A DNA stretch of 64,000 bases from Gimibacter soli (GTDB taxonomy: Bacteria; Pseudomonadota; Alphaproteobacteria; Sphingomonadales; Kordiimonadaceae). Under the pieces are notes generated by a model. That model ran no database searches, was not told the origin of the DNA, and saw only the letters and a program-made list of their open reading frames with translations. The DNA lies in the NCBI RefSeq assembly GCF_028463845.1, contig NZ_CP116805.1:2294001-2358000 (forward strand), written 5' to 3'. A program made the translations under genes and the position numbers. This document shows positions 1 through 64,000 of this stretch, piece after piece (within the stretch, counting starts at the first letter, position 1; each line of letters begins with the position of its first letter).

Positions 1-188
1 TCGAGGAACTCAAGGGCCGCTACGCCATCGCCATCGTCACCCACAGCATGCAGCAGGCCGCCCGTATTTCACAGAAGACCGCCTTCTTCCACCTCGGCAA
101 CCTTGTCGAGATGGGCGAAACGACGCAAATCTTCACCACCCCGCGCGAGGAACGTACGCGTGACTATATCACTGGCCGGTTCGGCTAA
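1..188 (+). CDS. pstB: Phosphate ABC transporter ATP-binding protein PstB (3' end only)
   Basis: This is the last ~61 codons of the ATPase that powers high-affinity phosphate import at the inner membrane; the 5' part lies outside the window. The readable frame starts at base 3 and ends with TAA at 186-188. The segment [19 protein letters not shown] is the switch-histidine region of PstB (H-loop [10 protein letters not shown]), followed by [11 protein letters not shown] and a C-terminal DYITGRFG, which is the usual PstB ending. phoU follows 20 bases later, the standard pst operon order. Identity is firm; Walker motifs cannot be seen. Confidence 0.93.
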
Positions 189-208
189 GGACGGGTGAGG
201 GAAAAACC

Positions 209-922
209 ATGGAACATATTGTGAAGTCTTACGACGCGGAAATTCGTGAACTCCGGAGCCTGATCAGCCGCATGGGTGGCCTTGTGGAAGATCAGCTTTC
301 CGCCGCCATCACCGCGCTTTCCGAATATGATGTCGAACTGGCTGCCAAGGTGAAAGCCGGCGACCGCCAGATTGATGACCTGGAAATCCAGGTGGAAAAC
401 ACGGCTGTATCGATCTTCGCCCGCCGCGCGCCGGTGGCCGATGACCTGCGCGAAATCATTTCCAGCCTGAAGATGTCGGCGGTGTTAGAGCGCGCCGGTG
501 ACTATGCCAAAAACATCGCCAAGCGGACCATTGCCATCGCACAGGAACGCCCGGTCGGCTTCCCGCCGACCATCGTGCAGATGAGCGAGCTTGCCGCTAC
601 CATGCTGCGCGACGTGATGGATGCCTATGTGCGCCACAATGCCGATGCTGCCATGGATGTGTGGTACCGCGACGAACAGCTCGACAACCTGCATAACACC
701 GCCTACCGGCAATTGATCGCCCGGATGGTGGAAATGCCGGATCATATCAACACCTGGACCCACCTTCTGATGATTGCGAAAAATCTGGAACGCATCGGCG
801 ACCAGACAACCAATCTGGCGGAACAGATCTATTACAGCGTCAAAGGCACGATCCTTGAGGATACGCGCCCCAAGCATGACCTGACGAGCTCGGCAACGTC
901 CGGGCCGGACGCCAGCGCCTGA
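209..922 (+). CDS. phoU: Phosphate signalling regulator PhoU
   Basis: PhoU links the Pst transporter to the PhoR/PhoB two-component system and damps phosphate uptake and Pho activation when phosphate is plentiful. The 237-residue protein has the family length and the two three-helix PhoU repeats; the repeat signatures appear as ERAGDYAKNIAKR in the first half and LERIGDQTTNLAEQIYY in the second. An AUG start follows GGACGGGTGAGGG. It sits between pstB and phoB, consistent with one transcript. No odd features were seen. Confidence 0.95.
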   Translation: MEHIVKSYDAEIRELRSLISRMGGLVEDQLSAAITALSEYDVELAAKVKAGDRQIDDLEIQVENTAVSIFARRAPVADDLREIISSLKMSAVLERAGDYAKNIAKRTIAIAQERPVGFPPTIVQMSELAATMLRDVMDAYVRHNADAAMDVWYRDEQLDNLHNTAYRQLIARMVEMPDHINTWTHLLMIAKNLERIGDQTTNLAEQIYYSVKGTILEDTRPKHDLTSSATSGPDASA

Positions 923-936
923 AATGGAGTGAAAGC

Positions 937-1632
937 TTGAAGACGAAGATCCTGCTTATCGAGGACGACGAGAATATCTCGGAACTCGTGAAATATAACC
1001 TGACCCGCGCCGAATTTTCCGTGATCACGGCGGCGGACGGGGAAGAAGGCCTGCTGCTCGCCACCGAAGAATCGCCCGACCTGATCCTTCTGGACTGGAT
1101 GCTGCCCAATCTTTCGGGCCTTGAAATCTGCCGCCGGCTGCGCCGTAACAACAGCACGGCCCATACCCCGATCCTGATGCTGACGGCGCGTGCTGACGAG
1201 CCCGACCGTATCCGGGGCCTGGAGACCGGGGCGGACGATTACATCACCAAGCCTTTCTCGCCGAAGGAACTGGTGGCCCGCATCCAGGCTGTCCTGCGCC
1301 GGGTGCGCCCGGCATTGGCGGCCGAGCAGCTCCGGTTCAAGGACATCATCCTTGATAACGTGTCCCATCAGGTGACCCGCGCCGAAAAGCCGGTGCATCT
1401 GGGGCCGACCGAATATCGGCTGCTGCGGCACTTCATGGAAAACCCGGGCCGCGTCTTCAGCCGCGAACAGCTTCTGGACTCGGTCTGGGGCTATGACGTG
1501 TATGTGGAGCCGCGCACCGTGGACGTCCACATCCGCCGCCTGCGCAAGGCCATCAACGGCGACACGCTGCCGGATTATATCCGCACCGTCCGTTCGGCCG
1601 GTTACGCCCTCGACACCACGAACGCGATCTGA
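937..1632 (+). CDS. phoB: Phosphate regulon response regulator PhoB
   Basis: This is an OmpR/PhoB-family regulator that activates phosphate-starvation genes when phosphorylated by PhoR. Residues 1-~120 form a receiver with acidic pair ED at 9-10, phospho-acceptor Asp53 in LLDWMLP, and the Lys in TKPFSP. The C-terminal winged helix carries LGPTEYRLLRHFMENPGRVFSREQLLDSVWG and the recognition-helix segment RTVDVHIRRLRKAI. Translation starts at a TTG at 937 after GGAG at 926-929, 14 bases after phoU stops. phoR is not in the window. The convergent next gene begins 3 bases past the stop, leaving no room for a terminator between them. Confidence 0.95.
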   Translation: MKTKILLIEDDENISELVKYNLTRAEFSVITAADGEEGLLLATEESPDLILLDWMLPNLSGLEICRRLRRNNSTAHTPILMLTARADEPDRIRGLETGADDYITKPFSPKELVARIQAVLRRVRPALAAEQLRFKDIILDNVSHQVTRAEKPVHLGPTEYRLLRHFMENPGRVFSREQLLDSVWGYDVYVEPRTVDVHIRRLRKAINGDTLPDYIRTVRSAGYALDTTNAI

Positions 1633-1635
1633 CGA

Positions 1636-2484
1636 TCAGACAAGACTTGCCGCTGCGGCCAAAAGCCCAGCGGCAAGCGCAGCGTCGGCACCGGGGCCGG
1701 CCCCGCTCGCCTGCGACAAAAGCGGCGTCAGCCCCATACGGGCCGCCGCTTTTTCCATTTCCGGCGTCTCGGTGGCGGCAAGCCGGCAGTGGCTGATGGC
1801 CACTGGCGACAGGGCGTGAAGAACGGCTGCGGCGGCGAGGGCTGCTGCACCATCCAGCACCACCGCCAGCTTCTGCATGCGCGCTGCCAGAATGGCGCCC
1901 ACCAGCCCCGCGACCTCACGCCCGGCATAATGGCGGGCAAGCTCAAGCGGATCATCGCTCTCGTCTGCTTGCTCCAGTGCCGTCAGGAGGGCGGCTGCGT
2001 GCGCTTCCCCGCCAAAGGCAAGTGCCGATAACCCCAACACATTGCCGCCTGCTGCCACAGCTTCCATGCCGAAGGCCGCAGCGGCCATCATGTCGCGGGC
2101 CGACCAGGTTGGCGCTTCCACATCCACACGGTGCGGTACGGTCGGCGCAAGCTCCAGAATACGCAGTCCGACCCCGGCAGGCTTGCAAAGCTGGTTGACC
2201 GGCGCCGTGCCCTTCGACGCCTCGCCAATAAAACCGGTGATTGCCTCAGGTTCGGCGCCGTCAGTATAGCTGGATGCCAGAAGGCAGATATGGGTTTCCC
2301 GCGTTTGCGGATGTTCGTTCGCGGCAACGCTTGCCAGCCATTCGGTGATATCCGGCATCGCGCCCGCCACAATCCCCTTGGCAGCCAGATGCTGGCGCGC
2401 GTGGCGACCGGCGCAGTCATCAAGCGCCGGAACGCGGTCGATCAGCGTGCGAAGGTCATCGAAAGGGGAAGGATTGGTCTGCAT
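1636..2484 (-). CDS. Divergent CobT-like protein, probable non-catalytic paralogue
   Basis: The 282-residue protein resembles nicotinate-nucleotide:dimethylbenzimidazole phosphoribosyltransferase (CobT), the enzyme that makes alpha-ribazole phosphate for the lower ligand of B12. Its C-terminal half matches CobT in order: DPLELARHYAGREVAGLVGAI, then LAVVLDGAAALAAAAVL, then a final small-residue helix. Two hallmarks are missing. The GEMGIGNTT substrate loop is not present, and the catalytic GEGSGA loop reads GAGPGA, so the general-base Glu is Ala. It is also shorter than the usual ~350 residues. No B12 genes are nearby. It could be a pseudoenzyme, a CobT relative with another substrate, or a decaying gene; the intact frame argues against simple decay. 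Confidence 0.6.
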   Translation of the reverse strand: MQTNPSPFDDLRTLIDRVPALDDCAGRHARQHLAAKGIVAGAMPDITEWLASVAANEHPQTRETHICLLASSYTDGAEPEAITGFIGEASKGTAPVNQLCKPAGVGLRILELAPTVPHRVDVEAPTWSARDMMAAAAFGMEAVAAGGNVLGLSALAFGGEAHAAALLTALEQADESDDPLELARHYAGREVAGLVGAILAARMQKLAVVLDGAAALAAAAVLHALSPVAISHCRLAATETPEMEKAAARMGLTPLLSQASGAGPGADAALAAGLLAAAASLV

Positions 2485-2554
2485 GGCGGTATCCGGAGAT
2501 GAAAGTGAAGGGCGTCACTTCTATAAAAGCGCCCTCGCCCGCCTGCAAACGGAA

Positions 2555-2580
2555 AAGGCGTGCCAAACATGGCACGCCTT
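2555..2580 (-). terminator. Rho-independent terminator of the XRE regulator gene
   Basis: A perfect 10-bp stem (AAGGCGTGCC paired with GGCACGCCTT) around a 6-base loop is followed by TTTTCC on the minus strand. It lies 32 bases beyond the stop of the minus-strand XRE gene, which it should terminate. Confidence 0.85.
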
Positions 2581-2611
2581 CCAATTCGGATCAGATGTCC
2601 AAAGGGCGCAG

Positions 2612-3013
2612 TCAGACCCCGTGTTCATCCATGCCGCTGGCCAGTAGCCTGGCTAGGCCGAGAACCTTCTTGCGGACGCGCGGATCGGCAATCCGGTAGT
2701 AGGCTTCGACAAGTTCAAGTGTTTCCTGTTTCTCGAATGCGTCAGCATCCAAACCTTCCGGCACAGGATTGTATCCGGACAATTTGGTTTCGGCGCCTTC
2801 GAAAAAATAGGCTACAGGCACGTCAAGCGCCGCAGAAAGACGGAAAAGGCGGCTCGAACCGATACGGTTCGTGCCTCTTTCATACTTCTGCACTTGCTGG
2901 AAAGTGACCCCCAAGTCTTTACCAAGCTGCGTTTGAGATAGGCCCAACATTTTCCGTCTTGCGCGCACACGTTGTCCAACGTGAACGTCAACCGGATCGG
3001 GACTTTTCATCAT
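2612..3013 (-). CDS. XRE-family transcriptional regulator, PraR-like
   Basis: A 133-residue DNA-binding regulator. Residues ~10-70 form a Cro/CI helix-turn-helix: VGQRVRARRKMLGLSQTQLG, then VTFQQVQKYERGTNRIGSSRL as the recognition and following helices, then LDVPVAYFFEG. The C-terminal ~60 residues (ETLELVEAYYRIADPRVRKKVLGLARLLA) form a short helical dimerisation segment. This architecture is the common alphaproteobacterial family that includes the rhizobial quorum-sensing/biofilm repressor PraR; the target genes here are unknown. It is monocistronic, with its own terminator downstream and 267 bases of leader upstream. Confidence 0.85.
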   Translation of the reverse strand: MMKSPDPVDVHVGQRVRARRKMLGLSQTQLGKDLGVTFQQVQKYERGTNRIGSSRLFRLSAALDVPVAYFFEGAETKLSGYNPVPEGLDADAFEKQETLELVEAYYRIADPRVRKKVLGLARLLASGMDEHGV

Positions 3014-3280
3014 TGCTTGCTCTCCAGTATTTTAGGCAATGGTATTATAGGCTGCATCACGTACCATCGCCAGTATCTTATCGCCCTCGTGCGGCATACG
3101 AACAGGCTGACAAGGCGGCCTATAGCCTCACGTTGCGCTATCGTGCAGATATTTCAAGGGCTAAGTATGCAATCAATGCCCGATACAATCGCAACCGAAA
3201 GCAGATGAATGCAATCGGCACAGTGTGTATCAAAATGGCACAGAATCAGGCAGCCAAATAACAACCGATGCTATAGCCCG
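3014..3280. other. Intergenic region upstream of the XRE regulator
   Basis: These 267 bases separate the 3' end of pepN from the XRE gene start. They should hold the XRE promoter and operator. The motif ATGCAATC occurs twice (about 3168-3175 and 3208-3215), which could be an operator pair but may be chance. No convincing terminator for pepN was seen. Confidence 0.35.
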
Positions 3281-5932
3281 CTAACCCTTCAATGACTTGG
3301 CGGCGAGTTCCCGCACATCGTCACTCAACTTGGGCTCGTCAAGGATGAAACGAAGCGAGTCGAGCATCATGGCCTGCCGCGCCGGTTCAACCCTGGCCCA
3401 ACGCCCGAGCGGCGCCACGAGGCGGGCGGCGATCAGCGGATTGATCTTGTCGACCGCCAGGATCGTCTCGGCGAGGAAGCGGTAGCCCTGCCCGCTCGGG
3501 TCATGGAAGCCTGCCTGATTGAGCATCGTGAAGCTTGACACCAGCGACCGCAGCCGGTTCGGGTTTTTCAGCGTGAAGGCCGGATGGCGAGAAAGTTCGC
3601 GCACTTTCTGCACCGTATCGCCCCGACGGCTTGTCGCCTGTACGGCAAACCATTTGTCGAGAACAAGCGGCTCGTCTTTCGAGCGTTCATAGAAATCGGC
3701 GAGGATCGCGCCACGACACGCAAAATCGCTGTCGCTGACGGCCGAGAGCGCGGCAATCCGGTCGGTCATATTATCCGCCGCCTCATAATGTGCCTTCACA
3801 AGCGCGTCGCCGCCGGGCCGGCGTGCCAGGAACTGAAGCAGCAGGTTCGCAAGCCGCCGTGCCGCGCGGGCCGCACCATCCTGCTTGTACCCGCCCTTCG
3901 GACGCAGGCTATCGTACCGCGCCCGCATCTCGGCCTCATACCGGGTCGCCAGATCATTGAGCGTCGCCTCGCGCGCTTCATGCAGATGGCCGGGCTCCAG
4001 CACTTCCATCATCTGGCCAAGCTCCACCTCCCCCGGCAGGGTCAGCAGTTCGGCGAGGAAAGCGGGGTCGAGCGCCTTGTCGGCAAAGAGGCTTTCAACC
4101 GCGTCGCTGAAGGGCGTATCGGCAGGCGCGTTGCGGCCTTCGATCAGCGCAGCGGTGACACCCAGCACCTGATCGCGCGCCAGTGTCTGCGCCGCCTCCC
4201 AGCGGGCGAACGGGTCGCTGTCGTACCGCAACAGGAAGGCGAGATCTTCGCGGGTGAGGTCGCTTTTCAGGCGCACAGGCGCGGAGAAACCGCGCAGCAG
4301 GCTCGGGACAGCGCCTTCCGGCACGTCCTTGAAGGTAAAGCTTTGGCGACCCTCCCGAACTTCAAGGAGGCACCCGTCCTCACGCCAGTCACCGCCAGTA
4401 ACGACAGGCGTGATGGCCTGCCCATCCGTTGCCACCCAGCCCATCAGGAATGGCATGTGGAACGGCTCTTTCACCGGCTGTCCCGGGGTTGGTGCCGTTT
4501 CCTGTTCGATTGTCACGATCACATCATTGCCAGTGCGGGCGCGCGACACACTCAGCACCGGCGTGCCGGCCTGCGAATACCAGCGCTTGAACTGGCTGAG
4601 ATCCTTGCCCGATGCATCGGCCATGGCGGCTGCAAAATCGTCACAGGTCACGGCCTGACCGTCGTGCCGGGCGAAATAAAGGTCCATACCCTTGCGGAAG
4701 GCCTCGGCCCCGATCAGGCGGTGCATCATGCGGATGACTTCGGCACCCTTGTTGTAAACCGTGACCGTGTAGAAGTTGTTGATTTCCACATAACGGTCCG
4801 GCCGCACGGGGTGCGCCAGCGGGCCGCCATCTTCCGGGAACTGGTGCGAGCGCAGGATGCGCACATCATCCAGCCGCTTCACAGCACGCGACCCCATGTC
4901 GGCTGAGAATTCCTGATCGCGGAAGACGGTGAGGCCTTCCTTCAGGCTGAGCTGGAACCAGTCGCGACAGGTGACACGGTTGCCGGTCCAGTTGTGGAAA
5001 TATTCGTGGCCGATGATGCCTTCAACACTGTCATAGTCGCGGTCGGTTGCCGTCTCCGGGCTCGCCAGCACGCACTTGGTGTTGAAGACATTCAACCCTT
5101 TATTCTCCATCGCCCCCATGTTGAAATCGCCAACCGCGACGATATTGAAAAGATCCAAATCATATTCAAGACCATAGACTTCTTCATCCCACCTCATGGA
5201 TCGCTTTAACGATTCCATGGCGTGATCGCATTTGTCGAGATCGCGGGGATCGGCATAGATATTGAGCGTTACCCTGCGCCCGGAAGCCGTCGTGAAATGG
5301 TCTGTGATATGGCCGAGATCACCGGCCACCAGCGCGAACAGGTAGCTCGGCTTCGGGAACGGATCTTCCCATTCTGCAAAGTGGCGCCCCTCGCCCAGTC
5401 CGCCTGACGCCACCGGATTGCCGTTCGACAGAAGCACCGGACACGATGCCTTGTCGGCTTCGATCCGCACCGCATAGCGCGCCATCACGTCGGGCCGGTC
5501 AGGGAACGCCGTGATCTGGCGGAAGCCTTCGGCCTCGCACTGGGTGCAGAACATGCCGCCCGAACGGTAAAGCCCTTCGAGCTTTGTATTATCCTGCGGC
5601 TTGATACGGGTGACGATTTCAAGCGTACCGCCGGCCCCTGCGCCTTCCACCGTCAGCGTGCGCTTGCCCCGGCTGTGGCGCGCGGCCACGCCGTCCAGTT
5701 TGACGGAAACAATTTCCAGCATGTCGCCAGCGTCCAGCACCATTGGCGCGGCAAGGTCGCCATTCCGTGTGAAAGTGCTGGTGGCGGTGATGTCGGCGTG
5801 GGTATCGAAAAGGCAGAACACCAGACGGATATCGGTAACCACCGTTTTGGGTGGTTCGTAATCGGCCAGAAAAATCTCCACCTTGTGTTCGGCTTGCGCC
5901 TCGGTGCCGTTCCTGACCGCCTGATCCATCAT
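3281..5932 (-). CDS. pepN: Aminopeptidase N (M1 family zinc metallopeptidase)
   Basis: A cytosolic aminopeptidase that removes N-terminal residues from peptides. The 883-residue length matches bacterial PepN. The exopeptidase motif GAMEN is at residues 273-277 and the zinc ligands HEYFH at 309-313 in HEYFHNWTGNRVTCRDWFQLS; the third ligand Glu lies in the following KEGLTVFRDQEFS. The C-terminal helical domain (from about residue 540, LLRGFSAPV) is complete. The gene starts 3 bases after the stop of an Lrp-type regulator on the same strand, so the two are probably co-transcribed. The identification is secure. Confidence 0.96.
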   Translation of the reverse strand: MMDQAVRNGTEAQAEHKVEIFLADYEPPKTVVTDIRLVFCLFDTHADITATSTFTRNGDLAAPMVLDAGDMLEIVSVKLDGVAARHSRGKRTLTVEGAGAGGTLEIVTRIKPQDNTKLEGLYRSGGMFCTQCEAEGFRQITAFPDRPDVMARYAVRIEADKASCPVLLSNGNPVASGGLGEGRHFAEWEDPFPKPSYLFALVAGDLGHITDHFTTASGRRVTLNIYADPRDLDKCDHAMESLKRSMRWDEEVYGLEYDLDLFNIVAVGDFNMGAMENKGLNVFNTKCVLASPETATDRDYDSVEGIIGHEYFHNWTGNRVTCRDWFQLSLKEGLTVFRDQEFSADMGSRAVKRLDDVRILRSHQFPEDGGPLAHPVRPDRYVEINNFYTVTVYNKGAEVIRMMHRLIGAEAFRKGMDLYFARHDGQAVTCDDFAAAMADASGKDLSQFKRWYSQAGTPVLSVSRARTGNDVIVTIEQETAPTPGQPVKEPFHMPFLMGWVATDGQAITPVVTGGDWREDGCLLEVREGRQSFTFKDVPEGAVPSLLRGFSAPVRLKSDLTREDLAFLLRYDSDPFARWEAAQTLARDQVLGVTAALIEGRNAPADTPFSDAVESLFADKALDPAFLAELLTLPGEVELGQMMEVLEPGHLHEAREATLNDLATRYEAEMRARYDSLRPKGGYKQDGAARAARRLANLLLQFLARRPGGDALVKAHYEAADNMTDRIAALSAVSDSDFACRGAILADFYERSKDEPLVLDKWFAVQATSRRGDTVQKVRELSRHPAFTLKNPNRLRSLVSSFTMLNQAGFHDPSGQGYRFLAETILAVDKINPLIAARLVAPLGRWARVEPARQAMMLDSLRFILDEPKLSDDVRELAAKSLKG

Positions 5933-5935
5933 TTC

Positions 5936-6430
5936 CTATTTGCCTCTTCGTTTGCCCTTCGAGCTGTCGCCCACATAATCGAGCGGGAGGGCCGTTGTAT
6001 ATTTGATGCGTTCCATCGCGAAGGAGGAGCTGACATCGGTCAGCTTCACCCGTTTGATGAGTTCCTTATAGAACTTGTCATAAGCTGCCATGTCCGGCAC
6101 CACAACCCGCATCAGATAGTCGATCTCGCCGCTCATGCGGTAAAGTTCGACAACCTCGGGAAATTCGCCAACCAGGCGGGCAAATTCATCAAGCCATTCC
6201 CAGCTATGCTCGTTGGTGCGGATCGCAACAAATACGTCCAGCGGCACGTTGACCATATTGCGGTCGACCAGTGCCACGCGCGCGGTGATATAGCCTTCCT
6301 GTTCCAGCAACTGGATACGACGCCAGCATGGCGTGGTCGACAGCCCGACACGCGATGCGATTTCAGCGGTGCTTAACGTGGTATCCTGTTGCAGCAGATC
6401 AAGGATCTTGCGGTCAATGTCGTCCATCAT
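5936..6430 (-). CDS. Lrp/AsnC-family transcriptional regulator
   Basis: A 164-residue feast/famine regulator. The N-terminal HTH (MDDIDRKILDLLQQDTTLSTAEIASRVGLS, then TPCWRRIQLLEQEGYI) is followed by the RAM/AsnC effector domain with VVELYRMSGEIDYLMRVVVPDM and YDKFYKELIKRV. Such proteins sense amino acids and often control transport or peptide and amino-acid catabolism. Its 3-base spacing to pepN suggests control of peptide breakdown (inference). The C-terminus has a basic tail (SSKGKRRGK). Two consecutive ATG codons are possible starts. Confidence 0.93.
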   Translation of the reverse strand: MMDDIDRKILDLLQQDTTLSTAEIASRVGLSTTPCWRRIQLLEQEGYITARVALVDRNMVNVPLDVFVAIRTNEHSWEWLDEFARLVGEFPEVVELYRMSGEIDYLMRVVVPDMAAYDKFYKELIKRVKLTDVSSSFAMERIKYTTALPLDYVGDSSKGKRRGK

Positions 6431-6506
6431 ACCCCCAACAACTCGTTTGGCGCAGTGTTAGCCCATTTGTGGGGGAAATAAAGTCTTTCTTGCGAAAAAT
6501 TCGCAA

Positions 6507-6974
6507 CTAAGTGCTACTGATACGGAAAAAAGTCTTTTCAAGCACACGGTCAAGGCTAATCGCACCGCCGCCCATCAACGAAAGTGATAGGAAACCTGCC
6601 ATCCAGGGCAAATGATCCATCCAGTAGCCGGGATAGACAAACAGCTGAATCACCAAGGTCATGACGAGAAGTCCAAAGGCGGCAAAGCGAGTGCCAAGCC
6701 CCACCAGCAACAAGGCCGGCAGGATTGTCTCACCCAGCAGTGCCAGTTGTGCGGCAAGGCCGGAATCAAGAAGCGGCAGGCGGTATTCTTCTTCGAAGAG
6801 TGTAACGGCAAGATCGGACGGCACCCAGAAACTCTCGCCCGCTTTCGTGCGGCCCGACGCATAAAAGAGCGGTGCAAGCCACAGCCGCACCGCAAGCGGG
6901 GCAAGCGCTGCAGCCCCCGGCAAGCTCGAAAGCCAAGCCACTCCTTGCCGGTATTTCATCACAAGCGTATTCAC
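6507..6974 (-). CDS. DoxX-family membrane protein of the bufferin operon
   Basis: A 155-residue inner-membrane protein with about four hydrophobic segments and the DoxX pattern: RLWLAPLFYASGRTKAGE near the N-terminus, then LLGETILPALLLVGLGTRFAAFGLLVMTLVIQLFVYPGYW. Its start codon overlaps the bufC stop (ATGA), so it is translated with the bufferin maturation genes. DoxX proteins often accompany MNIO/DUF2063 operons; their role there is not settled, and a redox function in the membrane is an inference. It is last in the operon, followed by 76 bases before the Lrp gene. Confidence 0.88.
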   Translation of the reverse strand: MNTLVMKYRQGVAWLSSLPGAAALAPLAVRLWLAPLFYASGRTKAGESFWVPSDLAVTLFEEEYRLPLLDSGLAAQLALLGETILPALLLVGLGTRFAAFGLLVMTLVIQLFVYPGYWMDHLPWMAGFLSLSLMGGGAISLDRVLEKTFFRISST

Positions 6975-7525
6975 GCCGCTTCCCCTTCAAGCTCGACATG
7001 CACTTCGCCCGAACGGCCGGCAACCAGCACCTGCTGCCTGCCCACGGCCAAATCCACCGCCTCCGGCGCGATATAGCCATTCGCGGCACGCCACAGGTCA
7101 AACACCGGATAGGCGCTGGCGAGCCGCGCTTCGGCGTCACCGGCGCGGTTCTGGATATCGTGAATGAGCCATTCAAGCCGGGCGAGATCAGCCAGATAGG
7201 GCAGCGTCTGCACAGGCCCGAAGCCCCCCAGAAAGTCGCCCATGCTAGCCCCGTAATCGTGAAGAACCGCCGATTGCGGCGCATGCACCTTCACATAGGC
7301 GCGGGCGACGGCACGCCAGAATTCATCGCCCACAAAAGCGCGGCACGATGGATAGCGATCCATCAGCGTGTCGATCAGCCCAAGGCGCAGCGTGTTGGCA
7401 TGGATGCGCAGGCGCGCATGCGGGTCAAGCCCGTGGCCATTGATCGCAAGACCGATCACGGCTTCCGGCTCGGCGCCCAGAATTTCGGCCTTCATGGCCT
7501 TTTGCAGGGTGGCAAGGTCAGGCAT
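6971..7525 (-). CDS. bufC: BufC/HvfC-type partner protein (DUF2063)
   Basis: A 184-residue protein of the DUF2063 family, which partners the multinuclear iron oxidase in making bufferin-type ribosomal peptides and is thought to present the precursor. The N-terminal helical domain shows DPHARLRIHANTLRLGLIDTL, then YPSCRAFVGDEFWRAVARAYV, and the C-terminal part has ARLEWLIHDIQNRAGD. The start overlaps the end of bufB by 8 bases and the stop overlaps the DoxX gene by 4 bases, indicating translational coupling along the operon. Confidence 0.88.
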   Translation of the reverse strand: MPDLATLQKAMKAEILGAEPEAVIGLAINGHGLDPHARLRIHANTLRLGLIDTLMDRYPSCRAFVGDEFWRAVARAYVKVHAPQSAVLHDYGASMGDFLGGFGPVQTLPYLADLARLEWLIHDIQNRAGDAEARLASAYPVFDLWRAANGYIAPEAVDLAVGRQQVLVAGRSGEVHVELEGEAA

Positions 7526-8363
7526 CGACCGTATATCTTTCTACCAAAATGGCGCGGGCCTTCTCGCTTTCGGCAACAAGCTCGGCGAGAGGCGGAATTT
7601 CGTTATCGCGTTCCAGAAGCGTCGGTTTCGGCCCGGCCCGCTCGATCAGGCGACGATACAAAGCCCAGACGGCTTCGCTGACGGGGCTGCCGTGATCGTC
7701 GATCAGGATCGTCACCCCTTCCACCTCGCGCGCGATGTGCCCCGCCAGATGGATTTCACCGATCCGGTCGGTATTCACCCGGTCGATATAGCCGGCAGCG
7801 CTGAGGCCAAGATTGCGAGCGCTGACCTCGATATTATTGACATCAAGCAGGAGCCCGCAGCCGGTGCGGTCGCACAAGGCTTCCAGAAACTCGACTTCAG
7901 GGATCGAGGGGCCGGTAAAATCCAGATAGACGGAAGGGTTTTCAACCAGCAGCGGCCGGCCGATCGCATCCTGCACCTGCATCACATTGCCCGCCACCAC
8001 ATCCAGCGTTTCATCGTTCAACGGAAGCGGCAACAGGTCGGCAAGGTAATTCCCGCCGGCGACCGACCAGGCCAGATGTTCGGACACGAAGGCGGGCGCA
8101 TATGTTTCCACCAGGTGCCGGAACCGCGCCAAGTGGGCCGCGTCGATCCCTTCTGCGGAGCCGAGCGACAGCCCGACACCATGGAGCGAGATCGGGTAAT
8201 GGTCCGCGATGCGGTCGAGATAGCGGCGGTGCGGGCCGCCGGCCATCATATAGTTTTCAGCGTGGATTTCGAAGAAATCGACGGCGGGACGGGTGTCCAG
8301 CACGGCATCATAATGCATCGCCTTCAGGCTGATGCCTACGGTGCCTTTCCCCTTGGATGCCAT
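7518..8363 (-). CDS. bufB: Multinuclear non-heme iron oxidase BufB (DUF692/MNIO)
   Basis: This TIM-barrel enzyme modifies cysteines of the neighbouring precursor peptide; known bufferin MNIOs convert Cys to 5-thiooxazole. DUF692 motifs appear in order: FFEIHAENYM, ISLHGVGLSLGS, FVSEHLAWS, LLVENPSVYLDF, LLLDVNNIEVSARN, EIHLAGH and LIDDHGSPV, which supply the His, Asp and Glu iron ligands. The ATG at 8363 (MASKGKG) is preferred; an upstream in-frame start at 8387 would add 8 residues. It lies 30 bases after the precursor gene stop and overlaps bufC. The chemistry on this precursor is inferred from the family. Confidence 0.9.
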   Translation of the reverse strand: MASKGKGTVGISLKAMHYDAVLDTRPAVDFFEIHAENYMMAGGPHRRYLDRIADHYPISLHGVGLSLGSAEGIDAAHLARFRHLVETYAPAFVSEHLAWSVAGGNYLADLLPLPLNDETLDVVAGNVMQVQDAIGRPLLVENPSVYLDFTGPSIPEVEFLEALCDRTGCGLLLDVNNIEVSARNLGLSAAGYIDRVNTDRIGEIHLAGHIAREVEGVTILIDDHGSPVSEAVWALYRRLIERAGPKPTLLERDNEIPPLAELVAESEKARAILVERYTVDA

Positions 8364-8393
8364 GACGCGCGCCCCGCCGCAGATCAAGCCGGT

Positions 8394-8669
8394 TCAGGCC
8401 TTGGGTGCTTCGGTCGAGCCACCGGCAAGACGCTCGCACATGCCTGCCGGAACGTAAATCCACTCGTCCTTGGCATGGTCTTCTTTCGCCTGGCCGGCAC
8501 AGCTGTGGCTGGCGGTGCCGCAGTCGTTGGCGCCTTTGGCAACCACGCCGTAGCATTTTTCCTTGCCCTTGTTGCCTTCAGCGGCAACCGGGCCGGCAAC
8601 GATCATCGAGACAGCGAAGGCTGCACCCGCGGTGGTCATGGCCAGTTTGCCAATCGAGGTCATTTTCAT
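8394..8669 (-). CDS. bufA: Bufferin-type precursor peptide (DUF2282, BufA1-like)
   Basis: A 91-residue secreted precursor. Residues 1-30 are a Sec signal peptide (MKMTSIGKL, a hydrophobic core, then GPVAA before EG). The mature part has four cysteines at 39, 50, 57 and 78 in KCYG, NDCG, HSCAGQ and GMCERL, the DUF2282 pattern of bufferins, copper-chelating peptides that buffer periplasmic copper. The ATG at 8669 follows GGGGAG (8676-8681), which fixes this start over one six codons upstream. It is first in the bufA-bufB-bufC-doxX operon. Copper induction and binding are known for the family and not shown by the sequence. Confidence 0.9.
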
Positions 8670-8833
8670 GGGTATCTCCCCTTGCATCAGACTTGGGCCG
8701 TACCCCCTTGGTGCGGCCTGGGCTCATATTGCGAGCGGCAGGGCGCGAAGTGAAATCATAAGACTGTCACGTGTTGGTGAGACAGTTCGCGCACTTTGTC
8801 GCGCCGTGGTAACATTTCCGGGAGGAGAGAGCA

Positions 8834-9493
8834 TTGCCCCAGTTTGTCGATCTCAGCCACACGATCCGGGATGGGCTTGTCACCTATCGCGGCCTGCCGC
8901 CGGTGCATATCTGTCAGTTTCTGAACCGCGCCGACAGCCGCCGTCACTATGCCCCCGGCACCGAATTCCAGATCGACCAGCTGACCCTTGTCGGCAACAG
9001 CGGCACCTATATCGACAGCCCCTTCCACCGTTATGCGGACGGCGAAGACCTTGCCGCCCTGGCGCTGGCGAAAACCAGCCACTTGCCCGGCCTTGTGATC
9101 CGCATCCCCGCCTGCAAGCCGTGGCAGGCCATCGAGGCTTCGCTTTTCCGTGATCACCGGATCAAGGGCATGGCGGTGCTGTTTCACACCGGCTGGTCGC
9201 GCCATTTCGGCTCGCCCGCCTACCAGAGCGAACATCCCTTCCTGACAGAAGACGCTGCCAACGCGCTCGCCGATGCGGGGGTGGCGCTCGTCGGGATCGA
9301 CAGTCACAATGTGGATGATATCCGCAGCGATGCACGACCGGTGCACAGCCGCCTCCTTGGAGACGGCATCCCGATAGTGGAACATCTGACGGGGCTGGAC
9401 CGGCTGCCGGACGCTGGCTTCAGCTTCCACGCCGCGCCCATCAAGCTTGAAGGCGTCGGCACCTTCCCGGTGCGCGCCTACGCCACTTTCTGA
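8834..9493 (+). CDS. Cyclase-family metal-dependent hydrolase (kynurenine formamidase-like)
   Basis: A 219-residue protein of the cyclase/kynurenine-formamidase superfamily, which hydrolyses amide or lactone bonds with bound metal. FVDLSHTIRDG at the N-terminus is characteristic. The usual HxGTHxDxPxH metal motif reads NSGTYIDSPFH, so two of its three His are Asn and Tyr while the Asp and final His remain; this variant may alter metal binding. SFHAAPIKLEGVGTFPVRAYA closes the domain. It uses a TTG start at 8834 after a strong GGAGGAGAG. It diverges from the bufferin operon and converges on the TPR gene. The substrate is unknown. Confidence 0.8.
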   Translation: MPQFVDLSHTIRDGLVTYRGLPPVHICQFLNRADSRRHYAPGTEFQIDQLTLVGNSGTYIDSPFHRYADGEDLAALALAKTSHLPGLVIRIPACKPWQAIEASLFRDHRIKGMAVLFHTGWSRHFGSPAYQSEHPFLTEDAANALADAGVALVGIDSHNVDDIRSDARPVHSRLLGDGIPIVEHLTGLDRLPDAGFSFHAAPIKLEGVGTFPVRAYATF

Positions 9494-9505
9494 CCCCGGA
9501 AAGTC

Positions 9506-12397
9506 TCAATCGCCCGAGAAATCGTTCCGGTAATCCTTCAGGAAGGATTGCAGGCTCGAGACATTGGCGATCTGGCTGACGATCTGACTGATCTCGCCGC
9601 CTGAAAGGTCCTGCGGGCCGGTGAGGAGCGCGAAGGCGTTTGAAAATTCGCCTTGCTTCATATCCTCGGCAAAGCGGCGGCGCAGCACGGCAAGGCCCGT
9701 TTTATTCTCATCAAACGTCATGGCAATGGCGAGGCGCAGAAGCTGAACCCGGTCACCCGGCTCCAGCGGTTCGCCGCCCGTACCCTTGCCTTCCAGAAGC
9801 TTCAGGCCAGCATCGACCATCTTCGGCCAGTCTTTCGACTGCCAATAGATATCTGCCCTCAGGAGGTTCGAAGCGCGGTCATTGTCTTCCTCGATCAGCA
9901 CTTCGGCTTCTTCATAGCGGCCAAGCTCGGTCAGGGCGCGCGCTTCAACGAGGCGTCGGTCAAGCTCGATCTCCACAGGCAGCTGCGGTTCGCGGGTAGC
10001 CCGGAGGGTGCCAAGGGCACGCTCGGGGTCGCTGTTCAGAAGATAAAGCTTGGCAAGCCGCGAGGCGATGGCCGCGCGCGGAGCACCTTCGGTGCGCACT
10101 TTCACCTGATATTCCAGAAGTTCCGCTGCCTGATCAATCAGGTCCAGCGCCACCAGACGGTCCGCGAGGCGGCGGATCATCGCGTCGCCGTCAGCGCCGA
10201 GCGGGGTCAGCTCGCGGAATTTGTAGAAAAGCCCGATGGCGGCCACCGGGTCCATCCGGTCCGCTTCGCCTTCAAGATAAAGCCGACGGAAAACCTGGCT
10301 CATCTTGGCCGACATGCGGGCCTCGCGGGCACGATCCGGGAAATAGGTGACGCCGACCCGCAGTCGCTCCAGCCCTTCTTCATAGCGGCCGGCGGCGAAA
10401 TAAAGGTCTGCAAGCTCGTTCAACAGATCAAACTCAAGCCCGTTGCCGCGCCACGCATAACGTAGCTGCTCCAGCGTCTCGATCGCTTCGGTGCCGCTGA
10501 GGATGCCCTTGCGGATATCATGGGCCGCACGCACATGACGCGCCTCGGCGCCGATGCCGCGCTGGGGGGCCATGGCGAGGCTATCGTATGCAATGAGAGC
10601 GTCTTCTTCGCGGCCTTCCTGTTCATCAATTCGCGCCGAAAGAAGAACACGTTCAGAGAGCTGGCGGTCGGTCAGCGCGACGCCGCCGAGCAGTTCAAGT
10701 TCCCGCTTGGCAAGGTCCATATCCCCGGTTTTCATCGCCGCGCGGATGACCGCCAACTGGATATCGGCCTTGTCCCTGTCGTCATAGGGGCCGAGCACAT
10801 CAACACCGCGCCGGTAATCGGCCAATGCACGCTCGGGCCGGTTCAGGCCTTCGTCCACAAGCACTTTCCAGAGCGACACATCCTGTTCGGCAGTCAGACT
10901 GTCGTTGCTTAGGTCTGCGTCCGCGGCTTGCAGGCGGCCCTTCTTGACGTTCGCGACACCGCGCACGGCGAGATATTCGCCGTTGCCGCTCAGCGCCGGG
11001 TCTTCATCCAGCATCATTTCAAGGATGGCCAGTGCCTCGGTCGCCCGGCCATGCGCCAGATAGAAGCGGGCCAGATCCCAGCGGGCTTCGTTGCGGTCAT
11101 CGGTCGGGCGCAGCGATAGGGCATAGAGAAGACGTGTGCGGACCTCGTAATAGTCCTCCACTTCTCCTTGCCGCCACGCATTAAAATCAATGAGGCGCCG
11201 CAAGGCCTGATCGCGGGCCGCATCACCTTCGGCATAGCGCGCGTCACCGCTCATGACGGCGACACCGTCCCGGAAGCGCTCGACCCTGACTTCATCCGAA
11301 TAAGGCACCACGACGATGCCTTGTGCGGTTTCACCTACCTCGGCGACCGTATAGCGGAAGGCTTCCGCCATCCCCTGCCCGCCTTCGACCAGCGGCACGA
11401 TCACCAGATCGTCCCCGATCAAGGGATCGGTAACGGCAATGCGGCGGCCAGCGGCACCAGACGCGATGAAGATTTGCTGCCCTGCCGGCGTGTCGATTCG
11501 CTTGATCGGCTTCAGCGGGAAGCGGGGTGCGGTACGCAGCGGCTTGAAGGAAAGCTGCCAGCCTGCCCCGTCACGCATCACGGAAAGGCTCGGATCGCCC
11601 TCAAGGCCAAGACGCAGGATCGTTGCATCCGGATGATCGACCCGGGCGACCGAGGTGACCACACCTTGCGATCCGCGAACGAGCGCGTCGGCATCCACCG
11701 CGAACGGACGGTCCACCACCAGCCAGGCCTCAGTCGAGCGCTTGAAGAAGGCAAGGCCTACATCAGGTGCCGTGATCGGCAGTGCGAGCTGCACGCCACC
11801 TTCAGCGAGCGCCCGGAAGGCGGGTTGCAGGCGCGGGTAATCGGCGCTGCGCCCCTCGAACGCCGGGGTTTCGGTCGAAGGTGTCGGCGTCGTTGCAGGT
11901 TCTTCCCGCGGTGTTTCTGCGGGCGGTGTGGGCTGCGGGCGGCTCGGTGCATTGCGCTCGGCCGCACTTGCAGGTGCCACTGACTGGCCCGAAACCACAG
12001 AGGCCGGCGCCACGTCCATCACATCCAGCACGATTGAACTGCCACTGCGGAAGTGCCGCGGGCCGGCACCAGCCGGCATGGTTACGGTAACTGTGGTGAT
12101 ATCGCCGTCACGACTGATGGAAGGTGCGGCCATGCCGCGCAGCACGCCCCGGCGGATCGCGCCGAGATCCGCGTCGAAGCCGGCTTCGATCCGGATTGTC
12201 AGTGTCGAACCGTCCGTGCGAACAGAATACGGGACCTCGCGCGGCAGATCGAACACAGCGCGACTATAATCCGTGTGCTGACCAACGCGAACGGCGATGG
12301 TGCCGAAGTCGACCGCCATGACAGGCAGGCTCAGGAGCACAAGCAGGGCCCAGAGCATCTGCCGGAGCTTGCCTTGCACGCCTTCAGAAAATGTCAT
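9506..12397 (-). CDS. Large secreted TPR protein at the end of the flagellar motor operon
   Basis: A 963-residue protein with an N-terminal signal peptide (MLWALLVLLSLPVMA), a beta-rich N-terminal domain (DFGTIAVRVGQHTDYSRAVFDLP), a Pro/Thr/Glu-rich linker at roughly 160-195, and a long helical C-terminal half of TPR-like repeats (for example FYLAHGRATEALAILEMMLDEDP and LYFAAGRYEEGLERLRVGVTYFP). It is probably periplasmic. The ATG at 12397 overlaps the end of the MotB-type gene by 14 bases, so the two are coupled. The context suggests a motor- or stator-associated scaffold, but no function is established; a general cell-envelope TPR protein is the alternative. Confidence 0.75.
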   Translation of the reverse strand: MTFSEGVQGKLRQMLWALLVLLSLPVMAVDFGTIAVRVGQHTDYSRAVFDLPREVPYSVRTDGSTLTIRIEAGFDADLGAIRRGVLRGMAAPSISRDGDITTVTVTMPAGAGPRHFRSGSSIVLDVMDVAPASVVSGQSVAPASAAERNAPSRPQPTPPAETPREEPATTPTPSTETPAFEGRSADYPRLQPAFRALAEGGVQLALPITAPDVGLAFFKRSTEAWLVVDRPFAVDADALVRGSQGVVTSVARVDHPDATILRLGLEGDPSLSVMRDGAGWQLSFKPLRTAPRFPLKPIKRIDTPAGQQIFIASGAAGRRIAVTDPLIGDDLVIVPLVEGGQGMAEAFRYTVAEVGETAQGIVVVPYSDEVRVERFRDGVAVMSGDARYAEGDAARDQALRRLIDFNAWRQGEVEDYYEVRTRLLYALSLRPTDDRNEARWDLARFYLAHGRATEALAILEMMLDEDPALSGNGEYLAVRGVANVKKGRLQAADADLSNDSLTAEQDVSLWKVLVDEGLNRPERALADYRRGVDVLGPYDDRDKADIQLAVIRAAMKTGDMDLAKRELELLGGVALTDRQLSERVLLSARIDEQEGREEDALIAYDSLAMAPQRGIGAEARHVRAAHDIRKGILSGTEAIETLEQLRYAWRGNGLEFDLLNELADLYFAAGRYEEGLERLRVGVTYFPDRAREARMSAKMSQVFRRLYLEGEADRMDPVAAIGLFYKFRELTPLGADGDAMIRRLADRLVALDLIDQAAELLEYQVKVRTEGAPRAAIASRLAKLYLLNSDPERALGTLRATREPQLPVEIELDRRLVEARALTELGRYEEAEVLIEEDNDRASNLLRADIYWQSKDWPKMVDAGLKLLEGKGTGGEPLEPGDRVQLLRLAIAMTFDENKTGLAVLRRRFAEDMKQGEFSNAFALLTGPQDLSGGEISQIVSQIANVSSLQSFLKDYRNDFSGD

Positions 12398-13121
12398 ACG
12401 GCCCCCGTTCGCCTGCCTCGTCAATGAAGACGATATCGATCCGTTCGGCCAATTCATAGCGCGTCTGCAGGGTCAACGTCTGCCCCAATTCTTTAAATCT
12501 TGTATCGGCATAGCCGACGGCGACGACTGGACGCGTATAACCGCGCGAGGCGAGAAGCCCGGCAACCATCTGGCTGCGCGCGATGGAAAGTTCCCAGTTG
12601 GACCTGAACAGCCCGCTTTTTACCGGCTCCTGATCGGTATGGGCCGCGATCACGATGCGGTTGGCGATCTGGCTGAAGGTTGCAACCAAATCCCCTGCAG
12701 CCGTGCTTGCGTCGGGCAGCAGATCGGCTGTCTTGCCATCAAACAGGCGGTCCGCCGGCACCGAAAGCACCACCCGGTCGCCAATCCGATAGGCTTTTGA
12801 GCCCGCAAGTGCCTCGCTTGTGGTCGTTGCACGTTCCAGAATACTCAGAAGGTATCCCGGCCCTACGCCGCGCGCCCGCGACTGGCGCATGCTTTCGGGC
12901 GCATCGAACTCTTCGGTTTCCACCATGGCTCGGGTCGGATTGAACTCGCGCTGGAAAGCCGTGACCACCGTCCGCCAACTGTCGTATTGAACCGAATTCA
13001 TCGAATAGATCAGCACGAAGAAGGTGAGAAGCAGCGACAGAAGGTCGGCAAAGGTCAGGAGCCAGCTAGCATCCCCGCCCCGGCGCACCGATTGTTCCTG
13101 CTGGCCTACCTCTGGCAACAT
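12384..13121 (-). CDS. motB: MotB-type flagellar stator / OmpA-domain protein
   Basis: A 245-residue protein. One transmembrane helix near residues 20-42 (WLLTFADLLSLLLTFFVLIY) carries the Asp that conducts ions in MotB stators. The C-terminal OmpA-like domain contains IVIAAHTDQEP, SNWELSIARSQMVAGLL and VAVGYADTRF and should bind peptidoglycan. Its start overlaps the stop of the upstream MotB-like gene (TGATG). No motA is in the window, so the partner must be encoded elsewhere. Assignment to the flagellar stator rests on the Asp, the fold and the fliL-fliM-cheZ context; another MotAB-like transporter is possible. Confidence 0.82.
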   Translation of the reverse strand: MLPEVGQQEQSVRRGGDASWLLTFADLLSLLLTFFVLIYSMNSVQYDSWRTVVTAFQREFNPTRAMVETEEFDAPESMRQSRARGVGPGYLLSILERATTTSEALAGSKAYRIGDRVVLSVPADRLFDGKTADLLPDASTAAGDLVATFSQIANRIVIAAHTDQEPVKSGLFRSNWELSIARSQMVAGLLASRGYTRPVVAVGYADTRFKELGQTLTLQTRYELAERIDIVFIDEAGERGPYDIF

Positions 13122-13810
13122 CAGCGGAACTCGCCTTCGCTGGCGGAAAGGTCAACATCGGCACCACTTGCCAGCGTCGGCCGGAACACCACCAAGATAC
13201 GATCATCGGCGTGGGCCGCGAAGCCGGCGCCATAGGTGCCACCTTCAAGGCCGGCATCGCGCAGGAAACGGGCGAGCGAACCCGACCGGCGGATCGCGAT
13301 TTCTTGCCCACGGGTCAGTTTCGGCGTCACAGCCGCTTCGCCGTTACCGAACAGGAAAAGCACCTGCTGGCGCTCGCGGGCAGACGCCCCTTTCAGCATG
13401 GCAAGGATACGGCCGAGGAAGGCCTTGCGATCGGACCGCACCTCTGTGTCCACGCCTGAAAACAGCGCCCCCACCGGGATATCAAGCTCAAGGATGCGGC
13501 CACCTGCACCTGTGAAGCGGCCCTCGATTGCCATCTCGGCAAAAAATTCGCCTTTGATATTGGTCAGCAGATCATCAGCAGGCGCCGTTTGCTCGGCCGG
13601 ATCAAGGCCCGGCGGGACGGCTGGTGAGGACGCGGCGGCAAACGTGCCGCTCACGCTATCCATCGTTTCCACCGCCTTCGCAGGCGCATGATTGGAAACG
13701 GCGTTCAACACGATGAAAAAGGCAAGCAGGATCAGATAGAGCGAAACGAACAGCCCCATTGTACCGTCAATCGGCGGTTGGCGCCGGATATGATGGTCGT
13801 CATGCAACAT
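13121..13810 (-). CDS. MotB-like protein lacking the ion-binding Asp
   Basis: A 229-residue protein with one N-terminal membrane helix (MGLFVSLYLILLAFFIVLNA) that aligns with the stator helix of the next gene, but the position of the conserved Asp is Ser (FVSL against FADL). A long linker leads to a weak OmpA-like domain (LFLFGNGEAAVTP, then ARFLRDAGLEGGTYGAGFA). It cannot conduct ions in the way MotB does. It may be an accessory that pairs with MotB, or a dedicated peptidoglycan anchor. It is located between cheZ and motB and is translationally coupled to motB. Confidence 0.75.
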   Translation of the reverse strand: MLHDDHHIRRQPPIDGTMGLFVSLYLILLAFFIVLNAVSNHAPAKAVETMDSVSGTFAAASSPAVPPGLDPAEQTAPADDLLTNIKGEFFAEMAIEGRFTGAGGRILELDIPVGALFSGVDTEVRSDRKAFLGRILAMLKGASARERQQVLFLFGNGEAAVTPKLTRGQEIAIRRSGSLARFLRDAGLEGGTYGAGFAAHADDRILVVFRPTLASGADVDLSASEGEFR

Positions 13811-13842
13811 GGGCGGGACGAGCTCTCCTCCGTGGACCTTGG

Positions 13843-14499
13843 TCAGTCGAACATGGCAAGGATGGCGTCGATCTCGTCCTGGCTGTTGCCCTGCCCTTCA
13901 AGCTGGGGTCCGTGCAGCAGGTCTTTGTCGTTGACGGCAACGCCTTCATCATCCTTTTCAATTTCAGCTTCGGCCGCCGCTTCCTCGATATGCGTGTCGC
14001 CGATGGCGTCGGCGAGCTTGTTCAGGCGCTCTTCCATATGCTGCAGGATGCGCGCGACCTTGGTAACGCGCTGGCCGGTCAGATCCTGGAAGCTCGAGGC
14101 TTCGAAAAGCGTGATCGCCAGATTGCCAAGCGTGGCGCTGATATCGCCGTCAGTGTCTTCCGCCATACCCTCAAGCGTTTCGGCCACGTCCATGATCGAC
14201 GTGGCGGCGGCATCGGTTGCCTCGACGATCGCATCCAGTTGTTCGGCGGCATCGGGGATCGAACGGTTCGAGAGGTTCTTTGGGCCAAGGTCCGAAAGAA
14301 CATGTTTTGCGGCGCCAATGAAAAGCGTGAGTTCGCGGAGCTCCGTGGCGATCTCGTCGAGTTCGTCATCGACCACCGTGCCGCTCATCAGACTGCCGAC
14401 GACACTCGAAATCTCGGCAATTGCGACATTGTCACCCCGGTCCTGGCGCAGGGCTTCCGCGCGGCTCTCAAGGCTGACTGGTTTGGCTTCTTTGGTCAT
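13843..14499 (-). CDS. cheZ: Chemotaxis phosphatase CheZ
   Basis: CheZ dephosphorylates CheY-P and so resets the motor switch signal. The 218-residue protein has the long helical core, the active-site segment SSFQDLTGQRVTKV with the catalytic Asp and Gln, and a C-terminal acidic peptide QDEIDAILAMFD that matches the CheY-binding tail after a disordered linker (~165-205). It lies in the motor operon downstream of fliM and the MotE-like gene, so the CheY-P removal enzyme is made together with its motor target. Confidence 0.92.
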   Translation of the reverse strand: MTKEAKPVSLESRAEALRQDRGDNVAIAEISSVVGSLMSGTVVDDELDEIATELRELTLFIGAAKHVLSDLGPKNLSNRSIPDAAEQLDAIVEATDAAATSIMDVAETLEGMAEDTDGDISATLGNLAITLFEASSFQDLTGQRVTKVARILQHMEERLNKLADAIGDTHIEEAAAEAEIEKDDEGVAVNDKDLLHGPQLEGQGNSQDEIDAILAMFD

Positions 14500-14562
14500 T
14501 CTGAAACTCCGGGGCCGGGCCTGCCGACATACTGAAACTGCTCAATCAACACTCGAAACAAA

Positions 14563-15279
14563 TCAATTATTGCCTTGAATATCCTCAAGATTTGGCGCCT
14601 GTGCAACATTCGCAAGTTCGGTTGTCAGGCGCGAGGCTGCGTCGGGCGACATCTTCGCCATAAGGGCCGCGACCTTCAGCGGCTTCATGCGCGTCACCAG
14701 ATCCATCTGGGTCTCAAGCCCCAGCATCTCGAAACGCGGCGCCGCCTCTTTGGCCGGCATCGTTTCATAGACTTTCACGATGCTCGCGAGCTGTTCGGCT
14801 TCCTGATCCTCGAATACCTTGAGATGGCTCTTTACCTGCTCTTCCAGCACTTTCAGCTGACCGATCTTGTCGTCGATGCGCTTTTCGAAGGCGAGCAGTG
14901 TTTTTTCCTGCTCGTCCAGTTCGCGGGCGCGCTTGTCGAGCTCCAGCCGGCGCTGGCGTAGCTGGCTCAGAAGCTCCATCTCTTCGCTCGACGGCAGCCC
15001 GATGATGGCAGGCGCCCCGGTGTCGGCGACCGGTGCCGCTGCGTCAGCCGCATGTTCAGCGGTCGCGGCATCCTGACCTTCCGTCGTGGCCGTGGTTTCC
15101 TGCTCTTCTGCTTGCGCTGCCGCAAACATCAGGTCAACACCCGTGTAGATATCAACCGTTCGGCCAACGAGGGCGAGCCCAGCCACACCGATCAACAGCG
15201 GAAACAGGCGCACCCGCCGCCGTGTCACGATCTCGGCGCTTGGTGCCTGGTCGATGCTTTCATTGAAGATTGGGGTCAT
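14563..15279 (-). CDS. MotE-family flagellar protein (MgtE-N-like coiled coil)
   Basis: A 238-residue membrane-anchored protein. A hydrophobic segment lies at ~25-45 (FPLLIGVAGLALVGRTV), then an Ala/Glu-rich linker, a coiled coil at ~100-175 (LRQRRLELDKRARELDEQEK onward) and a C-terminal MgtE_N-like domain (IVKVYETMPAKEAAPRFEML, then LVTRMKPLKVAALMAKM). MotE proteins act as periplasmic chaperones of motor components in rhizobia, and this fold is standard in alphaproteobacterial motor operons. It is placed between the DUF6468 gene and cheZ. The exact role here is inferred. Confidence 0.82.
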   Translation of the reverse strand: MTPIFNESIDQAPSAEIVTRRRVRLFPLLIGVAGLALVGRTVDIYTGVDLMFAAAQAEEQETTATTEGQDAATAEHAADAAAPVADTGAPAIIGLPSSEEMELLSQLRQRRLELDKRARELDEQEKTLLAFEKRIDDKIGQLKVLEEQVKSHLKVFEDQEAEQLASIVKVYETMPAKEAAPRFEMLGLETQMDLVTRMKPLKVAALMAKMSPDAASRLTTELANVAQAPNLEDIQGNN

Positions 15280-15306
15280 TGGCCTGCCTGATCCTGATTT
15301 CCTGCC

Positions 15307-15744
15307 TCAGCGCGCTTCCCGGAGCGCTGCGAGGATTTCCTTCTGCTGCCGCGAGCCTGCTGCCTTTTCCGGCTCTTCAGCCGGCACGGCTTGCGGGGCA
15401 GAAGCCGACTGGGTGTTGCCGCCCGTCAGGCCGCGCTCGATCCGGTCTGCCAGATTGTTGCCCGCCTCGGTGATCAGCTTCAGCTCGTCGGAAAGTGCCC
15501 GCGCCTTGCGGACTTCGCCGCCTAGCTTGCCTTCCATTTCCTGTGCGGAATGCTTCAGGTTGGCGATGCCACGCTGGGCATCGACCACTGCATTGTTCAG
15601 CCGGTCGGTCAGCGCCTTCAGCTCGGCCTGACCTTCGCGGATGGTGCCGAGCCGGGCATAAACGACCCAGCAACTGACAATCGCCAGCACAAGGAGAAGT
15701 GCCAGCACACCATCGACGATCAAACCAGCCATTTCAGGCAGCAT
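15307..15744 (-). CDS. DUF6468 membrane protein, flagellar-operon associated
   Basis: A 145-residue protein with an N-terminal membrane helix (LIVDGVLALLLVLAIVSCWVVY), a helical stretch with heptad spacing up to ~100 and a C-terminal basic tail (AAGSRQQKEILAALREAR). This family sits next to fliM in many alphaproteobacterial flagellar operons and has no defined activity. It begins 3 bases after fliM stops. A scaffold role beside the switch complex is only inference. Confidence 0.78.
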   Translation of the reverse strand: MLPEMAGLIVDGVLALLLVLAIVSCWVVYARLGTIREGQAELKALTDRLNNAVVDAQRGIANLKHSAQEMEGKLGGEVRKARALSDELKLITEAGNNLADRIERGLTGGNTQSASAPQAVPAEEPEKAAGSRQQKEILAALREAR

Positions 15745-15747
15745 CCC

Positions 15748-16887
15748 TTACTCCTCCATATTCGCCGACTGCAGGCGTTCCGCCGTCCGGCGCACCTGCA
15801 CGGCCATATGCTGGCCAGCCCGCCCGATGGCGCCGCTGACCATCGCAACATCACCGCATTTTAGCACGATTTCATCGCGCGGTGTCTTGTTAAAGACCAC
15901 GGTTTGCCCGACCTGGAGGTTCATGACCTCACCAAGCGACATTTCGGTTTCGTCCATGATCGCCATCAGGTCCACATTGGCGCGCCACAGTTCGGTCGCT
16001 AGGTGGGTTTCCCAGATGGTATCCCGGCCGAATTTTTCCCCCATGAAGCGCTGAAGCAGCAGTTCGCGGATGGGTTCAAGCGTCGCATAGGGGAACAGCA
16101 CTTCAAGGCGACCGCCGCGGTCTTCCATGTCAACCCGCAGCTTGATCAGGACCGCGGCGTTTGGCGGCCGCGCGATAGTGGCGAAGCGCGGGTTGGTTTC
16201 CAACCGGTCGAAGGTAAAGTTCACAGGCGACAGGGGCTCGAAGGCGCCGCACATGTCTTTCAGCACCACCGAAATCATCCGCTCGACAAGCGTCTGCTCA
16301 ATCGTGGTGTAAGGCCGGCCTTCAATCCGCATGGCGGCAGTGCCGCGGCGACCACCAAGCAGTACGTCCACAATCGAATAGATCAGGCTCGAATCAATCG
16401 TCATCAGACCGTAGTTGTCCCACTCCTCGGCGCGGAACACGGCAAGCATGGCCGGCAGCGGGATCGAGTTCAGATAATCCCCGAACCGCACTGACGTGAT
16501 GTTATCGAGCGAGACCTCGATATTGTCCGAGGTGAAGTTACGAAGGCTTGTGGACATCATGCGAACCATCCGGTCGAAGATGATGTCCATCATCGGCAGA
16601 CGCTCGTAAGAAACGAGCGCACTGTTGATCAGGGCATGGATACCGGTTGTTTCGCCGGCGTCAGCGTCGCCGTCAAAGCCGAGAAGACTGTCGATCTCAT
16701 CCTGATCAAGCACGCGACCCGGCGCCGCGCCAGACATGTCCTCGTCTTCTTCCTCGGCCGCGCCATCACCGCCTGCCATGGCCTCCCATTCAGCGGCCAT
16801 GGCATCCTGATCGTCGTCCCCACCGCCGCCTGCCATGGCTTCCCACTCGGCCGCCATTGCCTCGTCATCGATCGGTTCGTCTGCCAT
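15748..16887 (-). CDS. fliM: Flagellar motor switch protein FliM
   Basis: FliM is the middle layer of the cytoplasmic C-ring, binding CheY-P and setting rotation direction. The core shows TGIHALINSALVSYERLPMMDIIFDRMVRMM, SVRFGDYLNSIPLPAMLAVF, the GGRRG loop, and a C-terminal SpoA domain (LQVGQTVVFNKTPRDEIVLKCGD). The CheY-binding motif EIDSLL is at residues 64-69. Upstream of it the segment AMAAEWEAMAGG occurs twice (about 10-21 and 29-40), an unusual duplication. The ATG at 16887 follows GAAAGG; a GTG one codon earlier is also possible. It is the second gene of the fliL-led operon. Confidence 0.95.
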   Translation of the reverse strand: MADEPIDDEAMAAEWEAMAGGGGDDDQDAMAAEWEAMAGGDGAAEEEDEDMSGAAPGRVLDQDEIDSLLGFDGDADAGETTGIHALINSALVSYERLPMMDIIFDRMVRMMSTSLRNFTSDNIEVSLDNITSVRFGDYLNSIPLPAMLAVFRAEEWDNYGLMTIDSSLIYSIVDVLLGGRRGTAAMRIEGRPYTTIEQTLVERMISVVLKDMCGAFEPLSPVNFTFDRLETNPRFATIARPPNAAVLIKLRVDMEDRGGRLEVLFPYATLEPIRELLLQRFMGEKFGRDTIWETHLATELWRANVDLMAIMDETEMSLGEVMNLQVGQTVVFNKTPRDEIVLKCGDVAMVSGAIGRAGQHMAVQVRRTAERLQSANMEE

Positions 16888-16940
16888 CACTTTTGCCTTT
16901 CGGGCTTGCCTGCACGGTTATGCGCGCATCCATGCAAGAA

Positions 16941-17528
16941 TCAGCCCTGAATCAGAAACTCGCGGAACAGCACATCTTTCACACGGGTCGGCGCCACCGC
17001 CTGGTTGATGCGCATCAGAAGCTCTTCCTTCAGGCGGAACAGGCCAGCCGCCCCGTCCAGATCTTCAGGCCGCAGCTCCCGCATATAGATATTCAGCTCG
17101 TCCAGAATGCGGGGCATCTTGGCGTCCAAATCGGCAAGGAAGCTCTCACGGTCCACCTCCAGCGAGATGGTCACGGTCAGGAAGCTCGAACCCGAGCCGT
17201 CCGTTTTCAGATTATAGGTGCGGCGATCCAGATCCCGGAACAGGATTTTCGTAGGCTCGTTTTCGGCTGCTTCCGATGCGGCATGCGATGCATCACGCCC
17301 GGCAACATGTTCCTCACCCATCCGGTCAAGCTCGGCCTGTGCCTTTTCCGCGTCGGTCGGTTCAGGATGGTCTTCCCCGCCCCCAAAAAGCGACATGATG
17401 CCAAGGACTGCAAAAACCAGGAAAACCAAGCCGGCAACGCCAAGAACGATAACCTTGCCGTTGACCTTCTTCTTTTCCAGGCCCTCTGTCAGCGCCTCAT
17501 CACCAATGCCTGTAGCTTCTTCCGACAT
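16941..17528 (-). CDS. fliL: Flagellar basal body-associated protein FliL
   Basis: FliL is a single-pass inner-membrane protein that surrounds stator units and stabilises torque generation. The 195 residues comprise a cytoplasmic N-terminus, a membrane helix at ~26-49 (VIVLGVAGLVFLVFAVLGIM), an acidic linker and the periplasmic SPFH-like domain (FLTVTISLEVDRESFLADLDAKMPRI ending in VKDVLFREFLIQG). The last residues FREFLIQ are the FliL hallmark. It is first in the minus-strand motor operon and diverges from flgF. Confidence 0.94.
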   Translation of the reverse strand: MSEEATGIGDEALTEGLEKKKVNGKVIVLGVAGLVFLVFAVLGIMSLFGGGEDHPEPTDAEKAQAELDRMGEEHVAGRDASHAASEAAENEPTKILFRDLDRRTYNLKTDGSGSSFLTVTISLEVDRESFLADLDAKMPRILDELNIYMRELRPEDLDGAAGLFRLKEELLMRINQAVAPTRVKDVLFREFLIQG

Positions 17529-17740
17529 GCCTGCCTGCCTTTGTCTTCGGGACGCGCGGGGGCCTTGCCTCCCCCGGGCCTGTATTCATCGGGAAGTTTA
17601 TCTTTATTATTGCGCGGTTAACAAGCCGTGAAACCGGAAAAACCTGAATAAAAATTCCTGCGCATGCCGGGATTGGCGTCACAGGTCCGATCTTGCCGCC
17701 GGGCGGCAGAAAACGACGGCAAGCTTTTCCCAAGCGGCTC

Positions 17741-17756
17741 GCACATCCAAAGCCAA
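17741..17756 (-). promoter_or_regulatory. Weak candidate sigma-54 promoter for the fliL operon
   Basis: On the minus strand the sequence TGGCTTTGGATGTGCG keeps GG and GC with the required 10-base gap but deviates from TGGCAC and TTGC. It would give a ~200-base leader before fliL, so support is limited. Confidence 0.3.
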
Positions 17757-17794
17757 ATTTTATCATCCCTTTGAAAAAAATAAGTTTTTTCGAC

Positions 17795-17810
17795 TGGCAC
17801 ACTTCATGCG
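17795..17810 (+). promoter_or_regulatory. Sigma-54 promoter of flgFGAH
   Basis: TGGCACACTTCATGCG matches the -24/-12 consensus with GG and GC spaced by 10 bases. It lies 62 bases upstream of the flgF start and is preceded by a T- and A-rich tract, as expected for enhancer-dependent flagellar promoters. Confidence 0.8.
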
Positions 17811-17871
17811 TATTCCACGGCGAAAGAAAGCCGCGTCAGACGGCATGAATTCGGTACATTGGAGAAGGACG

Positions 17872-18618
17872 ATGGATTCCACTCTCTACATCAGCCTATC
17901 CCACAGGATGGCTCTCAGAAGGCGTATGGACGTCGCGGCCCACAACGTGGCCAACATGTCGACAACCGCCTTCAAGAAAGAAAGGGTTGCGTTCAGCCAG
18001 TATCTGATGGACGCCCCCGGCGCCGAGGCCGCAACACGCGGCAAGATCGCCTATGTGCTTGATCACGGCGTGATCCGCAATCTTGAAATCGGTCGCATGG
18101 TGCCGACGGAAAACCCCCTCGATATCTATATCGATGGCAAGGCGTATTTTTCTGTCCAGGCCCAGAATGGCGACACCCTTTATACCCGCAACGGTCGCAT
18201 GATGGTTGATGCGGACGGCGAGCTTGCCCTGACCTCGGGCGAGAAACTCCTTGATGATGGCGGCGCGACGATTGAAATGCCCGATGGCTACACCTCGGTC
18301 GCAATAGCCCCCGATGGTTCGGTTTCCACCAACCTCGGCCCCATCGCGAAGCTGCAGATTGCTGCCTTCACCGATGAGCAGGCCCTGCAACGGCGCGGTT
18401 CCTCGCTTTACGAGACGAACGCTTTGCCGATGCCTGTGGATGATATGCCTCGCATCACCCTGATCCCGAAGGCCGTGGAAGAATCCAACGTCAACCCCAT
18501 CGAATCCATGATGGAGGTGATGGAAGTCCTTCACGCCTACGAGAAGTCAGCCAAGTTCGAAAAAGATTACCAGGACATGCGCAAGGACGCGCTCGACCGG
18601 CTCGCCCGGGTCCAGTAA
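17872..18618 (+). CDS. flgF: Flagellar proximal rod protein FlgF
   Basis: FlgF forms part of the proximal rod crossing the periplasm. The 248-residue protein has the N-terminal rod/hook signature LSHRMALRRRMDVAAHNVANMSTTAFKKER, the central domain with FSVQAQNGDTLYTRNGRMMVD, and the C-terminal heptad SNVNPIESMMEVMEVLHAYEKSAKF. The ATG at 17872 follows GGAGAAGG (17861-17868); an earlier in-frame ATG at 17806 overlaps the sigma-54 promoter and is not the start. It heads flgF-flgG-flgA-flgH. Confidence 0.94.
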   Translation: MDSTLYISLSHRMALRRRMDVAAHNVANMSTTAFKKERVAFSQYLMDAPGAEAATRGKIAYVLDHGVIRNLEIGRMVPTENPLDIYIDGKAYFSVQAQNGDTLYTRNGRMMVDADGELALTSGEKLLDDGGATIEMPDGYTSVAIAPDGSVSTNLGPIAKLQIAAFTDEQALQRRGSSLYETNALPMPVDDMPRITLIPKAVEESNVNPIESMMEVMEVLHAYEKSAKFEKDYQDMRKDALDRLARVQ

Positions 18619-18650
18619 GCGCCGCCCTTTAGCACCGAAAGGAAGTTCCA

Positions 18651-19436
18651 ATGAAAGCCATGAGCACCGCCGCAACCGGCATGTTGGCCCAACAGCTCAA
18701 TGTCGAGGTTATCTCGAACAACATCGCCAACATGAACACGACCGGCTTCAAACGGTCCCGCGCCGAGTTCCAGGATCTCTTGTACCAGAACATCGAGCGC
18801 GTGGGCGCCAACTCCTCGGACGCCGGCACCACGGTCCCGAGCGGTATCCAGGTGGGCGTGGGTGTTCGTGCCTCGGGCATCTACCGCATCACCGAGCAAG
18901 GCGCGCTGTCGATCACCGGCAACCAGTATGACTTTGCGATCAACGGCCGCGGCTATTTCCGCATCCAGATGCCAGACGGCACCGATGCCTATACCCGCGC
19001 CGGATCGTTCCAGATCGACCAGACCGGCCAGCTGGTGACGCCCTCGGGCTATATCGTGCAGCCGAACATCACGGTGCCCGAGGACAATATCGACATCACG
19101 GTGAACGAACAGGGCGAGGTGCAGGCCAAACTGCAGGGCCAGACGAACCCGCAGGTTCTGGGCCAGCTCGAGCTCGTGATCTTCCCGAACGAGGTCGGCC
19201 TTGAAGCCATCGGCAACAACCTGCTCGTTGAAACGCAAGCCTCGGGCGCCCCTGCCATCTCGACCCCCGGCCAGCCAGGCTATGGCACCGTGCTCCAGGG
19301 CTATCTCGAGAATTCGAACGTGAACCCGGTCAGCGAAATCACCGGCATGATCACGGCTCAGCGCGGCTACGAGATGAACTCGAAAGTCATCCAGGCCGCT
19401 GACGAGATGATGAGCGCCACCAACAACCTGCGCTGA
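18651..19436 (+). CDS. flgG: Flagellar distal rod protein FlgG
   Basis: FlgG builds the distal rod that spans the P- and L-rings. The 261 residues match the standard length. The N-terminal motif MSTAATGMLAQQLNVEVISNNIANMNTTGFKRSRAEFQDLLYQ and C-terminal SNVNPVSEITGMITAQRGYEMNSKVIQAADEMM are textbook for the family. An AGGAAG ribosome site precedes the ATG. It is 32 bases after flgF and 12 bases before flgA. Confidence 0.97.
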   Translation: MKAMSTAATGMLAQQLNVEVISNNIANMNTTGFKRSRAEFQDLLYQNIERVGANSSDAGTTVPSGIQVGVGVRASGIYRITEQGALSITGNQYDFAINGRGYFRIQMPDGTDAYTRAGSFQIDQTGQLVTPSGYIVQPNITVPEDNIDITVNEQGEVQAKLQGQTNPQVLGQLELVIFPNEVGLEAIGNNLLVETQASGAPAISTPGQPGYGTVLQGYLENSNVNPVSEITGMITAQRGYEMNSKVIQAADEMMSATNNLR

Positions 19437-19448
19437 TAGGAGGCTAGA

Positions 19449-20183
19449 ATGACCACCTGGCACAACCCGACCCACCGTCCGCTTCGCATGGCTCTTGCCG
19501 CCAGCCTTCTGGCTGCGCTCTCGGCACCGGCCATGGCTGCCACGCTCGACACCCTTGTCGCCAGCGAGATCGAGACGCGTTTCGGCGGTGACGTGGAGGT
19601 CCGCATCTTCGGCAAGGGCAGCGATATCGTTGTTGCCGATGCGCTGGCGGGTGGCGTGACGTTCGAGGCACTGGATGTGACCGCGCGTCGCGATCGCTTC
19701 ACCGCCATCGCGCTTGTCCCCAAGGCAGGCGGCGGCAAGGAACGGTATGACCTGCGCGGCTCGCTTGAAGACATGCGTGCCATGCCGGTGCTGACCCGTG
19801 CCGTGATGCCGGGCGAAACGATCCGTGAAAGCGATATCGGCTGGGCCTCGTTCCCGATGCGGACACTGCGCAGCAATGTGATCGACGATGTCGATCGGCT
19901 CGTGGGCCGCACGGTTCGTCGCCCGCTGCAGCCCGGCCAGCTTCTGAACGCGGTCGACGTGAAAACCCCGCTTGCAGTGCGCAAGGGGGCGACCATTGCG
20001 ATGAAACTGACAAGCGGTGCCATGCGGCTCGTGGCCGGGGGGCGTGCGCTTGAAAACGGCGGGGTTGGCGACACTATCCGGGTGATGAACCTGGCCTCTC
20101 GCCAGACGGTCGACGCGGTCGTCGTCAGCGATGACACGGTCGAGGTCGTGACCCTGCAATCCCACATTCTGGCATCCCGTTGA
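19449..20183 (+). CDS. flgA: P-ring assembly chaperone FlgA
   Basis: FlgA is a periplasmic chaperone that helps FlgI form the P-ring. The 244-residue protein begins with a signal peptide (MALAASLLAALSAPAMA) and has the C-terminal SAF/beta-clip domain: LTRAVMPGETIRESDIGW, LVGRTVRRPLQPGQLL, VRKGATIAMKLTSGAM and NLASRQTVDAVVVSDDTVEV. It lies between flgG and flgH, the usual alphaproteobacterial order. Confidence 0.93.
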   Translation: MTTWHNPTHRPLRMALAASLLAALSAPAMAATLDTLVASEIETRFGGDVEVRIFGKGSDIVVADALAGGVTFEALDVTARRDRFTAIALVPKAGGGKERYDLRGSLEDMRAMPVLTRAVMPGETIRESDIGWASFPMRTLRSNVIDDVDRLVGRTVRRPLQPGQLLNAVDVKTPLAVRKGATIAMKLTSGAMRLVAGGRALENGGVGDTIRVMNLASRQTVDAVVVSDDTVEVVTLQSHILASR

Positions 20184-20224
20184 GTTTGGAGTGAACCGGC
20201 GAACGGCCGGGCAAGGAGAGTGAC

Positions 20225-20995
20225 ATGAAAAGCTATCCTCTGAAGAAATCTGCCTCCCTGCTGATGGCGCTGGCGCTTGGTGCATGCGGCGCGATGGACC
20301 GCATGTCCGAAATCGGGAAGGAACCGGCAATGACGCCGATTTCCAATGTGGCCGCACCCGCCCAGCAGCGCTCGATCAGCCTGCCGATGCCGAGCCAGGA
20401 ACCGCAGGTCTATCAGGCGAATTCGCTGTGGCGCACCGGTGCCCGTGCCTTCTTCAAGGACCAGCGCGCCGCACAGGTTGGCGACATCCTGACGGTGGAG
20501 ATCAATATCGAGGATCAGGCAAAGATCGGCAACTCGACCGCCCGCAGCCGCACAACCGCTGAAGGTGCTGGCTTGCCCAACATGTTCGGCCTTGAAACCC
20601 TTATCGGGCGTGGCATCGGCCAAGTCAGCGGCACAGCGGGTGCAGCGACCGACACTTCCAACCTTGTGACCGCAGATTCGTCGTCGTCCTACGCCGGCAC
20701 CGGGACTGTGGACCGCAGCGAAAGCATTTCGCTGACTGTCGCCGCCATCGTCACCGAAGTGCTGCCGAACGGCAACCTGGTGATCCAGGGCCGTCAGGAA
20801 GTCCGCGTCAATTTCGAGAAACGCGAGCTCCTGCTCGCCGGTATCGTACGCCCGGAAGATATTTCGAGCGGCAATACCATCCAACACACCCAGATCGCCG
20901 AGGCACGTATTTCCTACGGCGGCAAGGGCCAGATCACCGATGTCCAGCAGCCCCGCTACGGGACGCAGCTCTATGACATCATCTTCCCGTTCTAA
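20225..20995 (+). CDS. flgH: Flagellar L-ring lipoprotein FlgH
   Basis: FlgH assembles the outer-membrane L-ring. The 256 residues begin with a lipoprotein signal whose lipobox LGAC places the lipidated Cys at residue 21. Characteristic segments are SLWRTGARAFFKDQRAAQVGDILTV, LTVAAIVTEVLPNGNLVIQGRQEVRVNFEKREL, and GIVRPEDISSGNTIQHTQIAEARISYGGKGQ. The ribosome site AAGGAGAG precedes the ATG. It is the last gene of the operon; a terminator lies at 21078-21112. Confidence 0.96.
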   Translation: MKSYPLKKSASLLMALALGACGAMDRMSEIGKEPAMTPISNVAAPAQQRSISLPMPSQEPQVYQANSLWRTGARAFFKDQRAAQVGDILTVEINIEDQAKIGNSTARSRTTAEGAGLPNMFGLETLIGRGIGQVSGTAGAATDTSNLVTADSSSSYAGTGTVDRSESISLTVAAIVTEVLPNGNLVIQGRQEVRVNFEKRELLLAGIVRPEDISSGNTIQHTQIAEARISYGGKGQITDVQQPRYGTQLYDIIFPF

Positions 20996-21077
20996 TGACT
21001 GAAAGGAGGTTCTGACACCCAGGAACGCATTGTACTTCTTACCGAATTAAAGCCAAACTTATCTGCAGATTTGCAGT

Positions 21078-21112
21078 GGCCGGGCGCCTCCGTGGCGACC
21101 GGCCCTTTTTTC
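21078..21112 (+). terminator. Terminator of flgFGAH
   Basis: GGCCGG (21078-21083) pairs with CCGGCC (21099-21104), extended by an inner CGCC/GGCG pairing, and is followed by a seven-T run. The 80 bases between flgH and this hairpin contain an orphan AAAGGAGG near 21001 with no recognisable reading frame after it. Confidence 0.85.
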
Positions 21113-21210
21113 TTGTGCGCGCCTTAAGCAGAAGTTGCATTGCCTCGCTTGCCGCAAAAGGCCCGTCCGCATAGGCTGCCCCACAATCAAAACATAAGGG
21201 GAATAATGAA

Positions 21211-21675
21211 ATGAAAGCCGAAACGGCCTTCAAGCCCTATGGTCCAGACGATAACGATGCCTGCCTTGCCTTGTTCGATGCCAATTGCCCTGCTTTCTTT
21301 GCCCCGAACGAACGGGCCGACTATGCCGCCTTTCTAAGCGAGGCCCCTGAAGGGTATCTGGTTTGCCTTCATCAGGGCCGTATCGTTGGCGCTTTTGGCG
21401 CCATGCCGCACCGGGACGCCGATGCACGCTCGCTGAACTGGATCCTGATCGACCCCACGATGCAGCGGCTCGGTATCGGGAAAGCGATGATGGCGGAGGC
21501 CGCACGCCAGGCCCTCGTAGCCGGGGCGAGCCTGATCCATATCGCCGCCAGCCAGTATTCCGCGCCCTATTTCGCCCGCTTCGGGGCCGAGGAAGCCGGC
21601 TTCATCAAAGATGGCTGGGGGCCGGACATGCACTGCATCACCATGGTGTGGCGCCTCGAAGAGCCAGAGGCGTGA
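21211..21675 (+). CDS. GNAT-family N-acetyltransferase
   Basis: A 154-residue acetyl-CoA-dependent acyltransferase. The GNAT fold is shown by FGAMPHRDADARSLNWILIDPTMQRLGIGKAMMAEAARQA, in which QRLGIGKAM is the acetyl-CoA pyrophosphate loop (Q/RxxGxG/A), and by SLIHIAASQYSAPYFARFGAEE. The substrate is unknown. It is outside the Pse cluster and does not look like PseH, but it cannot be excluded as that missing activity. The stop nearly abuts the HPP gene start, so the two are co-transcribed. Confidence 0.82.
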   Translation: MKAETAFKPYGPDDNDACLALFDANCPAFFAPNERADYAAFLSEAPEGYLVCLHQGRIVGAFGAMPHRDADARSLNWILIDPTMQRLGIGKAMMAEAARQALVAGASLIHIAASQYSAPYFARFGAEEAGFIKDGWGPDMHCITMVWRLEEPEA

Positions 21676-21677
21676 CC

Positions 21678-22364
21678 ATGGCAAGGCTGACTTTTCGCCC
21701 CCTGTCGCCGGTCGGGCGGCTGGGCTGGTTGCGTGCCTCGCTTGGTGCGCTGCTTGGCATCCTGATAACGGGATTTGTGACCCGCTGGCTTGAAGGTGAC
21801 AATAGTGTCCTTCCGTGGCTGATTGCCCCGATGGGCGCGTCTTCCGTGCTTCTGTTTGCCGTACCGGCAAGCCCGATGGCGCGGCCATGGCCGGTTATAG
21901 GCGGCAACACGATATCGGCGCTCGTTGCCCTCGCCTGCCTGCCGCTCTCCGATGACCCTGCAATTGTTGCCGCCATCGCCATCGCCGCCGCGATCGGCGC
22001 GATGAGTGCCCTTCGCTGCCTTCATCCGCCGGGCGGTGCCGTCGCCGCGATGGTTGTGCTTGGCGGACCGGCCGTGGCCACCCTCGGCTGGTCGTTCGCC
22101 TTCATGCCTGTATTTGTCAACACCGCGATCCTTGTTGCGGCCGCATGGGCCTTCAACAACCTGACCGGACACCGTTACCCGCACGCTGCCGCCCCTGCGG
22201 AGCCGACGCCGGGCTATGACCTGACGGAAGAGGACATCGAGGAAATCCTCAGGAATTACGATGAGGTGCTGGATGTTGGCCGTGATGACCTCGTCCGCCT
22301 CATCCGGATCATTGAGGCGCAAGCGCAAAAGCCCGACCGCTTCGAGGGCGGCAGTGGCATCTGA
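21678..22364 (+). CDS. HPP-family integral membrane protein
   Basis: A 228-residue inner-membrane protein with four or five hydrophobic helices. The family motif HPPGGAVAAMVVL is present after ALRCL, and APMGASSVLLFAVPASPMARPWPVIGGN is also characteristic. The C-terminus is a soluble acidic tail (YDLTEEDIEEILRNYDEVLDVGRDDL). HPP proteins have been linked to nitrite transport in chloroplasts and cyanobacteria; a bacterial role here is not established. The ATG at 21678 starts 2 bases after the GNAT stop. Confidence 0.85.
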   Translation: MARLTFRPLSPVGRLGWLRASLGALLGILITGFVTRWLEGDNSVLPWLIAPMGASSVLLFAVPASPMARPWPVIGGNTISALVALACLPLSDDPAIVAAIAIAAAIGAMSALRCLHPPGGAVAAMVVLGGPAVATLGWSFAFMPVFVNTAILVAAAWAFNNLTGHRYPHAAAPAEPTPGYDLTEEDIEEILRNYDEVLDVGRDDLVRLIRIIEAQAQKPDRFEGGSGI

Positions 22365-22374
22365 GGCAAAAACA

Positions 22375-22397
22375 AAGGGGACCCGCAAGGTCCCCTT
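22375..22397. terminator. Bidirectional terminator between the HPP gene and dksA
   Basis: AAGGGGACC and GGTCCCCTT form a 9-bp stem with a five-base loop between convergent genes. T-rich tracts follow on both strands, so it should stop both transcripts. Confidence 0.85.
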
Positions 22398-22423
22398 CTT
22401 CATTTCGTCGGCATCCGTACCGC

Positions 22424-22855
22424 TTATTCGTCGCGGTGGACTTTCTCGGCGCGTTCGTGCGCTTCCTGTGCCTCGATCGTCATGGTGGCGATGGGACGCG
22501 CATCCAGACGGCGCAGGCTGATGGGATCGCCCGTCACTTCGCAATAACCATATTCGCCAGCCTCGATCCGGCGCAGGGCAGAATCGATTTTCGACACCAG
22601 CTTGCGCTGGCGGTCACGGGTCCGAAGCTCCACCGACCAATCGGTTTCGGAGGAAGCACGGTCCGCAATATCGGGCTCGCGCAGATTGTCCTGCTGCAGG
22701 TTCTGAAGAGTCTCTGCGGATTCGCGGAGAATATCGGCCTTCCAGGCGAGGAGTTTGCGGCGGAAATATTCCAGCTGCTGCGGGTTCATGAACTCTTCAT
22801 CCGGGGACGGAACATAGCCTTCCGGAAGTTTGATCGCTGTCATTGTCTCGGTCAT
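22424..22855 (-). CDS. dksA: RNA polymerase-binding regulator DksA, single-cysteine type
   Basis: DksA enters the RNA polymerase secondary channel and acts with ppGpp in the stringent response. The 143 residues show the coiled coil (FMNPQQLEYFRRKLLAWKADILRES to RTRDRQRKLVSKIDSALRRIEAGEYGYC) and the C-terminal globule. Of the four zinc-finger cysteines only the first remains (YGYCEVTGDPISLRRLDARPIATMTIEAQEAHE), the zinc-independent form known in alphaproteobacteria. The ATG at 22855 follows GTGGGAGCGACT; an upstream GTG is less likely. Confidence 0.9.
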   Translation of the reverse strand: MTETMTAIKLPEGYVPSPDEEFMNPQQLEYFRRKLLAWKADILRESAETLQNLQQDNLREPDIADRASSETDWSVELRTRDRQRKLVSKIDSALRRIEAGEYGYCEVTGDPISLRRLDARPIATMTIEAQEAHERAEKVHRDE

Positions 22856-23063
22856 AGTCGCTCCCACTACAATGCACTCCCTGACGGGCAGGAGGCCGCG
22901 ACCGGCCGCTGTCCGCCGTACAAGGAGCCTCCTTTTGTCCCCCGGAGGCTCGCGGGTTATATAATGATTTCAGGCAGGGCGAGCAAGACGTAATAAAATT
23001 GCAATGCTGGCGCTTCGTTTTGCGGCGCACAAACAACTGATAAGCGACTGTAATGTCTGGATT

Positions 23064-23483
23064 TCAGAAGCCGAGCTTGGCGAGCTCGACTTCAGCGCGC
23101 AGCTCGATGTCACCAAGAATTTCGGCGAGCTTCGGATCAGCGATCCGCCCACGCTGATTCCGTGCAAGGTCTGCAAGGATGCGGAGATTGCCTTCCGGAA
23201 TGGCCCCAAGAAGCAGGCCGCGCCGCACCTCCTCAAGCATTTCGAGCATCTCGTCGGCGCGTTTCAGCCCTTTTGAGCGGCCCACCGTTGCGTCCGGCAC
23301 TTCCTGTACGCTCAGAAGCACGTCAAGGGACGCGATGGGGGATGCCCCCCGTGTCGGGGCGGCGCCTGAAGTATGGCTTGTTTCATCAAGCTCGGACGTA
23401 AAAGACGATCCGTCCGCACTGCGACGGCGCGACGTTTTCTGGATCGACTTGGATTGGATCTGGCCTGGGCCAAAAATCTTCAT
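23064..23483 (-). CDS. fliX: Flagellar assembly regulator FliX
   Basis: In Caulobacter, FliX binds the sigma-54 activator FlbD and couples basal-body assembly to late flagellar transcription. The 139-residue protein begins MKIFGPGQIQSKSIQKTSRRR, has a Ser/Thr/Ala-rich linker, and ends in the helical FliX domain (LDVLLSVQEVPDATVGRSKGLKRADEMLEMLEEVRRGLLLG, then IELRAEVELAKLG). The ATG at 23483 fits the family start. It diverges from flgI. Its presence agrees with the many sigma-54 promoters here; flbD itself is not in the window. Confidence 0.92.
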   Translation of the reverse strand: MKIFGPGQIQSKSIQKTSRRRSADGSSFTSELDETSHTSGAAPTRGASPIASLDVLLSVQEVPDATVGRSKGLKRADEMLEMLEEVRRGLLLGAIPEGNLRILADLARNQRGRIADPKLAEILGDIELRAEVELAKLGF

Positions 23484-23642
23484 GAGACCGAACCTGCCTT
23501 GATACGATGGCACGGGGATGCGTAACCGATACGCTGGTGAGCCTCCCCATGCGAGGCATTATGCCATATCCCCCCATGGCGTACATAGGTTTCTCTGCCG
23601 TTTCAACCCCTCGGCCCAAGAATATGGCAACAGGCGCCTGTC

Positions 23643-23658
23643 TGGCATGCTTCTCGCA
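23643..23658 (+). promoter_or_regulatory. Candidate sigma-54 promoter of flgI
   Basis: TGGCATGCTTCTCGCA has GG and GC at correct spacing, with mismatches in the -12 box. It is 71 bases upstream of the flgI start in the fliX-flgI divergent region. Confidence 0.6.
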
Positions 23659-23728
23659 TCATATGCTGCCAAGAAGCCTCAGCCCGGCAAGAAGCGCCGG
23701 GTGGCGCCCTGTTTGAAGGAAGTCCGAA

Positions 23729-24850
23729 ATGACCCGTTCGATCACCCGTCTGCCGATTATCCTTGCTGCCCTGTGCAGCCTTGCGCTGCCTGCCCTGCCG
23801 GTGGCTGCGGCTTCGCGCATCAAGGATATTGCGGCGGTCGAGGGCATCCGCGAAAACCAGCTGATCGGTTACGGCCTTGTGGTTGGCCTCAATGGCACGG
23901 GCGATACGGTCCGGAACTCTCCTTTCACCCAGCAAAGTATCGCCGCGATGCTGGAGCGCATGGGCATCAACGCCAAGGGCGTGACCATGAAGCCGGAAAA
24001 TGTTGCCGCCGTGATGGTCACGGCGAACCTTCCGGCCTTTGCCCGCCAGGGCACGCGTATTGATGTCACCGTTTCCTCGATGGGCGATGCGAGCGACCTG
24101 AATGGTGGCACCCTGCTTGTCACCCCGCTTCTCGGCGCCGACGGTGAAGTTTATGCCGTCGCACAGGGCGCCATGGCGGTGGGTGGTTTCTCGGCCGGCG
24201 GCGACGCAGCCACCATCGTGCAGGGCGTGCCGACCTCGGGTCGTGTGTCAAACGGCGCGATTGTCGAGCGCGAAACCACGTTCCAGCTGTCGGACCTGAA
24301 CAAGCTGCATCTGGCGCTGCATAACCCCGATCTGACCACCGCCCGCCGCATGGCCGCAGCCATCAATACCCATATGGGCGAGCGGCTGGCCGAAGCCACC
24401 GATCCTTCAACCGTGCTTCTGAACCGCCCGGTTGGCTACAAGCTGCCGCTGGTTGAACTGCTGGCCGAAATCGAGCAGCTTTCGGTAACCCCGGATCAGC
24501 GCGCCAAGGTCGTGATCGACGAACGCACCGGCACCATCGTGCTCGGCTCCGAGGTTCGCATCAATTCGGTCGCGATTGCGCAAGGCAACCTTACGATCCG
24601 TATTTCCGAAACGCCTGTGGTTTCGCAGCCCAACGCCTTTGGCGAAGGCGAGACGACTGTGGTGCCGCGCACGCAGGTTGACGTGACGGAAACCGGGCCG
24701 AAGCAACTTGGCATCCTTCAGGAATCGGTCAGCCTGCAACAGCTGGTGGATGGCCTGAATGCCCTGGGCGTTGGCCCGCGCGACATGATCTCGATCCTGC
24801 AGGCGATCAAGGCCGCAGGCGCTATGCAAGCCGAAATTCAGGTGATGTAA
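23729..24850 (+). CDS. flgI: Flagellar P-ring protein FlgI
   Basis: FlgI forms the periplasmic P-ring around the rod. The 373 residues begin with a signal peptide (ILAALCSLALPALPVAAA) followed by the family start SRIKDIAAVEGIRENQLIGYGLVVGLNGTGDT. Further motifs are LLVTPLLGADGEVYAVAQGAMAVGGFSAGG and VSLQQLVDGLNALGVGPRDMISILQAIKAAGAMQAEI. It heads flgI-flgJ-flgN-like, with a 2-base gap to the next gene. Confidence 0.96.
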   Translation: MTRSITRLPIILAALCSLALPALPVAAASRIKDIAAVEGIRENQLIGYGLVVGLNGTGDTVRNSPFTQQSIAAMLERMGINAKGVTMKPENVAAVMVTANLPAFARQGTRIDVTVSSMGDASDLNGGTLLVTPLLGADGEVYAVAQGAMAVGGFSAGGDAATIVQGVPTSGRVSNGAIVERETTFQLSDLNKLHLALHNPDLTTARRMAAAINTHMGERLAEATDPSTVLLNRPVGYKLPLVELLAEIEQLSVTPDQRAKVVIDERTGTIVLGSEVRINSVAIAQGNLTIRISETPVVSQPNAFGEGETTVVPRTQVDVTETGPKQLGILQESVSLQQLVDGLNALGVGPRDMISILQAIKAAGAMQAEIQVM

Positions 24851-24852
24851 TC

Positions 24853-25209
24853 ATGGATAGCGGTCTCCTCACCCTGCCCCAAACCGACATCGGATCGTTC
24901 GAGCGTTCCAAGGCACGCCTCGAAGCTGCCAAGCGCGCTGCAACGGTGGAGCCGGGCTCCACGCTGACCGATGCCCAGAAGAAGGCCGCCCGCAAGGCTG
25001 CCGAAGATTTCGAAGCGGTTTTCATCACCCAGATGCTGAACCCGATTTTCGAAGGCCTTTCCACGGACAGCATGTTCGGCGGTGGCCAGTCGGAAGAGGT
25101 TTATCGCTCGCTGATGCTTGATGAAGTCGGCAAGTCGGTCGCCCATCGCGGCGGCTTCGGCATTGCCGACAATGTCTATACCCAACTCTTGAAACTGCAG
25201 GAGGCCTGA
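24853..25209 (+). CDS. flgJ: Rod-binding protein FlgJ, short form
   Basis: A 118-residue protein equal to the N-terminal rod-capping half of FlgJ; the muramidase domain of enterobacterial FlgJ is absent, as is usual in alphaproteobacteria. Motifs are KKAARKAAEDFEAVFITQMLNPIFEGL and FGGGQSEEVYRSLMLDEVGKSVAHRGGFGIADNVYTQLLKLQ. It helps the rod assemble through the peptidoglycan, presumably with a separate lytic enzyme. Confidence 0.92.
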   Translation: MDSGLLTLPQTDIGSFERSKARLEAAKRAATVEPGSTLTDAQKKAARKAAEDFEAVFITQMLNPIFEGLSTDSMFGGGQSEEVYRSLMLDEVGKSVAHRGGFGIADNVYTQLLKLQEA

Positions 25210-25212
25210 TCC

Positions 25213-25683
25213 ATGCCGCGCGACACGCTTGAAACCGCCCCCGAGGCGCCGATCGTTACCGGCCACGCCGCCAAGCTTGTGGACCTGACCCGCCAGCTGG
25301 GTGACCTGTTCCGCCGCGAAACGGAATTCCTGCACCAGCACCGCCCCGAAATCGCGCAGAGCCTGCACGGCGAAAAGTCCCGCCTGATTTCAGAATATCG
25401 CGACACGCTCGGCAAGCTGCAAACCAACCAGCATCTGCTCGGTGCGCCTGACTCGCCGCAGCGGCAATATATCCGCGCGATCACCGATGGTTTCCGCGAA
25501 ACACTGAAGGAGCATGCCCGGATCGTGCTGCGCCTGAAGGCCGTCACTGAAGGCATCGTCCGTTCGGTTGGTGAAGAGATTGCCCGTCAGAACCGGCCGG
25601 TCGCAGCGTACGGCCGTAATGCCGCCGCACGCCCCACATCTATCGCCCGCCCGACGTCAATCGCCATCAACCAGACGATCTGA
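25213..25683 (+). CDS. FlgN-like flagellar protein
   Basis: A 156-residue mostly helical protein (AAKLVDLTRQLGDLFRRETEFL, then EIAQSLHGEKSRLISEYRDTLGKLQ, then ETLKEHARIVLRLKAVTEGIVRSVGEEIARQ) consistent with the FlgN/FlbY type that chaperones hook-filament junction proteins. The last ~20 residues contain the tandem RPTSIA RPTSIA. It starts 3 bases after flgJ, in the position flbY occupies in Caulobacter. The chaperone role is inferred. Confidence 0.75.
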   Translation: MPRDTLETAPEAPIVTGHAAKLVDLTRQLGDLFRRETEFLHQHRPEIAQSLHGEKSRLISEYRDTLGKLQTNQHLLGAPDSPQRQYIRAITDGFRETLKEHARIVLRLKAVTEGIVRSVGEEIARQNRPVAAYGRNAAARPTSIARPTSIAINQTI

Positions 25684-25687
25684 CCCC

Positions 25688-26056
25688 GTGCGGCCGGCGG
25701 CTCCCTTGCCTCCGTCTCCGGTTTCCTGGCCGCATACCGAAACCGAAAAACCCGGTGGCGCGATCCGCGCCGCCAGTCCAGCCCGGTTCCAGCCCATGCT
25801 TGAAGAGATTCTGAGTGCCCGTGAAAATGATGCCCGTCAGGGCTCATTCTTTCCTGTGCACCACGGAGTCGGCATTCAATCTGGCTCTGCCACCAGCATC
25901 CCGATGACGCAGCAGAATCCGCTGCTCCTTGTCCCTTACCCCTATCTCACGCTGCGCACCTGGCCAATCGTGCCGACCTCGTCCTACGCGTGCAGCGATA
26001 ACGCCCCCAAACGCCCTGCAAAGAGGCGCAAACGGGACCACAGAAACAAGCCTTGA
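25688..26056 (+). CDS. Uncertain proline-rich ORF downstream of the flgN-like gene
   Basis: An in-frame GTG at 25688, 4 bases past the flgN-like stop, opens a 122-codon frame. Its product is Pro/Ser/Arg-rich, with SPARFQPMLEEILSARENDARQGSFF as the only helical-looking part and a basic tail (KRPAKRRKRDHRNKP). No family was recognised and no good ribosome site is seen beyond translational coupling. It could be a minor flagellar gene or non-coding leader sequence. Confidence 0.3.
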   Translation: MRPAAPLPPSPVSWPHTETEKPGGAIRAASPARFQPMLEEILSARENDARQGSFFPVHHGVGIQSGSATSIPMTQQNPLLLVPYPYLTLRTWPIVPTSSYACSDNAPKRPAKRRKRDHRNKP

Positions 26057-26310
26057 CAGGGAAAGCGGGCAACAATCGCCCACCCTCGCCCCCGAAGTGC
26101 TTCCCATCGCAGCAGAATCTGCCCGTTTCCACCCCTGCCACATGGCATCTTTTACCCCTACAACTCGGTGCAACGGGCACACCAAAATCAATAAATAATC
26201 TATATATTTCATTATATTATCAATTTTATAAAAACTGGCACACCTCTTGCTGATCACTAGGCAAGCCGAGAAGTCGGCGGGTTCGAAACGTCTAGTGGAG
26301 GAGAGGTTAA
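26057..26310. other. Upstream control region of flagellin gene 1
   Basis: No gene is seen here. A strongly AT-rich tract (about 26186-26235) lies directly before the sigma-54 promoter and contains near-matches to IHF sites, suggesting a DNA-bending site for an upstream activator. A GGAGGAGAGG ribosome site is at 26297-26306. Confidence 0.5.
26236..26251 (+). promoter_or_regulatory. Sigma-54 promoter of flagellin gene 1
   Basis: TGGCACACCTCTTGCT is an essentially consensus -24/-12 element, 75 bases before the flagellin start. Confidence 0.9.
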
Positions 26311-27141
26311 ATGGCCTTCTCAATTAACGTAAACGCCAGTGCGCTGAGTGCACTTCGTAACTTGGACAATACCAACCGGTCGCTGAATACGACCCAGACC
26401 CACATCAACACGGGCCTGAAAATTTCGTCCGCAAAAGATAACGCCGCGGTCTTCTCGATCGCGCAAAAGTTGCGCGGCGACTTGCGCGGCCTGAACGCCG
26501 TGAAGCAGTCGCTCGACCGCGGCATCTCGACCGTCGACGTGGCCCTTGCCGCCGCGAACGCCATCTCCGACCTGCTCCTTGAAATGAAGGAAAAGGCCGT
26601 GGCCGCCGCCGACCAGGGCCTCGATTCAACAAGCCGTCAGGCCCTGACGCAAGACTTCCGTGCCCTGCGCGACCAGATCAGCACGATTGTCGACAACGCC
26701 TCGTTCAACGGCACCAACATCATCGATGGCGGCACCGACCAGATTGTGGCGATCACCAATGCTGACGCAACACAGACGCTGAGCGTGGCACACGAAAACC
26801 TGACGCTGGGTTCGAGCGCGATCCCGATCGATGCCACGCAGGAAATCAGCACCCTTTCCGACGCAGCACTTGCTGTGACCGAAGTAGGTCAGGCAATCAA
26901 CAACCTGAACTCCGTTCTGACCCGTCTCGGCTCGGGCGCCAAGGCACTTGAACAAAACCGCATCTTCGCCGGCACGCTTTCAGACGTGATCGAGGTGGGT
27001 ATCGGCAATCTTGTCGACGCGGATATGGCGAAGGAAAGTGCGAACTTGCAGGCCTTGCAGGTCAAGCAGCAGCTGGGTATTCAGGCGCTTTCGATCGCCA
27101 ACCAGTCGCCGCAGCAGATCCTGTCGCTGTTCCAGGGTTAA
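26311..27141 (+). CDS. Flagellin 1
   Basis: Filament subunit of 276 residues. The N-terminal D0/D1 helices (MAFSINVNASALSALRNLDNTNRSLNTTQTHINTGLKI, then DNAAVFSIAQKLRGDL) and C-terminal D1/D0 helices (DVIEVGIGNLVDADMAKESANLQALQVKQQLGIQALSIANQSPQQILSLFQG) are conserved. The central D2 segment is short (~155-185), giving the compact alphaproteobacterial flagellin. It is the most divergent of the four flagellins here and is placed apart from them, convergent with pseC. It has its own sigma-54 promoter and a strong ribosome site. No clear terminator follows. Confidence 0.95.
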   Translation: MAFSINVNASALSALRNLDNTNRSLNTTQTHINTGLKISSAKDNAAVFSIAQKLRGDLRGLNAVKQSLDRGISTVDVALAAANAISDLLLEMKEKAVAAADQGLDSTSRQALTQDFRALRDQISTIVDNASFNGTNIIDGGTDQIVAITNADATQTLSVAHENLTLGSSAIPIDATQEISTLSDAALAVTEVGQAINNLNSVLTRLGSGAKALEQNRIFAGTLSDVIEVGIGNLVDADMAKESANLQALQVKQQLGIQALSIANQSPQQILSLFQG

Positions 27142-27244
27142 GCCGAACTGGCCCACGGGCCACGGCACATACGTTTCGCCCGCCGCGCCTCCGGTCAGAA
27201 GATCGGGGGCGCTCGCTTTTACGGGGCATCTTCAACGGGAAAAG

Positions 27245-28432
27245 TCAGCCGAGCAGGCGAACAAGTGCCTCAACCACGCGCTCCGGCCCATCCTCGGGCA
27301 ATGCAGGGAAGATCGGCAGGCTCAGCGCCCGGCGATAGTAAGCCGCAGCACCCGGCAAATCCTGCTCGCCATAGCGAGCCCTGTAATAGGGTTGCCAGTG
27401 TACCGGGATATAATGGACCTGCGTTCCGATCCCTTCTGCCACCAGTGCCCGCATCAGCCGGGCACGCGTGGTGCCTAGGGCCTCATAATCGATGAGGACA
27501 GGATATAGGTGCCAGGCAGATTGGCCCGGCATCCGCGGGATCGGCCGCAACAGATTGTCATGCGGCTTCAGGAGCGCGTCATAGCGGTCAGCGATGGCGC
27601 GACGGGCGGCGATAAACCGGTCAAGCTTGCCGAGCTGCGAAAGCCCCAGCGCACACTGAAAATCGGTAGCGCGGTAATTGTAGCCAAGTTCCTGCATTTC
27701 ATAGAACCACGGGTTGGCTTCGCCGCCTTCATCGAGTGCGAGATCAGCAGCCAGCCAGCCGCCCTCGCCCCGGCGCATGTCATGCCCGCGCAGCCGGCGC
27801 AGGCGCGCGGCAACGCTCGCATCGTTCGTCGTGACCACGCCCCCCTCGCCCATCGCGATGGTTTTCACCGGGTGCAGCGAGAAACAGGCAAGATCTTCCC
27901 ACTGGCCGTCACCGGGCGTGCCGCGTTCAGCATACTCGGCCCCAATGGCATGGGCACAATCTGTGATGATGGCGGCACCTGCTTGCCTTGCAATCGCAGC
28001 GATCTCCTCCATATCGGCAATCTGGCCATTGAGATGGACAGGCAGCACAGCCTTCACCGGGCCATTCGCCCCAGCGAAGGCCGTGCGCAAGCTTGCAGGC
28101 GTCAGAAGGCCGGTATCGGGATCAACATCGGCAAACACCACTTCGGCGCCACACATGCGCACGGCGTTGGCCGTGGAAAGGAACGTGACGCTCGGCACAA
28201 TCGCCCGGTCACCCTCCCTGAGGCCCGCTGCGATGCAGGCAAGGTGCAAGGCTGTTGTGCCGTTCGAACAGGCAACAGCCTCTTTCGCACCGACGCGCGC
28301 CGCAAACGCACGCTCAAACTCGGCGACCTTGGGGCCACCGGTAAGCATGGACCCACGCAGAACCTCTGCCACTGCCGCGATATCGTCTTCATCGATGGAG
28401 TGGCGGCCATAAGGGAGAAAGTCTGCAGGCAT
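27245..28432 (-). CDS. pseC: UDP-4-amino-sugar aminotransferase PseC
   Basis: PLP-dependent transaminase for step 2 of pseudaminic acid synthesis, converting the 4-keto product of PseB to the 4-amino-altrose derivative. The 395-residue DegT/DnrJ/EryC1 protein begins MPADFLPYGRHSIDEDDIAAV, has ACSNGTTALHLA, the PLP Lys in SLHPVKTIAMGEGG, and GYNYRATDFQCALGLSQL. The ATG at 28432 is chosen by family alignment, 7 bases after pseB. It is the last gene of the minus-strand operon that begins with the radical SAM gene. The Caulobacter equivalent is FlmB. Confidence 0.93.
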   Translation of the reverse strand: MPADFLPYGRHSIDEDDIAAVAEVLRGSMLTGGPKVAEFERAFAARVGAKEAVACSNGTTALHLACIAAGLREGDRAIVPSVTFLSTANAVRMCGAEVVFADVDPDTGLLTPASLRTAFAGANGPVKAVLPVHLNGQIADMEEIAAIARQAGAAIITDCAHAIGAEYAERGTPGDGQWEDLACFSLHPVKTIAMGEGGVVTTNDASVAARLRRLRGHDMRRGEGGWLAADLALDEGGEANPWFYEMQELGYNYRATDFQCALGLSQLGKLDRFIAARRAIADRYDALLKPHDNLLRPIPRMPGQSAWHLYPVLIDYEALGTTRARLMRALVAEGIGTQVHYIPVHWQPYYRARYGEQDLPGAAAYYRRALSLPIFPALPEDGPERVVEALVRLLG

Positions 28433-28439
28433 GTTGGCC

Positions 28440-29477
28440 TCAGGCTGACTGGGCGGGGATTTGCGCGAGTATTTCCCGCAGTTCCTCGACACTCATCCAG
28501 CGGTCGTTCTTGTCGCTCGCATATTCAAAATCGGGCGCGACCAGCGGCTGGCCTTCGGATGCCAGGGATTTGCGGTCCCAGAAATTCCATTCCGGTTCGA
28601 TCACATAGCGATCTTCAAGGTCGACCGTCGTGCGGGCATTATGCTCGGTGATCATCAGCTCATGCAGCTTTTCGCCCGGCCGGATGCCAACCAGCTTCTT
28701 TTTGCAGCCGGGCGCCAGTGCCTCGGCAAGGTCCGTGATCCGCATCGAAGGGATTTTCGGCACAAAAATTTCGCCGCCGCGCATGATGGGCAGGCAGGAA
28801 AGCGTGAAGGCGACGGCCTGCTCCAGCGTGATCCAGAAACGGGTCATATGAATATCGGTGATCGGCAGCTCCGTCGCCCCGTCCGCCAGCAGCTTGCGGA
28901 AGAAGGGAATGACGCTGCCGCGCGAACCCAGCACATTGCCATAACGCACCACGGCAAAACGGGTACCGGTGCCGGCAGCAAGGGCGTTTGCCGCCACGAA
29001 GATCTTGTCCGACGCCAGCTTGGAGGCGCCATAAAGGTTGATCGGGTTCACCGCCTTGTCAGTCGACAGCGCGATCACCTGCTTCACGTTCGAGCGGATC
29101 GCCGCCTGCACGACATTCTCGGCACCGATCACGTTGGTTCGGATACATTCGAAGGGGTTATATTCAGCAAGCGGCACCTGCTTTTGCGCGGCCGCGTGGA
29201 TCACGATATCCACCCCGCGGAACGCCATGATCAGCCGGTCCACATCGCGCACATCGCCAACGAAGAAACGAACCTTCGCCTGATCGCGCTTCGACAGGCT
29301 GTTCTGCAGCTCGAAATGGGCATTCTCGCCCCGCGCCAGCACAATCACCCGCCGCGGATTATGTGCGGTAAGCAAATGCCGAAGCATAGCCTTACCGAAC
29401 GAACCTGTGCCGCCCGTGATCAGGATCGACTTGCCGTTTACCTGACTGTTCAGGAGGCCTTCCATATCCACTGCCAT
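28440..29477 (-). CDS. pseB: UDP-GlcNAc 4,6-dehydratase (inverting) PseB
   Basis: First committed enzyme of pseudaminic acid synthesis. The 345-residue short-chain dehydrogenase-like protein has the nucleotide loop TGGTGSFG, the catalytic TDK in LSTDKAVNPINLYGASKL with YxxxK, and DVRDVDRLIMAFRGVDIVIHAAAQKQVPLAEYNPFE. The Caulobacter homologue is FlmA. It lies 7 bases from pseC and 44 bases after a methyltransferase gene. pseG and pseI are ~14 kb away, so the pathway is split across two operons. Confidence 0.94.
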   Translation of the reverse strand: MAVDMEGLLNSQVNGKSILITGGTGSFGKAMLRHLLTAHNPRRVIVLARGENAHFELQNSLSKRDQAKVRFFVGDVRDVDRLIMAFRGVDIVIHAAAQKQVPLAEYNPFECIRTNVIGAENVVQAAIRSNVKQVIALSTDKAVNPINLYGASKLASDKIFVAANALAAGTGTRFAVVRYGNVLGSRGSVIPFFRKLLADGATELPITDIHMTRFWITLEQAVAFTLSCLPIMRGGEIFVPKIPSMRITDLAEALAPGCKKKLVGIRPGEKLHELMITEHNARTTVDLEDRYVIEPEWNFWDRKSLASEGQPLVAPDFEYASDKNDRWMSVEELREILAQIPAQSA

Positions 29478-29521
29478 GCTATCAGTCCCCTCCAGCTACT
29501 TATGAACAAGGCTCGCGGCGC

Positions 29522-30295
29522 TTAGACCGGACGCGCCGTGACGAGCAAATGCCACCCTAGCTGCCGCTCGAGCGCCCGGAACATTTCGTCAGGCATGCTC
29601 TCGAACCACGGCTGCCTTACATACTCATACTGCTTATAGGGTTCTATTTGGTATGGAAAAATATGGTCTTGCCTGCAGTCAACGATTTCAAACCCCGTCA
29701 GCAAGTCGCGTACTTCCTGCTCGGTGTAGGTAAAAGCTACCGGGCAACCGAACTGCGCTTCTGGCTGGTCCAGCCCTTCTTCGATCATCGCGGCTTTCCA
29801 GCTGTTGCGGGCATAGAGCATGATACGCAGCTCTCCGTCAGGCTTGATGAGCTTGCGAATTTCGCCAATGGCGCGCTCTGGCGAAGGCGTATGGTGCAGC
29901 ACCCCGAACGAGTAGATGAGATCGAAGGTCTCTCCGCCGAGTAGCTCGCTCAACTGCTCCGCATTACCCTCAAGCAGGCGACCATCCAGACCAAAGAGCT
30001 CAAAGCGCTTCCGCGTAATGTCCAGACTTTCGGATGACAACTCGACCGCCGTATAGTCTGCACCATTGCGGACGAAGTTGACGGCATCGGTGCCGATTCC
30101 GCAGCCGATTTCCAGAACCCTTTTTCCCTTCCAGTCGGGAAAGCCTGCAAAGCCCGGGATATGAGGTTCAACGAAATATTTCCGCGTCTCGACCTGGTCA
30201 AAATACTCTTTCGTACCAACCTCGGCGGGCGAATGCCTGATGTTGCACGGGCGCCTGTTCCAATAGTCCCTTACAGCATCGATTGATTGCGACAT
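29522..30295 (-). CDS. Class I SAM-dependent methyltransferase
   Basis: A 257-residue methyltransferase with motif I VLEIGCGIGTDAVNF, post-I acidic AVELSSE, motif II FDLIYSFGVLHHTPSP and motif III IKPDGELRIMLYARNS. The N-terminal VRDYWNRRPCNIRHS is often seen in glycan-cluster methyltransferases. The ATG at 30295 follows GGAGACTTCC. The acceptor is unknown; a sugar of the adjacent Pse or surface glycan is likely from context. It lies in the AT-richer part of the operon. Confidence 0.82.
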   Translation of the reverse strand: MSQSIDAVRDYWNRRPCNIRHSPAEVGTKEYFDQVETRKYFVEPHIPGFAGFPDWKGKRVLEIGCGIGTDAVNFVRNGADYTAVELSSESLDITRKRFELFGLDGRLLEGNAEQLSELLGGETFDLIYSFGVLHHTPSPERAIGEIRKLIKPDGELRIMLYARNSWKAAMIEEGLDQPEAQFGCPVAFTYTEQEVRDLLTGFEIVDCRQDHIFPYQIEPYKQYEYVRQPWFESMPDEMFRALERQLGWHLLVTARPV

Positions 30296-30352
30296 GGAAG
30301 TCTCCACACTTTTCCGAAAAACATATTGTTCATTTACACTTAAATGAAAACG

Positions 30353-30898
30353 TCAACTCGTCCTATGGGCATGCGGATAGAATTCTGCCTGCGCCCTTCG
30401 ACCTGTAAATCTCGACAATAGTTCCAATTTCTGCTGCGATTCCAATTCAACCGGCAGCACCAGAAAATCACCAGAACGATCGGAAAAATAGGAAATGACA
30501 TCGTTGCAATGTGCATCATATGATTCCGAGAACGCCTTCTCATCAAAGTACGAAAACCCGCCGTACATCTTTCTGAAGACTTCATCTTGCGGGGTGTCTT
30601 TATATTTCTCGATCATCTTTTCCCTGAAGAACATATTCCCACAGCTCTGCAACCACGTGCTCTTGTCCCTGGTCGTCAAAATGAATTTACTTCCTGGATA
30701 ATGCTTGTCCAAATTTCTATAGTTTATAGATACTGGAATATCGTTCGCGAAATCGACATCATCCAATATTGAAAAATCCCGTCGCAACATAGCCGCAGCA
30801 TCAGGATAATGCTGAACACGGAATCCAAAATTCTGCATTGATAAACTCAATGATTTGGTGCCGGTTCGGCTGCAGCCAATCCCAAATATCTTATTCAT
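30353..30898 (-). CDS. Sulfotransferase-family protein
   Basis: A 181-residue protein with the 5'-PSB PAPS-binding loop GIGCSRTGTKSLSLSMQ at the N-terminus and the 3'-phosphate region KFILTTRDKSTWLQSC (RxxxxWxxS-like). It should transfer sulfate from PAPS to a sugar or protein, though such proteins can be divergent. It is short but apparently complete. Base composition is strikingly AT-rich (row 30661-30720 counts 22 G/C of 60), marking likely acquisition. Confidence 0.75.
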   Translation of the reverse strand: MNKIFGIGCSRTGTKSLSLSMQNFGFRVQHYPDAAAMLRRDFSILDDVDFANDIPVSINYRNLDKHYPGSKFILTTRDKSTWLQSCGNMFFREKMIEKYKDTPQDEVFRKMYGGFSYFDEKAFSESYDAHCNDVISYFSDRSGDFLVLPVELESQQKLELLSRFTGRRAQAEFYPHAHRTS

Positions 30899-30935
30899 AG
30901 ACTTCCAACCTATTTACATCCAAATCGTCGCCACA

Positions 30936-32006
30936 CTATACGGATACCAAATGCATCATCCTATGTGCGACAATGTCTTCATCGTCGACAGTCCATCCAT
31001 AGAAATTGGCATATAGATCCGTCAGAAACTGGATTCTTGATGGTGGTACAGTGAGTGGCGGCAAGGGACTATTTTTCATATTCGCCCGCAACGAATGGCC
31101 AATATGAAACGAGCGCACCAGCTCAACAAGTCCATGCAGCTTCGCCTCTGAGGGGAACCCCCATGCCTCGGGAGGAGCATCCAGCCACCGGGTCAGATCG
31201 TACCGGTATTTTCGAAAGGCTTCCTCTCCAAAACTTGTGCCTTCCATGCCTGTTGACTTGGCAAAGACCCCATAAGTGTTCAGATGCACGCAACCTGTCA
31301 AATATGCCGCCAAATCATAGGCCGCATCGTAGCCATGCATCTGATAGTCTTGATAAAAGCCATGCTTACCAAGCCAGGCAAACATGTCCTGCCTTACCTG
31401 TTCGTTCTCGCAGTTGTCGCTGCGATGCCCGATGTTCCTGGCATGAGAAAAATAAGCAAGAATTACAGGCGCCAAACGACGACAAACGTCGCGGGTCATC
31501 CCAATTCCCCACCGATGGATACCCCACATATACGACATGGGTAGAATGGCCGACGCCCTGACTTTCATTCGCTCATATGGAGCCCCCAACATGCCATGTG
31601 CAGAAACCATTCCCACCTGCGAAGAGCTTTGAGCGAATTCCAACAACCGCGACATCGCATGAAAGTAGTGCGGCGAAAGCTCAAGATCGTCTTCAAACAT
31701 CAGAACTGCGTCTGCGTCCGATTCCACCGCGGAAAGCCATGCACGCTCGCAATTCCCATTTGGCCCGAGATTATGAGGCGCAGTGACAATTTCACTAACT
31801 GGTAGCCAGCCTTGAAAAACCCGCGCGCACTCTGCAACCAACCCGGCCTCATCAACCGCCGAGCGCGGCCCATCAAGAAACAGTCTGATCGACCTGATCT
31901 GCAGACTACCTGCCCTCTGCGCAGCGATAGAGCTCGCCAACCGGTCGAGGCAATGTGGTCGGTTGAACCCTTTTACGATGATATCGACAAGCATAGCCCC
32001 ACTCAT
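30936..32006 (-). CDS. Glycosyltransferase, GT-A fold (GT2-like)
   Basis: A 356-residue transferase beginning MLVDIIVKGFNRPHCLDRLASSI, with APHNLGPNGNCERAW and the metal-binding VLMFEDDLELSPHYF (EDD in place of DXD), and a later GYDAAYDLAAYL acceptor-side region. It should add a sugar to a surface or flagellar glycan; donor and acceptor are unknown. The ATG at 32006 overlaps the preceding stop (TGATG), favouring this start over one 12 bases earlier. Confidence 0.8.
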   Translation of the reverse strand: MSGAMLVDIIVKGFNRPHCLDRLASSIAAQRAGSLQIRSIRLFLDGPRSAVDEAGLVAECARVFQGWLPVSEIVTAPHNLGPNGNCERAWLSAVESDADAVLMFEDDLELSPHYFHAMSRLLEFAQSSSQVGMVSAHGMLGAPYERMKVRASAILPMSYMWGIHRWGIGMTRDVCRRLAPVILAYFSHARNIGHRSDNCENEQVRQDMFAWLGKHGFYQDYQMHGYDAAYDLAAYLTGCVHLNTYGVFAKSTGMEGTSFGEEAFRKYRYDLTRWLDAPPEAWGFPSEAKLHGLVELVRSFHIGHSLRANMKNSPLPPLTVPPSRIQFLTDLYANFYGWTVDDEDIVAHRMMHLVSV

Positions 32007-32896
32007 CACTCGCCCCATCTATCAACGAATCTGTCGCGCTCATCGCAGGAATACAAGCACGCCACGTACGGCAGGGAGGCATAGCGGGCAGCAAGGCGCT
32101 CCGGTATACGCAACCGTGCCTTCAACCTTTTATAGAGCTCGGCGTAAAGCTTTGTTTTACTATGGTTCTCCTCGACGTTAACAGATGGCTTGAGGAGAAT
32201 TGAATTCGCCACTTCCTGCAATGCGGCACTGCCGTCCTCAAAACGGTATACAAGAAACGTCGTACTTTCGCGCTTGAAGCGCCACAGCTTACTATCCGGC
32301 ACTTTTTCGAAATCGCGCCACGACAGATTGTGATGCCCAAGCCACTCATGATCCCACCACCCGACCGCTCGCTCGCTGGCCATTCTGGTGAGCATATCAA
32401 CGGGCGCATTTCCAGTAAGGTCACATTGCCATGCAGCTTCAAGCACATGAATGACAACCGCCTCGATGTACGATTCCAAATGACCCATTGCCGCCGGCAA
32501 AGCGGGATAAGCAGGTACCAGTGCGGATAACAACTGAAAAACATTACTCAGAATGAATCCGATCGGCTCTCGAAATCCGGCAACGATTACCACTTCGTCA
32601 CCATTCGCATTTGCTGCCTGCAGCTTACTATTAGTTGCCTCAGCTTCATTCGCCTGGAACTCTAGCGAAAGGTAGTGCTCTGGAATCAGGTTACCATTTC
32701 GGCGCCCTTCAGCGGCCATCGCTCGCATACTCAAAATAAATTTGTCAGTCAGCCCGTGGTCGCGCCGCAGGTAATCCAGCCATATTTCTTCGCGCAACAT
32801 CGCTTGCAACGCCTGCGATCCCACCTTACCCATCTGATGTATCAGAACCAATGGTGTTTGGCGCAGTTCTCTCCTGGGACCCGGCATGTCATTCAT
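32006..32896 (-). CDS. Capsular-polysaccharide-synthesis / sulfotransferase-like protein (NKWYS type)
   Basis: A 296-residue protein whose N-terminus LVLIHQMGKVGSQALQAML resembles the P-loop-like PAPS site of the putative capsular polysaccharide synthesis (NKWYS) family. Later GFREPIGFILSNVFQ fits the 3'-phosphate-binding strand and helix, and WWDHEWLGHHNLSWRDF is family-like. It may sulfate a glycan. It overlaps both neighbours by 1-4 bases, so it is translationally coupled to the glycosyltransferase and to the upstream methyltransferase. The function is inferred from distant resemblance. Confidence 0.6.
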   Translation of the reverse strand: MNDMPGPRRELRQTPLVLIHQMGKVGSQALQAMLREEIWLDYLRRDHGLTDKFILSMRAMAAEGRRNGNLIPEHYLSLEFQANEAEATNSKLQAANANGDEVVIVAGFREPIGFILSNVFQLLSALVPAYPALPAAMGHLESYIEAVVIHVLEAAWQCDLTGNAPVDMLTRMASERAVGWWDHEWLGHHNLSWRDFEKVPDSKLWRFKRESTTFLVYRFEDGSAALQEVANSILLKPSVNVEENHSKTKLYAELYKRLKARLRIPERLAARYASLPYVACLYSCDERDRFVDRWGE

Positions 32897-33576
32897 TGCC
32901 GTTCAAGCACGAAGAAACCATTGCCGTCAGGATAGGCGGAAACCCAATTCTCCTTGACGCCACGGAAGCTCAACGTGTCGCTTTTCACGTGCCATCCATA
33001 CTTTTCAAAGAAGTCACGCCACCAGCTACGCGGCTTGATGGTTACGTGCGTTACGTCATCATCGTAGCTCGGCACGATGAAACCCGGCTCTCCATTTTCC
33101 TTGCCGAGCGGAACCACCACGAACATGCGATCGACACGCTCCCTGACACAAAGCATCAAAGCTGCAAGCTGTGGCTCGTCAATATGCTCAAACACATCTT
33201 TCGACAGAAGCCAGTCATAATGATGCTCGGTCTTCAGAATGTCCGATGGCGCCTCAATTTTGCTGCAGTATTTCCGTACATCATGGGGCGTTTCGCCAAT
33301 AGCATAGTCTGAAACGTCAACGCCAAACGCCTGAATGTCGAGAATGCGGAGCGCCCTCACGAGAAAGCCTTTGGCACAACCATAATCCAGCACTTTGTCT
33401 GTCGACTTGATCCCCAGCTCCTGCACCAGATGGTGAGCCATTCGAATAGTCATCTCAGGCATCCAGCTGTAATTCATGTAGCCGGATATTCCGAGAACAG
33501 CTCCCCGCTCGAAATAGTCGGCATCATATTTCGTGGTCGGAGCGAGATTTTCCCTCGTCTTGGATTTATTTGTCAT
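32893..33576 (-). CDS. Class I SAM-dependent methyltransferase
   Basis: A 227-residue methyltransferase: KVLDYGCAKGFLVRALRILDIQAFGVDVSDYAI carries motif I and the acidic SAM-binding residue, and YDWLLSKDVFEHIDEPQL carries motif II. It resembles glycan- or lipid-cluster methyltransferases (YFERGAVLGISGYMNYSW at the N-terminus). The ATG at 33576 follows GGAAGGG. The stop overlaps the next start by ATGA. The substrate is unknown. Confidence 0.8.
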   Translation of the reverse strand: MTNKSKTRENLAPTTKYDADYFERGAVLGISGYMNYSWMPEMTIRMAHHLVQELGIKSTDKVLDYGCAKGFLVRALRILDIQAFGVDVSDYAIGETPHDVRKYCSKIEAPSDILKTEHHYDWLLSKDVFEHIDEPQLAALMLCVRERVDRMFVVVPLGKENGEPGFIVPSYDDDVTHVTIKPRSWWRDFFEKYGWHVKSDTLSFRGVKENWVSAYPDGNGFFVLERQ

Positions 33577-33607
33577 GAACTGGACCCTTCCGAGATGGAT
33601 CAAAGGC

Positions 33608-35146
33608 TTATGGAAAGTTGAGATGCTCGAGAGAAGTGTCGAGGTTCATATCCCCGTAGCTCGCTCGCTTCACGAGGTCTGAAACAGCCCGATTGTTGTT
33701 CATGAACAAGCAAGAGGCACAGATGTCGCGCGGATCGAAGAAAGGCTGAAGAGGCTCGGTGAACAGCCGGTGTACCTCGGTGCTCTTGACCGTACCCCAT
33801 TTGTCGGCATTGAAACGCCGCTCAGAGACTGAAATGTCGGTCTCGCCTTGCTCGTCAGCAAGCACGGTAACGGAGTCGCAAGGATAGCAGTGCGAATACC
33901 CGTTCTCTTCATGCCCCGTTGTGTCCCAAAAGACGTTGTAGGACTGAAGTTTACATTGCCCGTCTGACCAAAGCTCTTCAGCCTCACGCTGTGAGCCGTG
34001 ATACTTGAGCTGGTGAAAAATCCTGGAAAGCGGCTTTCCGACTTCATCAATGAAGCCAAGCCTGAACAGGCGGTCCGCCAAATCCTGATGTGCCTTCAAT
34101 TGCGCCTGACGCGTCAGATTGCAGTCTGTCAGCAACCTCACGTAACGGAATCCATTTTCATGGGCAGATGCGTCCAAGCGCTTGAGCATATCGTCATCAG
34201 TCCACGGGCCGTAAACATACGAGAGGCCGACTGTCAGGCTATCATTGTGACGTAAGCTGGCCGGAATATATTGCCGGTCAAAGCGGCCATCCGGATAGAA
34301 AGGTGACGCCGATTCCGGGGTGATTGACAGCCTGACCCACTTGAACCTCTCATAAACGTCCTCGGCAATTTTCGGCGGGAAGCCATTGGTAATCAAACCG
34401 ACATCCAAATCCAGCTCACCAAGCCACCTAACAAATTCCGAGAAGTGCGGCCAAAGATTCGGTTGTCCACCACCCGACAGGATGAGCCCCTTCAGCCGAA
34501 TATCTGTGCCCGTCAGCCGCCGGTATTCTTCGTTGTAGCGGACAAACTCATTCCGGTTCAGTGCTGCCTGCTCGTTATACAATGTACTGACAAACGCCTG
34601 AGCTTCAGTGAGCGAAACACTGTCCCGCTTGTTCCGCAATATTGTGGAGCAGAACGGACAGTTTGAGGAACAAAGTTGATGAAGCGTCAGGGTTGCCCTT
34701 ATGATGCTACCAAAGCCTGTTTCCTTGAGCTTTTGAAAAATTGGCCAGTGATGAGCGAGTTTACCGCCCGTCGCAGTAAAGCTCTGTTCCGCAATCGTTC
34801 TTTGATGCCGCACCAGGTCGGGCGAAACATTGGTCCGGGTACGAGGCGACCATTTTCCAACCACCAGATCGCTTTCATAAATATTGAAAGCCTCAGTGGA
34901 CCCCCGAACTTCGAATGAGCCGAAAATGAAGCTGGCAATATCCGGTGTAATCGCAGCCTGCCTCACCAGATTGCCATCATTGTCAAGAATGTTAACAAAG
35001 GTATGCACCGCCTTGTGCCGGCCAGACCGCTTACCTATGACGAGCAATTCAGGCTGCGGCAACGCATCACCGCGATACTTGAGCGTGAATTCACCGAGGT
35101 CGAGGGTGCTCTCCTCTGGCCGTGACATTTGCCGGGTTGGTGCCAT
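33608..35146 (-). CDS. Radical SAM protein with C-terminal cysteine cluster
   Basis: A 512-residue radical SAM enzyme. The 4Fe-4S site CSSNCPFC (CX3CX2C) lies at Cys159, 163 and 166; ILSGGGQPNLW is the SAM-binding GGE-like region, and VGLITNGFPP follows. The N-terminal ~150 residues form an extra domain. The C-terminal part has more cysteines (GQCKLQ, HCYPCDS, DICASCLF) that could hold a second iron-sulfur cluster as in SPASM proteins. The ATG at 35146 follows GAGGAGAG, better than the TTG at 35182. It leads the operon ending in pseBC. The substrate is unknown; radical chemistry on a sugar or peptide is plausible. Confidence 0.78.
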   Translation of the reverse strand: MAPTRQMSRPEESTLDLGEFTLKYRGDALPQPELLVIGKRSGRHKAVHTFVNILDNDGNLVRQAAITPDIASFIFGSFEVRGSTEAFNIYESDLVVGKWSPRTRTNVSPDLVRHQRTIAEQSFTATGGKLAHHWPIFQKLKETGFGSIIRATLTLHQLCSSNCPFCSTILRNKRDSVSLTEAQAFVSTLYNEQAALNRNEFVRYNEEYRRLTGTDIRLKGLILSGGGQPNLWPHFSEFVRWLGELDLDVGLITNGFPPKIAEDVYERFKWVRLSITPESASPFYPDGRFDRQYIPASLRHNDSLTVGLSYVYGPWTDDDMLKRLDASAHENGFRYVRLLTDCNLTRQAQLKAHQDLADRLFRLGFIDEVGKPLSRIFHQLKYHGSQREAEELWSDGQCKLQSYNVFWDTTGHEENGYSHCYPCDSVTVLADEQGETDISVSERRFNADKWGTVKSTEVHRLFTEPLQPFFDPRDICASCLFMNNNRAVSDLVKRASYGDMNLDTSLEHLNFP

Positions 35147-35452
35147 AAAACTCTCCTCGGTCATCGGTCCGGTACGCAACAACGGCTAGACGAACCAACA
35201 CCATACTCAAGGGGGCAAAGCAATTGCCGTTCCAGTTTCAACGCCGCATCCATATTCAGCATTTTATGCTTGAACGCATAGAAATGCCATGAGAACCCGA
35301 ACTCAACCTACCCCACTGTTTCTGCGGCCAAAGATTGCGAACAAAAGAACCCATCCGCCAACAATCCTCGGCTCGCCTTGAAAAGCATGAGAGAAGCGAT
35401 ACTAATAGCCCCATGAGATAGTTGAGGCACCTACGAAAAAGCTGACAGAAAC
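35147..35452. other. Divergent intergenic region before the radical SAM operon
   Basis: About 306 bases between the radical SAM start and the plus-strand glycosyltransferase. It must hold promoters for both directions. No sigma-54 consensus, terminator or small gene was recognised. Composition is AT-richer than the window average. Confidence 0.4.
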
Positions 35453-37153
35453 ATGCAAGACCAAACTGCTGCAAATTTTCCCGACGGTGAATGGTGTTCG
35501 CTCCTGTGGCCTCTACCTGCCCACCGGCAAAAATACCTTGCCGCTACCCAAGGGCTCCTTGCAACAGTCGAGGCAAACGAGTTCTATCAGGAACTTGCTC
35601 TACACATGACGTCGATTGACCCAGACGCAGCCCAGAATCTGGAAAAGTTGCTACACCATGGAAAGTCCTCCACGCCGGTCCACGATCAAACCCTTCTGGC
35701 AAAAGAGGTCGATGATGTTCCATTGACAATCGTGACTGTTTCCCGAAACGATACCCATGTCGAAAGGATGGAAGAGCGAACGCAAGCGTTTATCGACGGC
35801 TTGCTACACCAAGCAGAAACTCACGAACAACGGATCGAATTAATTATCGTCGAATGGAATCCGCCGTCAGGGCGGCCTTCTATGGCCGAAGCGTTTCGTT
35901 TTCCTGCTTCACATCCCTATGCCAGCGTCAAAATCGTTACGATCCCCAGCGACCTGCACAATCACTTTGCATACGCCTCCCGGCTGCCGCTCTACCAGAT
36001 GATAGGTAAGAATGTCGGAATCAGGCGCGCGCGAGGCTCAATAATTCTGGCAACAAACATAGATGTCCTGCTGTCCGACGAACTGTTCGCGGTCATATCA
36101 TCCGGCATGCTGCACTCGGGGAAGCATTATCGCTCTGACCGATGGGATATCGACCGTTCAGTTCTGGATCTCAGCTCGCCATCTTCCCGCCTGCAACAAG
36201 CGCGCAGCCTTTGCCTTGGGGTCAACACCCGCCATGGCTGCATACCCAAAGCGGCAGTCGACATTGACAGAGTGGAAATCGGCCCCGCAGCAAACACGCC
36301 TTATATTCCGCACCTTCACACCGTAGCCTGCGGCGATTTCCAGTTGTTGCACCGTGACGACTGGGCTCTACTGCGCGGATACCCGGAGCTGGATTCATTT
36401 TCTATGCATCTTGATACGATGTTCGCCATGCAATGTCATGCGTTCGGGCTGGTCGAACATACTTTCGCAAGCAAGATGCCTCACTACCACATTGACCATA
36501 CGCTGGGCGTTCAAGTCAAAGCTGCGTCTTATTTCACACAGGAAAAACAAGAACTCAAACATGTGTCACTTGGCAACATCGTTGCCATGACAGAGACCAT
36601 GCTGACTTCTGGCAAACCACTCTGTTTGAATAACGAGGATTGGGGACTGATAAACCACGACATTCCCGACACCTGCGTTACTCTCGGAGAGTGGGACACC
36701 CCACTGTCTTCAACGCGGAGAAACATAAAATTCGCCAACTCAACTGTTGGCTCGTCTCTCGTTAGCCTTCATGACTTTGAACATTGGGGTTCACAAGCCC
36801 TTTTGCCGGCACTCGATGCATCTATGCGACATGTATGCACCACTGCAATCAGGATTGCAGGAGGTCGAAGATTGCGAATTTGGGGACGTGGCGCACGAGG
36901 CACTGCGATCTGTGCCTATTTTGCCAAAGTGCAGCACCCGATCGATTGTTTCATTGATGGCACCCTCGCCTCAGGCGCCCGGGAAACATTCCGGAACTAC
37001 CCTGTGCGCTCGCCCTTTGACGTGCTCAGCACCAGTGAGCCCCCCGACAGCCGAGCCTTTGTGATTGTCGCTTCTTCTTACATTGATGAAATCGAGCCCA
37101 CATTGCACAAGGCCGGCTATATCGAAGGCTCAGACTATCTGCTTGGCCTATGA
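35453..37153 (+). CDS. Glycosyltransferase with C-terminal Rossmann-like module
   Basis: A 566-residue protein, the only plus-strand gene in the glycan region. Residues ~85-360 read as a GT-A glycosyltransferase (PLTIVTVSRNDTHVERMEERTQAFIDGLL, IELIIVEWNPP, IRRARGSIILATNIDVLLSDELF with a DXD-like NID). Residues ~475-566 form a separate nucleotide-binding-like module (LRIWGRGARGTAICAYFA, then IDCFIDG, then AFVIVASSYIDEIEPTLHKAGYIEGSDYL) also found at the end of the glycosyltransferase at 38148-39515. It is AT-richer than neighbours. The ribosome site is weak. Donor and acceptor are unknown. Confidence 0.7.
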   Translation: MQDQTAANFPDGEWCSLLWPLPAHRQKYLAATQGLLATVEANEFYQELALHMTSIDPDAAQNLEKLLHHGKSSTPVHDQTLLAKEVDDVPLTIVTVSRNDTHVERMEERTQAFIDGLLHQAETHEQRIELIIVEWNPPSGRPSMAEAFRFPASHPYASVKIVTIPSDLHNHFAYASRLPLYQMIGKNVGIRRARGSIILATNIDVLLSDELFAVISSGMLHSGKHYRSDRWDIDRSVLDLSSPSSRLQQARSLCLGVNTRHGCIPKAAVDIDRVEIGPAANTPYIPHLHTVACGDFQLLHRDDWALLRGYPELDSFSMHLDTMFAMQCHAFGLVEHTFASKMPHYHIDHTLGVQVKAASYFTQEKQELKHVSLGNIVAMTETMLTSGKPLCLNNEDWGLINHDIPDTCVTLGEWDTPLSSTRRNIKFANSTVGSSLVSLHDFEHWGSQALLPALDASMRHVCTTAIRIAGGRRLRIWGRGARGTAICAYFAKVQHPIDCFIDGTLASGARETFRNYPVRSPFDVLSTSEPPDSRAFVIVASSYIDEIEPTLHKAGYIEGSDYLLGL

Positions 37154-37157
37154 GTGT

Positions 37158-38126
37158 CTATCGACGGTTCGCCATCGCTTGTGTAGCAATCCAGCAATAT
37201 GTCTTCGCAATTCCCTCCGTCAGCGCGACTGACGGAGCCCAGCCAAGCTCGGCACTGATCTTGCGGTTATCAGAATTGCGGCCTCGTACGCCAAGCGGGC
37301 CGGGGATATGTTTCAGCGTCAGCTTCTTGCCAGCTGCCTTCATGGCGATCTCCGCCAACTGGTTGATGGTCACCATCTCATCGGAGCCGATATTGTAGGG
37401 TCCGGTCTTGTCGGACCGCGTCAGGCGGATAGTACCCTCAACGCATTCGTCGATATAAAGGAACGAGCGGGTCTGAAGACCGTCGCCCCAGATTTCAATC
37501 TCGCCGCCATCAGGGGTTTCCGCGACCTTGCGGCAAATCGCCGCCGGGGCCTTTTCCTTGCCGCCCCGCCACGTGCCCTCGGGCCCGAAGATATTGTGGT
37601 ACCGCGCTACCCGGCACTTCATGCCATGGTTTCGCGCATAAGCCAGATACAGCCGCTCACTGAAAAGCTTCTCCCACCCATATTCGCTATCCGGCGCAGC
37701 CGGATAGGCAGAGTCTTCCGCACAGTTCGGATTGTCGGGGTCTTCCTGATTGTAAGCTGGATACATGCAGGCCGAAGAACTGTAGAAAATGCGGCTGATA
37801 TTGCGTTTGTGGCAACGGTCCAGGACATTCAGGTTGATGGTCGCCGAGTTTTGCATGATGTCGGCATCATGTTCCCCGGTGAAGATGTAGCCGGCGCCGC
37901 CCATGTCGGCAGCGAGCTGATAGACTTCATCGAAACGGCGATCGATCACCTCGCGCACGACCCGCTGGTCGCGGAGGTCCCCGATCAGGAAGTCATCGGC
38001 CTCCGTCGTCGCGAATTCCGGGAATTTGAGATCCACGCCACGCACCCAGAGACCTTCACGCTTCAGGCGCTTCACCAGGTGACTGCCGATAAACCCACCG
38101 GCGCCGAGTACGAGTGCTGTTTTCAT
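37158..38126 (-). CDS. NAD-dependent epimerase resembling GDP-mannose 3,5-epimerase
   Basis: A 322-residue extended short-chain dehydrogenase. ALVLGAGGFIGSHLVKRL binds NAD; the catalytic YxxxK is in SEYGWEKLFSERL. The segments AADMGGAGYIFTGEHDADIM, IFYSSSACMYP, ARYHNIFGPEGTWRGGKEKAPAAICRK and WGDGLQTRSFLYIDECVEG match GDP-mannose 3,5-epimerase of plants and bacteria closely. It would interconvert GDP-D-mannose with GDP-L-galactose or GDP-L-gulose. It is 21 bases downstream of a glycosyltransferase and near a nucleotide-sugar dehydrogenase. The exact substrate is inferred. Confidence 0.82.
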   Translation of the reverse strand: MKTALVLGAGGFIGSHLVKRLKREGLWVRGVDLKFPEFATTEADDFLIGDLRDQRVVREVIDRRFDEVYQLAADMGGAGYIFTGEHDADIMQNSATINLNVLDRCHKRNISRIFYSSSACMYPAYNQEDPDNPNCAEDSAYPAAPDSEYGWEKLFSERLYLAYARNHGMKCRVARYHNIFGPEGTWRGGKEKAPAAICRKVAETPDGGEIEIWGDGLQTRSFLYIDECVEGTIRLTRSDKTGPYNIGSDEMVTINQLAEIAMKAAGKKLTLKHIPGPLGVRGRNSDNRKISAELGWAPSVALTEGIAKTYCWIATQAMANRR

Positions 38127-38147
38127 CGAACCCATCCCTTTCAAAAA

Positions 38148-39515
38148 TCAATACAGAATGTCACGCTCAGGCAGGAACCCCAACGCCTGATACTCCCGGC
38201 CAATTTCCGGCGCATGCATCGACGCCGCGATTACCAGATGCCGGCCCGGATGCGCCATCCTGCCAAACACTTCAGCACTGATCACCGGCACGCTTGGCGC
38301 CGTCGGCAAGGGACTGCCTGCAATACGATCAACAAACATGTCCGGCGTTATTCCTCTGCGCAGCAGAAAGTCAACAAGACGGACAGCAAGTCCACCTGTG
38401 CCCCTGATGCAAATCTCTCGTCCTTGCCGCTTGGCAGCAAGCAGCCTTTCCGCAAATCCGGCCAAAACAAAATCCTGCAGCATTTCTGCTGCCTTAACTG
38501 GCGAGCGCTTGGAAAGCCTAGCGAACCCGTCCCAATCAAAACCATTTGTCCCGTCGGCAGTCTCTAGAGACATGATCGGAAAGTACCGCTCAACCCGCTC
38601 GAGAAGCGTATAGGCAGCATCGACCAGGGCCCGATGTTCCATGCATGCGGAAGCGCCGGCGAGACGCACACAACCGGCAACAAATTCCCGTTCCGGGTCA
38701 CGGGCGCACTGCGCTGCTAGCCAGTCACGGGCGGCCAGATCCGCTTCGATCAGTTCGCCGCCCTTCAGCAGGTGCGTAACTGCGTCATCAAGATTCATCG
38801 CACGGCCATCCATCAGCTGCCTGTTGCGGACGGCATCGTCGCCCTGCACCAGTTGGTGCCATCCGCCAACGGCATGATATCCATGTATCGGATGAAAGAG
38901 GCTCATGTCCGCGGATGCATCGATCACATCCCCGCCGCTATTGTGCGCGCTCCAGATAAGCCAGTTGTCCCAGCCCATTCGGCCAACAGCGAACGGCGGA
39001 ATATCGGTATAGATGTCGCGCGTGAACAGAAAAAGGTCTACCGCATTGCTGCGGTCCCAACAGCCGTACTCCCGGTCAACTGCGCGCAAGTCATCCCAAA
39101 AATCATTGCCTCCCTCGCCAAGGGGCATGTCCAGCGGCAAGTTCCTGCGGCGGGCAGTGGCGAGGCCACGCCATGCTTTGCTCTCACAGCACAGGTCCTG
39201 AAAAGCTGCATGGGACCGCGTATCAAGAATGATATCGCCGTTGATATAGCCGAGATACGGCGCGTCACTATTTTCCCGTGCCAGACCGAACATCGAGGAG
39301 ACCAGCGGCACGCCATTCTCGCTGCGCTCTACCGCCGGAAAATGCCTGAACCCGTAGGTTTCGGCCGCCGCTTCAACACCGTCCTCGTCGCCGAACAGAA
39401 TGACATCCAGCCCGAGAAGTGCCCAGCTCCGCAGCGCATTCTGCTGGAACACCGCTGGCTCGCCCTGGAAAGGCTTGAAGGTCGAAAACAGGGTCAGAGG
39501 CAGATCAGAGGGCAT
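38148..39515 (-). CDS. Glycosyltransferase-like protein with C-terminal Rossmann-like module
   Basis: A 455-residue protein. The N-terminal domain (LTLFSTFKPFQGEPAVFQQNALRSWALLGLDVILFGDEDG, then YLGYINGDIIL with a GD metal-type motif, then GRMGWDNWLIWSA) looks like a GT-A enzyme. Residues ~365-455 repeat the C-terminal module of the 35453-37153 gene (ICIRGTGGLAVRLVDFLLRRG, then HLVIAASMHAPEIGREYQALGFLPERDIL). The ATG at 39515 overlaps the dehydrogenase stop by 11 bases. The role in glycan assembly is inferred from fold and context. Confidence 0.65.
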   Translation of the reverse strand: MPSDLPLTLFSTFKPFQGEPAVFQQNALRSWALLGLDVILFGDEDGVEAAAETYGFRHFPAVERSENGVPLVSSMFGLARENSDAPYLGYINGDIILDTRSHAAFQDLCCESKAWRGLATARRRNLPLDMPLGEGGNDFWDDLRAVDREYGCWDRSNAVDLFLFTRDIYTDIPPFAVGRMGWDNWLIWSAHNSGGDVIDASADMSLFHPIHGYHAVGGWHQLVQGDDAVRNRQLMDGRAMNLDDAVTHLLKGGELIEADLAARDWLAAQCARDPEREFVAGCVRLAGASACMEHRALVDAAYTLLERVERYFPIMSLETADGTNGFDWDGFARLSKRSPVKAAEMLQDFVLAGFAERLLAAKRQGREICIRGTGGLAVRLVDFLLRRGITPDMFVDRIAGSPLPTAPSVPVISAEVFGRMAHPGRHLVIAASMHAPEIGREYQALGFLPERDILY

Positions 39516-40851
39516 TTTGATCCATCCTGCCGCGCCCAAGTGAAACAAGGGTCACACTGTTCCCGAACTCGCTGCCGGAGAACATCCGCCAGGGGTCAAC
39601 GATCGTCAGCTTCGATTGATCCGGCACCAGAGCGGGCAAGGTGTTGAATGCATCCCAAGGCGTAACAACAACAGCCAGATCGCACCCATTCAAGGCATCC
39701 GGCAAAGTCTCCGCCCATGTCAACCAACCATCAGTCGCCGGTCCCTCGGTTGCGACACCCGGATCAAAGGCTGTCACTTTAACGCCTTGGTCAACGAGCC
39801 GCTTTCCAAGCATCAGGCCCTGGCTCGCTTCTATCACTGCCGTCAGGGGCTTGTAGGAAACACCGAGGATGGATACTCGCGCGCCTTCGCCGACAAGGCC
39901 AAGGATGCAGCGCTCGAGCCGCTCCACCTGATAGTCGTTCATAGCATCGGTCGCGCGGGCAAGATCACTGCGCGCCCCCAGACTATCGGCAAGGGCTGCG
40001 AAGGCCCGATTGTCGCGCGGGAAACAGGGCCCACCATAGCCTACTGCACCCTTGAGATATTTTTTCCCGATCCTGCTGTCGGCCCCGACCGCGGTTGTCA
40101 CGATATCCACATCAGCGCCGGGCAGGCGGTCACAGATATCTGCAAGCATGTTCGCGTAGGTGATTTTGGTAGTGACAAAGGTATTGACCGAGATCTTGCA
40201 AAGCTCGGCATTCACCGCATTCATGCGCCTGAAGACCGGCTCCTTGGCACAGGTGTTCTTGTAGATTTCTTCAAGGCAGTCGCCGGAGGTCGTGTCGCTC
40301 TCGCCGATCAGGATGAAATCGGGGTGCAGCATGTCGTGAATGACACTGCCAAGTGCGATGAATTCGGGATTATAGCAAAGCCCGATGTCGCGGCCGGCCT
40401 TTAGACCAGTCGCCTTTTCCAGTGTCTGTCGAATGATGCCATCTGTGGCACCCGGCATCACTGTGCTGGTGACAACGATAAGGTGCCGAGACTGCTTGGC
40501 CCGAAGCGCCGGAGCCATTCCTTCAATAGCGCTAAGGACATAGTCGAGCGAGAAAAACCCGTCAGGTTTGCTCGGCGTTGGTACGATAATGAAGGAAACG
40601 TCACTGTTCGAAACGGCTACCTCGATCTTCTCGGTCGCAGTTAGACGCGCGGCGACCTTATTAATCATGTCCTGCAAGCCGGTCTCATTTACCGGCGCCA
40701 CGCCCCGCTGAACTGCGGACACAAAATCTCGATTGAGGTCGTACCCGATGACCTTGTAGCCACCGTTCGCCATGACAGCGGCGAGCGGAGCTCCAAGCTT
40801 GCCAAGCCCGATGACGGATACACGCGGAAAATCGATGGCTTGTGAAGACAT
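39505..40851 (-). CDS. UDP-glucose/GDP-mannose dehydrogenase-family protein
   Basis: A 448-residue NAD-dependent nucleotide-sugar 6-dehydrogenase that would oxidise a hexose to a uronic acid. SVIGLGKLGAPLAAVMANGGYKVIGYD is the N-terminal NAD site, VVTSTVMPGATDGI and YNPEFIALGSVIHDML follow, and the catalytic Cys is in GAVGYGGPCFPRDN. The C-terminal substrate domain has ILGVSYKPLTAVIEASQG. The ATG at 40851 follows GAGG. A GDP-mannose or UDP-N-acetyl-sugar substrate is as likely as UDP-glucose. It is followed by the epimerase-like gene two places on. Confidence 0.87.
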   Translation of the reverse strand: MSSQAIDFPRVSVIGLGKLGAPLAAVMANGGYKVIGYDLNRDFVSAVQRGVAPVNETGLQDMINKVAARLTATEKIEVAVSNSDVSFIIVPTPSKPDGFFSLDYVLSAIEGMAPALRAKQSRHLIVVTSTVMPGATDGIIRQTLEKATGLKAGRDIGLCYNPEFIALGSVIHDMLHPDFILIGESDTTSGDCLEEIYKNTCAKEPVFRRMNAVNAELCKISVNTFVTTKITYANMLADICDRLPGADVDIVTTAVGADSRIGKKYLKGAVGYGGPCFPRDNRAFAALADSLGARSDLARATDAMNDYQVERLERCILGLVGEGARVSILGVSYKPLTAVIEASQGLMLGKRLVDQGVKVTAFDPGVATEGPATDGWLTWAETLPDALNGCDLAVVVTPWDAFNTLPALVPDQSKLTIVDPWRMFSGSEFGNSVTLVSLGRGRMDQNAL

Positions 40852-40989
40852 ATAAACCTCAAACTCAAACTTGGGGTGGCTTAGCAAACTACAGCCAAGG
40901 CACTACCCTATCGAAAATTCTTCAGGGAGAGAAACTGCTCACCCGCACCACCAAGCGTCTTTGCAAGAAGCATTCCATCCGAACTATCG
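40852..40989. other. Gap splitting the flmG-pse operon
   Basis: 138 bases between the SpsF-like stop and the dehydrogenase start. A sigma-54-like string was checked and has the wrong spacing. The dehydrogenase-GT-epimerase trio may have its own promoter here. Confidence 0.35.
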
Positions 40990-41811
40990 CTACCCATCAA
41001 AGCGCCATTCCACCCTTGCCTCATCATAGCCGCACCCAACCTCGATGCCCTCGCTTCTGGCCTTGTTCATGATGGCTGCGGTGCTCTGCTTCCAGTCTTC
41101 GATCACGGCCCTATTCTGCTGCAGCTTCGCGTGGTGCCGCAAGATAAACGCCTTCACTTCCAGCCACGTCATATCGTCGATTGCGGAGCCCGCAAGGTGG
41201 AACAGAGTGTCGAAAAATGCGTGATCCTCTGGATAGTCCAGAACCAATCTTATGTCTCCCTGCAGCTCGCGATACTGCTGCGGGCAAACGAGCTGCAACA
41301 TGCTGTTTTCTTTTCTGTTCTTGATGCCTAGCGTCACGTGCTCGCGTTCCATGCTGGAAGTGGTTTCCCGGAAGGCCCTATCAAGCTCCGCCATCGTGAA
41401 GACCTCGCAGTCAAGCCCATGGGGAAAGCCTGCAATGCCGCCAAACGCGTAGCCGCCATCCATTACAGATCCGAGAAGCTGACCGCACACACCGGGATCC
41501 ACAAGCGGACAATCGGACGTGATCCGCATCACATAATCCGCACCGGCTGCAACGGCTGCACCGTGGTAACGGGAAAGAACATTTGCCTCGTCCCCCCGGA
41601 ACACACTAGCGCCAACAGCCGCGGCAATATCGAACACCGGCTGCTCCTCGTCCCGCGCCACCCCGGCACAAATGACCTCATCAATGCCCGGAATCTGCAG
41701 GCATCGTTTCAGGCAGGATTCAAGCGCTGTCGTATGACCAATCGGTTTGAGGATCTTGTCTGGCAACCGGGAGGAACCGCGACGCGCCTGGACAATGCAA
41801 ACAGCTTTCAT
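40990..41811 (-). CDS. SpsF-like nucleotidyltransferase, candidate CMP-sugar synthase
   Basis: A 273-residue protein of the cytidylyltransferase (SpsF/CMP-KDO synthetase-like) group: AVCIVQARRGSSRLPDKILKPIG is the nucleotide-binding start, VLSRYHGAAVAAGADYVMRITSDCPLVDP the metal and substrate segment, and DIRLVLDYPEDHAFFDTLF a conserved later block. Within a pse operon it is the best candidate for CMP-pseudaminic acid formation (the job of PseF/FlmC), although its N-terminus is SpsF-type and not the ARGGSKR type. The start overlaps the GT2 stop by ATGA. Confidence 0.75.
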   Translation of the reverse strand: MKAVCIVQARRGSSRLPDKILKPIGHTTALESCLKRCLQIPGIDEVICAGVARDEEQPVFDIAAAVGASVFRGDEANVLSRYHGAAVAAGADYVMRITSDCPLVDPGVCGQLLGSVMDGGYAFGGIAGFPHGLDCEVFTMAELDRAFRETTSSMEREHVTLGIKNRKENSMLQLVCPQQYRELQGDIRLVLDYPEDHAFFDTLFHLAGSAIDDMTWLEVKAFILRHHAKLQQNRAVIEDWKQSTAAIMNKARSEGIEVGCGYDEARVEWRFDG

Positions 41812-42944
41812 GCCTGAACACTCCCGTAGTCATGGCGCGAGGCTTCAGCCCGGAGAGGCAGGCGGGTCCAACGGAGCGACCCGCCATCACGATTATGCCG
41901 CGCATCAAGATACTCCGGCCAAAGCCTCAATGCCTCGTCGAAATATTCATTGCCGCTGCCCCCTTCTTCCGCAGCGAGCACCCCGAGATTGTTCAGCACT
42001 TCGGGGCGCTTCGAAACGGCCAATGCATTTTTCAGGTAGTTCGCGGCCTTGCCACGCTCGCTTCGACCATAGGCCGCGGTCGCAGCCATAAAATTCCAAA
42101 GAAATGCAACCTCAGGGCTTGGGTCCTCCGTCAGGCATTCACCGCAGAATTCAGCCAGTTCGTGCCACTCTTCAAGACGGCAAAGCACGCAGGCCCTTAC
42201 CCAGGCTGCCTCTGTTCTTGGCAGTTCGCTTTTGCCGATAAAAGTGCTGAGCGTCGAAATTCCGATAGACTGCAACGTCAGGCGAACACCCTGCTGCTGG
42301 TTTTCGATACGGCGCGACAGGCTTTCCGGATAGCCATACTGCCGATAGGTCACCTCCCGTGACAGAGCGATATTCATGTCCGCGAGCAGCGCCCGCACGA
42401 AGAAATGGTAATCTTCGGCGTGCCGCATTGTTGCATCATAATTCAACATCCGCGCCGCATCAGTACGCGCCATAAGCCAGCCAATCGAAGGGATATAGTT
42501 TCGTGCAAGCTGATAGGTCAGCCCACCCGGCACAAACAGTTTCTCTGCAATCGGCAAGTGGCGCAGATACCTATCGCTGAGCCCGTCATACAGTTCGGCG
42601 GAATCGTAAACAAGATCAGCACCTTGGCAAACATGCGAAAGCATGGATTCGGTGCGTCCCGGTAAGGCCATGTCATCTGCGTCAACACCCATCAGAACAG
42701 GCATATCGCAGGCCGCGAGTGCAACCGTGCGCGCATGCCCCACGCCCCTGTTCTCCGGTTGTTTGAGCAGTGTGAGGTGCGATAGCCCAAGCCCCTCCAC
42801 CACAGCCACCGTGTCATCGCTTGAGCCGTCATCAACCACTATGATGCGTCCCACCTGATCCGCTACCGAGCGGATGGCACGCTCAATCGTCCGGGCGGCG
42901 TTATAGGCCGGGATCAGGGCACAGACATCGGCTTTGGTCAGCAT
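41808..42944 (-). CDS. GT2-family glycosyltransferase with helical C-terminus
   Basis: A 378-residue protein. Residues 1-~230 are a GT2 domain (DVCALIPAYNAARTIERAIRSVADQVGRIIVVDDGSSDDTVAVV, PVLMGVDADDMALPGRTE with DXD, MRHAEDYHFFVRALL with the ED catalytic pair). The C-terminal ~130 residues are helical and TPR-like (AANYLKNALAVSKRPEVLNNLGVLAAEE). The ATG at 42944 lies inside the end of the HAD gene. It may extend a sugar chain on Pse or prepare a lipid-linked glycan; the substrate is unknown. Confidence 0.8.
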   Translation of the reverse strand: MLTKADVCALIPAYNAARTIERAIRSVADQVGRIIVVDDGSSDDTVAVVEGLGLSHLTLLKQPENRGVGHARTVALAACDMPVLMGVDADDMALPGRTESMLSHVCQGADLVYDSAELYDGLSDRYLRHLPIAEKLFVPGGLTYQLARNYIPSIGWLMARTDAARMLNYDATMRHAEDYHFFVRALLADMNIALSREVTYRQYGYPESLSRRIENQQQGVRLTLQSIGISTLSTFIGKSELPRTEAAWVRACVLCRLEEWHELAEFCGECLTEDPSPEVAFLWNFMAATAAYGRSERGKAANYLKNALAVSKRPEVLNNLGVLAAEEGGSGNEYFDEALRLWPEYLDARHNRDGGSLRWTRLPLRAEASRHDYGSVQA

Positions 42945-43603
42945 GCCTCGTGCTCCAGCATTGCTGTCAGCCTCGTAACATCTGCGATTGCCACGGCAGC
43001 CGACGGCACATCCATAAAGCGCCCGGTCAGCACACGCACAAAGCGGCAACCCAAGGCCTTGGCGGCAAGCTCGTCGTGTGCCGGATTATCCCCGACAATC
43101 AGTGCGCTTTCCGCGCTGCCTCCGAGAAGGGCAAGCGCCTTCAGATACGCGGCAGGATCGGGTTTTGGCGCGTCCTCTTCCCAGCAATAGACGATGGCAT
43201 CAACAAGCTGTTCCAGCCCCAATGCCTGCACCTTGTTGCGCTGCATGAGCGGCAGGCCGTCGGTGACGATGGCAACCGGATACCGGCCTTTCAGCCGCCC
43301 CAGCATCTCCCTGGCACCGGGATAGAAGCTGATAGTCGGCTGATGCTTCCGATAGGCATCGACAAGATCGGCCACCGTCACCTTCAAGGCCAACACGGGG
43401 AATTCAAGGAGCAATGCATCGAAAGCACCTTCCCTGCCCTGTGCTTCGAAACGGCCTGTCAGGAATCCCGTGATGGCGGCAGCTGGAACACCGGCCTCGG
43501 TCGCGAAAACCTCACCCAGATGCCGATAGCCCGAGCGAACATAATCGGCCTCCTCATAGAGCGTATCGTCGAGATCAAGGAGGATGGCCGGATGCTTCTT
43601 CAT
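42938..43603 (-). CDS. HAD-superfamily phosphatase
   Basis: A 221-residue HAD hydrolase: motif I AILLDLDDTLYEE (nucleophile Asp), motif II PVAIVTDG, Lys in DAPKPDPAAYLKAL, and motif IV IVGDNPAHDE. The cap domain lies between residues ~15 and 85. The ATG at 43603 overlaps the pseG stop (TGATG), which sets the start inside a much longer open frame. In a sialic-type sugar operon it may dephosphorylate a sugar phosphate; the standard Pse pathway needs no phosphatase, so the role is open. Confidence 0.8.
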   Translation of the reverse strand: MKKHPAILLDLDDTLYEEADYVRSGYRHLGEVFATEAGVPAAAITGFLTGRFEAQGREGAFDALLLEFPVLALKVTVADLVDAYRKHQPTISFYPGAREMLGRLKGRYPVAIVTDGLPLMQRNKVQALGLEQLVDAIVYCWEEDAPKPDPAAYLKALALLGGSAESALIVGDNPAHDELAAKALGCRFVRVLTGRFMDVPSAAVAIADVTRLTAMLEHEAC

Positions 43604-44517
43604 CACGCTGCCACCTCGGACGCCAATTCCATCAGCCGTTCTGCAACGCGCGTCGGGCCGCCGGCAATGTCCGGGCACTGTACCTTGTCGACCTGCCCCG
43701 CTGCCGCCGCAATGGCAGCAGCATCCATTGCCCGAAATACGGCAACGCCCAGCACTTCCAGCGCCTTGATCTGCAACGCCTGATCCGCGGCCACCTGCAC
43801 CGCAATCACCTTGCAACCACTGGCCATGCCCTCCACAGCCATTTGCCCTGCCCCGCAGATGAGGACATCCGTGCTGGCATAAAACGCGACCATGTCGGGT
43901 GAAACCAGATGGGTAATTTCCGTGCGTTCCGCCAGTAAATCCTGCATGGCTGGCACGAGATTGCGTTGTCCTGCATCAACCCATGTGACGGGTCCATCGA
44001 GCGCAGCAAGCACCGGGGCGGCCCAGCTGCCGTCATCGGCGCCACCAAAGCAGACCGCAATACGCTCTCTTCCGGCGTCATCAGCCAGCGCAGAATAACG
44101 CGGGTCGATCAGGTTCCAGCGCACGCCTGCCAACACCTCTGAAAAGGCCACAGTGTCGTAGGCCAATTCCTGCCCATAGATGTTTGGATTGATCAGCAGG
44201 CGGGCAGCGCCAACAGCCGGTTGGCCGATGTCATCGATCAGCACCAGTTTCCGCGCGGTTTTGGCAAGCGCGGCAAGCTCCGCCGCAGCAAAGTCCTTGC
44301 CGTCCACGACAATGAGCGCGGCTGTCGCGGCTGCGTCGGCAAGCGAACAAAAACTGTCGTAAATCGCCGTCGCACTCGATGGCACCGGGCCCTCTCTCAC
44401 GATTAGCCTGACCGTCGCGCCTTCAGCCTTCAGTGCAGCAGCCAGCACCCCCATGCGCCGCCAATGCCCGAGGCCGTGGCGCGGGTCGCATGTCACCAGA
44501 AAGGCAATGGGGCCCAT
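43603..44517 (-). CDS. pseG: UDP-sugar hydrolase PseG
   Basis: PseG removes UDP from UDP-2,4-diacetamido-2,4,6-trideoxy-altrose before condensation with PEP. The 304-residue GT-B-fold protein has the catalytic G-x-G-H-x-x-R signature GLGHWRR at ~15-21, IVVDGKDF, LVLIDDIGQ, LLINPNIYGQ, and the C-terminal UDP-binding ICGAGQMAVEGMASGCKVIAVQ. It corresponds to Caulobacter FlmD. It overlaps both neighbours by one base (TGATG), indicating tight coupling within the operon. Confidence 0.9.
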   Translation of the reverse strand: MGPIAFLVTCDPRHGLGHWRRMGVLAAALKAEGATVRLIVREGPVPSSATAIYDSFCSLADAAATAALIVVDGKDFAAAELAALAKTARKLVLIDDIGQPAVGAARLLINPNIYGQELAYDTVAFSEVLAGVRWNLIDPRYSALADDAGRERIAVCFGGADDGSWAAPVLAALDGPVTWVDAGQRNLVPAMQDLLAERTEITHLVSPDMVAFYASTDVLICGAGQMAVEGMASGCKVIAVQVAADQALQIKALEVLGVAVFRAMDAAAIAAAAGQVDKVQCPDIAGGPTRVAERLMELASEVAA

Positions 44518-45470
44518 CAGCCGGCTGCACCTTCTCGCACATAAAGGTCGCTCATGAAGCGGTACGATGCGAGGCCCCAGCGGATCAGCCGCGGCTTCAC
44601 GGCCGCAGCATCACCTGCAGCCATCTGGATAAGCCGTTCGGGCGACGCGAGGCCAGCCTCAACACTCAGCGACGAAACGCCGCCGAAACGGGGGTTGACC
44701 TCGATGAAAGAGAATTTCTCGCCGGCCTTATCGTGCACAAAAGCCTGCACCACATTGTGCCCCTTCAGGCCGAGCCGGGCGCAGAGGTCAAGCGACGCCT
44801 GCATCAGGGCCGGCAGCTCCACCGTGCGGCTATAACTGCTTTCTCCGTTCGCGATCCGACCGCGCACCCGGCTGACCGCCTGCAAGGGCTCGCCCTCCAG
44901 CGACATCAGGACATCGATTGTATATTCGTCGTCAGTGCAGAAGGGCTGGACCAGCGCGTCAGGATGGTCGGCCTGAAATGCTGCAAGCTCGGTCGTATTG
45001 TTGATCTGCGCGGTGCTCCGGCTGCCCGCGCCCACTGACGCGCGCACAAAAAGCGGGAAACCGGAAGGCTTGCCCTCAACCGCCGGCAGTACCGGAAATT
45101 TGTTGTCCAGACAGAAGCGATGGAAAGCCCGTTTGTCGAGGCACATGTCGAGCGCCTCCGCCGTCGGCAACGGCAGGATGACACCAAGCTTGGCGAGCTC
45201 CGGCGCCAATGCTGCGAGCACCTTCATCTCGCCGTCGCGGGTGGGGATCAGGAGCCGCACCCGTTCGCGCTTGCATTCCTCAAGGAGCTTCCTGCCAAAA
45301 GCGGGGTCGTCGCTTGCCGGCAGCGGGCAGAAATCATCAGCCACAAAGCGCGAAGCCACATCATCCCGGATATCCGCAGCGATCACCCGCCCGCCGCAAT
45401 CCATCAGCGCCTTGCGGAACGCTTTCACAAGCGGGACCTTGTTTGCCGAACTCGTTATCAGGACATTCAT
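44517..45470 (-). CDS. ATP-grasp ligase of the pse operon
   Basis: A 317-residue carbamoyl-phosphate-synthase-like ATP-grasp protein. It starts MNVLITSSANKVPLVKAFRKAL (pre-ATP-grasp Rossmann domain), then LLIPTRDGEMKVLA, the ATP-binding lid region FPLFVRASVGAGSRSTAQI, and the metal-binding end FIEVNPRFGGVSSLSVEAG. Such enzymes form amide or peptide bonds with ATP. Placement between pseI and pseG suggests an amino acid or acyl group is attached to the nonulosonic acid or its precursor (inference). Confidence 0.82.
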   Translation of the reverse strand: MNVLITSSANKVPLVKAFRKALMDCGGRVIAADIRDDVASRFVADDFCPLPASDDPAFGRKLLEECKRERVRLLIPTRDGEMKVLAALAPELAKLGVILPLPTAEALDMCLDKRAFHRFCLDNKFPVLPAVEGKPSGFPLFVRASVGAGSRSTAQINNTTELAAFQADHPDALVQPFCTDDEYTIDVLMSLEGEPLQAVSRVRGRIANGESSYSRTVELPALMQASLDLCARLGLKGHNVVQAFVHDKAGEKFSFIEVNPRFGGVSSLSVEAGLASPERLIQMAAGDAAAVKPRLIRWGLASYRFMSDLYVREGAAG

Positions 45471-46525
45471 TCCTTACCGCCCTCGCCGCCTTTGACCATG
45501 GCCCAATCAAGCGGCGTACCTGCAGTAATGTCGCAGGTTGCTGTCCGGCCCAAGATGCCTTTCAGATTGCGCGTATGAAGCCCACCCGCGGGACGCACCG
45601 ACCGCAGGTTTCGGGCTGTGAAAACCTCACCGGCCCTCACGTCTTCTGCAACATAAAGCGAGCGCCTGAAGCGCAGGCTGTCGGCTTCCGAGGCCGTCGG
45701 GCCATAATGTGGCGCAGTGCGGGCTTCGGCGACCTGACGGCAGGCTGTCACCATCGCCTTCATTTCGTCCGGCTCCAGCGAAAAGGCACTGTCCACTGCG
45801 CCAGCCGCCCGCGAATGGCAGAAATGTTTCTCGATCACGGTTGCGCCGAGTGCCGTTGCCGCAATAGGGATAGCCGTGCCGAGTGTATGGTCGGAAATCC
45901 CGACCGGCAGACCGGTGCGCCGCGCCAGATCAGGGATCGTTTCAAGGTGACAATCGCTATAGGGCGTCGGATAGCCACTGATGCAGTGCAGGAGCGTGAT
46001 ATTATCTGCCCCTGCCCCTTTGGCGGCCGCCACCGCCTCATCGATTTCAGCAAGCGTTGCCATACCGGTCGACATGATCATCGGCTTGCCGGTCCCCGCC
46101 ACCCGTTCGATCAGCCCGATATCAACAAGCTCGCACGAGGCGATCTTGTAAAGCGGGCAATCAAGGCTTTCGAGGAGATCGACTGCCGTCAGGTCAAACG
46201 GCGCCGAGAAGGCAAGGATACCGCGTTCCCGCGCACGGGCGAAAAGGGCCGCATGCCACTCGAACGGCGTTTGCGCCTCTTCATAAAGGTCATGCAGGCG
46301 CCGACCTTTCCATAGCCCCTCCTGCACCACAAAAACTGGCGCATCGGAATCGAGCGTGATGGTGGCTGGCGAATAGGTCTGGAACTTGACGGCGTCTGCG
46401 CCGGTTTCGGCGGCCAGGTCGATCAGTTCCAGCGCGAGGTCGAGCCGTCCCATATGGTTGCCCGAAACCTCTGTGATGATGAAGGGAGATGCTTTCTGGG
46501 TCTGTTTCATCGGATTGGTCGTCAC
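45467..46525 (-). CDS. pseI: Pseudaminic acid synthase PseI (NeuB family)
   Basis: Condenses the 2,4-diacetamido-trideoxy-altrose with phosphoenolpyruvate to form pseudaminic acid. The 352 residues comprise the TIM barrel (FIITEVSGNHMGRLDLALELIDLAAETGADAVKFQTYSP, YKIASCELVDIGLIERVAGTGKPMIMSTGMA, LLHCISGYPTPYSDCHLETI, GISDHTLGTAIPIAATALGATVIEKHF) and the C-terminal SAF antifreeze-like domain (SLYVAEDVRAGEVFTARNLRSVRPAGGL). Translation starts at GTG 46525, overlapping the flmG stop as GTGA, or at ATG 46510. Confidence 0.92.
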   Translation of the reverse strand: MTTNPMKQTQKASPFIITEVSGNHMGRLDLALELIDLAAETGADAVKFQTYSPATITLDSDAPVFVVQEGLWKGRRLHDLYEEAQTPFEWHAALFARARERGILAFSAPFDLTAVDLLESLDCPLYKIASCELVDIGLIERVAGTGKPMIMSTGMATLAEIDEAVAAAKGAGADNITLLHCISGYPTPYSDCHLETIPDLARRTGLPVGISDHTLGTAIPIAATALGATVIEKHFCHSRAAGAVDSAFSLEPDEMKAMVTACRQVAEARTAPHYGPTASEADSLRFRRSLYVAEDVRAGEVFTARNLRSVRPAGGLHTRNLKGILGRTATCDITAGTPLDWAMVKGGEGGKE

Positions 46526-48255
46526 ACTATCAGCCGGTCGCCGGAACGAGCACTTTCAACATAAGGCTTTGCCGCCTCAATAATGCGTTCCCAAGACCGC
46601 GGATGCTCAATATCATAGCCTATAACCTTGCCCTTGGACCGGTAGAAGGGCGGATGCCCGTCCGCCGCACCGAAAAGCCACCACGGACGACCGGGCGTCA
46701 ACCACACCGTCGGGACCCCAGTGACCATCGCAAAGTGCTGTGTCGCGATATTCGGCCCGATCACCACATCCAAGTTTGCCATGATCGCGAGATTGTCTTC
46801 AATGCTCTCGCGCAGGTTGGTGTCTTCCCAGTCGTGGATAACCATCCCGCTGCTTTTTCGGAACTGCTCCAGTTCTGGCTTCACATCCCCATACTGGAGA
46901 TTGATCAGATGGGCATCCCCGCCCTGTAGTTCAGCCAGCATTTCGACCAAAAAATAGCTTCCCGATCGTGTAACAGCCATATTGCCACTGCGCCAGGACA
47001 CGCCGATCCTCAGCCCGGGCCCCAACGCATCAAGCCGTTCTTTCCATTTCTGAACAAGGTCTTCACGCGGCAGGAATAGCGGCGCGGTCCGATCCTGGAT
47101 GGCGGAGACAGTGGGCCAGATGTACTGCAAAGCTGAAGCTATCGGGATATAGTAGTCGACGGAAACCTCACCATTTTTCACCAGCATTGTTAGCTCTGGC
47201 GACGACCGGAAATGATAGCCCATCTTTTTCTCGGCAGCATATTGCACCACCCGAGCTTGCGGGAAGCTGCGCCTGAAAATGTCACAGAGCCGCCGGTCGC
47301 AGGAAACGACGACTTGTGCCGCCATCTTGATCAGGTCGGGCAACACTTGCGAAAACAGGACCTCATCCCCAATGCCTTGCTCTGCAGCGACATAGATCGT
47401 CTTTCCATTCAGGTCTTCACCACGCCACACCGGGAAGTCATGAAGGAATACTACCCCCTGGCCACCTCCACGCCCCGAGCTGAGACGATAGTCATAATGC
47501 TTCCAACCTTCTGCAAGGTGACCACTCGACAAAAGTTCAACGCCGAGCCCCAAATGAGCCTCTGTATAGCCCGGCGAGGCTTTCAACGACTGCTCATAGG
47601 CGTGAATTCGTTCCTCAACCCTGTCTTGAGAGTAACATGCCGCTAGGTTTGACCAAGCCTTCGCATTGTCCGGCCCGACCCGAACTGCTTCCTCGTAGAA
47701 CGGGATGGCTTGAAAACCGCCACGGCTATATTGCACGGCTGTCCCCAGTACGTTCCAAAGGCCTGAAACCTCGGGGAACAGCGGAATAATTTCCTGACAG
47801 AACTCGATTACCTCCTCCAGCCGTTCCTGCGAATACATGGCGGATGCGAGGTTGACGTAGGAGATCGGCGCTGCAGGGTCGAGCATGATGGCCTGACGCC
47901 AGACTTTCTCGGCAATCTCATGCATGCCCATGTTAGTGGCAAGCGAGCCCATCACCTGACAGACACCGACGCTCGGTGTCGCCCGCGCAATTGTACGTTC
48001 AAGCATCTGGATCGCCAGGTCCCGTACCCCAAGCCGAACCAGAACGTCGGCAACGACCGTCATCAGGTCGATATTGTCAGGGTCTGTATCGAGCGCCTTG
48101 TTCAGGAGTTCAAGCGCCGTGGGCCAGTCCTCACGCTCGTAGGCTGCCTTGCCTTCCTGCAACAACCGCAAATTCTGGCGATTGCCTGAGGCGACGCCCT
48201 TTTTTTGAGCCTTTGCCTTGACCGCCTTTTGCCGGACTGACTTCGACTTTGCCAT
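46522..48255 (-). CDS. flmG: FlmG-like flagellin glycosyltransferase (TPR plus GT-B domain)
   Basis: A 577-residue modular protein: a basic N-terminus (MAKSKSVRQKAVKAKAQKKG), an array of TPR units at roughly 20-260 (for example AAYEREDWPTALELLNKALDTDPDNIDLM and EEAVRVGPDNAKAWSNLAACY), then a heptosyltransferase-like GT-B domain (IYVAAEQGIGDEVLFSQVLPDLIKMA, RIGVSWRSGN, NLAIMANLDVVIGPNIATQHFAMVTGVPTVWL). This is the architecture of Caulobacter FlmG, which binds flagellin with its TPRs and attaches pseudaminic acid. The ATG at 48255 follows GGAG. It leads the pse operon from a sigma-54 promoter shared with flbT. Confidence 0.85.
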   Translation of the reverse strand: MAKSKSVRQKAVKAKAQKKGVASGNRQNLRLLQEGKAAYEREDWPTALELLNKALDTDPDNIDLMTVVADVLVRLGVRDLAIQMLERTIARATPSVGVCQVMGSLATNMGMHEIAEKVWRQAIMLDPAAPISYVNLASAMYSQERLEEVIEFCQEIIPLFPEVSGLWNVLGTAVQYSRGGFQAIPFYEEAVRVGPDNAKAWSNLAACYSQDRVEERIHAYEQSLKASPGYTEAHLGLGVELLSSGHLAEGWKHYDYRLSSGRGGGQGVVFLHDFPVWRGEDLNGKTIYVAAEQGIGDEVLFSQVLPDLIKMAAQVVVSCDRRLCDIFRRSFPQARVVQYAAEKKMGYHFRSSPELTMLVKNGEVSVDYYIPIASALQYIWPTVSAIQDRTAPLFLPREDLVQKWKERLDALGPGLRIGVSWRSGNMAVTRSGSYFLVEMLAELQGGDAHLINLQYGDVKPELEQFRKSSGMVIHDWEDTNLRESIEDNLAIMANLDVVIGPNIATQHFAMVTGVPTVWLTPGRPWWLFGAADGHPPFYRSKGKVIGYDIEHPRSWERIIEAAKPYVESARSGDRLIV

Positions 48256-48300
48256 ACCAATACTCCGCTGCGAACTTTCGTGAGGCAATCGCGAACCACT

Positions 48301-48316
48301 TGGCACGCTTATAGCA
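48301..48316 (+). promoter_or_regulatory. Sigma-54 promoter toward flbT-flaF
   Basis: TGGCACGCTTATAGCA has GG and GC at the required spacing, 109 bases before flbT. Its -12 box is shared with the opposite-strand promoter at 48313-48328. Confidence 0.75.
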
Positions 48317-48328
48317 ATAATCTTGCCA
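48313..48328 (-). promoter_or_regulatory. Sigma-54 promoter toward flmG and the pse operon
   Basis: On the minus strand TGGCAAGATTATTGCT is a near-consensus -24/-12 element, about 58 bases before the flmG start. The central GC at 48314-48315 serves as the -12 dinucleotide of both promoters. Confidence 0.78.
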
Positions 48329-48424
48329 GCCATGCCAGCGCGCGACATCCTGATTTGCGCTCAACCCTTTTGATGCTAAAAGGAAAAGCGCATCAAACAA
48401 AGCACAAGCTGCGGGAGGAACATA

Positions 48425-48829
48425 ATGGCGCTGAAATTGTCGCTGCGTCCTGAGGAAAAGCTGGTCATCAACGGCGCTGTCATCGCCAATGGGGACCGCC
48501 GCGCCAACCTTATCGTCCACAACAAGGCATCAATCCTGCGCGAGAAGGACATCATGCAGCAGGAAGAGGCCAATACGCCCGCCCGCCGTATCTATTTCCC
48601 GATCATGCTGATGTATATGGACCCATCCAGTTCGAGCCAATATTATGACGAATTTGTGCTCAGGATGACCGAGTTCATGGGGGCCGTATCAACCCCCGAA
48701 GTTCTGGATATGTGCGTGGAAGTTAGTAAAGCGGTAATGGATCGCAATTATTATAAGGCACTCGTTCAGTGCAAAAAGGTGCTGAAATTCGAGGCAGATC
48801 GGCTGAATTTGAGCTATAGTGACGAGTAG
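48425..48829 (+). CDS. flbT: Flagellin post-transcriptional regulator FlbT
   Basis: In Caulobacter, FlbT binds the 5' leader of flagellin mRNA and lowers its translation until the hook is complete. The 134-residue protein matches the family: MALKLSLRPEEKLVINGAVIANGDRRANLIVHNKASILREKDIM, then PARRIYFPIMLMYMD and KALVQCKKVLKFEADRL. AGGA precedes the ATG. It is followed 18 bases later by flaF and then by three flagellin genes. Confidence 0.95.
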   Translation: MALKLSLRPEEKLVINGAVIANGDRRANLIVHNKASILREKDIMQQEEANTPARRIYFPIMLMYMDPSSSSQYYDEFVLRMTEFMGAVSTPEVLDMCVEVSKAVMDRNYYKALVQCKKVLKFEADRLNLSYSDE

Positions 48830-48847
48830 AAGGAACCCGAAGGCCAG

Positions 48848-49258
48848 ATGTCATACCAGGCTTACCAGAAAACCCAGGCATCCGCTGAGAACCCCAGCCA
48901 GACGGAATATCGCCTGTTTGCCGAGGTGACCCGGTCGCTCATGGATGTTCGGGAACTGACCCCGCCTGACTCAAAGCTTGCAGCCGCCCTCGATTGGAAT
49001 CGCCGCCTTTGGTCAGTGCTGGCCACGGATTGCGGTGCCGAGGGCAATCAGTTGCCCCAGCAGCTACGGGCTGCCATCATTTCCCTGTCGATCTGGGTAT
49101 CCAAGCACTCCTCGCTTGTTATGCGCGGCCGCGAAAAGGTCGATGATCTGATCAACATCAACCGCACCATCATGGAAGGGCTTGCAGCACAGGCCGCCCA
49201 AGTCGCAAAACCAGCAACCCCTCCGACCCAACCGACGCCGACATCCCACAACGTTTGA
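48848..49258 (+). CDS. flaF: Flagellin biosynthesis regulator FlaF
   Basis: FlaF works opposite to FlbT, promoting flagellin synthesis or secretion. The 136 residues start MSYQAYQKTQASAENPSQTEYRLFAEVTRSLMDV and contain ALDWNRRLWSVLATDCGAEGNQLPQQLRAAIISLSIWVSKHSSLVMRG, the family core. A Pro/Thr/Ala-rich tail closes the protein. AGGAACCCGAAGGCC precedes the start. Confidence 0.94.
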   Translation: MSYQAYQKTQASAENPSQTEYRLFAEVTRSLMDVRELTPPDSKLAAALDWNRRLWSVLATDCGAEGNQLPQQLRAAIISLSIWVSKHSSLVMRGREKVDDLININRTIMEGLAAQAAQVAKPATPPTQPTPTSHNV

Positions 49259-49456
49259 CAAGCGCCGCGCTCACCGCGCCCTGCCCGGCAAATTATTCCG
49301 CATTTTAATCGAATTTGACCGGCAATAACTGCCTGATCGGTATTTTTTGCCTATTATTTTGTTAACTTTTGAAGGCTTGACTGAGGGGCTTGATGTAAAA
49401 AATCGCCTAGCCAATCAGCCAGATTCAAGCCCTCCCCAAATGGTTAACAACTGCTC

Positions 49457-49472
49457 TGGCACGCAGATTGCT
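49457..49472 (+). promoter_or_regulatory. Sigma-54 promoter of flagellin gene 2
   Basis: TGGCACGCAGATTGCT is a consensus -24/-12 element 85 bases before the start codon. The 298 bases between flaF and this flagellin hold this promoter, an AT-rich tract (about 49290-49400) and no gene. Confidence 0.92.
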
Positions 49473-49556
49473 TGGGATTATTCGAGCGCAGAAGTGCTCA
49501 GTAAGCAAAATGCTTACAGGTAAAAACCGAACTTATCTCAGAATGGAGATTGTAAA

Positions 49557-50384
49557 ATGGCGTTTTCCGTCAATACCAATGCAGGCGCATTCGCCGCCCT
49601 GCAAAACCTCAATGTCACCACCAAAAAGCTGAACACCACGCAGACCCAGATCAACACGGGCCTGAAGGTCGGCTCCTCCAAAGACAATGCTGCTATCTTC
49701 GCTATCGCGCAAAAACTGCGTGGTAACGTGGCTGGCCTCAATGCTGTGAAGGGCTCGCTCGACCGTGCTCTTTCGACCCTTGACGTTGCCATCTCGGCTG
49801 GTGAAGCCGTGTCCGACCTTCTCATCGAGATGAAAGAGAAGGCTGTGGCTGCCAAGGATCCGGGTCTTGACGATGACAGCCGGACGTCGCTCAACGACGA
49901 CTTCTCCCAGCTGCGCGACCAGATCACCTCGATCGTCAACAACGCCACCTTCAACGGCACCAACGCCGTGAAAGCCGGCGGTGACGCAATCGTCGCCATC
50001 ACCGATGAAACCGGTACCTCCGACAACCAGATCACCGTTGCAGCACAAGACCTGTCGCTGCAAGGCCTCGGCCTGGATTCGGATACGGCCATCAGCGGCA
50101 CGACCGAAGCCAGCTCGGCCGTAGATCTGATTGAATCGGCGATCGACACTGTGAACACGTCCCTGTCGACCCTCGGTGCAGGTTCGAAGCGTCTTGAACT
50201 CCAGAAGGACTTCACGACGAAACTGTCGGATGCCATCGAAGTCGGTATCGGTAATCTTGTGGACGCGGACCTCGCCAAGACAAGCGCCCAGCTGCAGTCG
50301 CTGCAGGTCAAGCAGCAGCTTGGTCTTCAGGCTCTCTCGATTGCCAACCAGGCTCCGTCGACCGTACTTGGTCTCTTCCGTTAA
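49557..50384 (+). CDS. Flagellin 2
   Basis: A 275-residue filament subunit. Conserved D0/D1 ends are MAFSVNTNAGAFAALQNLNVTTKKLNTTQTQINTGLKVGSSKDNAA and VKQQLGLQALSIANQAPSTVLGLFR. The central region (~145-190) is short. It shares a 296-base block identical to flagellin 4 (49677-49972 against 51870-52165) plus an identical 3' end. AATGGAGA precedes the ATG, a leader motif common to flagellins 2-4. It is a likely FlmG substrate through Ser/Thr in the central loop (inference). Confidence 0.96.
   Translation: MAFSVNTNAGAFAALQNLNVTTKKLNTTQTQINTGLKVGSSKDNAAIFAIAQKLRGNVAGLNAVKGSLDRALSTLDVAISAGEAVSDLLIEMKEKAVAAKDPGLDDDSRTSLNDDFSQLRDQITSIVNNATFNGTNAVKAGGDAIVAITDETGTSDNQITVAAQDLSLQGLGLDSDTAISGTTEASSAVDLIESAIDTVNTSLSTLGAGSKRLELQKDFTTKLSDAIEVGIGNLVDADLAKTSAQLQSLQVKQQLGLQALSIANQAPSTVLGLFR
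49677..49972 (+). repeat. 296-base identical block, copy 1 (flagellin 2)
   Basis: Base-for-base identical to 51870-52165 (offset 2193). It covers codons for the conserved D1 helices and stops where the variable centre begins, which fits gene conversion or a recent duplication. Confidence 0.92.
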
Positions 50385-50411
50385 TAGACGGACGACCCAT
50401 AAAATCAGGAC

Positions 50412-50437
50412 AAAGGGGCCTTTCGAGGCCCCTTTTT
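50412..50437 (+). terminator. Terminator of flagellin gene 2
   Basis: AAGGGGCC pairs with GGCCCCTT around a six-base loop and is followed by TTTTT. It lies 28 bases past the stop. Confidence 0.9.
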
Positions 50438-50570
50438 CATTGTCCTCACTTCCCCACCGCTGCCCTTTTTGCGGCAATTTTAGCCACTTTCTGTAGGCAC
50501 TTCCTGCCGCACCCCGACCCCACCCGCACTCAACTCCAAGAATACTCATTATAATTCATATGGTTAGTAA

Positions 50571-50586
50571 TGGCACAGCCGTTGCT
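50571..50586 (+). promoter_or_regulatory. Sigma-54 promoter of flagellin gene 3
   Basis: TGGCACAGCCGTTGCT is a consensus -24/-12 element 71 bases before the chosen start. An in-frame ATG at 50570 overlaps this element and so cannot be the start of the transcript's reading frame. Confidence 0.9.
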
Positions 50587-50641
50587 CTCCTTCTCCATCG
50601 AGCAAAAGGCTCTTAACAGCTTTCCAGAATGGAGAACGGCC

Positions 50642-51481
50642 ATGACTTTCTCAGTCAACACGAACGAAGGTGCCCTGAAGGCACTGCAAAACCTGAACGC
50701 AACGAACATGAAGCTCCAAACGGTGCAAACTCAGATCAATACCGGTCTCAAGGTAGCATCCACCAAGGACAATGCCGCTACCTGGGCTATCGCCCAGATT
50801 CTGCGCGCAGATGTTTCTGGCCTGAATGCTGCTCGGGGATCGATTGACCGCGCCCTTTCGACGCTTGATGTTGCCGTTTCGGCAGGTGAAGCAGTGTCGG
50901 ACCTGCTGATTGAAATGAAAGAGAAAGCGGTCGCGGCCAAAGACCCCGGCATTGACAGTGCCAGCCGTACGGCACTGAACAATGATTTCGTCCAACTGCG
51001 CGATCAGATCCAAGCGATCGTGCGAACGGCCGAATTCAACGGCATCAATGCGGTCGGGGGGCCGTCTCCAGCTGCCATTACAGCCATTACGGACTCGACT
51101 GGCTCTTCCGCCAATCAGATCACCGTCGCCGCCCAGGACATGTCCCTTGGTGGCACGATCGTTACCGTAGCTTCCGATGCCTCCATGACCTCGGCCGCGG
51201 AAGCATCGTCCACGCTGAACCTGATCGAGGCTTCCCTCGACAATGTCAATGCGGCCCTGTCGCGCCTCGGTGCCGGCGCCAAGCGTCTCGAACTTCAGAA
51301 GGCCTTCACGGCCAAGCTGTCGGACGCGCTTGAAGTCGGTATCGGCAATCTGGTGGATGCCGACATGGCAAAAGCCAGCGCAACGCTACAGGCGGTACAG
51401 GTCAAACAGCAACTTGGTCTTCAGGCGCTGTCCATTGCCAACCAAGCTCCGGGCGCCATCATTTCGTTGTTCCAAGGCTAA
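50642..51481 (+). CDS. Flagellin 3
   Basis: A 279-residue flagellin (MTFSVNTNEGALKALQNLNATNMKLQTVQTQINTGLKVASTKDNAATWAIAQ at the N-terminus, ending LSIANQAPGAIISLFQG). It has a distinct D1 substitution (TWAIAQILRADVSG for IFAIAQKLRGNVAG) and a different central loop, and does not share the identical block of its neighbours. The ATG at 50642 follows AATGGAGA. Subunit diversity may set filament position, as with Caulobacter flagellins. Confidence 0.96.
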   Translation: MTFSVNTNEGALKALQNLNATNMKLQTVQTQINTGLKVASTKDNAATWAIAQILRADVSGLNAARGSIDRALSTLDVAVSAGEAVSDLLIEMKEKAVAAKDPGIDSASRTALNNDFVQLRDQIQAIVRTAEFNGINAVGGPSPAAITAITDSTGSSANQITVAAQDMSLGGTIVTVASDASMTSAAEASSTLNLIEASLDNVNAALSRLGAGAKRLELQKAFTAKLSDALEVGIGNLVDADMAKASATLQAVQVKQQLGLQALSIANQAPGAIISLFQG

Positions 51482-51488
51482 AACCTCT

Positions 51489-51514
51489 GCCGGTCGGGCC
51501 TCGGCCCGACCGGC
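51489..51514 (+). terminator. Strong hairpin after flagellin gene 3
   Basis: GCCGGTCGGG pairs with CCCGACCGGC over 10 bp around CCTCGG, starting 8 bases past the stop. It lacks a T-tract, so it may protect the mRNA 3' end or act with Rho and not as a classical intrinsic terminator. Confidence 0.55.
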
Positions 51515-51663
51515 ACAAATTGCCGACCAATGGGCATTTATGTCCCCAAAGTCAGAAACTAGGCAATTTTTTCCATAGAAATGCACGTCGAAGTAGTCGC
51601 GGTATTTCCACTTTTGTTGAGTAAAAACACCGGCTTAGGGCAACCTTTGCCGGCGCATCCGTT

Positions 51664-51679
51664 TGGCATAAGGCTTGCT
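51664..51679 (+). promoter_or_regulatory. Sigma-54 promoter of flagellin gene 4
   Basis: TGGCATAAGGCTTGCT matches the -24/-12 consensus with one change in the -24 box, 71 bases before the start codon. Confidence 0.85.
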
Positions 51680-51749
51680 TCTATAACAGCGGGATAAAAC
51701 ATCCCTGGGCAAGAAAGCCCAACAACAACTCCAAAATGGAGAAAGCAAA

Positions 51750-52577
51750 ATGGCTTTTTCGGTAAACACCAATGGCGGCGCCTTCCTGGCCCTGCAAAAC
51801 CTCAACAAGACTTCGTCGAGCCTTGAAACCACTCAGGGCCGCATCAATACCGGCCTGAAAGTCGGTTCTTCCAAAGACAATGCTGCTATCTTCGCTATCG
51901 CGCAAAAACTGCGTGGTAACGTGGCTGGCCTCAATGCTGTGAAGGGCTCGCTCGACCGTGCTCTTTCGACCCTTGACGTTGCCATCTCGGCTGGTGAAGC
52001 CGTGTCCGACCTTCTCATCGAGATGAAAGAGAAGGCTGTGGCTGCCAAGGATCCGGGTCTTGACGATGACAGCCGGACGTCGCTCAACGACGACTTCTCC
52101 CAGCTGCGCGACCAGATCACCTCGATCGTCAACAACGCCACCTTCAACGGCACCAACGCCGTGAAGTCGGGCGGCGATGCGATCTCTGCCATCACCGATG
52201 AAACCGGCACCTCCGACAACCAGATCACCGTTGCAGCACAAGACCTGTCGCTGACCGGTCTGGGCCTTGCATCGGATACCGGGATCAGCTCGACCGGCGA
52301 CGCAAGCTCGGCCGTAGATCTGATTGAATCGGCGATTGACACCGTGAACACCGCCCTGTCGACCCTCGGTGCAGGTTCGAAGCGCCTTGAACTCCAGAAG
52401 GACTTCACGACGAAACTGTCGGATGCCATCGAAGTCGGTATCGGTAACCTCGTGGACGCGGACCTCGCCAAAGAGTCGGCGAACTTGCAGGCCCTGCAGG
52501 TCAAGCAGCAGCTTGGTCTTCAGGCTCTCTCGATTGCCAACCAGGCTCCGTCGACCGTACTTGGTCTCTTCCGTTAA
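51750..52577 (+). CDS. Flagellin 4
   Basis: A 275-residue flagellin very similar to flagellin 2. The N-terminus differs (MAFSVNTNGGAFLALQNLNKTSSSLETTQGRINTGLKVGSS), then a 296-base block is identical to flagellin 2, then the central loop differs (KSGGDAISAITDE, LTGLGLASDTGISSTGDASS), and the end is again nearly identical. The leader again has AATGGAGA before the ATG. flaG follows 100 bases downstream after a hairpin. Confidence 0.96.
   Translation: MAFSVNTNGGAFLALQNLNKTSSSLETTQGRINTGLKVGSSKDNAAIFAIAQKLRGNVAGLNAVKGSLDRALSTLDVAISAGEAVSDLLIEMKEKAVAAKDPGLDDDSRTSLNDDFSQLRDQITSIVNNATFNGTNAVKSGGDAISAITDETGTSDNQITVAAQDLSLTGLGLASDTGISSTGDASSAVDLIESAIDTVNTALSTLGAGSKRLELQKDFTTKLSDAIEVGIGNLVDADLAKESANLQALQVKQQLGLQALSIANQAPSTVLGLFR
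51870..52165 (+). repeat. 296-base identical block, copy 2 (flagellin 4)
   Basis: Identical to 49677-49972. Divergence resumes immediately on both sides at synonymous and non-synonymous sites. Confidence 0.92.
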
Positions 52578-52586
52578 TAGGAATTC

Positions 52587-52612
52587 GGGCAAGCCGGTAC
52601 GCCGGCTTGCCC
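52587..52612 (+). terminator. Hairpin with UACG loop after flagellin gene 4
   Basis: GGGCAAGCCGG and CCGGCTTGCCC form an 11-bp stem closed by TACG. Only CCTTCC follows, so termination may be partial, allowing read-through into flaG. Confidence 0.6.
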
Positions 52613-52677
52613 CCTTCCTGGAGATACGAGTAATGGTTAAACGGAGAGGAGATCGATTGAGCGGTTGGAGCTAAACG

Positions 52678-53106
52678 ATGACAACAATTGATAACATCGT
52701 TGGCGGTAACCTAGGTCAGACCCTGCGAACCGCCGACAAAAAGGCAGAAGGATCTGAGGGCATCGAACGATTCGCCCCGCCCAAAGGCTCGGGCGAGACG
52801 AACAGTGCAGTATCCCAGTTCATTCAGCGACAAGACGTGAAAGAGGCCAAAGGCGACGAAAAGGCCGAGAAGAAGGATCCCCTTCAGAAAGCCAGCGAAA
52901 CGCTTGAAAGCTTCATTCCGGATGCGGAGTTCATCCCGAACACCCGCCTTCGGATCGACCGTGACGACACAACCGGGCTGTTTGTCTACCAAAGCGTGGA
53001 CAATGATTCCGGTGAAGTGCGCCGGCAGTTTCCGGCAGAAGATATCCTGAAGTTCCTGTCCTACTACAGGGAGCTTGAGGGACTGGCTGTCGACGACGAA
53101 GCCTGA
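52678..53106 (+). CDS. flaG: FlaG-family flagellar protein
   Basis: A 142-residue protein with a disordered, charged N-terminal part (KKAEGSEGIERFAPPKGSGE to EAKGDEKAEKKDPLQK) and the compact FlaG domain at ~85-140 (NTRLRIDRDDTTGLFVYQSVDNDSGEVRRQFPAEDILKFLSYYREL). FlaG proteins influence filament length and are usually found beside flagellin and fliD. Here it closes the flagellin cluster. Its stop codon is embedded in a strongly structured 3' region. Confidence 0.88.
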   Translation: MTTIDNIVGGNLGQTLRTADKKAEGSEGIERFAPPKGSGETNSAVSQFIQRQDVKEAKGDEKAEKKDPLQKASETLESFIPDAEFIPNTRLRIDRDDTTGLFVYQSVDNDSGEVRRQFPAEDILKFLSYYRELEGLAVDDEA

Positions 53107-53149
53107 TTGCATTGCCGATTTTCGGCAGCCGAGTTTCGGCGATGCAATC
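53105..53149 (+). ncRNA. Compact three-way-junction RNA fold at the flaG 3' end
   Basis: GATTGCAT (53105-53112) pairs with ATGCAATC (53142-53149). Enclosed between them are two perfect hairpins with three-base loops, TGCCGA/TCGGCA (53113-53127) and GCCGA/TCGGC (53128-53140). Only one base is left unpaired at the junction. It overlaps the flaG stop. This is a structure read from sequence; whether it is a distinct RNA, a 3'-end stabiliser or a protein-binding site is unknown. Confidence 0.5.
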
Positions 53150-53177
53150 GAGCCATGATGTTCTGATTTTCCTGGCC

Positions 53178-53209
53178 ACCCGGACCTGATGGGGTGCTGC
53201 CGGGTTTTT
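53178..53209 (+). terminator. Terminator downstream of flaG
   Basis: ACCCGG (53178-53183) pairs with CCGGGT (53200-53205), followed by TTTT. The loop is long (16 bases). Confidence 0.65.
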
Positions 53210-53317
53210 GCGTTCTATGCCCCCTCACCTATTCATATTTGACGGCTTGAATTCGTGCTTTTGGCGGCCTACTCCTGTAAATAGGAAGGCACCCTAACGA
53301 TAGGACGGACAAGACGC

Positions 53318-54169
53318 ATGAAATTCACCGGCACCGATACCTATGTGGCGACGGACGATCTGAAGATCGCCGTCAATGCCGCAGCAACCCTGAAGCGCCC
53401 CCTCCTCATCAAGGGTGAGCCCGGAACAGGCAAAACGGTGCTGGCGGAGGAAGTTGCACGGTCTTTCAATACCGAGCTGATCGAGTGGCACATCAAATCA
53501 ACCACCAAGGCGCAGCAGGGCCTTTACGAATATGATGCTGTATCGCGCCTGCGCGACAGCCAGCTTGGCGACGAGCGCGTGAAGGATATCCGCAACTATA
53601 TCAAACGCGGCAAACTGTGGGAGGCCTTCACGGCGGAAGGGACCCCCGTTCTTCTCATCGACGAGATCGACAAGGCCGATATCGAGTTCCCGAATGACCT
53701 GCTCCTTGAGCTCGACCGTATGGAATTCCATGTCTATGAAACCGGCGAGACAGTGAAGGCGAAAGAGCGCCCCATTGTCATCATCACCTCGAACAACGAG
53801 AAGGAACTGCCGGACGCCTTCCTGCGCCGCTGTTTCTTCCATTATATCAAGTTCCCCGAGCGCGAGACGATGCTTGATATCGTCGCGGTCCATTATCCGA
53901 ATATCCAGAAGGATCTGGTGCGCGAGGCGCTGAACATCTTCTATGACATGCGCGAAGTGCCGGGCCTGAAGAAAAAGCCCTCCACGAGCGAGCTTCTGGA
54001 CTGGCTGAAGCTCCTGATGGCGGAAGAGCTGCCGCTTGAAGTGCTGCAATCCCGTGACCCGAGCAAGCTGGTGCCGCCACTGCACGGCGCCCTTCTGAAG
54101 AACGAGCAGGACGTACATCTTTTCGAACGTCTGGCCTTCATGAACCGCAGGCAGCAGCAGAAAGGCTGA
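53318..54169 (+). CDS. MoxR-family AAA+ ATPase
   Basis: A 283-residue AAA+ ATPase with Walker A GEPGTGKT at 33-40, Walker B VLLIDEIDK at 111-119, sensor 1 IVIITSNNEKELPDAFLRRC with the arginine finger region, and a C-terminal lid. MoxR ATPases remodel or activate partner proteins, often for metal-cofactor insertion, together with a VWA protein. The next gene, 9 bases on, is that VWA partner. The client is unknown; no metalloenzyme genes are adjacent. Confidence 0.9.
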   Translation: MKFTGTDTYVATDDLKIAVNAAATLKRPLLIKGEPGTGKTVLAEEVARSFNTELIEWHIKSTTKAQQGLYEYDAVSRLRDSQLGDERVKDIRNYIKRGKLWEAFTAEGTPVLLIDEIDKADIEFPNDLLLELDRMEFHVYETGETVKAKERPIVIITSNNEKELPDAFLRRCFFHYIKFPERETMLDIVAVHYPNIQKDLVREALNIFYDMREVPGLKKKPSTSELLDWLKLLMAEELPLEVLQSRDPSKLVPPLHGALLKNEQDVHLFERLAFMNRRQQQKG

Positions 54170-54178
54170 CGAACGCCG

Positions 54179-55354
54179 ATGTTCATCGATTTCTTCTATG
54201 CGCTGAGGGACGCCCGCCTGCCGGTCAGCATCAAGGAATATCTGACCCTCCTTGAAGCCCTGAAAGCCGGCTGCGCGAGCTACAAGGTGGATGATTTCTA
54301 CTATCTCTCGCGCGCTGCCTTCATCAAGGACGAGAAGAATCTCGACAAGTTTGACCGCGTTTTTGCCAAGGTCTTTGAAGGCATCGAATTCATCGCCGAC
54401 GACCCGTCTGCCGAAATCCCTGAGGAATGGCTCCGCAAGATGGCGGAGCTGTATCTGACGCCCGAGGAAATGGCCGAAATCGAAGCCCTTGGCGACTGGG
54501 ACGAGATCATGGAAACCCTCAAGAAGCGACTTGAGGAACAGAAGGAACGCCACGAAGGCGGCAACAAATGGATCGGCACCGGCGGTAAAAGCCCCTTTGG
54601 CGCCTATGGCTATAATCCGGCAGGCGTTCGCATCGGCCAGAAGGAAGGCCGCCACGGCCGCGCCATCAAGGTGTGGGATAAGCGCGAGTACCGCAATCTC
54701 GACGACAGTGTCGAGCTTGGCACCCGCAACATCAAGGTGGCCCTAAGGAAGCTGCGCCAGTTTGCCCGCACGGGCGAGCCCGAAGTGCTGGATATAGACG
54801 ACACGATCCGCGCCACCGCCCACAAGGGCTATCTGGACCTGAAGATGATCCCCGAGCGGCACAATGCTGTGAAGGTCCTGATCTTCTTCGATATCGGCGG
54901 TTCGATGGACAGTCATATCCGGGTCTGCGAGGAGCTATTCTCGGCCGCACGCACCGAATTCAAGCATCTTGAATTCTTCTATTTCCACAACTGCCTTTAT
55001 GAACGCGTGTGGAAGGACAACCGCCGCCGCCATAATGAATATCTCTCGACCATGGATGTGCTGCACACCTACCCGCACGATTACAAGGTGATCTTTGTGG
55101 GCGACGCATCGATGAGCCCCTACGAAATTCTCTATCCCGGTGGCTCTGTGGAGCACTGGAATGAGGAATCGGGCGAGGTATGGATGCGGCGGGTTATGGA
55201 TGTTTATTCCAAGGCCATCTGGCTCAACCCCATCCCGGAAACCCACTGGGGTTACAGCCAGTCGACCGAGATCATGAAAAACCTGATGGAAGGCCGCATG
55301 TTCCCCCTCACCATCGCCGGCATCGATGGCGCCATCAAGGAACTGAAGCGCTAG
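54179..55354 (+). CDS. VWA-domain protein (CoxE-like), MoxR partner
   Basis: A 391-residue protein. The N-terminal half is helical (MFIDFFYALRDARLPVSIKEYLTLLEALKAG), with an acidic middle (LTPEEMAEIEALGDWDEIMETLKKRL). The C-terminal half is a von Willebrand A domain whose MIDAS motif is FFDIGGSMDSH (DxGxS), followed by VIFVGDASMSPYEI. Such proteins act with MoxR ATPases as metal-dependent adaptors. It converges on the glycosyltransferase gene with only 3 bases between the stops. Confidence 0.88.
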   Translation: MFIDFFYALRDARLPVSIKEYLTLLEALKAGCASYKVDDFYYLSRAAFIKDEKNLDKFDRVFAKVFEGIEFIADDPSAEIPEEWLRKMAELYLTPEEMAEIEALGDWDEIMETLKKRLEEQKERHEGGNKWIGTGGKSPFGAYGYNPAGVRIGQKEGRHGRAIKVWDKREYRNLDDSVELGTRNIKVALRKLRQFARTGEPEVLDIDDTIRATAHKGYLDLKMIPERHNAVKVLIFFDIGGSMDSHIRVCEELFSAARTEFKHLEFFYFHNCLYERVWKDNRRRHNEYLSTMDVLHTYPHDYKVIFVGDASMSPYEILYPGGSVEHWNEESGEVWMRRVMDVYSKAIWLNPIPETHWGYSQSTEIMKNLMEGRMFPLTIAGIDGAIKELKR

Positions 55355-55357
55355 GCC

Positions 55358-56542
55358 TCAGGCCCCAACCTTGATCCCTTCAGCAATCTTCAGGATTTCT
55401 TGCAGACGGTTCTTCCAGCTGTTTTCAGCCTCCGTCTTCGTGCGCCCGGCTGCGGCAATAGCATGCATCTTTTCAGGACTTGTCAGCAGTTCTTCGGCCT
55501 TCACAGCCACTGTATTTGTCGACACCCATTCAAAGAGCGCGATATCGCTGCCGTCGGTGAAGTGGGTCTGATACCAGCTGGACACATCCGAAAGCACAGC
55601 AGCACCCGCCATCTGGGCCGCAAAAACGCGCTCGTGGGCGCCAGCCACGAAATTCGTGTTGGTGTTCAGCACGATGCGGGTGCGTTTCAGATTTTCAAGG
55701 GTTTCCTCGAACGTCCCCTCCCCGCCATAGGTGAAGCTTTTGAAACGATAGAGATGCTTTTCCCACCCCTTGCCATAAAGATGCACCGGCGCCCCGGCCT
55801 TGGCGAGCGCGATCAGCGCGTCCCAGCGACGTGTCGAGTGGATCTGGGCCGACAGATGGAAGGAAAGCGTCAGCAGCGACTTGTATACCTGAGGATCGAC
55901 GCCGCCATAGATCGAGATCATCGCAGCTTCGAGGGCACCTTCGACAGGCATCATATTGTGCGCCATCGCGATATCGAAGGTGGCGTCCAGAAGCCTGCCT
56001 ACCGGCGTGCCGTTATGCTGCGCCCAGCGCTTTCCCTTATGGTCGTGCCAGGTGCCGGTGAACAGCATCGGAATGTCGCGGCGGTCCATGAATTCATCAA
56101 CCGTCGCATCAACCGGCGGCGGGGCCTTCACATTGCCGCCCGGCGGCACGAGCGCCAGTGCGCCTGCCTTGCCCGGCATCATGGTCTCGACCCATTTGAT
56201 ATGGCTGCCATCAAGGAAAGTCAGAATCTGATCCTTGGTGGCGGCTGCAACGCGGGGCTGCTGCGCAGCCGGATGATCCACAAACATCACACAGTGCGGG
56301 CAACCCGCCACTTCTGCCATCGATTTGCCCTCAAATCGCAAATCACCGCCGATATTCTGGGTCAGGATCAGGGCGTTGTCGCCGCCGAACATGCCCCAGA
56401 AACCTGTCTTCACGCCCTCGTCCGTCAGATCCAGCACGACCGGCTTGTAACCCAGCGCCACTGCTGCTTCCGCTGCCTGATCGATATGGAGCCGCAGCGA
56501 TCCATATTGCGACTGGCCTTTGAGGAAGATGATCTGTTTCAT
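55358..56542 (-). CDS. Glycosyltransferase family 1-like protein (CgeB type)
   Basis: A 394-residue GT-B-like protein. The C-terminal nucleotide-sugar site reads VLNTNTNFVAGAHERVFAAQMAGAAVLSDVSSWYQTHFTDGSDIALFEWV, the pattern of CgeB-like glycosyltransferases; the N-terminal half begins MKQIIFLKGQSQYGSLRLHIDQAAEAAVALGY. It is the last of three same-strand genes with 4-8 base gaps, together with two nucleotidyltransferase genes, so it probably uses the sugar they activate. The acceptor is unknown. Confidence 0.75.
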   Translation of the reverse strand: MKQIIFLKGQSQYGSLRLHIDQAAEAAVALGYKPVVLDLTDEGVKTGFWGMFGGDNALILTQNIGGDLRFEGKSMAEVAGCPHCVMFVDHPAAQQPRVAAATKDQILTFLDGSHIKWVETMMPGKAGALALVPPGGNVKAPPPVDATVDEFMDRRDIPMLFTGTWHDHKGKRWAQHNGTPVGRLLDATFDIAMAHNMMPVEGALEAAMISIYGGVDPQVYKSLLTLSFHLSAQIHSTRRWDALIALAKAGAPVHLYGKGWEKHLYRFKSFTYGGEGTFEETLENLKRTRIVLNTNTNFVAGAHERVFAAQMAGAAVLSDVSSWYQTHFTDGSDIALFEWVSTNTVAVKAEELLTSPEKMHAIAAAGRTKTEAENSWKNRLQEILKIAEGIKVGA

Positions 56543-56546
56543 GGGC

Positions 56547-57305
56547 TTAGGGCTTTCCTTTGAACTGCAGGTCTTGGATAGCGGCGGGCGCTTCCCGGCC
56601 TGCTTCGAAGCTCACGTCGGCGGGCACGCCAAGGCACCGTACGGCATCAAACGGCAGGTCATCAATGAAGACCTCATGACCTTGCTCGATCAGCCAGTTA
56701 TAGACCGGCGCCACATAGGTTTCGCCCTTCTCTGTCGCGCCGCCGCCATAGGTGCCGACAACTGCAGCTTCAAACAGCCGGAATGACGCAAAATGATAAA
56801 GGCCGATCGTCGCGTGATCGGAGATGCGGGTTTTCTCCCGTACTTCCAGCGCTTTGCCGTCGGCATCCGCTTTCACGAAGCTCCAGCTTTCGCCGGCCGC
56901 CGGGAAGCAGGGTATCCAGCCCTGCCCGCGCACTCTTGCCGGGTCAAGTGCTGCGGGCTCGGTGAAGGTGTCGATATTGTAGATCAGGATCGGCAGGTCG
57001 GCCTTGAGATGCGGACCTGCGAGAAGCGCGCTGTCTGCCTGCCCTTTCGTCGGCGCGTCCAGTTCGACAAGGACGGGGTCTGGTACACCAAGTGCTTTGG
57101 CGCGTGCCAGTATCCAGTCACCCGCCTCATCCGCCCGCCGCACGATGAAGACCGTACGGCTCACCTGCGGATAAAAGCGTGACAAGGATACAAGCGACCA
57201 GTCGAAAAGCGGCACACCGTGCACCGGGATACGATATTTGGGCAGGTCATAGCCCGCGTCGCGGAAGCGGCTGCCGAACCCGGCCATTGTGATGATGATC
57301 TGCAT
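56547..57305 (-). CDS. Sugar nucleotidyltransferase
   Basis: A 252-residue NTP_transferase-fold protein with intact active-site motifs: IIITMAGFGSRFRDAGYDLPKYRIPVHGVPLFDWSL (GxGSRF loop and PKY lysine), ILIYNIDTFTEP as the metal-binding region, and ISDHATIGLYHF. It should join a sugar 1-phosphate or similar phosphate ester to a nucleotide. The ATG at 57305 lies inside a longer open frame and is 8 bases after the upstream fusion gene. The substrate is unknown. Confidence 0.82.
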   Translation of the reverse strand: MQIIITMAGFGSRFRDAGYDLPKYRIPVHGVPLFDWSLVSLSRFYPQVSRTVFIVRRADEAGDWILARAKALGVPDPVLVELDAPTKGQADSALLAGPHLKADLPILIYNIDTFTEPAALDPARVRGQGWIPCFPAAGESWSFVKADADGKALEVREKTRISDHATIGLYHFASFRLFEAAVVGTYGGGATEKGETYVAPVYNWLIEQGHEVFIDDLPFDAVRCLGVPADVSFEAGREAPAAIQDLQFKGKP

Positions 57306-57313
57306 GCGTACCC

Positions 57314-58972
57314 TTAGCTGAAATATGGACCAGCCAGAAGCAATCCCCGCGCCAGCAGCGCCTTCTGGGCTTCCGGCCTGTCCCCATGCAGCGGCAGCAT
57401 GGAGAGGAACAGAAGCGCCTCGATGAGCCGCACCTGCCGCATATAATCGTCTGGGAACCGCGCCAGCCAACCCGTGAAGAGGTCTTTCACCACCTTCTGG
57501 CTGCGGCTGATAGCCGGGGTGAAGGTCACTTGGTCACCGTCCATCTCAAAGCGATAAAGCCCGGCGATGATATGGTCATAGTCGCCTTCGATACTGTGAC
57601 AAAGCTTGGCGAGATCGTAGCGCGGGTCCCCGGTCAACGATTGCCGCCCGAAACTGCCGCGCGGGTCGATCAGACGGACAATTCCATGGCGCGGGTCAAA
57701 AAGGATGTTCGACAGGCAGAAGTCACCGTGGATGATCGAGAAATAGGCGGCAATCAGCAGGTCGTTCGCTTCGGCAACGGCAGCCAGTTCCCGCCGCACG
57801 CGCGCGAGGCCCGGGCACACAATGCCATTGATCGTAACCCGCTCCCCTGCCATCGCGCCGAAACGGGAGAGATCACCAAGCCCGTCCAGCCGTTCGAGCG
57901 TTTTGCCAAGATACATCTCGGTCAGGTCCGCCGCCATCTCGGCGTCGCTCAGGTCCGGGCGGCGCTTGCCCATCAGCACCAGCGTTTTATCAAGCGCATG
58001 GATCACCCGCTGCCAGAAGGCGGGGGCCACATCACCGAACAGGTAAAGATCATTCAGCGCCGGGTAGCTGTAATATTCCATCGCGACACTCGGTCGCTCT
58101 GCCCCCATATCGGCATCGAAAATCCGGGGCGCCAAAAACTGCAAGTCTGCAGGCAGGTCACGATACCAGGCAATTTCCCGGCGGAATTTATCGGCGTTCG
58201 CGCTTGATTTCACAAGGATGCCGCGGGTTTCATCCAGCGCCACATCGTTGAATTCCCGCGCCCCGAACCCCAGCCGTCGCCGGGTGGCATAATAGGTATC
58301 CAGATGCCCGAAATCGTACCAGTCCTTAGGCTGCACAAGGGCGCGGGAGGCTGCGGGTTGCGCGTTGAACCATGCGATGAAGGCCCGGTAGAAAGGATCA
58401 AGCGCCTGTCCGGCAGGCAGCCGCAACTCATCCGCCAGATGCCGGAAAAAGCCATGCACGTCGCCGATCCGGAAGACCCCGCAAAAGGCCAGCGCATCGC
58501 CGTGCCATGCGCTGTCCTCGAACTTCTCCGTCACTTTCACAATACGGCCGTCAGCGTCCGAGGCGAGCTGGGTCCAGCGGAAGGGGTCGGCCACCCGGTC
58601 AACGAAGCACAGGTTCGGCGCATCGGGGTTATCGGTCAGGAGCGTGTCGGAGAAGGCGACAATCATGTCGCTCACATCGTCCGGCACCTGCTCCATCAAC
58701 ACCGCGATGGTTTCACCAAGGCTTGCCGTTTCTCCGACATCGATCAGATCAACGCCATCGTATCCCATCAGGTCAGCGTAAGCGCGGATGCGGTCGCCGC
58801 CTTCGTGGATACCGACAAGGATACGGTAGCCACGGTCCAGATACAGGCGCGCGATATAGTCAAAGGCCGGGCGTCCGCCCACGGGCAGCATGGCAGCCGG
58901 CATCGAGCCGAACTCGACCTGCAACTCCAGTGGCGCAAGCTTTGCAGCTGGGATCAGCGCCACTTTTGTCAC
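57314..58972 (-). CDS. Fusion of degenerate nucleotidyltransferase and aminoglycoside-phosphotransferase-like kinase
   Basis: A 552-residue two-domain protein. Residues 1-~240 have the NTP_transferase fold, but the signature loop is altered: ALIPAAKLAPLELQ replaces GxGTR, and MPAAMLPVGGRPAFDYI lacks the usual Lys of PKPML. Residues ~260-552 are an APH/choline-kinase-like domain with IIHGDFCLSNILFD (catalytic Asp417) and VRLIDPRGSFG as the metal site. The kinase probably phosphorylates a sugar or small alcohol that the next gene then activates. It uses a GTG start with GGAG nine bases upstream. Confidence 0.75.
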   Translation of the reverse strand: MTKVALIPAAKLAPLELQVEFGSMPAAMLPVGGRPAFDYIARLYLDRGYRILVGIHEGGDRIRAYADLMGYDGVDLIDVGETASLGETIAVLMEQVPDDVSDMIVAFSDTLLTDNPDAPNLCFVDRVADPFRWTQLASDADGRIVKVTEKFEDSAWHGDALAFCGVFRIGDVHGFFRHLADELRLPAGQALDPFYRAFIAWFNAQPAASRALVQPKDWYDFGHLDTYYATRRRLGFGAREFNDVALDETRGILVKSSANADKFRREIAWYRDLPADLQFLAPRIFDADMGAERPSVAMEYYSYPALNDLYLFGDVAPAFWQRVIHALDKTLVLMGKRRPDLSDAEMAADLTEMYLGKTLERLDGLGDLSRFGAMAGERVTINGIVCPGLARVRRELAAVAEANDLLIAAYFSIIHGDFCLSNILFDPRHGIVRLIDPRGSFGRQSLTGDPRYDLAKLCHSIEGDYDHIIAGLYRFEMDGDQVTFTPAISRSQKVVKDLFTGWLARFPDDYMRQVRLIEALLFLSMLPLHGDRPEAQKALLARGLLLAGPYFS

Positions 58973-59078
58973 GCTTTGTTGCTCCGCTTTGCCTGAAAGA
59001 TCATGGACTTGCCCCTATGGTCACCTGCCCTTGCCAGCTTAGCGTCCGTGTCCGCCAGCGCCAAGGAGGAAAAGCAAA

Positions 59079-59103
59079 AAAGGGCCGCATGAAGCGGCCC
59101 TTT
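59079..59103 (-). terminator. Terminator of the TonB-C-like gene
   Basis: AAAGGGCCGC and GCGGCCCTTT form a 10-bp stem with a five-base loop; on the minus strand it is followed by TTTGC after the T-rich stem end. It is 22 bases past the minus-strand stop. Confidence 0.85.
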
Positions 59104-59124
59104 GGCATCAGGCGTTTCGCAGGA

Positions 59125-59619
59125 TCAGCGACCGACGGCTGTATCCAATATCTGGATGCTGGCCCGCGCACCGGCGGGTGCGGCATCCGCCAGTTCTTCC
59201 CCGGTCACGATGCCCTGACGTTCACGCATCCGGAGTTCCCCGTAGGACGAAACAAGGGCGTATTCCAGCTTCAGCGCAAAGCTCATCTCGTCGCCGGCAT
59301 AGCTTGCCGGAATCGCCGGGAAATCAGCCCGTTTAGCCACGCGCTTTGCCGCCGCATTGAATACCGATTGACGCGACTTCTTGATGAAGTCGGTGTCGAC
59401 CACCTCGCCGTCGCGGTTGATCGTCACCCGCAGGACCGTTGCACCGCTCAGGTTGTCGCGGATCGCGCGGGCTGGATACACCATCACGTCATCTACCGCA
59501 TCGGCGGCACCACCTACCCAACCCTTGAGGACTGACTTGTCGTCCGCCATCGCACTCGCACCGAAGGCTCCGGACACGAGCGCTGCTGCGAGCGCCCCTT
59601 TGATGATCAGTTTATTCAT
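59125..59619 (-). CDS. Secreted TonB C-terminal-domain-like protein
   Basis: A 164-residue exported protein. The signal peptide is MNKLIIKGALAAALVSGAFGASAMA. The mature part has the TonB-C pattern ATVLRVTINRDGEVVDTDFIKKSRQSVFNAAAKRVAKRADFPAIP, but no N-terminal membrane anchor or proline-rich spacer, so it is not a normal energy transducer. AGGAG precedes the ATG. It stands alone with its own terminator. The function is unknown; a periplasmic binding role is possible. Confidence 0.75.
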   Translation of the reverse strand: MNKLIIKGALAAALVSGAFGASAMADDKSVLKGWVGGAADAVDDVMVYPARAIRDNLSGATVLRVTINRDGEVVDTDFIKKSRQSVFNAAAKRVAKRADFPAIPASYAGDEMSFALKLEYALVSSYGELRMRERQGIVTGEELADAAPAGARASIQILDTAVGR

Positions 59620-59796
59620 ATCGTTTCTCCTCGCTTCTTGATGCCGCCACTGCCGGGCGGTAGGGTCACGCTATCAAGGGAGGGCCGCCTCCGACCATCG
59701 CAGGCGACGAACCGTTCATCGCCTGCGACTTGTCGCTAAACCTTCAATCGAAGGATTTATGCTCGGCGCCTGAATTTGTGGCAAAGGGAGAACAGA
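59620..59796. promoter_or_regulatory. Divergent region with inverted repeat upstream of phoA
   Basis: A perfect 10-bp inverted repeat, TCGCAGGCGA (59698-59707) and TCGCCTGCGA (59719-59728), sits about 70 bases before phoA with an 11-base spacer. It could be an operator or a leader hairpin. No convincing Pho box was seen by eye. Confidence 0.45.
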
Positions 59797-61260
59797 ATGC
59801 CGAAATCGAGAAACTGGCTGGCCGGAGTTGCACTCCTGGCCGTAAGTACCGCTGTTGCAGCGACTGACTCGCCCAAAGGCGACGGCACTGCTGACGAGTG
59901 GTACAAGGCGGGCGCCGACGCGATTGCAGAACGTGCTGCAGCCCCGATCAACAAGGGCCGCGCCAAGAATGTGATCCTCTTTGTCGGTGACGGCATGGGC
60001 ATTTCGACCATCACCGCTGGCCGTATCCTTGAAGGCCAGATGCGCGGTGACCCGGGCGAAGAAAACAAGCTGAGCTTCGAAAAGTTCCCCTATACCGCCC
60101 TCGTAAAGACTTACAACGTGGATGCGCAGGTCCCGGATTCTGCCGGCACGGCCTCGGCCCTCAATACCGGGATCAAGACCCGCATCGGCGCGATCAACAC
60201 GCTGCCAGGTCAGGAAATCGGCGTCTGCAAGGGCTCGCTTGAAGGCGCCCCCAAAACGCTCGCCATGTATGCCGAAGAAGCCGGGCTTTCAACAGGTATT
60301 GTAACAACGACGCGTCTCAGCCACGCCACGCCGGCGGCGGTCTATGCCCACGCAGCAGAACGCGACTGGGAAGCAGACGCTAACCTGCCCGATGAAGCCA
60401 AGGCCAACGGCTGCCCGGATATCGCGGTCCAGATGGTTGGCTCGCTTGGTGGGAACGGCCTTGAAGTTGCCCTTGGTGGCGGGCGCCGCAACTATGTGCC
60501 CGAGGCCAAAGGTGGCCGCCGGCTGGACGGCCGCGACCTCACCGAAGAATGGGTGAAGGATCGTGCCGACGCGCGCTTTGTAACAAGCCTTGAGGAGCTG
60601 AAATCCGTCGACCCGGCGAAAACCAAGCATCTTCTTGGCTTCTTCAACGATAGCGACATGAATTTCGAGGCCGACCGGACGACGGAACCGAGCCTTGCTG
60701 ACATGACGGAAGCCGCCATCCGCCAGCTTTCCACCAACAAGAAGGGCTATTACCTGATGGTGGAAGGTGCCCGGATCGACCATGCCCACCATGGCGGCAA
60801 TGCTTACCGTGCGCTCCATGACGTGGTCGCCCTGTCGGCTGCGGTGAAGCGCGCCAGCGAGCTTGTGGACCTCAAGGACACGCTGATCCTTGTGACAGCC
60901 GACCACAGCCACGTCTTCACCATTGCGGGCTATCCCTCGCGCGGCAACCCGATCTTCGGTCTTTCCGAATTCCACGGCGAGCCGGATCTTGACGAGGAAG
61001 GCCGCCCCTATACCACGCTTGGCTATTATACCGGCCCGGGTGCGGTACAAGGCGACCGCCCGACGCTGACCCCGGAAGAAGTGCTTAACCCGAACTTCCG
61101 CCAACAGGCTCTAGTGCATACCAGAAGCGAAACGCACGGCGGTGAAGATGTCGCCCTGTTCGCAGCTGGCCCGCGCTCCTACCTCGCCAGCGGCTCGCTT
61201 GAGCAAAATGCCGTCTTCCACCTGATGCGGTATGCGCTGGACCTGAAAGCCAAGCGCTGA
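59797..61260 (+). CDS. phoA: Alkaline phosphatase PhoA
   Basis: A periplasmic phosphomonoesterase of 487 residues. The signal peptide is MPKSRNWLAGVALLAVSTAVAA. Active-site features are metal Asp in LFVGDGMGIS, nucleophile Ser115 in VPDSAGTASALNTG, VEGARIDHAHHGGN, VTADHSH and ETHGGEDVALFA. The ATG at 59797 follows AAAGGGAG (59783-59790). phoB at the other end of the window would be its expected regulator, though the two are not linked. A terminator follows. Confidence 0.95.
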   Translation: MPKSRNWLAGVALLAVSTAVAATDSPKGDGTADEWYKAGADAIAERAAAPINKGRAKNVILFVGDGMGISTITAGRILEGQMRGDPGEENKLSFEKFPYTALVKTYNVDAQVPDSAGTASALNTGIKTRIGAINTLPGQEIGVCKGSLEGAPKTLAMYAEEAGLSTGIVTTTRLSHATPAAVYAHAAERDWEADANLPDEAKANGCPDIAVQMVGSLGGNGLEVALGGGRRNYVPEAKGGRRLDGRDLTEEWVKDRADARFVTSLEELKSVDPAKTKHLLGFFNDSDMNFEADRTTEPSLADMTEAAIRQLSTNKKGYYLMVEGARIDHAHHGGNAYRALHDVVALSAAVKRASELVDLKDTLILVTADHSHVFTIAGYPSRGNPIFGLSEFHGEPDLDEEGRPYTTLGYYTGPGAVQGDRPTLTPEEVLNPNFRQQALVHTRSETHGGEDVALFAAGPRSYLASGSLEQNAVFHLMRYALDLKAKR

Positions 61261-61278
61261 CCCCCGGACAGAAACACA

Positions 61279-61316
61279 AAGCCCCCGCCAAGCGATCCTG
61301 GCGGGGGCTTTCGTTT
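61279..61316. terminator. Bidirectional terminator between phoA and the Hpt gene
   Basis: AAGCCCCCGCCA and TGGCGGGGGCTT form a 12-bp stem around eight bases, with T-rich sequence following on either strand, between convergent genes. Confidence 0.9.
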
Positions 61317-61333
61317 GTGCGGATCACCGCACC

Positions 61334-61837
61334 TCAGGTCGAATATTTGGCGATGGCTTCGTTCAGGCCTTCGGTGAGGCTTTTGCCGATATCGCCGCCT
61401 GACCCTGCCACCCGGCCACGGATCACGGCGCGCATCGCATCGATATGGGCTTTCACCAGCTCGACAACCGCGTCTTCGATGTCACCCTTGATCTGGGTGA
61501 AGCCATAAAGCGAGTCCGAAAAGGCGGTGATGAGGGGATAGCCGAAGGTGCCACCCTGCCCCTTCATATCATGGGCAATGCGGGCAATTTCCTCGAAACA
61601 TTCCTTGCGACTTTCCGGCGTATCGACGCAGCGGCCATGCTGTTCCTGCATCTTGCCGACAAGGCCCGACACCCAGTCTGGATAATCTTCCGACATTTTG
61701 GAAAGCGCCTTTTCGGCCTCTTCCATCGCTTCCGCAGAAAGCGACACCTTGCCAGACGGATTAAGGCCTGCGGTCTTTTCCTTCAGCCGGTTTTTGAAGC
61801 GATAGAAACGCACGATTACGGGTTTGCCATTAGCCAC
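61334..61837 (-). CDS. Hpt-domain phosphotransfer protein
   Basis: A 167-residue helical protein with the phospho-His motif IAHDMKGQGGTFGYPLI (His89), which fits an Hpt four-helix bundle. The N-terminal 35 residues are basic and unstructured. It starts at GTG 61837 after GGAGATTATCC, overlapping the receiver gene by 8 bases. With the neighbouring receiver and second Hpt it probably forms a phosphorelay branch. The partner kinase is not in the window. Confidence 0.82.
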   Translation of the reverse strand: MANGKPVIVRFYRFKNRLKEKTAGLNPSGKVSLSAEAMEEAEKALSKMSEDYPDWVSGLVGKMQEQHGRCVDTPESRKECFEEIARIAHDMKGQGGTFGYPLITAFSDSLYGFTQIKGDIEDAVVELVKAHIDAMRAVIRGRVAGSGGDIGKSLTEGLNEAIAKYST

Positions 61838-62384
61838 GGATAATCTCCACGCCTTCGCTCTTGTCGGTCAGCACCCGGCGGTCGCGGCCATCCGGCATCT
61901 GGATCGCCTGCCGGCGCCTGTCGGGACCGAAATAGTCCTTCGTATGCACAAACTGGCGGGGGCGTTCGATGATCGACACGAGCTTCTCGCCCACGCTTTT
62001 CACAGTGAAAGGCTTGGCGAGCATTTCCGTCACGCCCATCTCGCGCGCCTGCATCACCCGGTCGGGCTCGGTATAGCTTGTGATCATCACAAACGGCACG
62101 AAGCGGTCCGGGCTGTCCTTGTGACGGCGCACCCAGCGCAGGAACATCATGCCGTCGATCGGATGCATATCCCAGTTGGAGACGATGATGTCGATCTGCT
62201 GGCAGCCAACCTTCATCGGCTCATTCTTCACGCGCTGCAGGAAGGTGATTGCGTCACCGCCATGCTCCACCGCGTAAACGTTGCCGACACCAAGCACCTT
62301 GAGCGAATTGGCAATAAGCGAGCGAATGAAGGGACTGTCGTCCACCAGAAGCACGCTCACCCTGTCGAAATCGTAATTGCTCAT
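61830..62384 (-). CDS. Receiver-domain protein with Asn at the phospho-acceptor position
   Basis: A 184-residue protein with a CheY-like receiver at 1-~140 and a charged C-terminal tail (YFGPDRRRQAIQMPDGRDRRVL). The acidic pair is Asp15-Asp16 (VDDSPF), the Thr is in MITSYT and the Lys124 in AKPF. The phospho-acceptor position, expected in D-W-x-M-x-P-x-D-G, reads IIVSNWDMHPIDG, so Asn70 replaces Asp; the codon is AAC. It may signal without phosphorylation or be a scaffold. It lies between two Hpt genes. Confidence 0.85.
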   Translation of the reverse strand: MSNYDFDRVSVLLVDDSPFIRSLIANSLKVLGVGNVYAVEHGGDAITFLQRVKNEPMKVGCQQIDIIVSNWDMHPIDGMMFLRWVRRHKDSPDRFVPFVMITSYTEPDRVMQAREMGVTEMLAKPFTVKSVGEKLVSIIERPRQFVHTKDYFGPDRRRQAIQMPDGRDRRVLTDKSEGVEIIRG

Positions 62385-62490
62385 GAATCCGCCCTGAAAT
62401 TCAATCTTCTATGCTTGTCGCATAATCCAAGTGTCATCTAATCCTTAACCCTGTTCGTGGTCAATCATCACATCAGGGCCTCGCCGCGCT

Positions 62491-62847
62491 TCAGGCTGCC
62501 ACAACGGCGCGAATTTCGGCGAGAAGTGCATCAAGCCGGACGGTGAGTTCGGCGAGGCAAGCTGCACGCTCGGCATCGCTGCGCTCCGGCATCTCGGTTT
62601 CGGCGCGCTCGGCCTCCACAGCCAGCCGCCATGCGCCAATCCCCCGCGCCGCGCCTTTCAGCTTGTGGGCATGGGCTTTCCAGTCGGCTACTGCCGCCGT
62701 TTTCAACGTTTCGAGATAGTTCGGTGCGTTCGCCGCGAAAATACCGAGGATTTCAGCTTCCAGATCCTCGTCCCCGCCGGTAAAGCCCGCAAGGTGGGCC
62801 CGGTCGAGTATCACGCTTTCATCCCAGTTGCTGCGCGCTATCGTCAC
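62491..62847 (-). CDS. Small Hpt-domain protein
   Basis: A 118-residue single-domain Hpt protein with the motif AHKLKGAARGIGAWRLA (His61) after FTGGDEDLEAEILGIFAANAPNYLETLKTA. The GTG at 62847 overlaps the upstream stop as GTGA, with GGAAGGA upstream, and is preferred to an ATG 41 codons earlier. It should relay phosphate between a hybrid kinase and a regulator. There are 106 bases before the receiver gene. Confidence 0.82.
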   Translation of the reverse strand: MTIARSNWDESVILDRAHLAGFTGGDEDLEAEILGIFAANAPNYLETLKTAAVADWKAHAHKLKGAARGIGAWRLAVEAERAETEMPERSDAERAACLAELTVRLDALLAEIRAVVAA

Positions 62848-63185
62848 GTGCGGCTTTTCCTTCCATGATCCGAAACGGCGCGCCGGCCAGCATCGGTCAG
62901 CTTGCACACAAGCCAGTCCGGCTTGATCGGGTTCCTGTACCAGGGTTCGCACCAGCCCTCGCGCAGGCAAGCCTTCACGGTGGCATCCTTCACGCGCTGG
63001 CCGCCACCATCGAAAAGCGGCAACTTGCCGCCCGGCTCGCCAAGGCCGCGCTTCAGATAGGCCGCCTGAACAGGTGTCGGGCGGCGGTTAATGGTTTCTG
63101 TATCTGTCCCTCTGGTCGGCTCCACGGTCGTTCCCCAAAAGTCCTTTCCATGGAAGGCCATACTATAGCCACGGATATTCGCCAT
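62844..63185 (-). CDS. Conserved hypothetical protein upstream of the Hpt gene
   Basis: A 113-residue protein without a family I can name. It contains RRPTPVQAAYLKRGLGEPGGKLPLFDGGGQRVKDATVKACLREGWCEPWYRNPIKPDWLVCKLTDAGRRAV, which looks like a small winged-helix fold and is the sort of protein seen across alphaproteobacteria. The start may be ATG 63185 or ATG 63161 (MAFHGKDF). Its stop overlaps the Hpt start, so the two are coupled. Confidence 0.6.
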   Translation of the reverse strand: MANIRGYSMAFHGKDFWGTTVEPTRGTDTETINRRPTPVQAAYLKRGLGEPGGKLPLFDGGGQRVKDATVKACLREGWCEPWYRNPIKPDWLVCKLTDAGRRAVSDHGRKSRT

Positions 63186-63292
63186 GCATAGGGTTCAGGC
63201 AATTGACCTCGCCCCGGAAATGCGAAAGTCTAGGGGGCAGTGGGGACAGCCCTGCCCACCGGGCACAGGGGCGCGACGATCAAGGCAGAGCG

Positions 63293-64000
63293 ATGAAGGC
63301 CGAACTGGAACTCTCGAAATCCGCGAAAGAGCAAGAACCGGAAGGTGCACCGCGCGCTGAAAAGCGCCCGCTGCCGCGCCGTTACTGGCCGGTCGTCGGA
63401 GCCTCGCTTGCCTCGCTTCTGTGGATCGGCGCCTGCATCTATTTTGCCGCGACGGGCCAGCTTGGCGCGTTCGACTCGCTGAATGTTGCGACCATCGCGT
63501 CCTACCTTGCCGGCGCCATCACGCCGCTTGCGCTGATCTGGCTGATTGCCCTCGCCTTCCAGCGCACCGACCCACTGATCGAACACCGGCTGGATATGTC
63601 CCGCACGCTTGATCAGGCGCTTGCCCCCGTGGAGATGGCAGAGCGGCGACTGGTGGAACTGAACCAGAAGCTGAAGAAAGAACTTTCGAGCATCGATGCG
63701 GTGGCTGACCTCGCGGCCAACCGGCTAGGCCATCTTGAGGGTCGTTTTCAGGAACAGATTGCCTCGATCTTTTCGGCCACCGCGGACGCCGAAGCGCGCA
63801 CCGTTTCGATCCGCGATTCCCTGACCCGTGAACGGGCCGAGATCAATACGCTGACCGCTGCGCTTGAAGAGCGGCTCGTGGCCCTTGAAGCCCGCGTTTC
63901 GGACATGGGCACGAAAATCGGGGCTGCCACCGATGACACCCGCGCCACCATCGCCGAAAGCGAGGCCTCGGTGACCCGCAGCCTTGGCGCCCTTGGCGGC
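63293..64000 (+). CDS. Membrane-anchored coiled-coil protein (5' part, cut by window end)
   Basis: The frame is open from ATG 63293 to the last base (236 codons). It begins with a basic cytoplasmic stretch (KSAKEQEPEGAPRAEKRPLPRRYW), then two hydrophobic helices (VVGASLASLLWIGACIYFAA and VATIASYLAGAITPLALIWLIALAF), then a long predicted coiled coil rich in Glu, Ala, Arg and Leu (MAERRLVELNQKLKKELSS, then AALEERLVALEARVSD). It could be a polar scaffold or cell-cycle localisation factor, but no family was identified. Confidence 0.65.
   Translation, partial: MKAELELSKSAKEQEPEGAPRAEKRPLPRRYWPVVGASLASLLWIGACIYFAATGQLGAFDSLNVATIASYLAGAITPLALIWLIALAFQRTDPLIEHRLDMSRTLDQALAPVEMAERRLVELNQKLKKELSSIDAVADLAANRLGHLEGRFQEQIASIFSATADAEARTVSIRDSLTRERAEINTLTAALEERLVALEARVSDMGTKIGAATDDTRATIAESEASVTRSLGALGG

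Follow-up and report, generated by a model that had tools for sequence, protein, structure and literature searches.

A candidate bidirectional sigma-54 promoter with a shared −12 core between flmG and flbT of Gimibacter soli

Divergent sigma-54 promoters of the flaN and flbG genes are reportedly present in Caulobacter, together with the elements ftr2 and ftr3, and the NtrA-dependent promoters of the E. coli hydrogenase-3 genes are said to be divergent as well; in both systems the two promoters are understood to be separate sites and not one core. Until it is activated, polymerase carrying sigma-54 remains in a stable closed complex. Warman et al. (2026, PMC12825309) recently described shared-core bidirectional promoters of the sigma-70 type in E. 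coli; excerpts of their report present polymerase binding as exclusive and confine competition to cases of strong activation in one direction. In Caulobacter, flmG is bound and activated by CtrA according to part of PMC7591256, and the level of FlbT is given as constant through the cell cycle in part of PMC3930126; flmG and flbT thus need not be controlled by sigma-54. A search of the open-access literature turned up no report of a sigma-54 pair with a common −12, although this argues only weakly that none exists.

The locus considered here lies in a 64-kb window (the whole stretch of DNA that was analyzed) of the Gimibacter soli genome, a single contig of 3.59 Mb. On the left side, flmG (46522-48255, minus strand) matches Pfam TPR models, its designation as a glycosyltransferase gene deriving from position and TPRs. 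The start codon was set at 48255, which is preceded by a Shine-Dalgarno (SD) sequence; the distance from 48255 to the promoter shows a net 2-base length difference compared to Pseudokordiimonas caeni, the single genome used for same-genus comparison. Because of this difference, the upstream flmG frame, which continues without a stop beyond the promoter in P. caeni as well, is out of register there. The first ATG of the ORF (48348), from which the ORF would cross the promoter, was rejected as the start for this reason and because 48255 has the SD. The predicted 5′ leader of flmG (48256-48302, minus strand, ~47 nt) carries the SD GGAG at 48263-48266 and is poorly conserved in P. caeni. The end of flmG is overlapped by a gene for a NeuB-family nonulosonate synthase (45467-46525, minus strand; PF03102, 8.5e-85, and a SAF domain), and the two genes probably form an operon. 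The first-pass annotation had spoken of an flmG-pse operon; this description is roughly right in view of the NeuB-family gene, although the block that contains pseB and pseC is a different one (27245-29477). On the right side, flbT (48425-48829, plus strand; PF07378, 2.4e-45) is followed by flaF (48848-49258, plus strand; PF07309, 2.3e-34). The predicted flbT leader (48327-48424, plus strand) comprises 98 nt from ~48327 and has its SD, GGGAGGA, at 48413-48419.

Between flmG and flbT sits a 28-base element (48301-48328), in which two overlapping sigma-54 promoters of opposite strands had been proposed from the sequence. Both 16-mers, TGGCACGCTTATAGCA (plus strand, 48301-48316) and TGGCAAGATTATTGCT (minus strand, 48328-48313), proved right base for base, coordinates included; they overlap across 48313-48316, and the GC at 48314-48315 is indeed common to the −12 elements of both strands. 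The GG-N10-GC spacing is exact in both directions, in the TGGCA/TTGC context of sigma-54 promoters. The predicted flbT-ward promoter (48301-48316, plus strand) combines a perfect −24, TGGCACG, with a −12, TAGCA, whose TAGC is one base off TTGC, and scores 16.1; the predicted flmG-ward promoter (48313-48328, minus strand; −24 TGGCAAG, −12 TTGCT) scores 16.8, on a hand-made −24/−12 score with a maximum of 18.9. The core is asymmetric, the flmG-ward site having the better −12 and the flbT-ward site the better −24, and one may speculate that this asymmetry balances the two outputs. With the usual convention for the distance from −12 to +1, starts are predicted at ~48327 (plus) and ~48302 (minus), ~25 bp apart, and each falls on the −24 GG of the opposing site, as the first-pass annotation had stated. 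The predicted starts face outward, and the predicted transcripts would therefore not overlap. The sequence presents the arrangement of a bidirectional promoter: a shared GC, flmG to the left, flbT to the right and an SD before each gene start. The two-fold layout (TGGCA...GC...TGCCA) could also be that of an operator for another dimeric regulator, the likeness to −24/−12 elements being incidental; given the exact spacing both ways, and the one-directional flmG-ward site that most relatives keep without an inverted repeat, this is a very improbable explanation.

A chance origin of the paired sites appears unlikely from the pattern statistics. The window contains one overlapping opposed pair, while 100 first-order Markov windows yielded a single pair at a threshold of 11.5 and none at 14 or 16. 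With the minus site fixed, a plus score of at least 14 is given by 9 of 127,976 window 12-mers (the real one included) and a score of at least 11.5 by 95 of 127,976. A loose sigma-54 pattern allowing two mismatches shows no excess genome-wide (279 and 275 matches vs 298 and 316 in the control). Single weak matches mean little, since loose patterns are not enriched across the genome, and the case therefore rests on the pair, its context and its conservation. A pattern covering both sites has 32 matches vs 19 in the control, the pattern itself having been derived from these two sites. In the 29 family genomes, the only matches to a palindrome pattern of 14 fixed bases are the present element and the equivalent site of P. 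caeni; the reversed control gives one match.

Wider scans covered the class and the phylum. The pattern TGGCA-N6-TNGCNA-N6-TGCCA occurs in 8 of 385 Alphaproteobacteria genomes vs one reversed-control match. One of the eight is the present element; four others lie inside ORFs, one overlaps an ORF start, one is upstream of an ORF and one falls between divergent ORFs. The symmetric TTGCAA version appears in 22 of 398 genomes of the phylum vs two in the control; 21 of these 22 overlap an ORF of at least 80 aa, and three of the 21 are at most 100 bases from the first possible start of that ORF. The excess over the control is no evidence of selection, because the reversed control differs in base make-up. 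A general class of sigma-54 palindromes was rejected, the matches in the 385 class and 398 phylum genomes being few and mostly within or overlapping ORFs.

The genome also codes for the proteins that such promoters require. It contains one Sigma54_DBD match (RpoN), seven strong and two weak Sigma54_activat matches, and FlbD (NF050807, 788.9 bits vs a curated cut-off of 750); fliX, the partner of the sigma-54 activator FlbD, lies within the window (23073-23483, minus strand, genome 2317073-2317483; PF10768, 1.4e-34). All four flagellin genes of the window have a −24/−12 site beginning 71-100 bases before the start codon. These plus-strand predicted promoters are at 49457-49472 (score 18.9; flagellin 49557-50384), 50571-50586 (16.8; flagellin 50642-51481), 51664-51679 (14.6; flagellin 51750-52577) and 26236-26251 (16.8; fourth flagellin 26311-27141, identified by flagellin models). 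A further site (genome position 2544533) lies ahead of a flgK-like and then a flgL-like gene, both named from the start of their sequences. RpoN, FlbD, FliX and the −24/−12 sites at the flagellins thus indicate that the apparatus of a Caulobacter-type late flagellar regulon is present.

The fourth flagellin (26236-27141) adjoins pseC (27245-28492) and pseB, and its promoter and leader are identical in P. caeni. Weaker sigma-54-like sites are found on the minus strand at 35219 (14.9), before ORF 33608-35182, and at 40962 (12.7), before ORF 39505-40887. The flagellin leaders at 49483-49556 and 51690-51749 (also 50597-50641) can form stem-loops, the last of which pairs the SD GGAG with a CUCC/UCUC-type segment. 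Compared to shuffles, two of the four flagellin leaders fold strongly (z −4.7 and −5.5) and the other two do not (−0.9 and −1.5). Such SD-pairing stem-loops look like a translational switch, of which FlbT is a possible target.

The family comparison covered the 28 Kordiimonadaceae genomes with FlbT (one of 29 is without it), or 29 loci when one extra family member was added; outside the family, 58 of 80 loci were used, 22 being dropped because they are the same contigs as family loci, with equal lengths, and the transfer of the extra member to the family left 57. An flmG relative is divergent beside flbT in 27 of the 28 genomes. A minus-strand site at most 450 bases upstream of flbT scores at least 14 in 24 of the 28 genomes and at least 11.5 in 25, and one of the 57 outside loci has such a site at 14 or more. 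Judged from these sequences, the predicted flmG-ward promoter is a family trait, and sigma-54 control of flmG looks like a feature of the lineage, because the Caulobacter gene is CtrA-activated in the excerpts cited above. The palindromic layout, whose conservation in related genomes the first-pass annotation had proposed to check, is found in both genomes of the genus that were compared and in none of the 27 other family genomes; conservation of the shared core thus rests on one comparison, only two genomes carrying the layout, and on present data the element would be a genus-level invention.

Sites directed toward flbT occur elsewhere in other arrangements. In four loci of Kordiimonas or close kin (L009, L014, L018, 14.0; L023, 12.0) an flbT-ward site stands back-to-back with that of flmG, the −24 ends being 10 bp apart with no overlap; two polymerases might crowd each other in this geometry as well. 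Weak flbT-ward sites (11.8) are at other positions in two further family loci. Of the 57 loci from outside the family, seven carry an flbT-ward site of at least 14, five of them with no flmG match in the locus. Several lineages, then, have flbT-ward sigma-54 sites of differing geometry, and the shared core would be one solution among these.

The near-identity of the flbT side with P. caeni supplies comparative evidence for the rightward site. Where the window aligns with P. caeni, blocks share 85-88% of their bases; in 100-base bins, identity is 0.98 and 0.95 across 48300-48499 and ranges from 0.87 to 0.95 in the remainder of flbT. The flbT-ward site of P. caeni, TGGCACATTTATAGCA, is identical at 14 of 16 positions and scores 14.0, the last G of the −24 being lost. 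Identity around the plus site is 0.61 over the 45 bases upstream and then 107 of 108 from the end of the site to the flbT ATG. The −24 TGGCAC of the plus strand falls in an 11-base identical run, CCACTTGGCAC; the next two bases differ, and the DNA to the left is diverged. The flagellin promoters offer a yardstick: identity to P. caeni is 0.67 upstream, 15/16 in the site and 0.95 in the leader at 49457; 0.69, 13/16 and 0.89 at 50571; 0.84, 14/16 and 0.94 at 51664; and 0.87, 16/16 and 59/59 at 26236. The contrast between upstream DNA and leader that is seen at flbT is clear at 49457 and 50571 and weak at 51664 and 26236, where the upstream DNA is also well kept. Within these limits, the flbT-ward footprint supports a sigma-54 promoter that reads rightward into a leader under constraint.

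Other causes of this conservation were considered. The conserved block extends ~100 bases beyond the promoter and could serve otherwise, for instance by providing the flmG promoter with enhancer sites. The near-identity is less likely to stem from a recombination event that involved flbT and broke at the promoter than from constraint. The flbT leader folds unexceptionally compared to shuffles (z −0.55 and −0.68; −1.01 in P. caeni), and an Rfam search of 47800-49600 returned only one weak miRNA match (E 0.55), elsewhere in that stretch; a structured RNA was therefore rejected as the reason for leader conservation, the leader folding little better than shuffles and having no Rfam match. DNA identity to P. 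caeni steps up at the promoter, and the glycosylation side is evolving fast; protein identity is ~77% for the compared part of flmG (46600-48255) and 97% for flbT.

The most serious competitor is a single, flmG-ward promoter: the plus-strand match would be left over or due to chance, and flbT-flaF would be driven from another promoter in the conserved leader, as CTTATRRTATAA suggests for Kordiimonas. This element, a conserved near-palindrome resembling an extended −10, was found (at most two mismatches) at a distance of 72-132 bases ahead of flbT in 15 of the 29 family loci, where ~2 are expected from shuffles, an excess that is partly circular because the motif was read off the same sequences; outside the family it is found in 3 of 57 loci, with ~4 expected. 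The site shared by the family is, moreover, the flmG-ward one (24/28), and TTTTGATGCTAAAAGG, in the conserved flbT leader, could be a degenerate CTTATRRTATAA. However, CTTATRRTATAA at up to two mismatches is absent before flbT in both genomes of the genus, and no match to the sigma-70 consensus was found at 48150-48560. The plus-strand −24 is preserved within CCACTTGGCAC beside diverged DNA, and a plus match as good is rare by chance (9/127,976). Taken together, these observations make a lone flmG promoter unlikely, though still to be reckoned with.

It could also be that both sites bind RpoN-polymerase, the flbT-ward complex being unproductive or serving mainly as a reverse-oriented decoy that lowers flmG output. 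The off-consensus −12 of the plus strand (TAGC) is in keeping with a decoy, and parts of PMC3844500 and PMC8743547 discuss RpoN sites that are not productive themselves but influence promoters nearby. A decoy would nevertheless leave aside the conserved flbT leader with its SD, which resembles the leaders behind flagellin promoters, and other lineages, too, have sites directed toward flbT; we consider this reading quite improbable.

The interpretation as opposed sigma-54 promoters sharing one core is thus the best reading of the sequence and comparative data, which support it in part: the 28 bases are probably a bidirectional sigma-54 promoter, in which two opposed promoters run through one −12 and split the output within a co-activated regulon. 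RpoN-RNA polymerase could bind facing either way, always at the common −12 GC and with one or the other of the two opposed −24 boxes; one orientation would produce the flbT-flaF mRNA from ~48327 and the other the flmG-operon mRNA from ~48302. Two polymerase complexes could not coexist on the element, and their mutual exclusion would follow from the geometry. Whichever complex is present would be opened by an enhancer-binding protein, for which FlbD, together with FliX, is the likeliest candidate. Because sigma-54 closed complexes are stable, the output ratio would depend mainly on how strongly polymerase binds in one orientation relative to the other, and for the same reason competition should be felt earlier here than in the sigma-70 promoters. 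Active FlbD would set the total output, the occupancy and hence the orientation having been fixed before the activator acts. The sequence, its gene context, its conservation and the presence of RpoN, FlbD and FliX are observed, and we infer the use by RpoN, the start sites, the exclusion, the role of FlbD and the control of the ratio.

The first-pass annotation had suggested that the two genes compete for, or alternate at, a single element. Competition would agree with the exclusion expected from the geometry, but alternation finds no support, −24/−12 sites being present at all flagellins of the window as well as at flmG and flbT. Both directions are more likely to be on together, with initiations divided between them, because these sites are common to them and the genome has both FlbD and FliX; the element would be a fixed-ratio splitter in one co-activated regulon, not an alternator. 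A more specific account is offered tentatively, and we lean against it in its entirety: stable closed complexes would lock the orientation, the activator setting the total and the −24 boxes the ratio of FlbT/FlaF to the glycosylation operon, and the arrangement would have arisen in one genus when a second −24 box was added across an flmG promoter that was already there, while the earlier promoter element of flbT disappeared.

The control of flagellin translation and flagellin glycosylation would be tied in this way to one piece of DNA, and their ratio would be an evolvable property of the promoter. If true, a sigma-54 case would test the rule known from sigma-70 where the polymerase waits closed, and choice of orientation and activation would be separable. 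The present element resembles the Caulobacter flaN/flbG and E. coli hydrogenase-3 pairs in that two sigma-54 units leave one region. The surroundings resemble the late regulon of Caulobacter under FlbD and FliX, as outlined in parts of PMC3930126 and PMC3096577, with RpoN, FlbD, FliX, and four flagellins and a flgK-like gene behind −24/−12 sites. The regulation of flmG differs: CtrA is reported to activate it in Caulobacter (PMC7591256), whereas in the present genome it has a −24/−12 site, as it does in 24 of 28 genomes of the family. The closest likeness is to the E. coli sigma-70 bidirectional promoters, in which, according to the excerpts of PMC12825309, one core is read from both strands with close divergent starts, 18 bp being the commonest spacing and 10 and 23 also occurring, compared to the ~25 bp predicted here; the shared element is the −10 in those promoters, whereas here it is a sigma-54 −12 with two separate −24 boxes. 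The element would accordingly be best read, by analogy, as the sigma-54 counterpart of the bidirectional promoters known for sigma-70.
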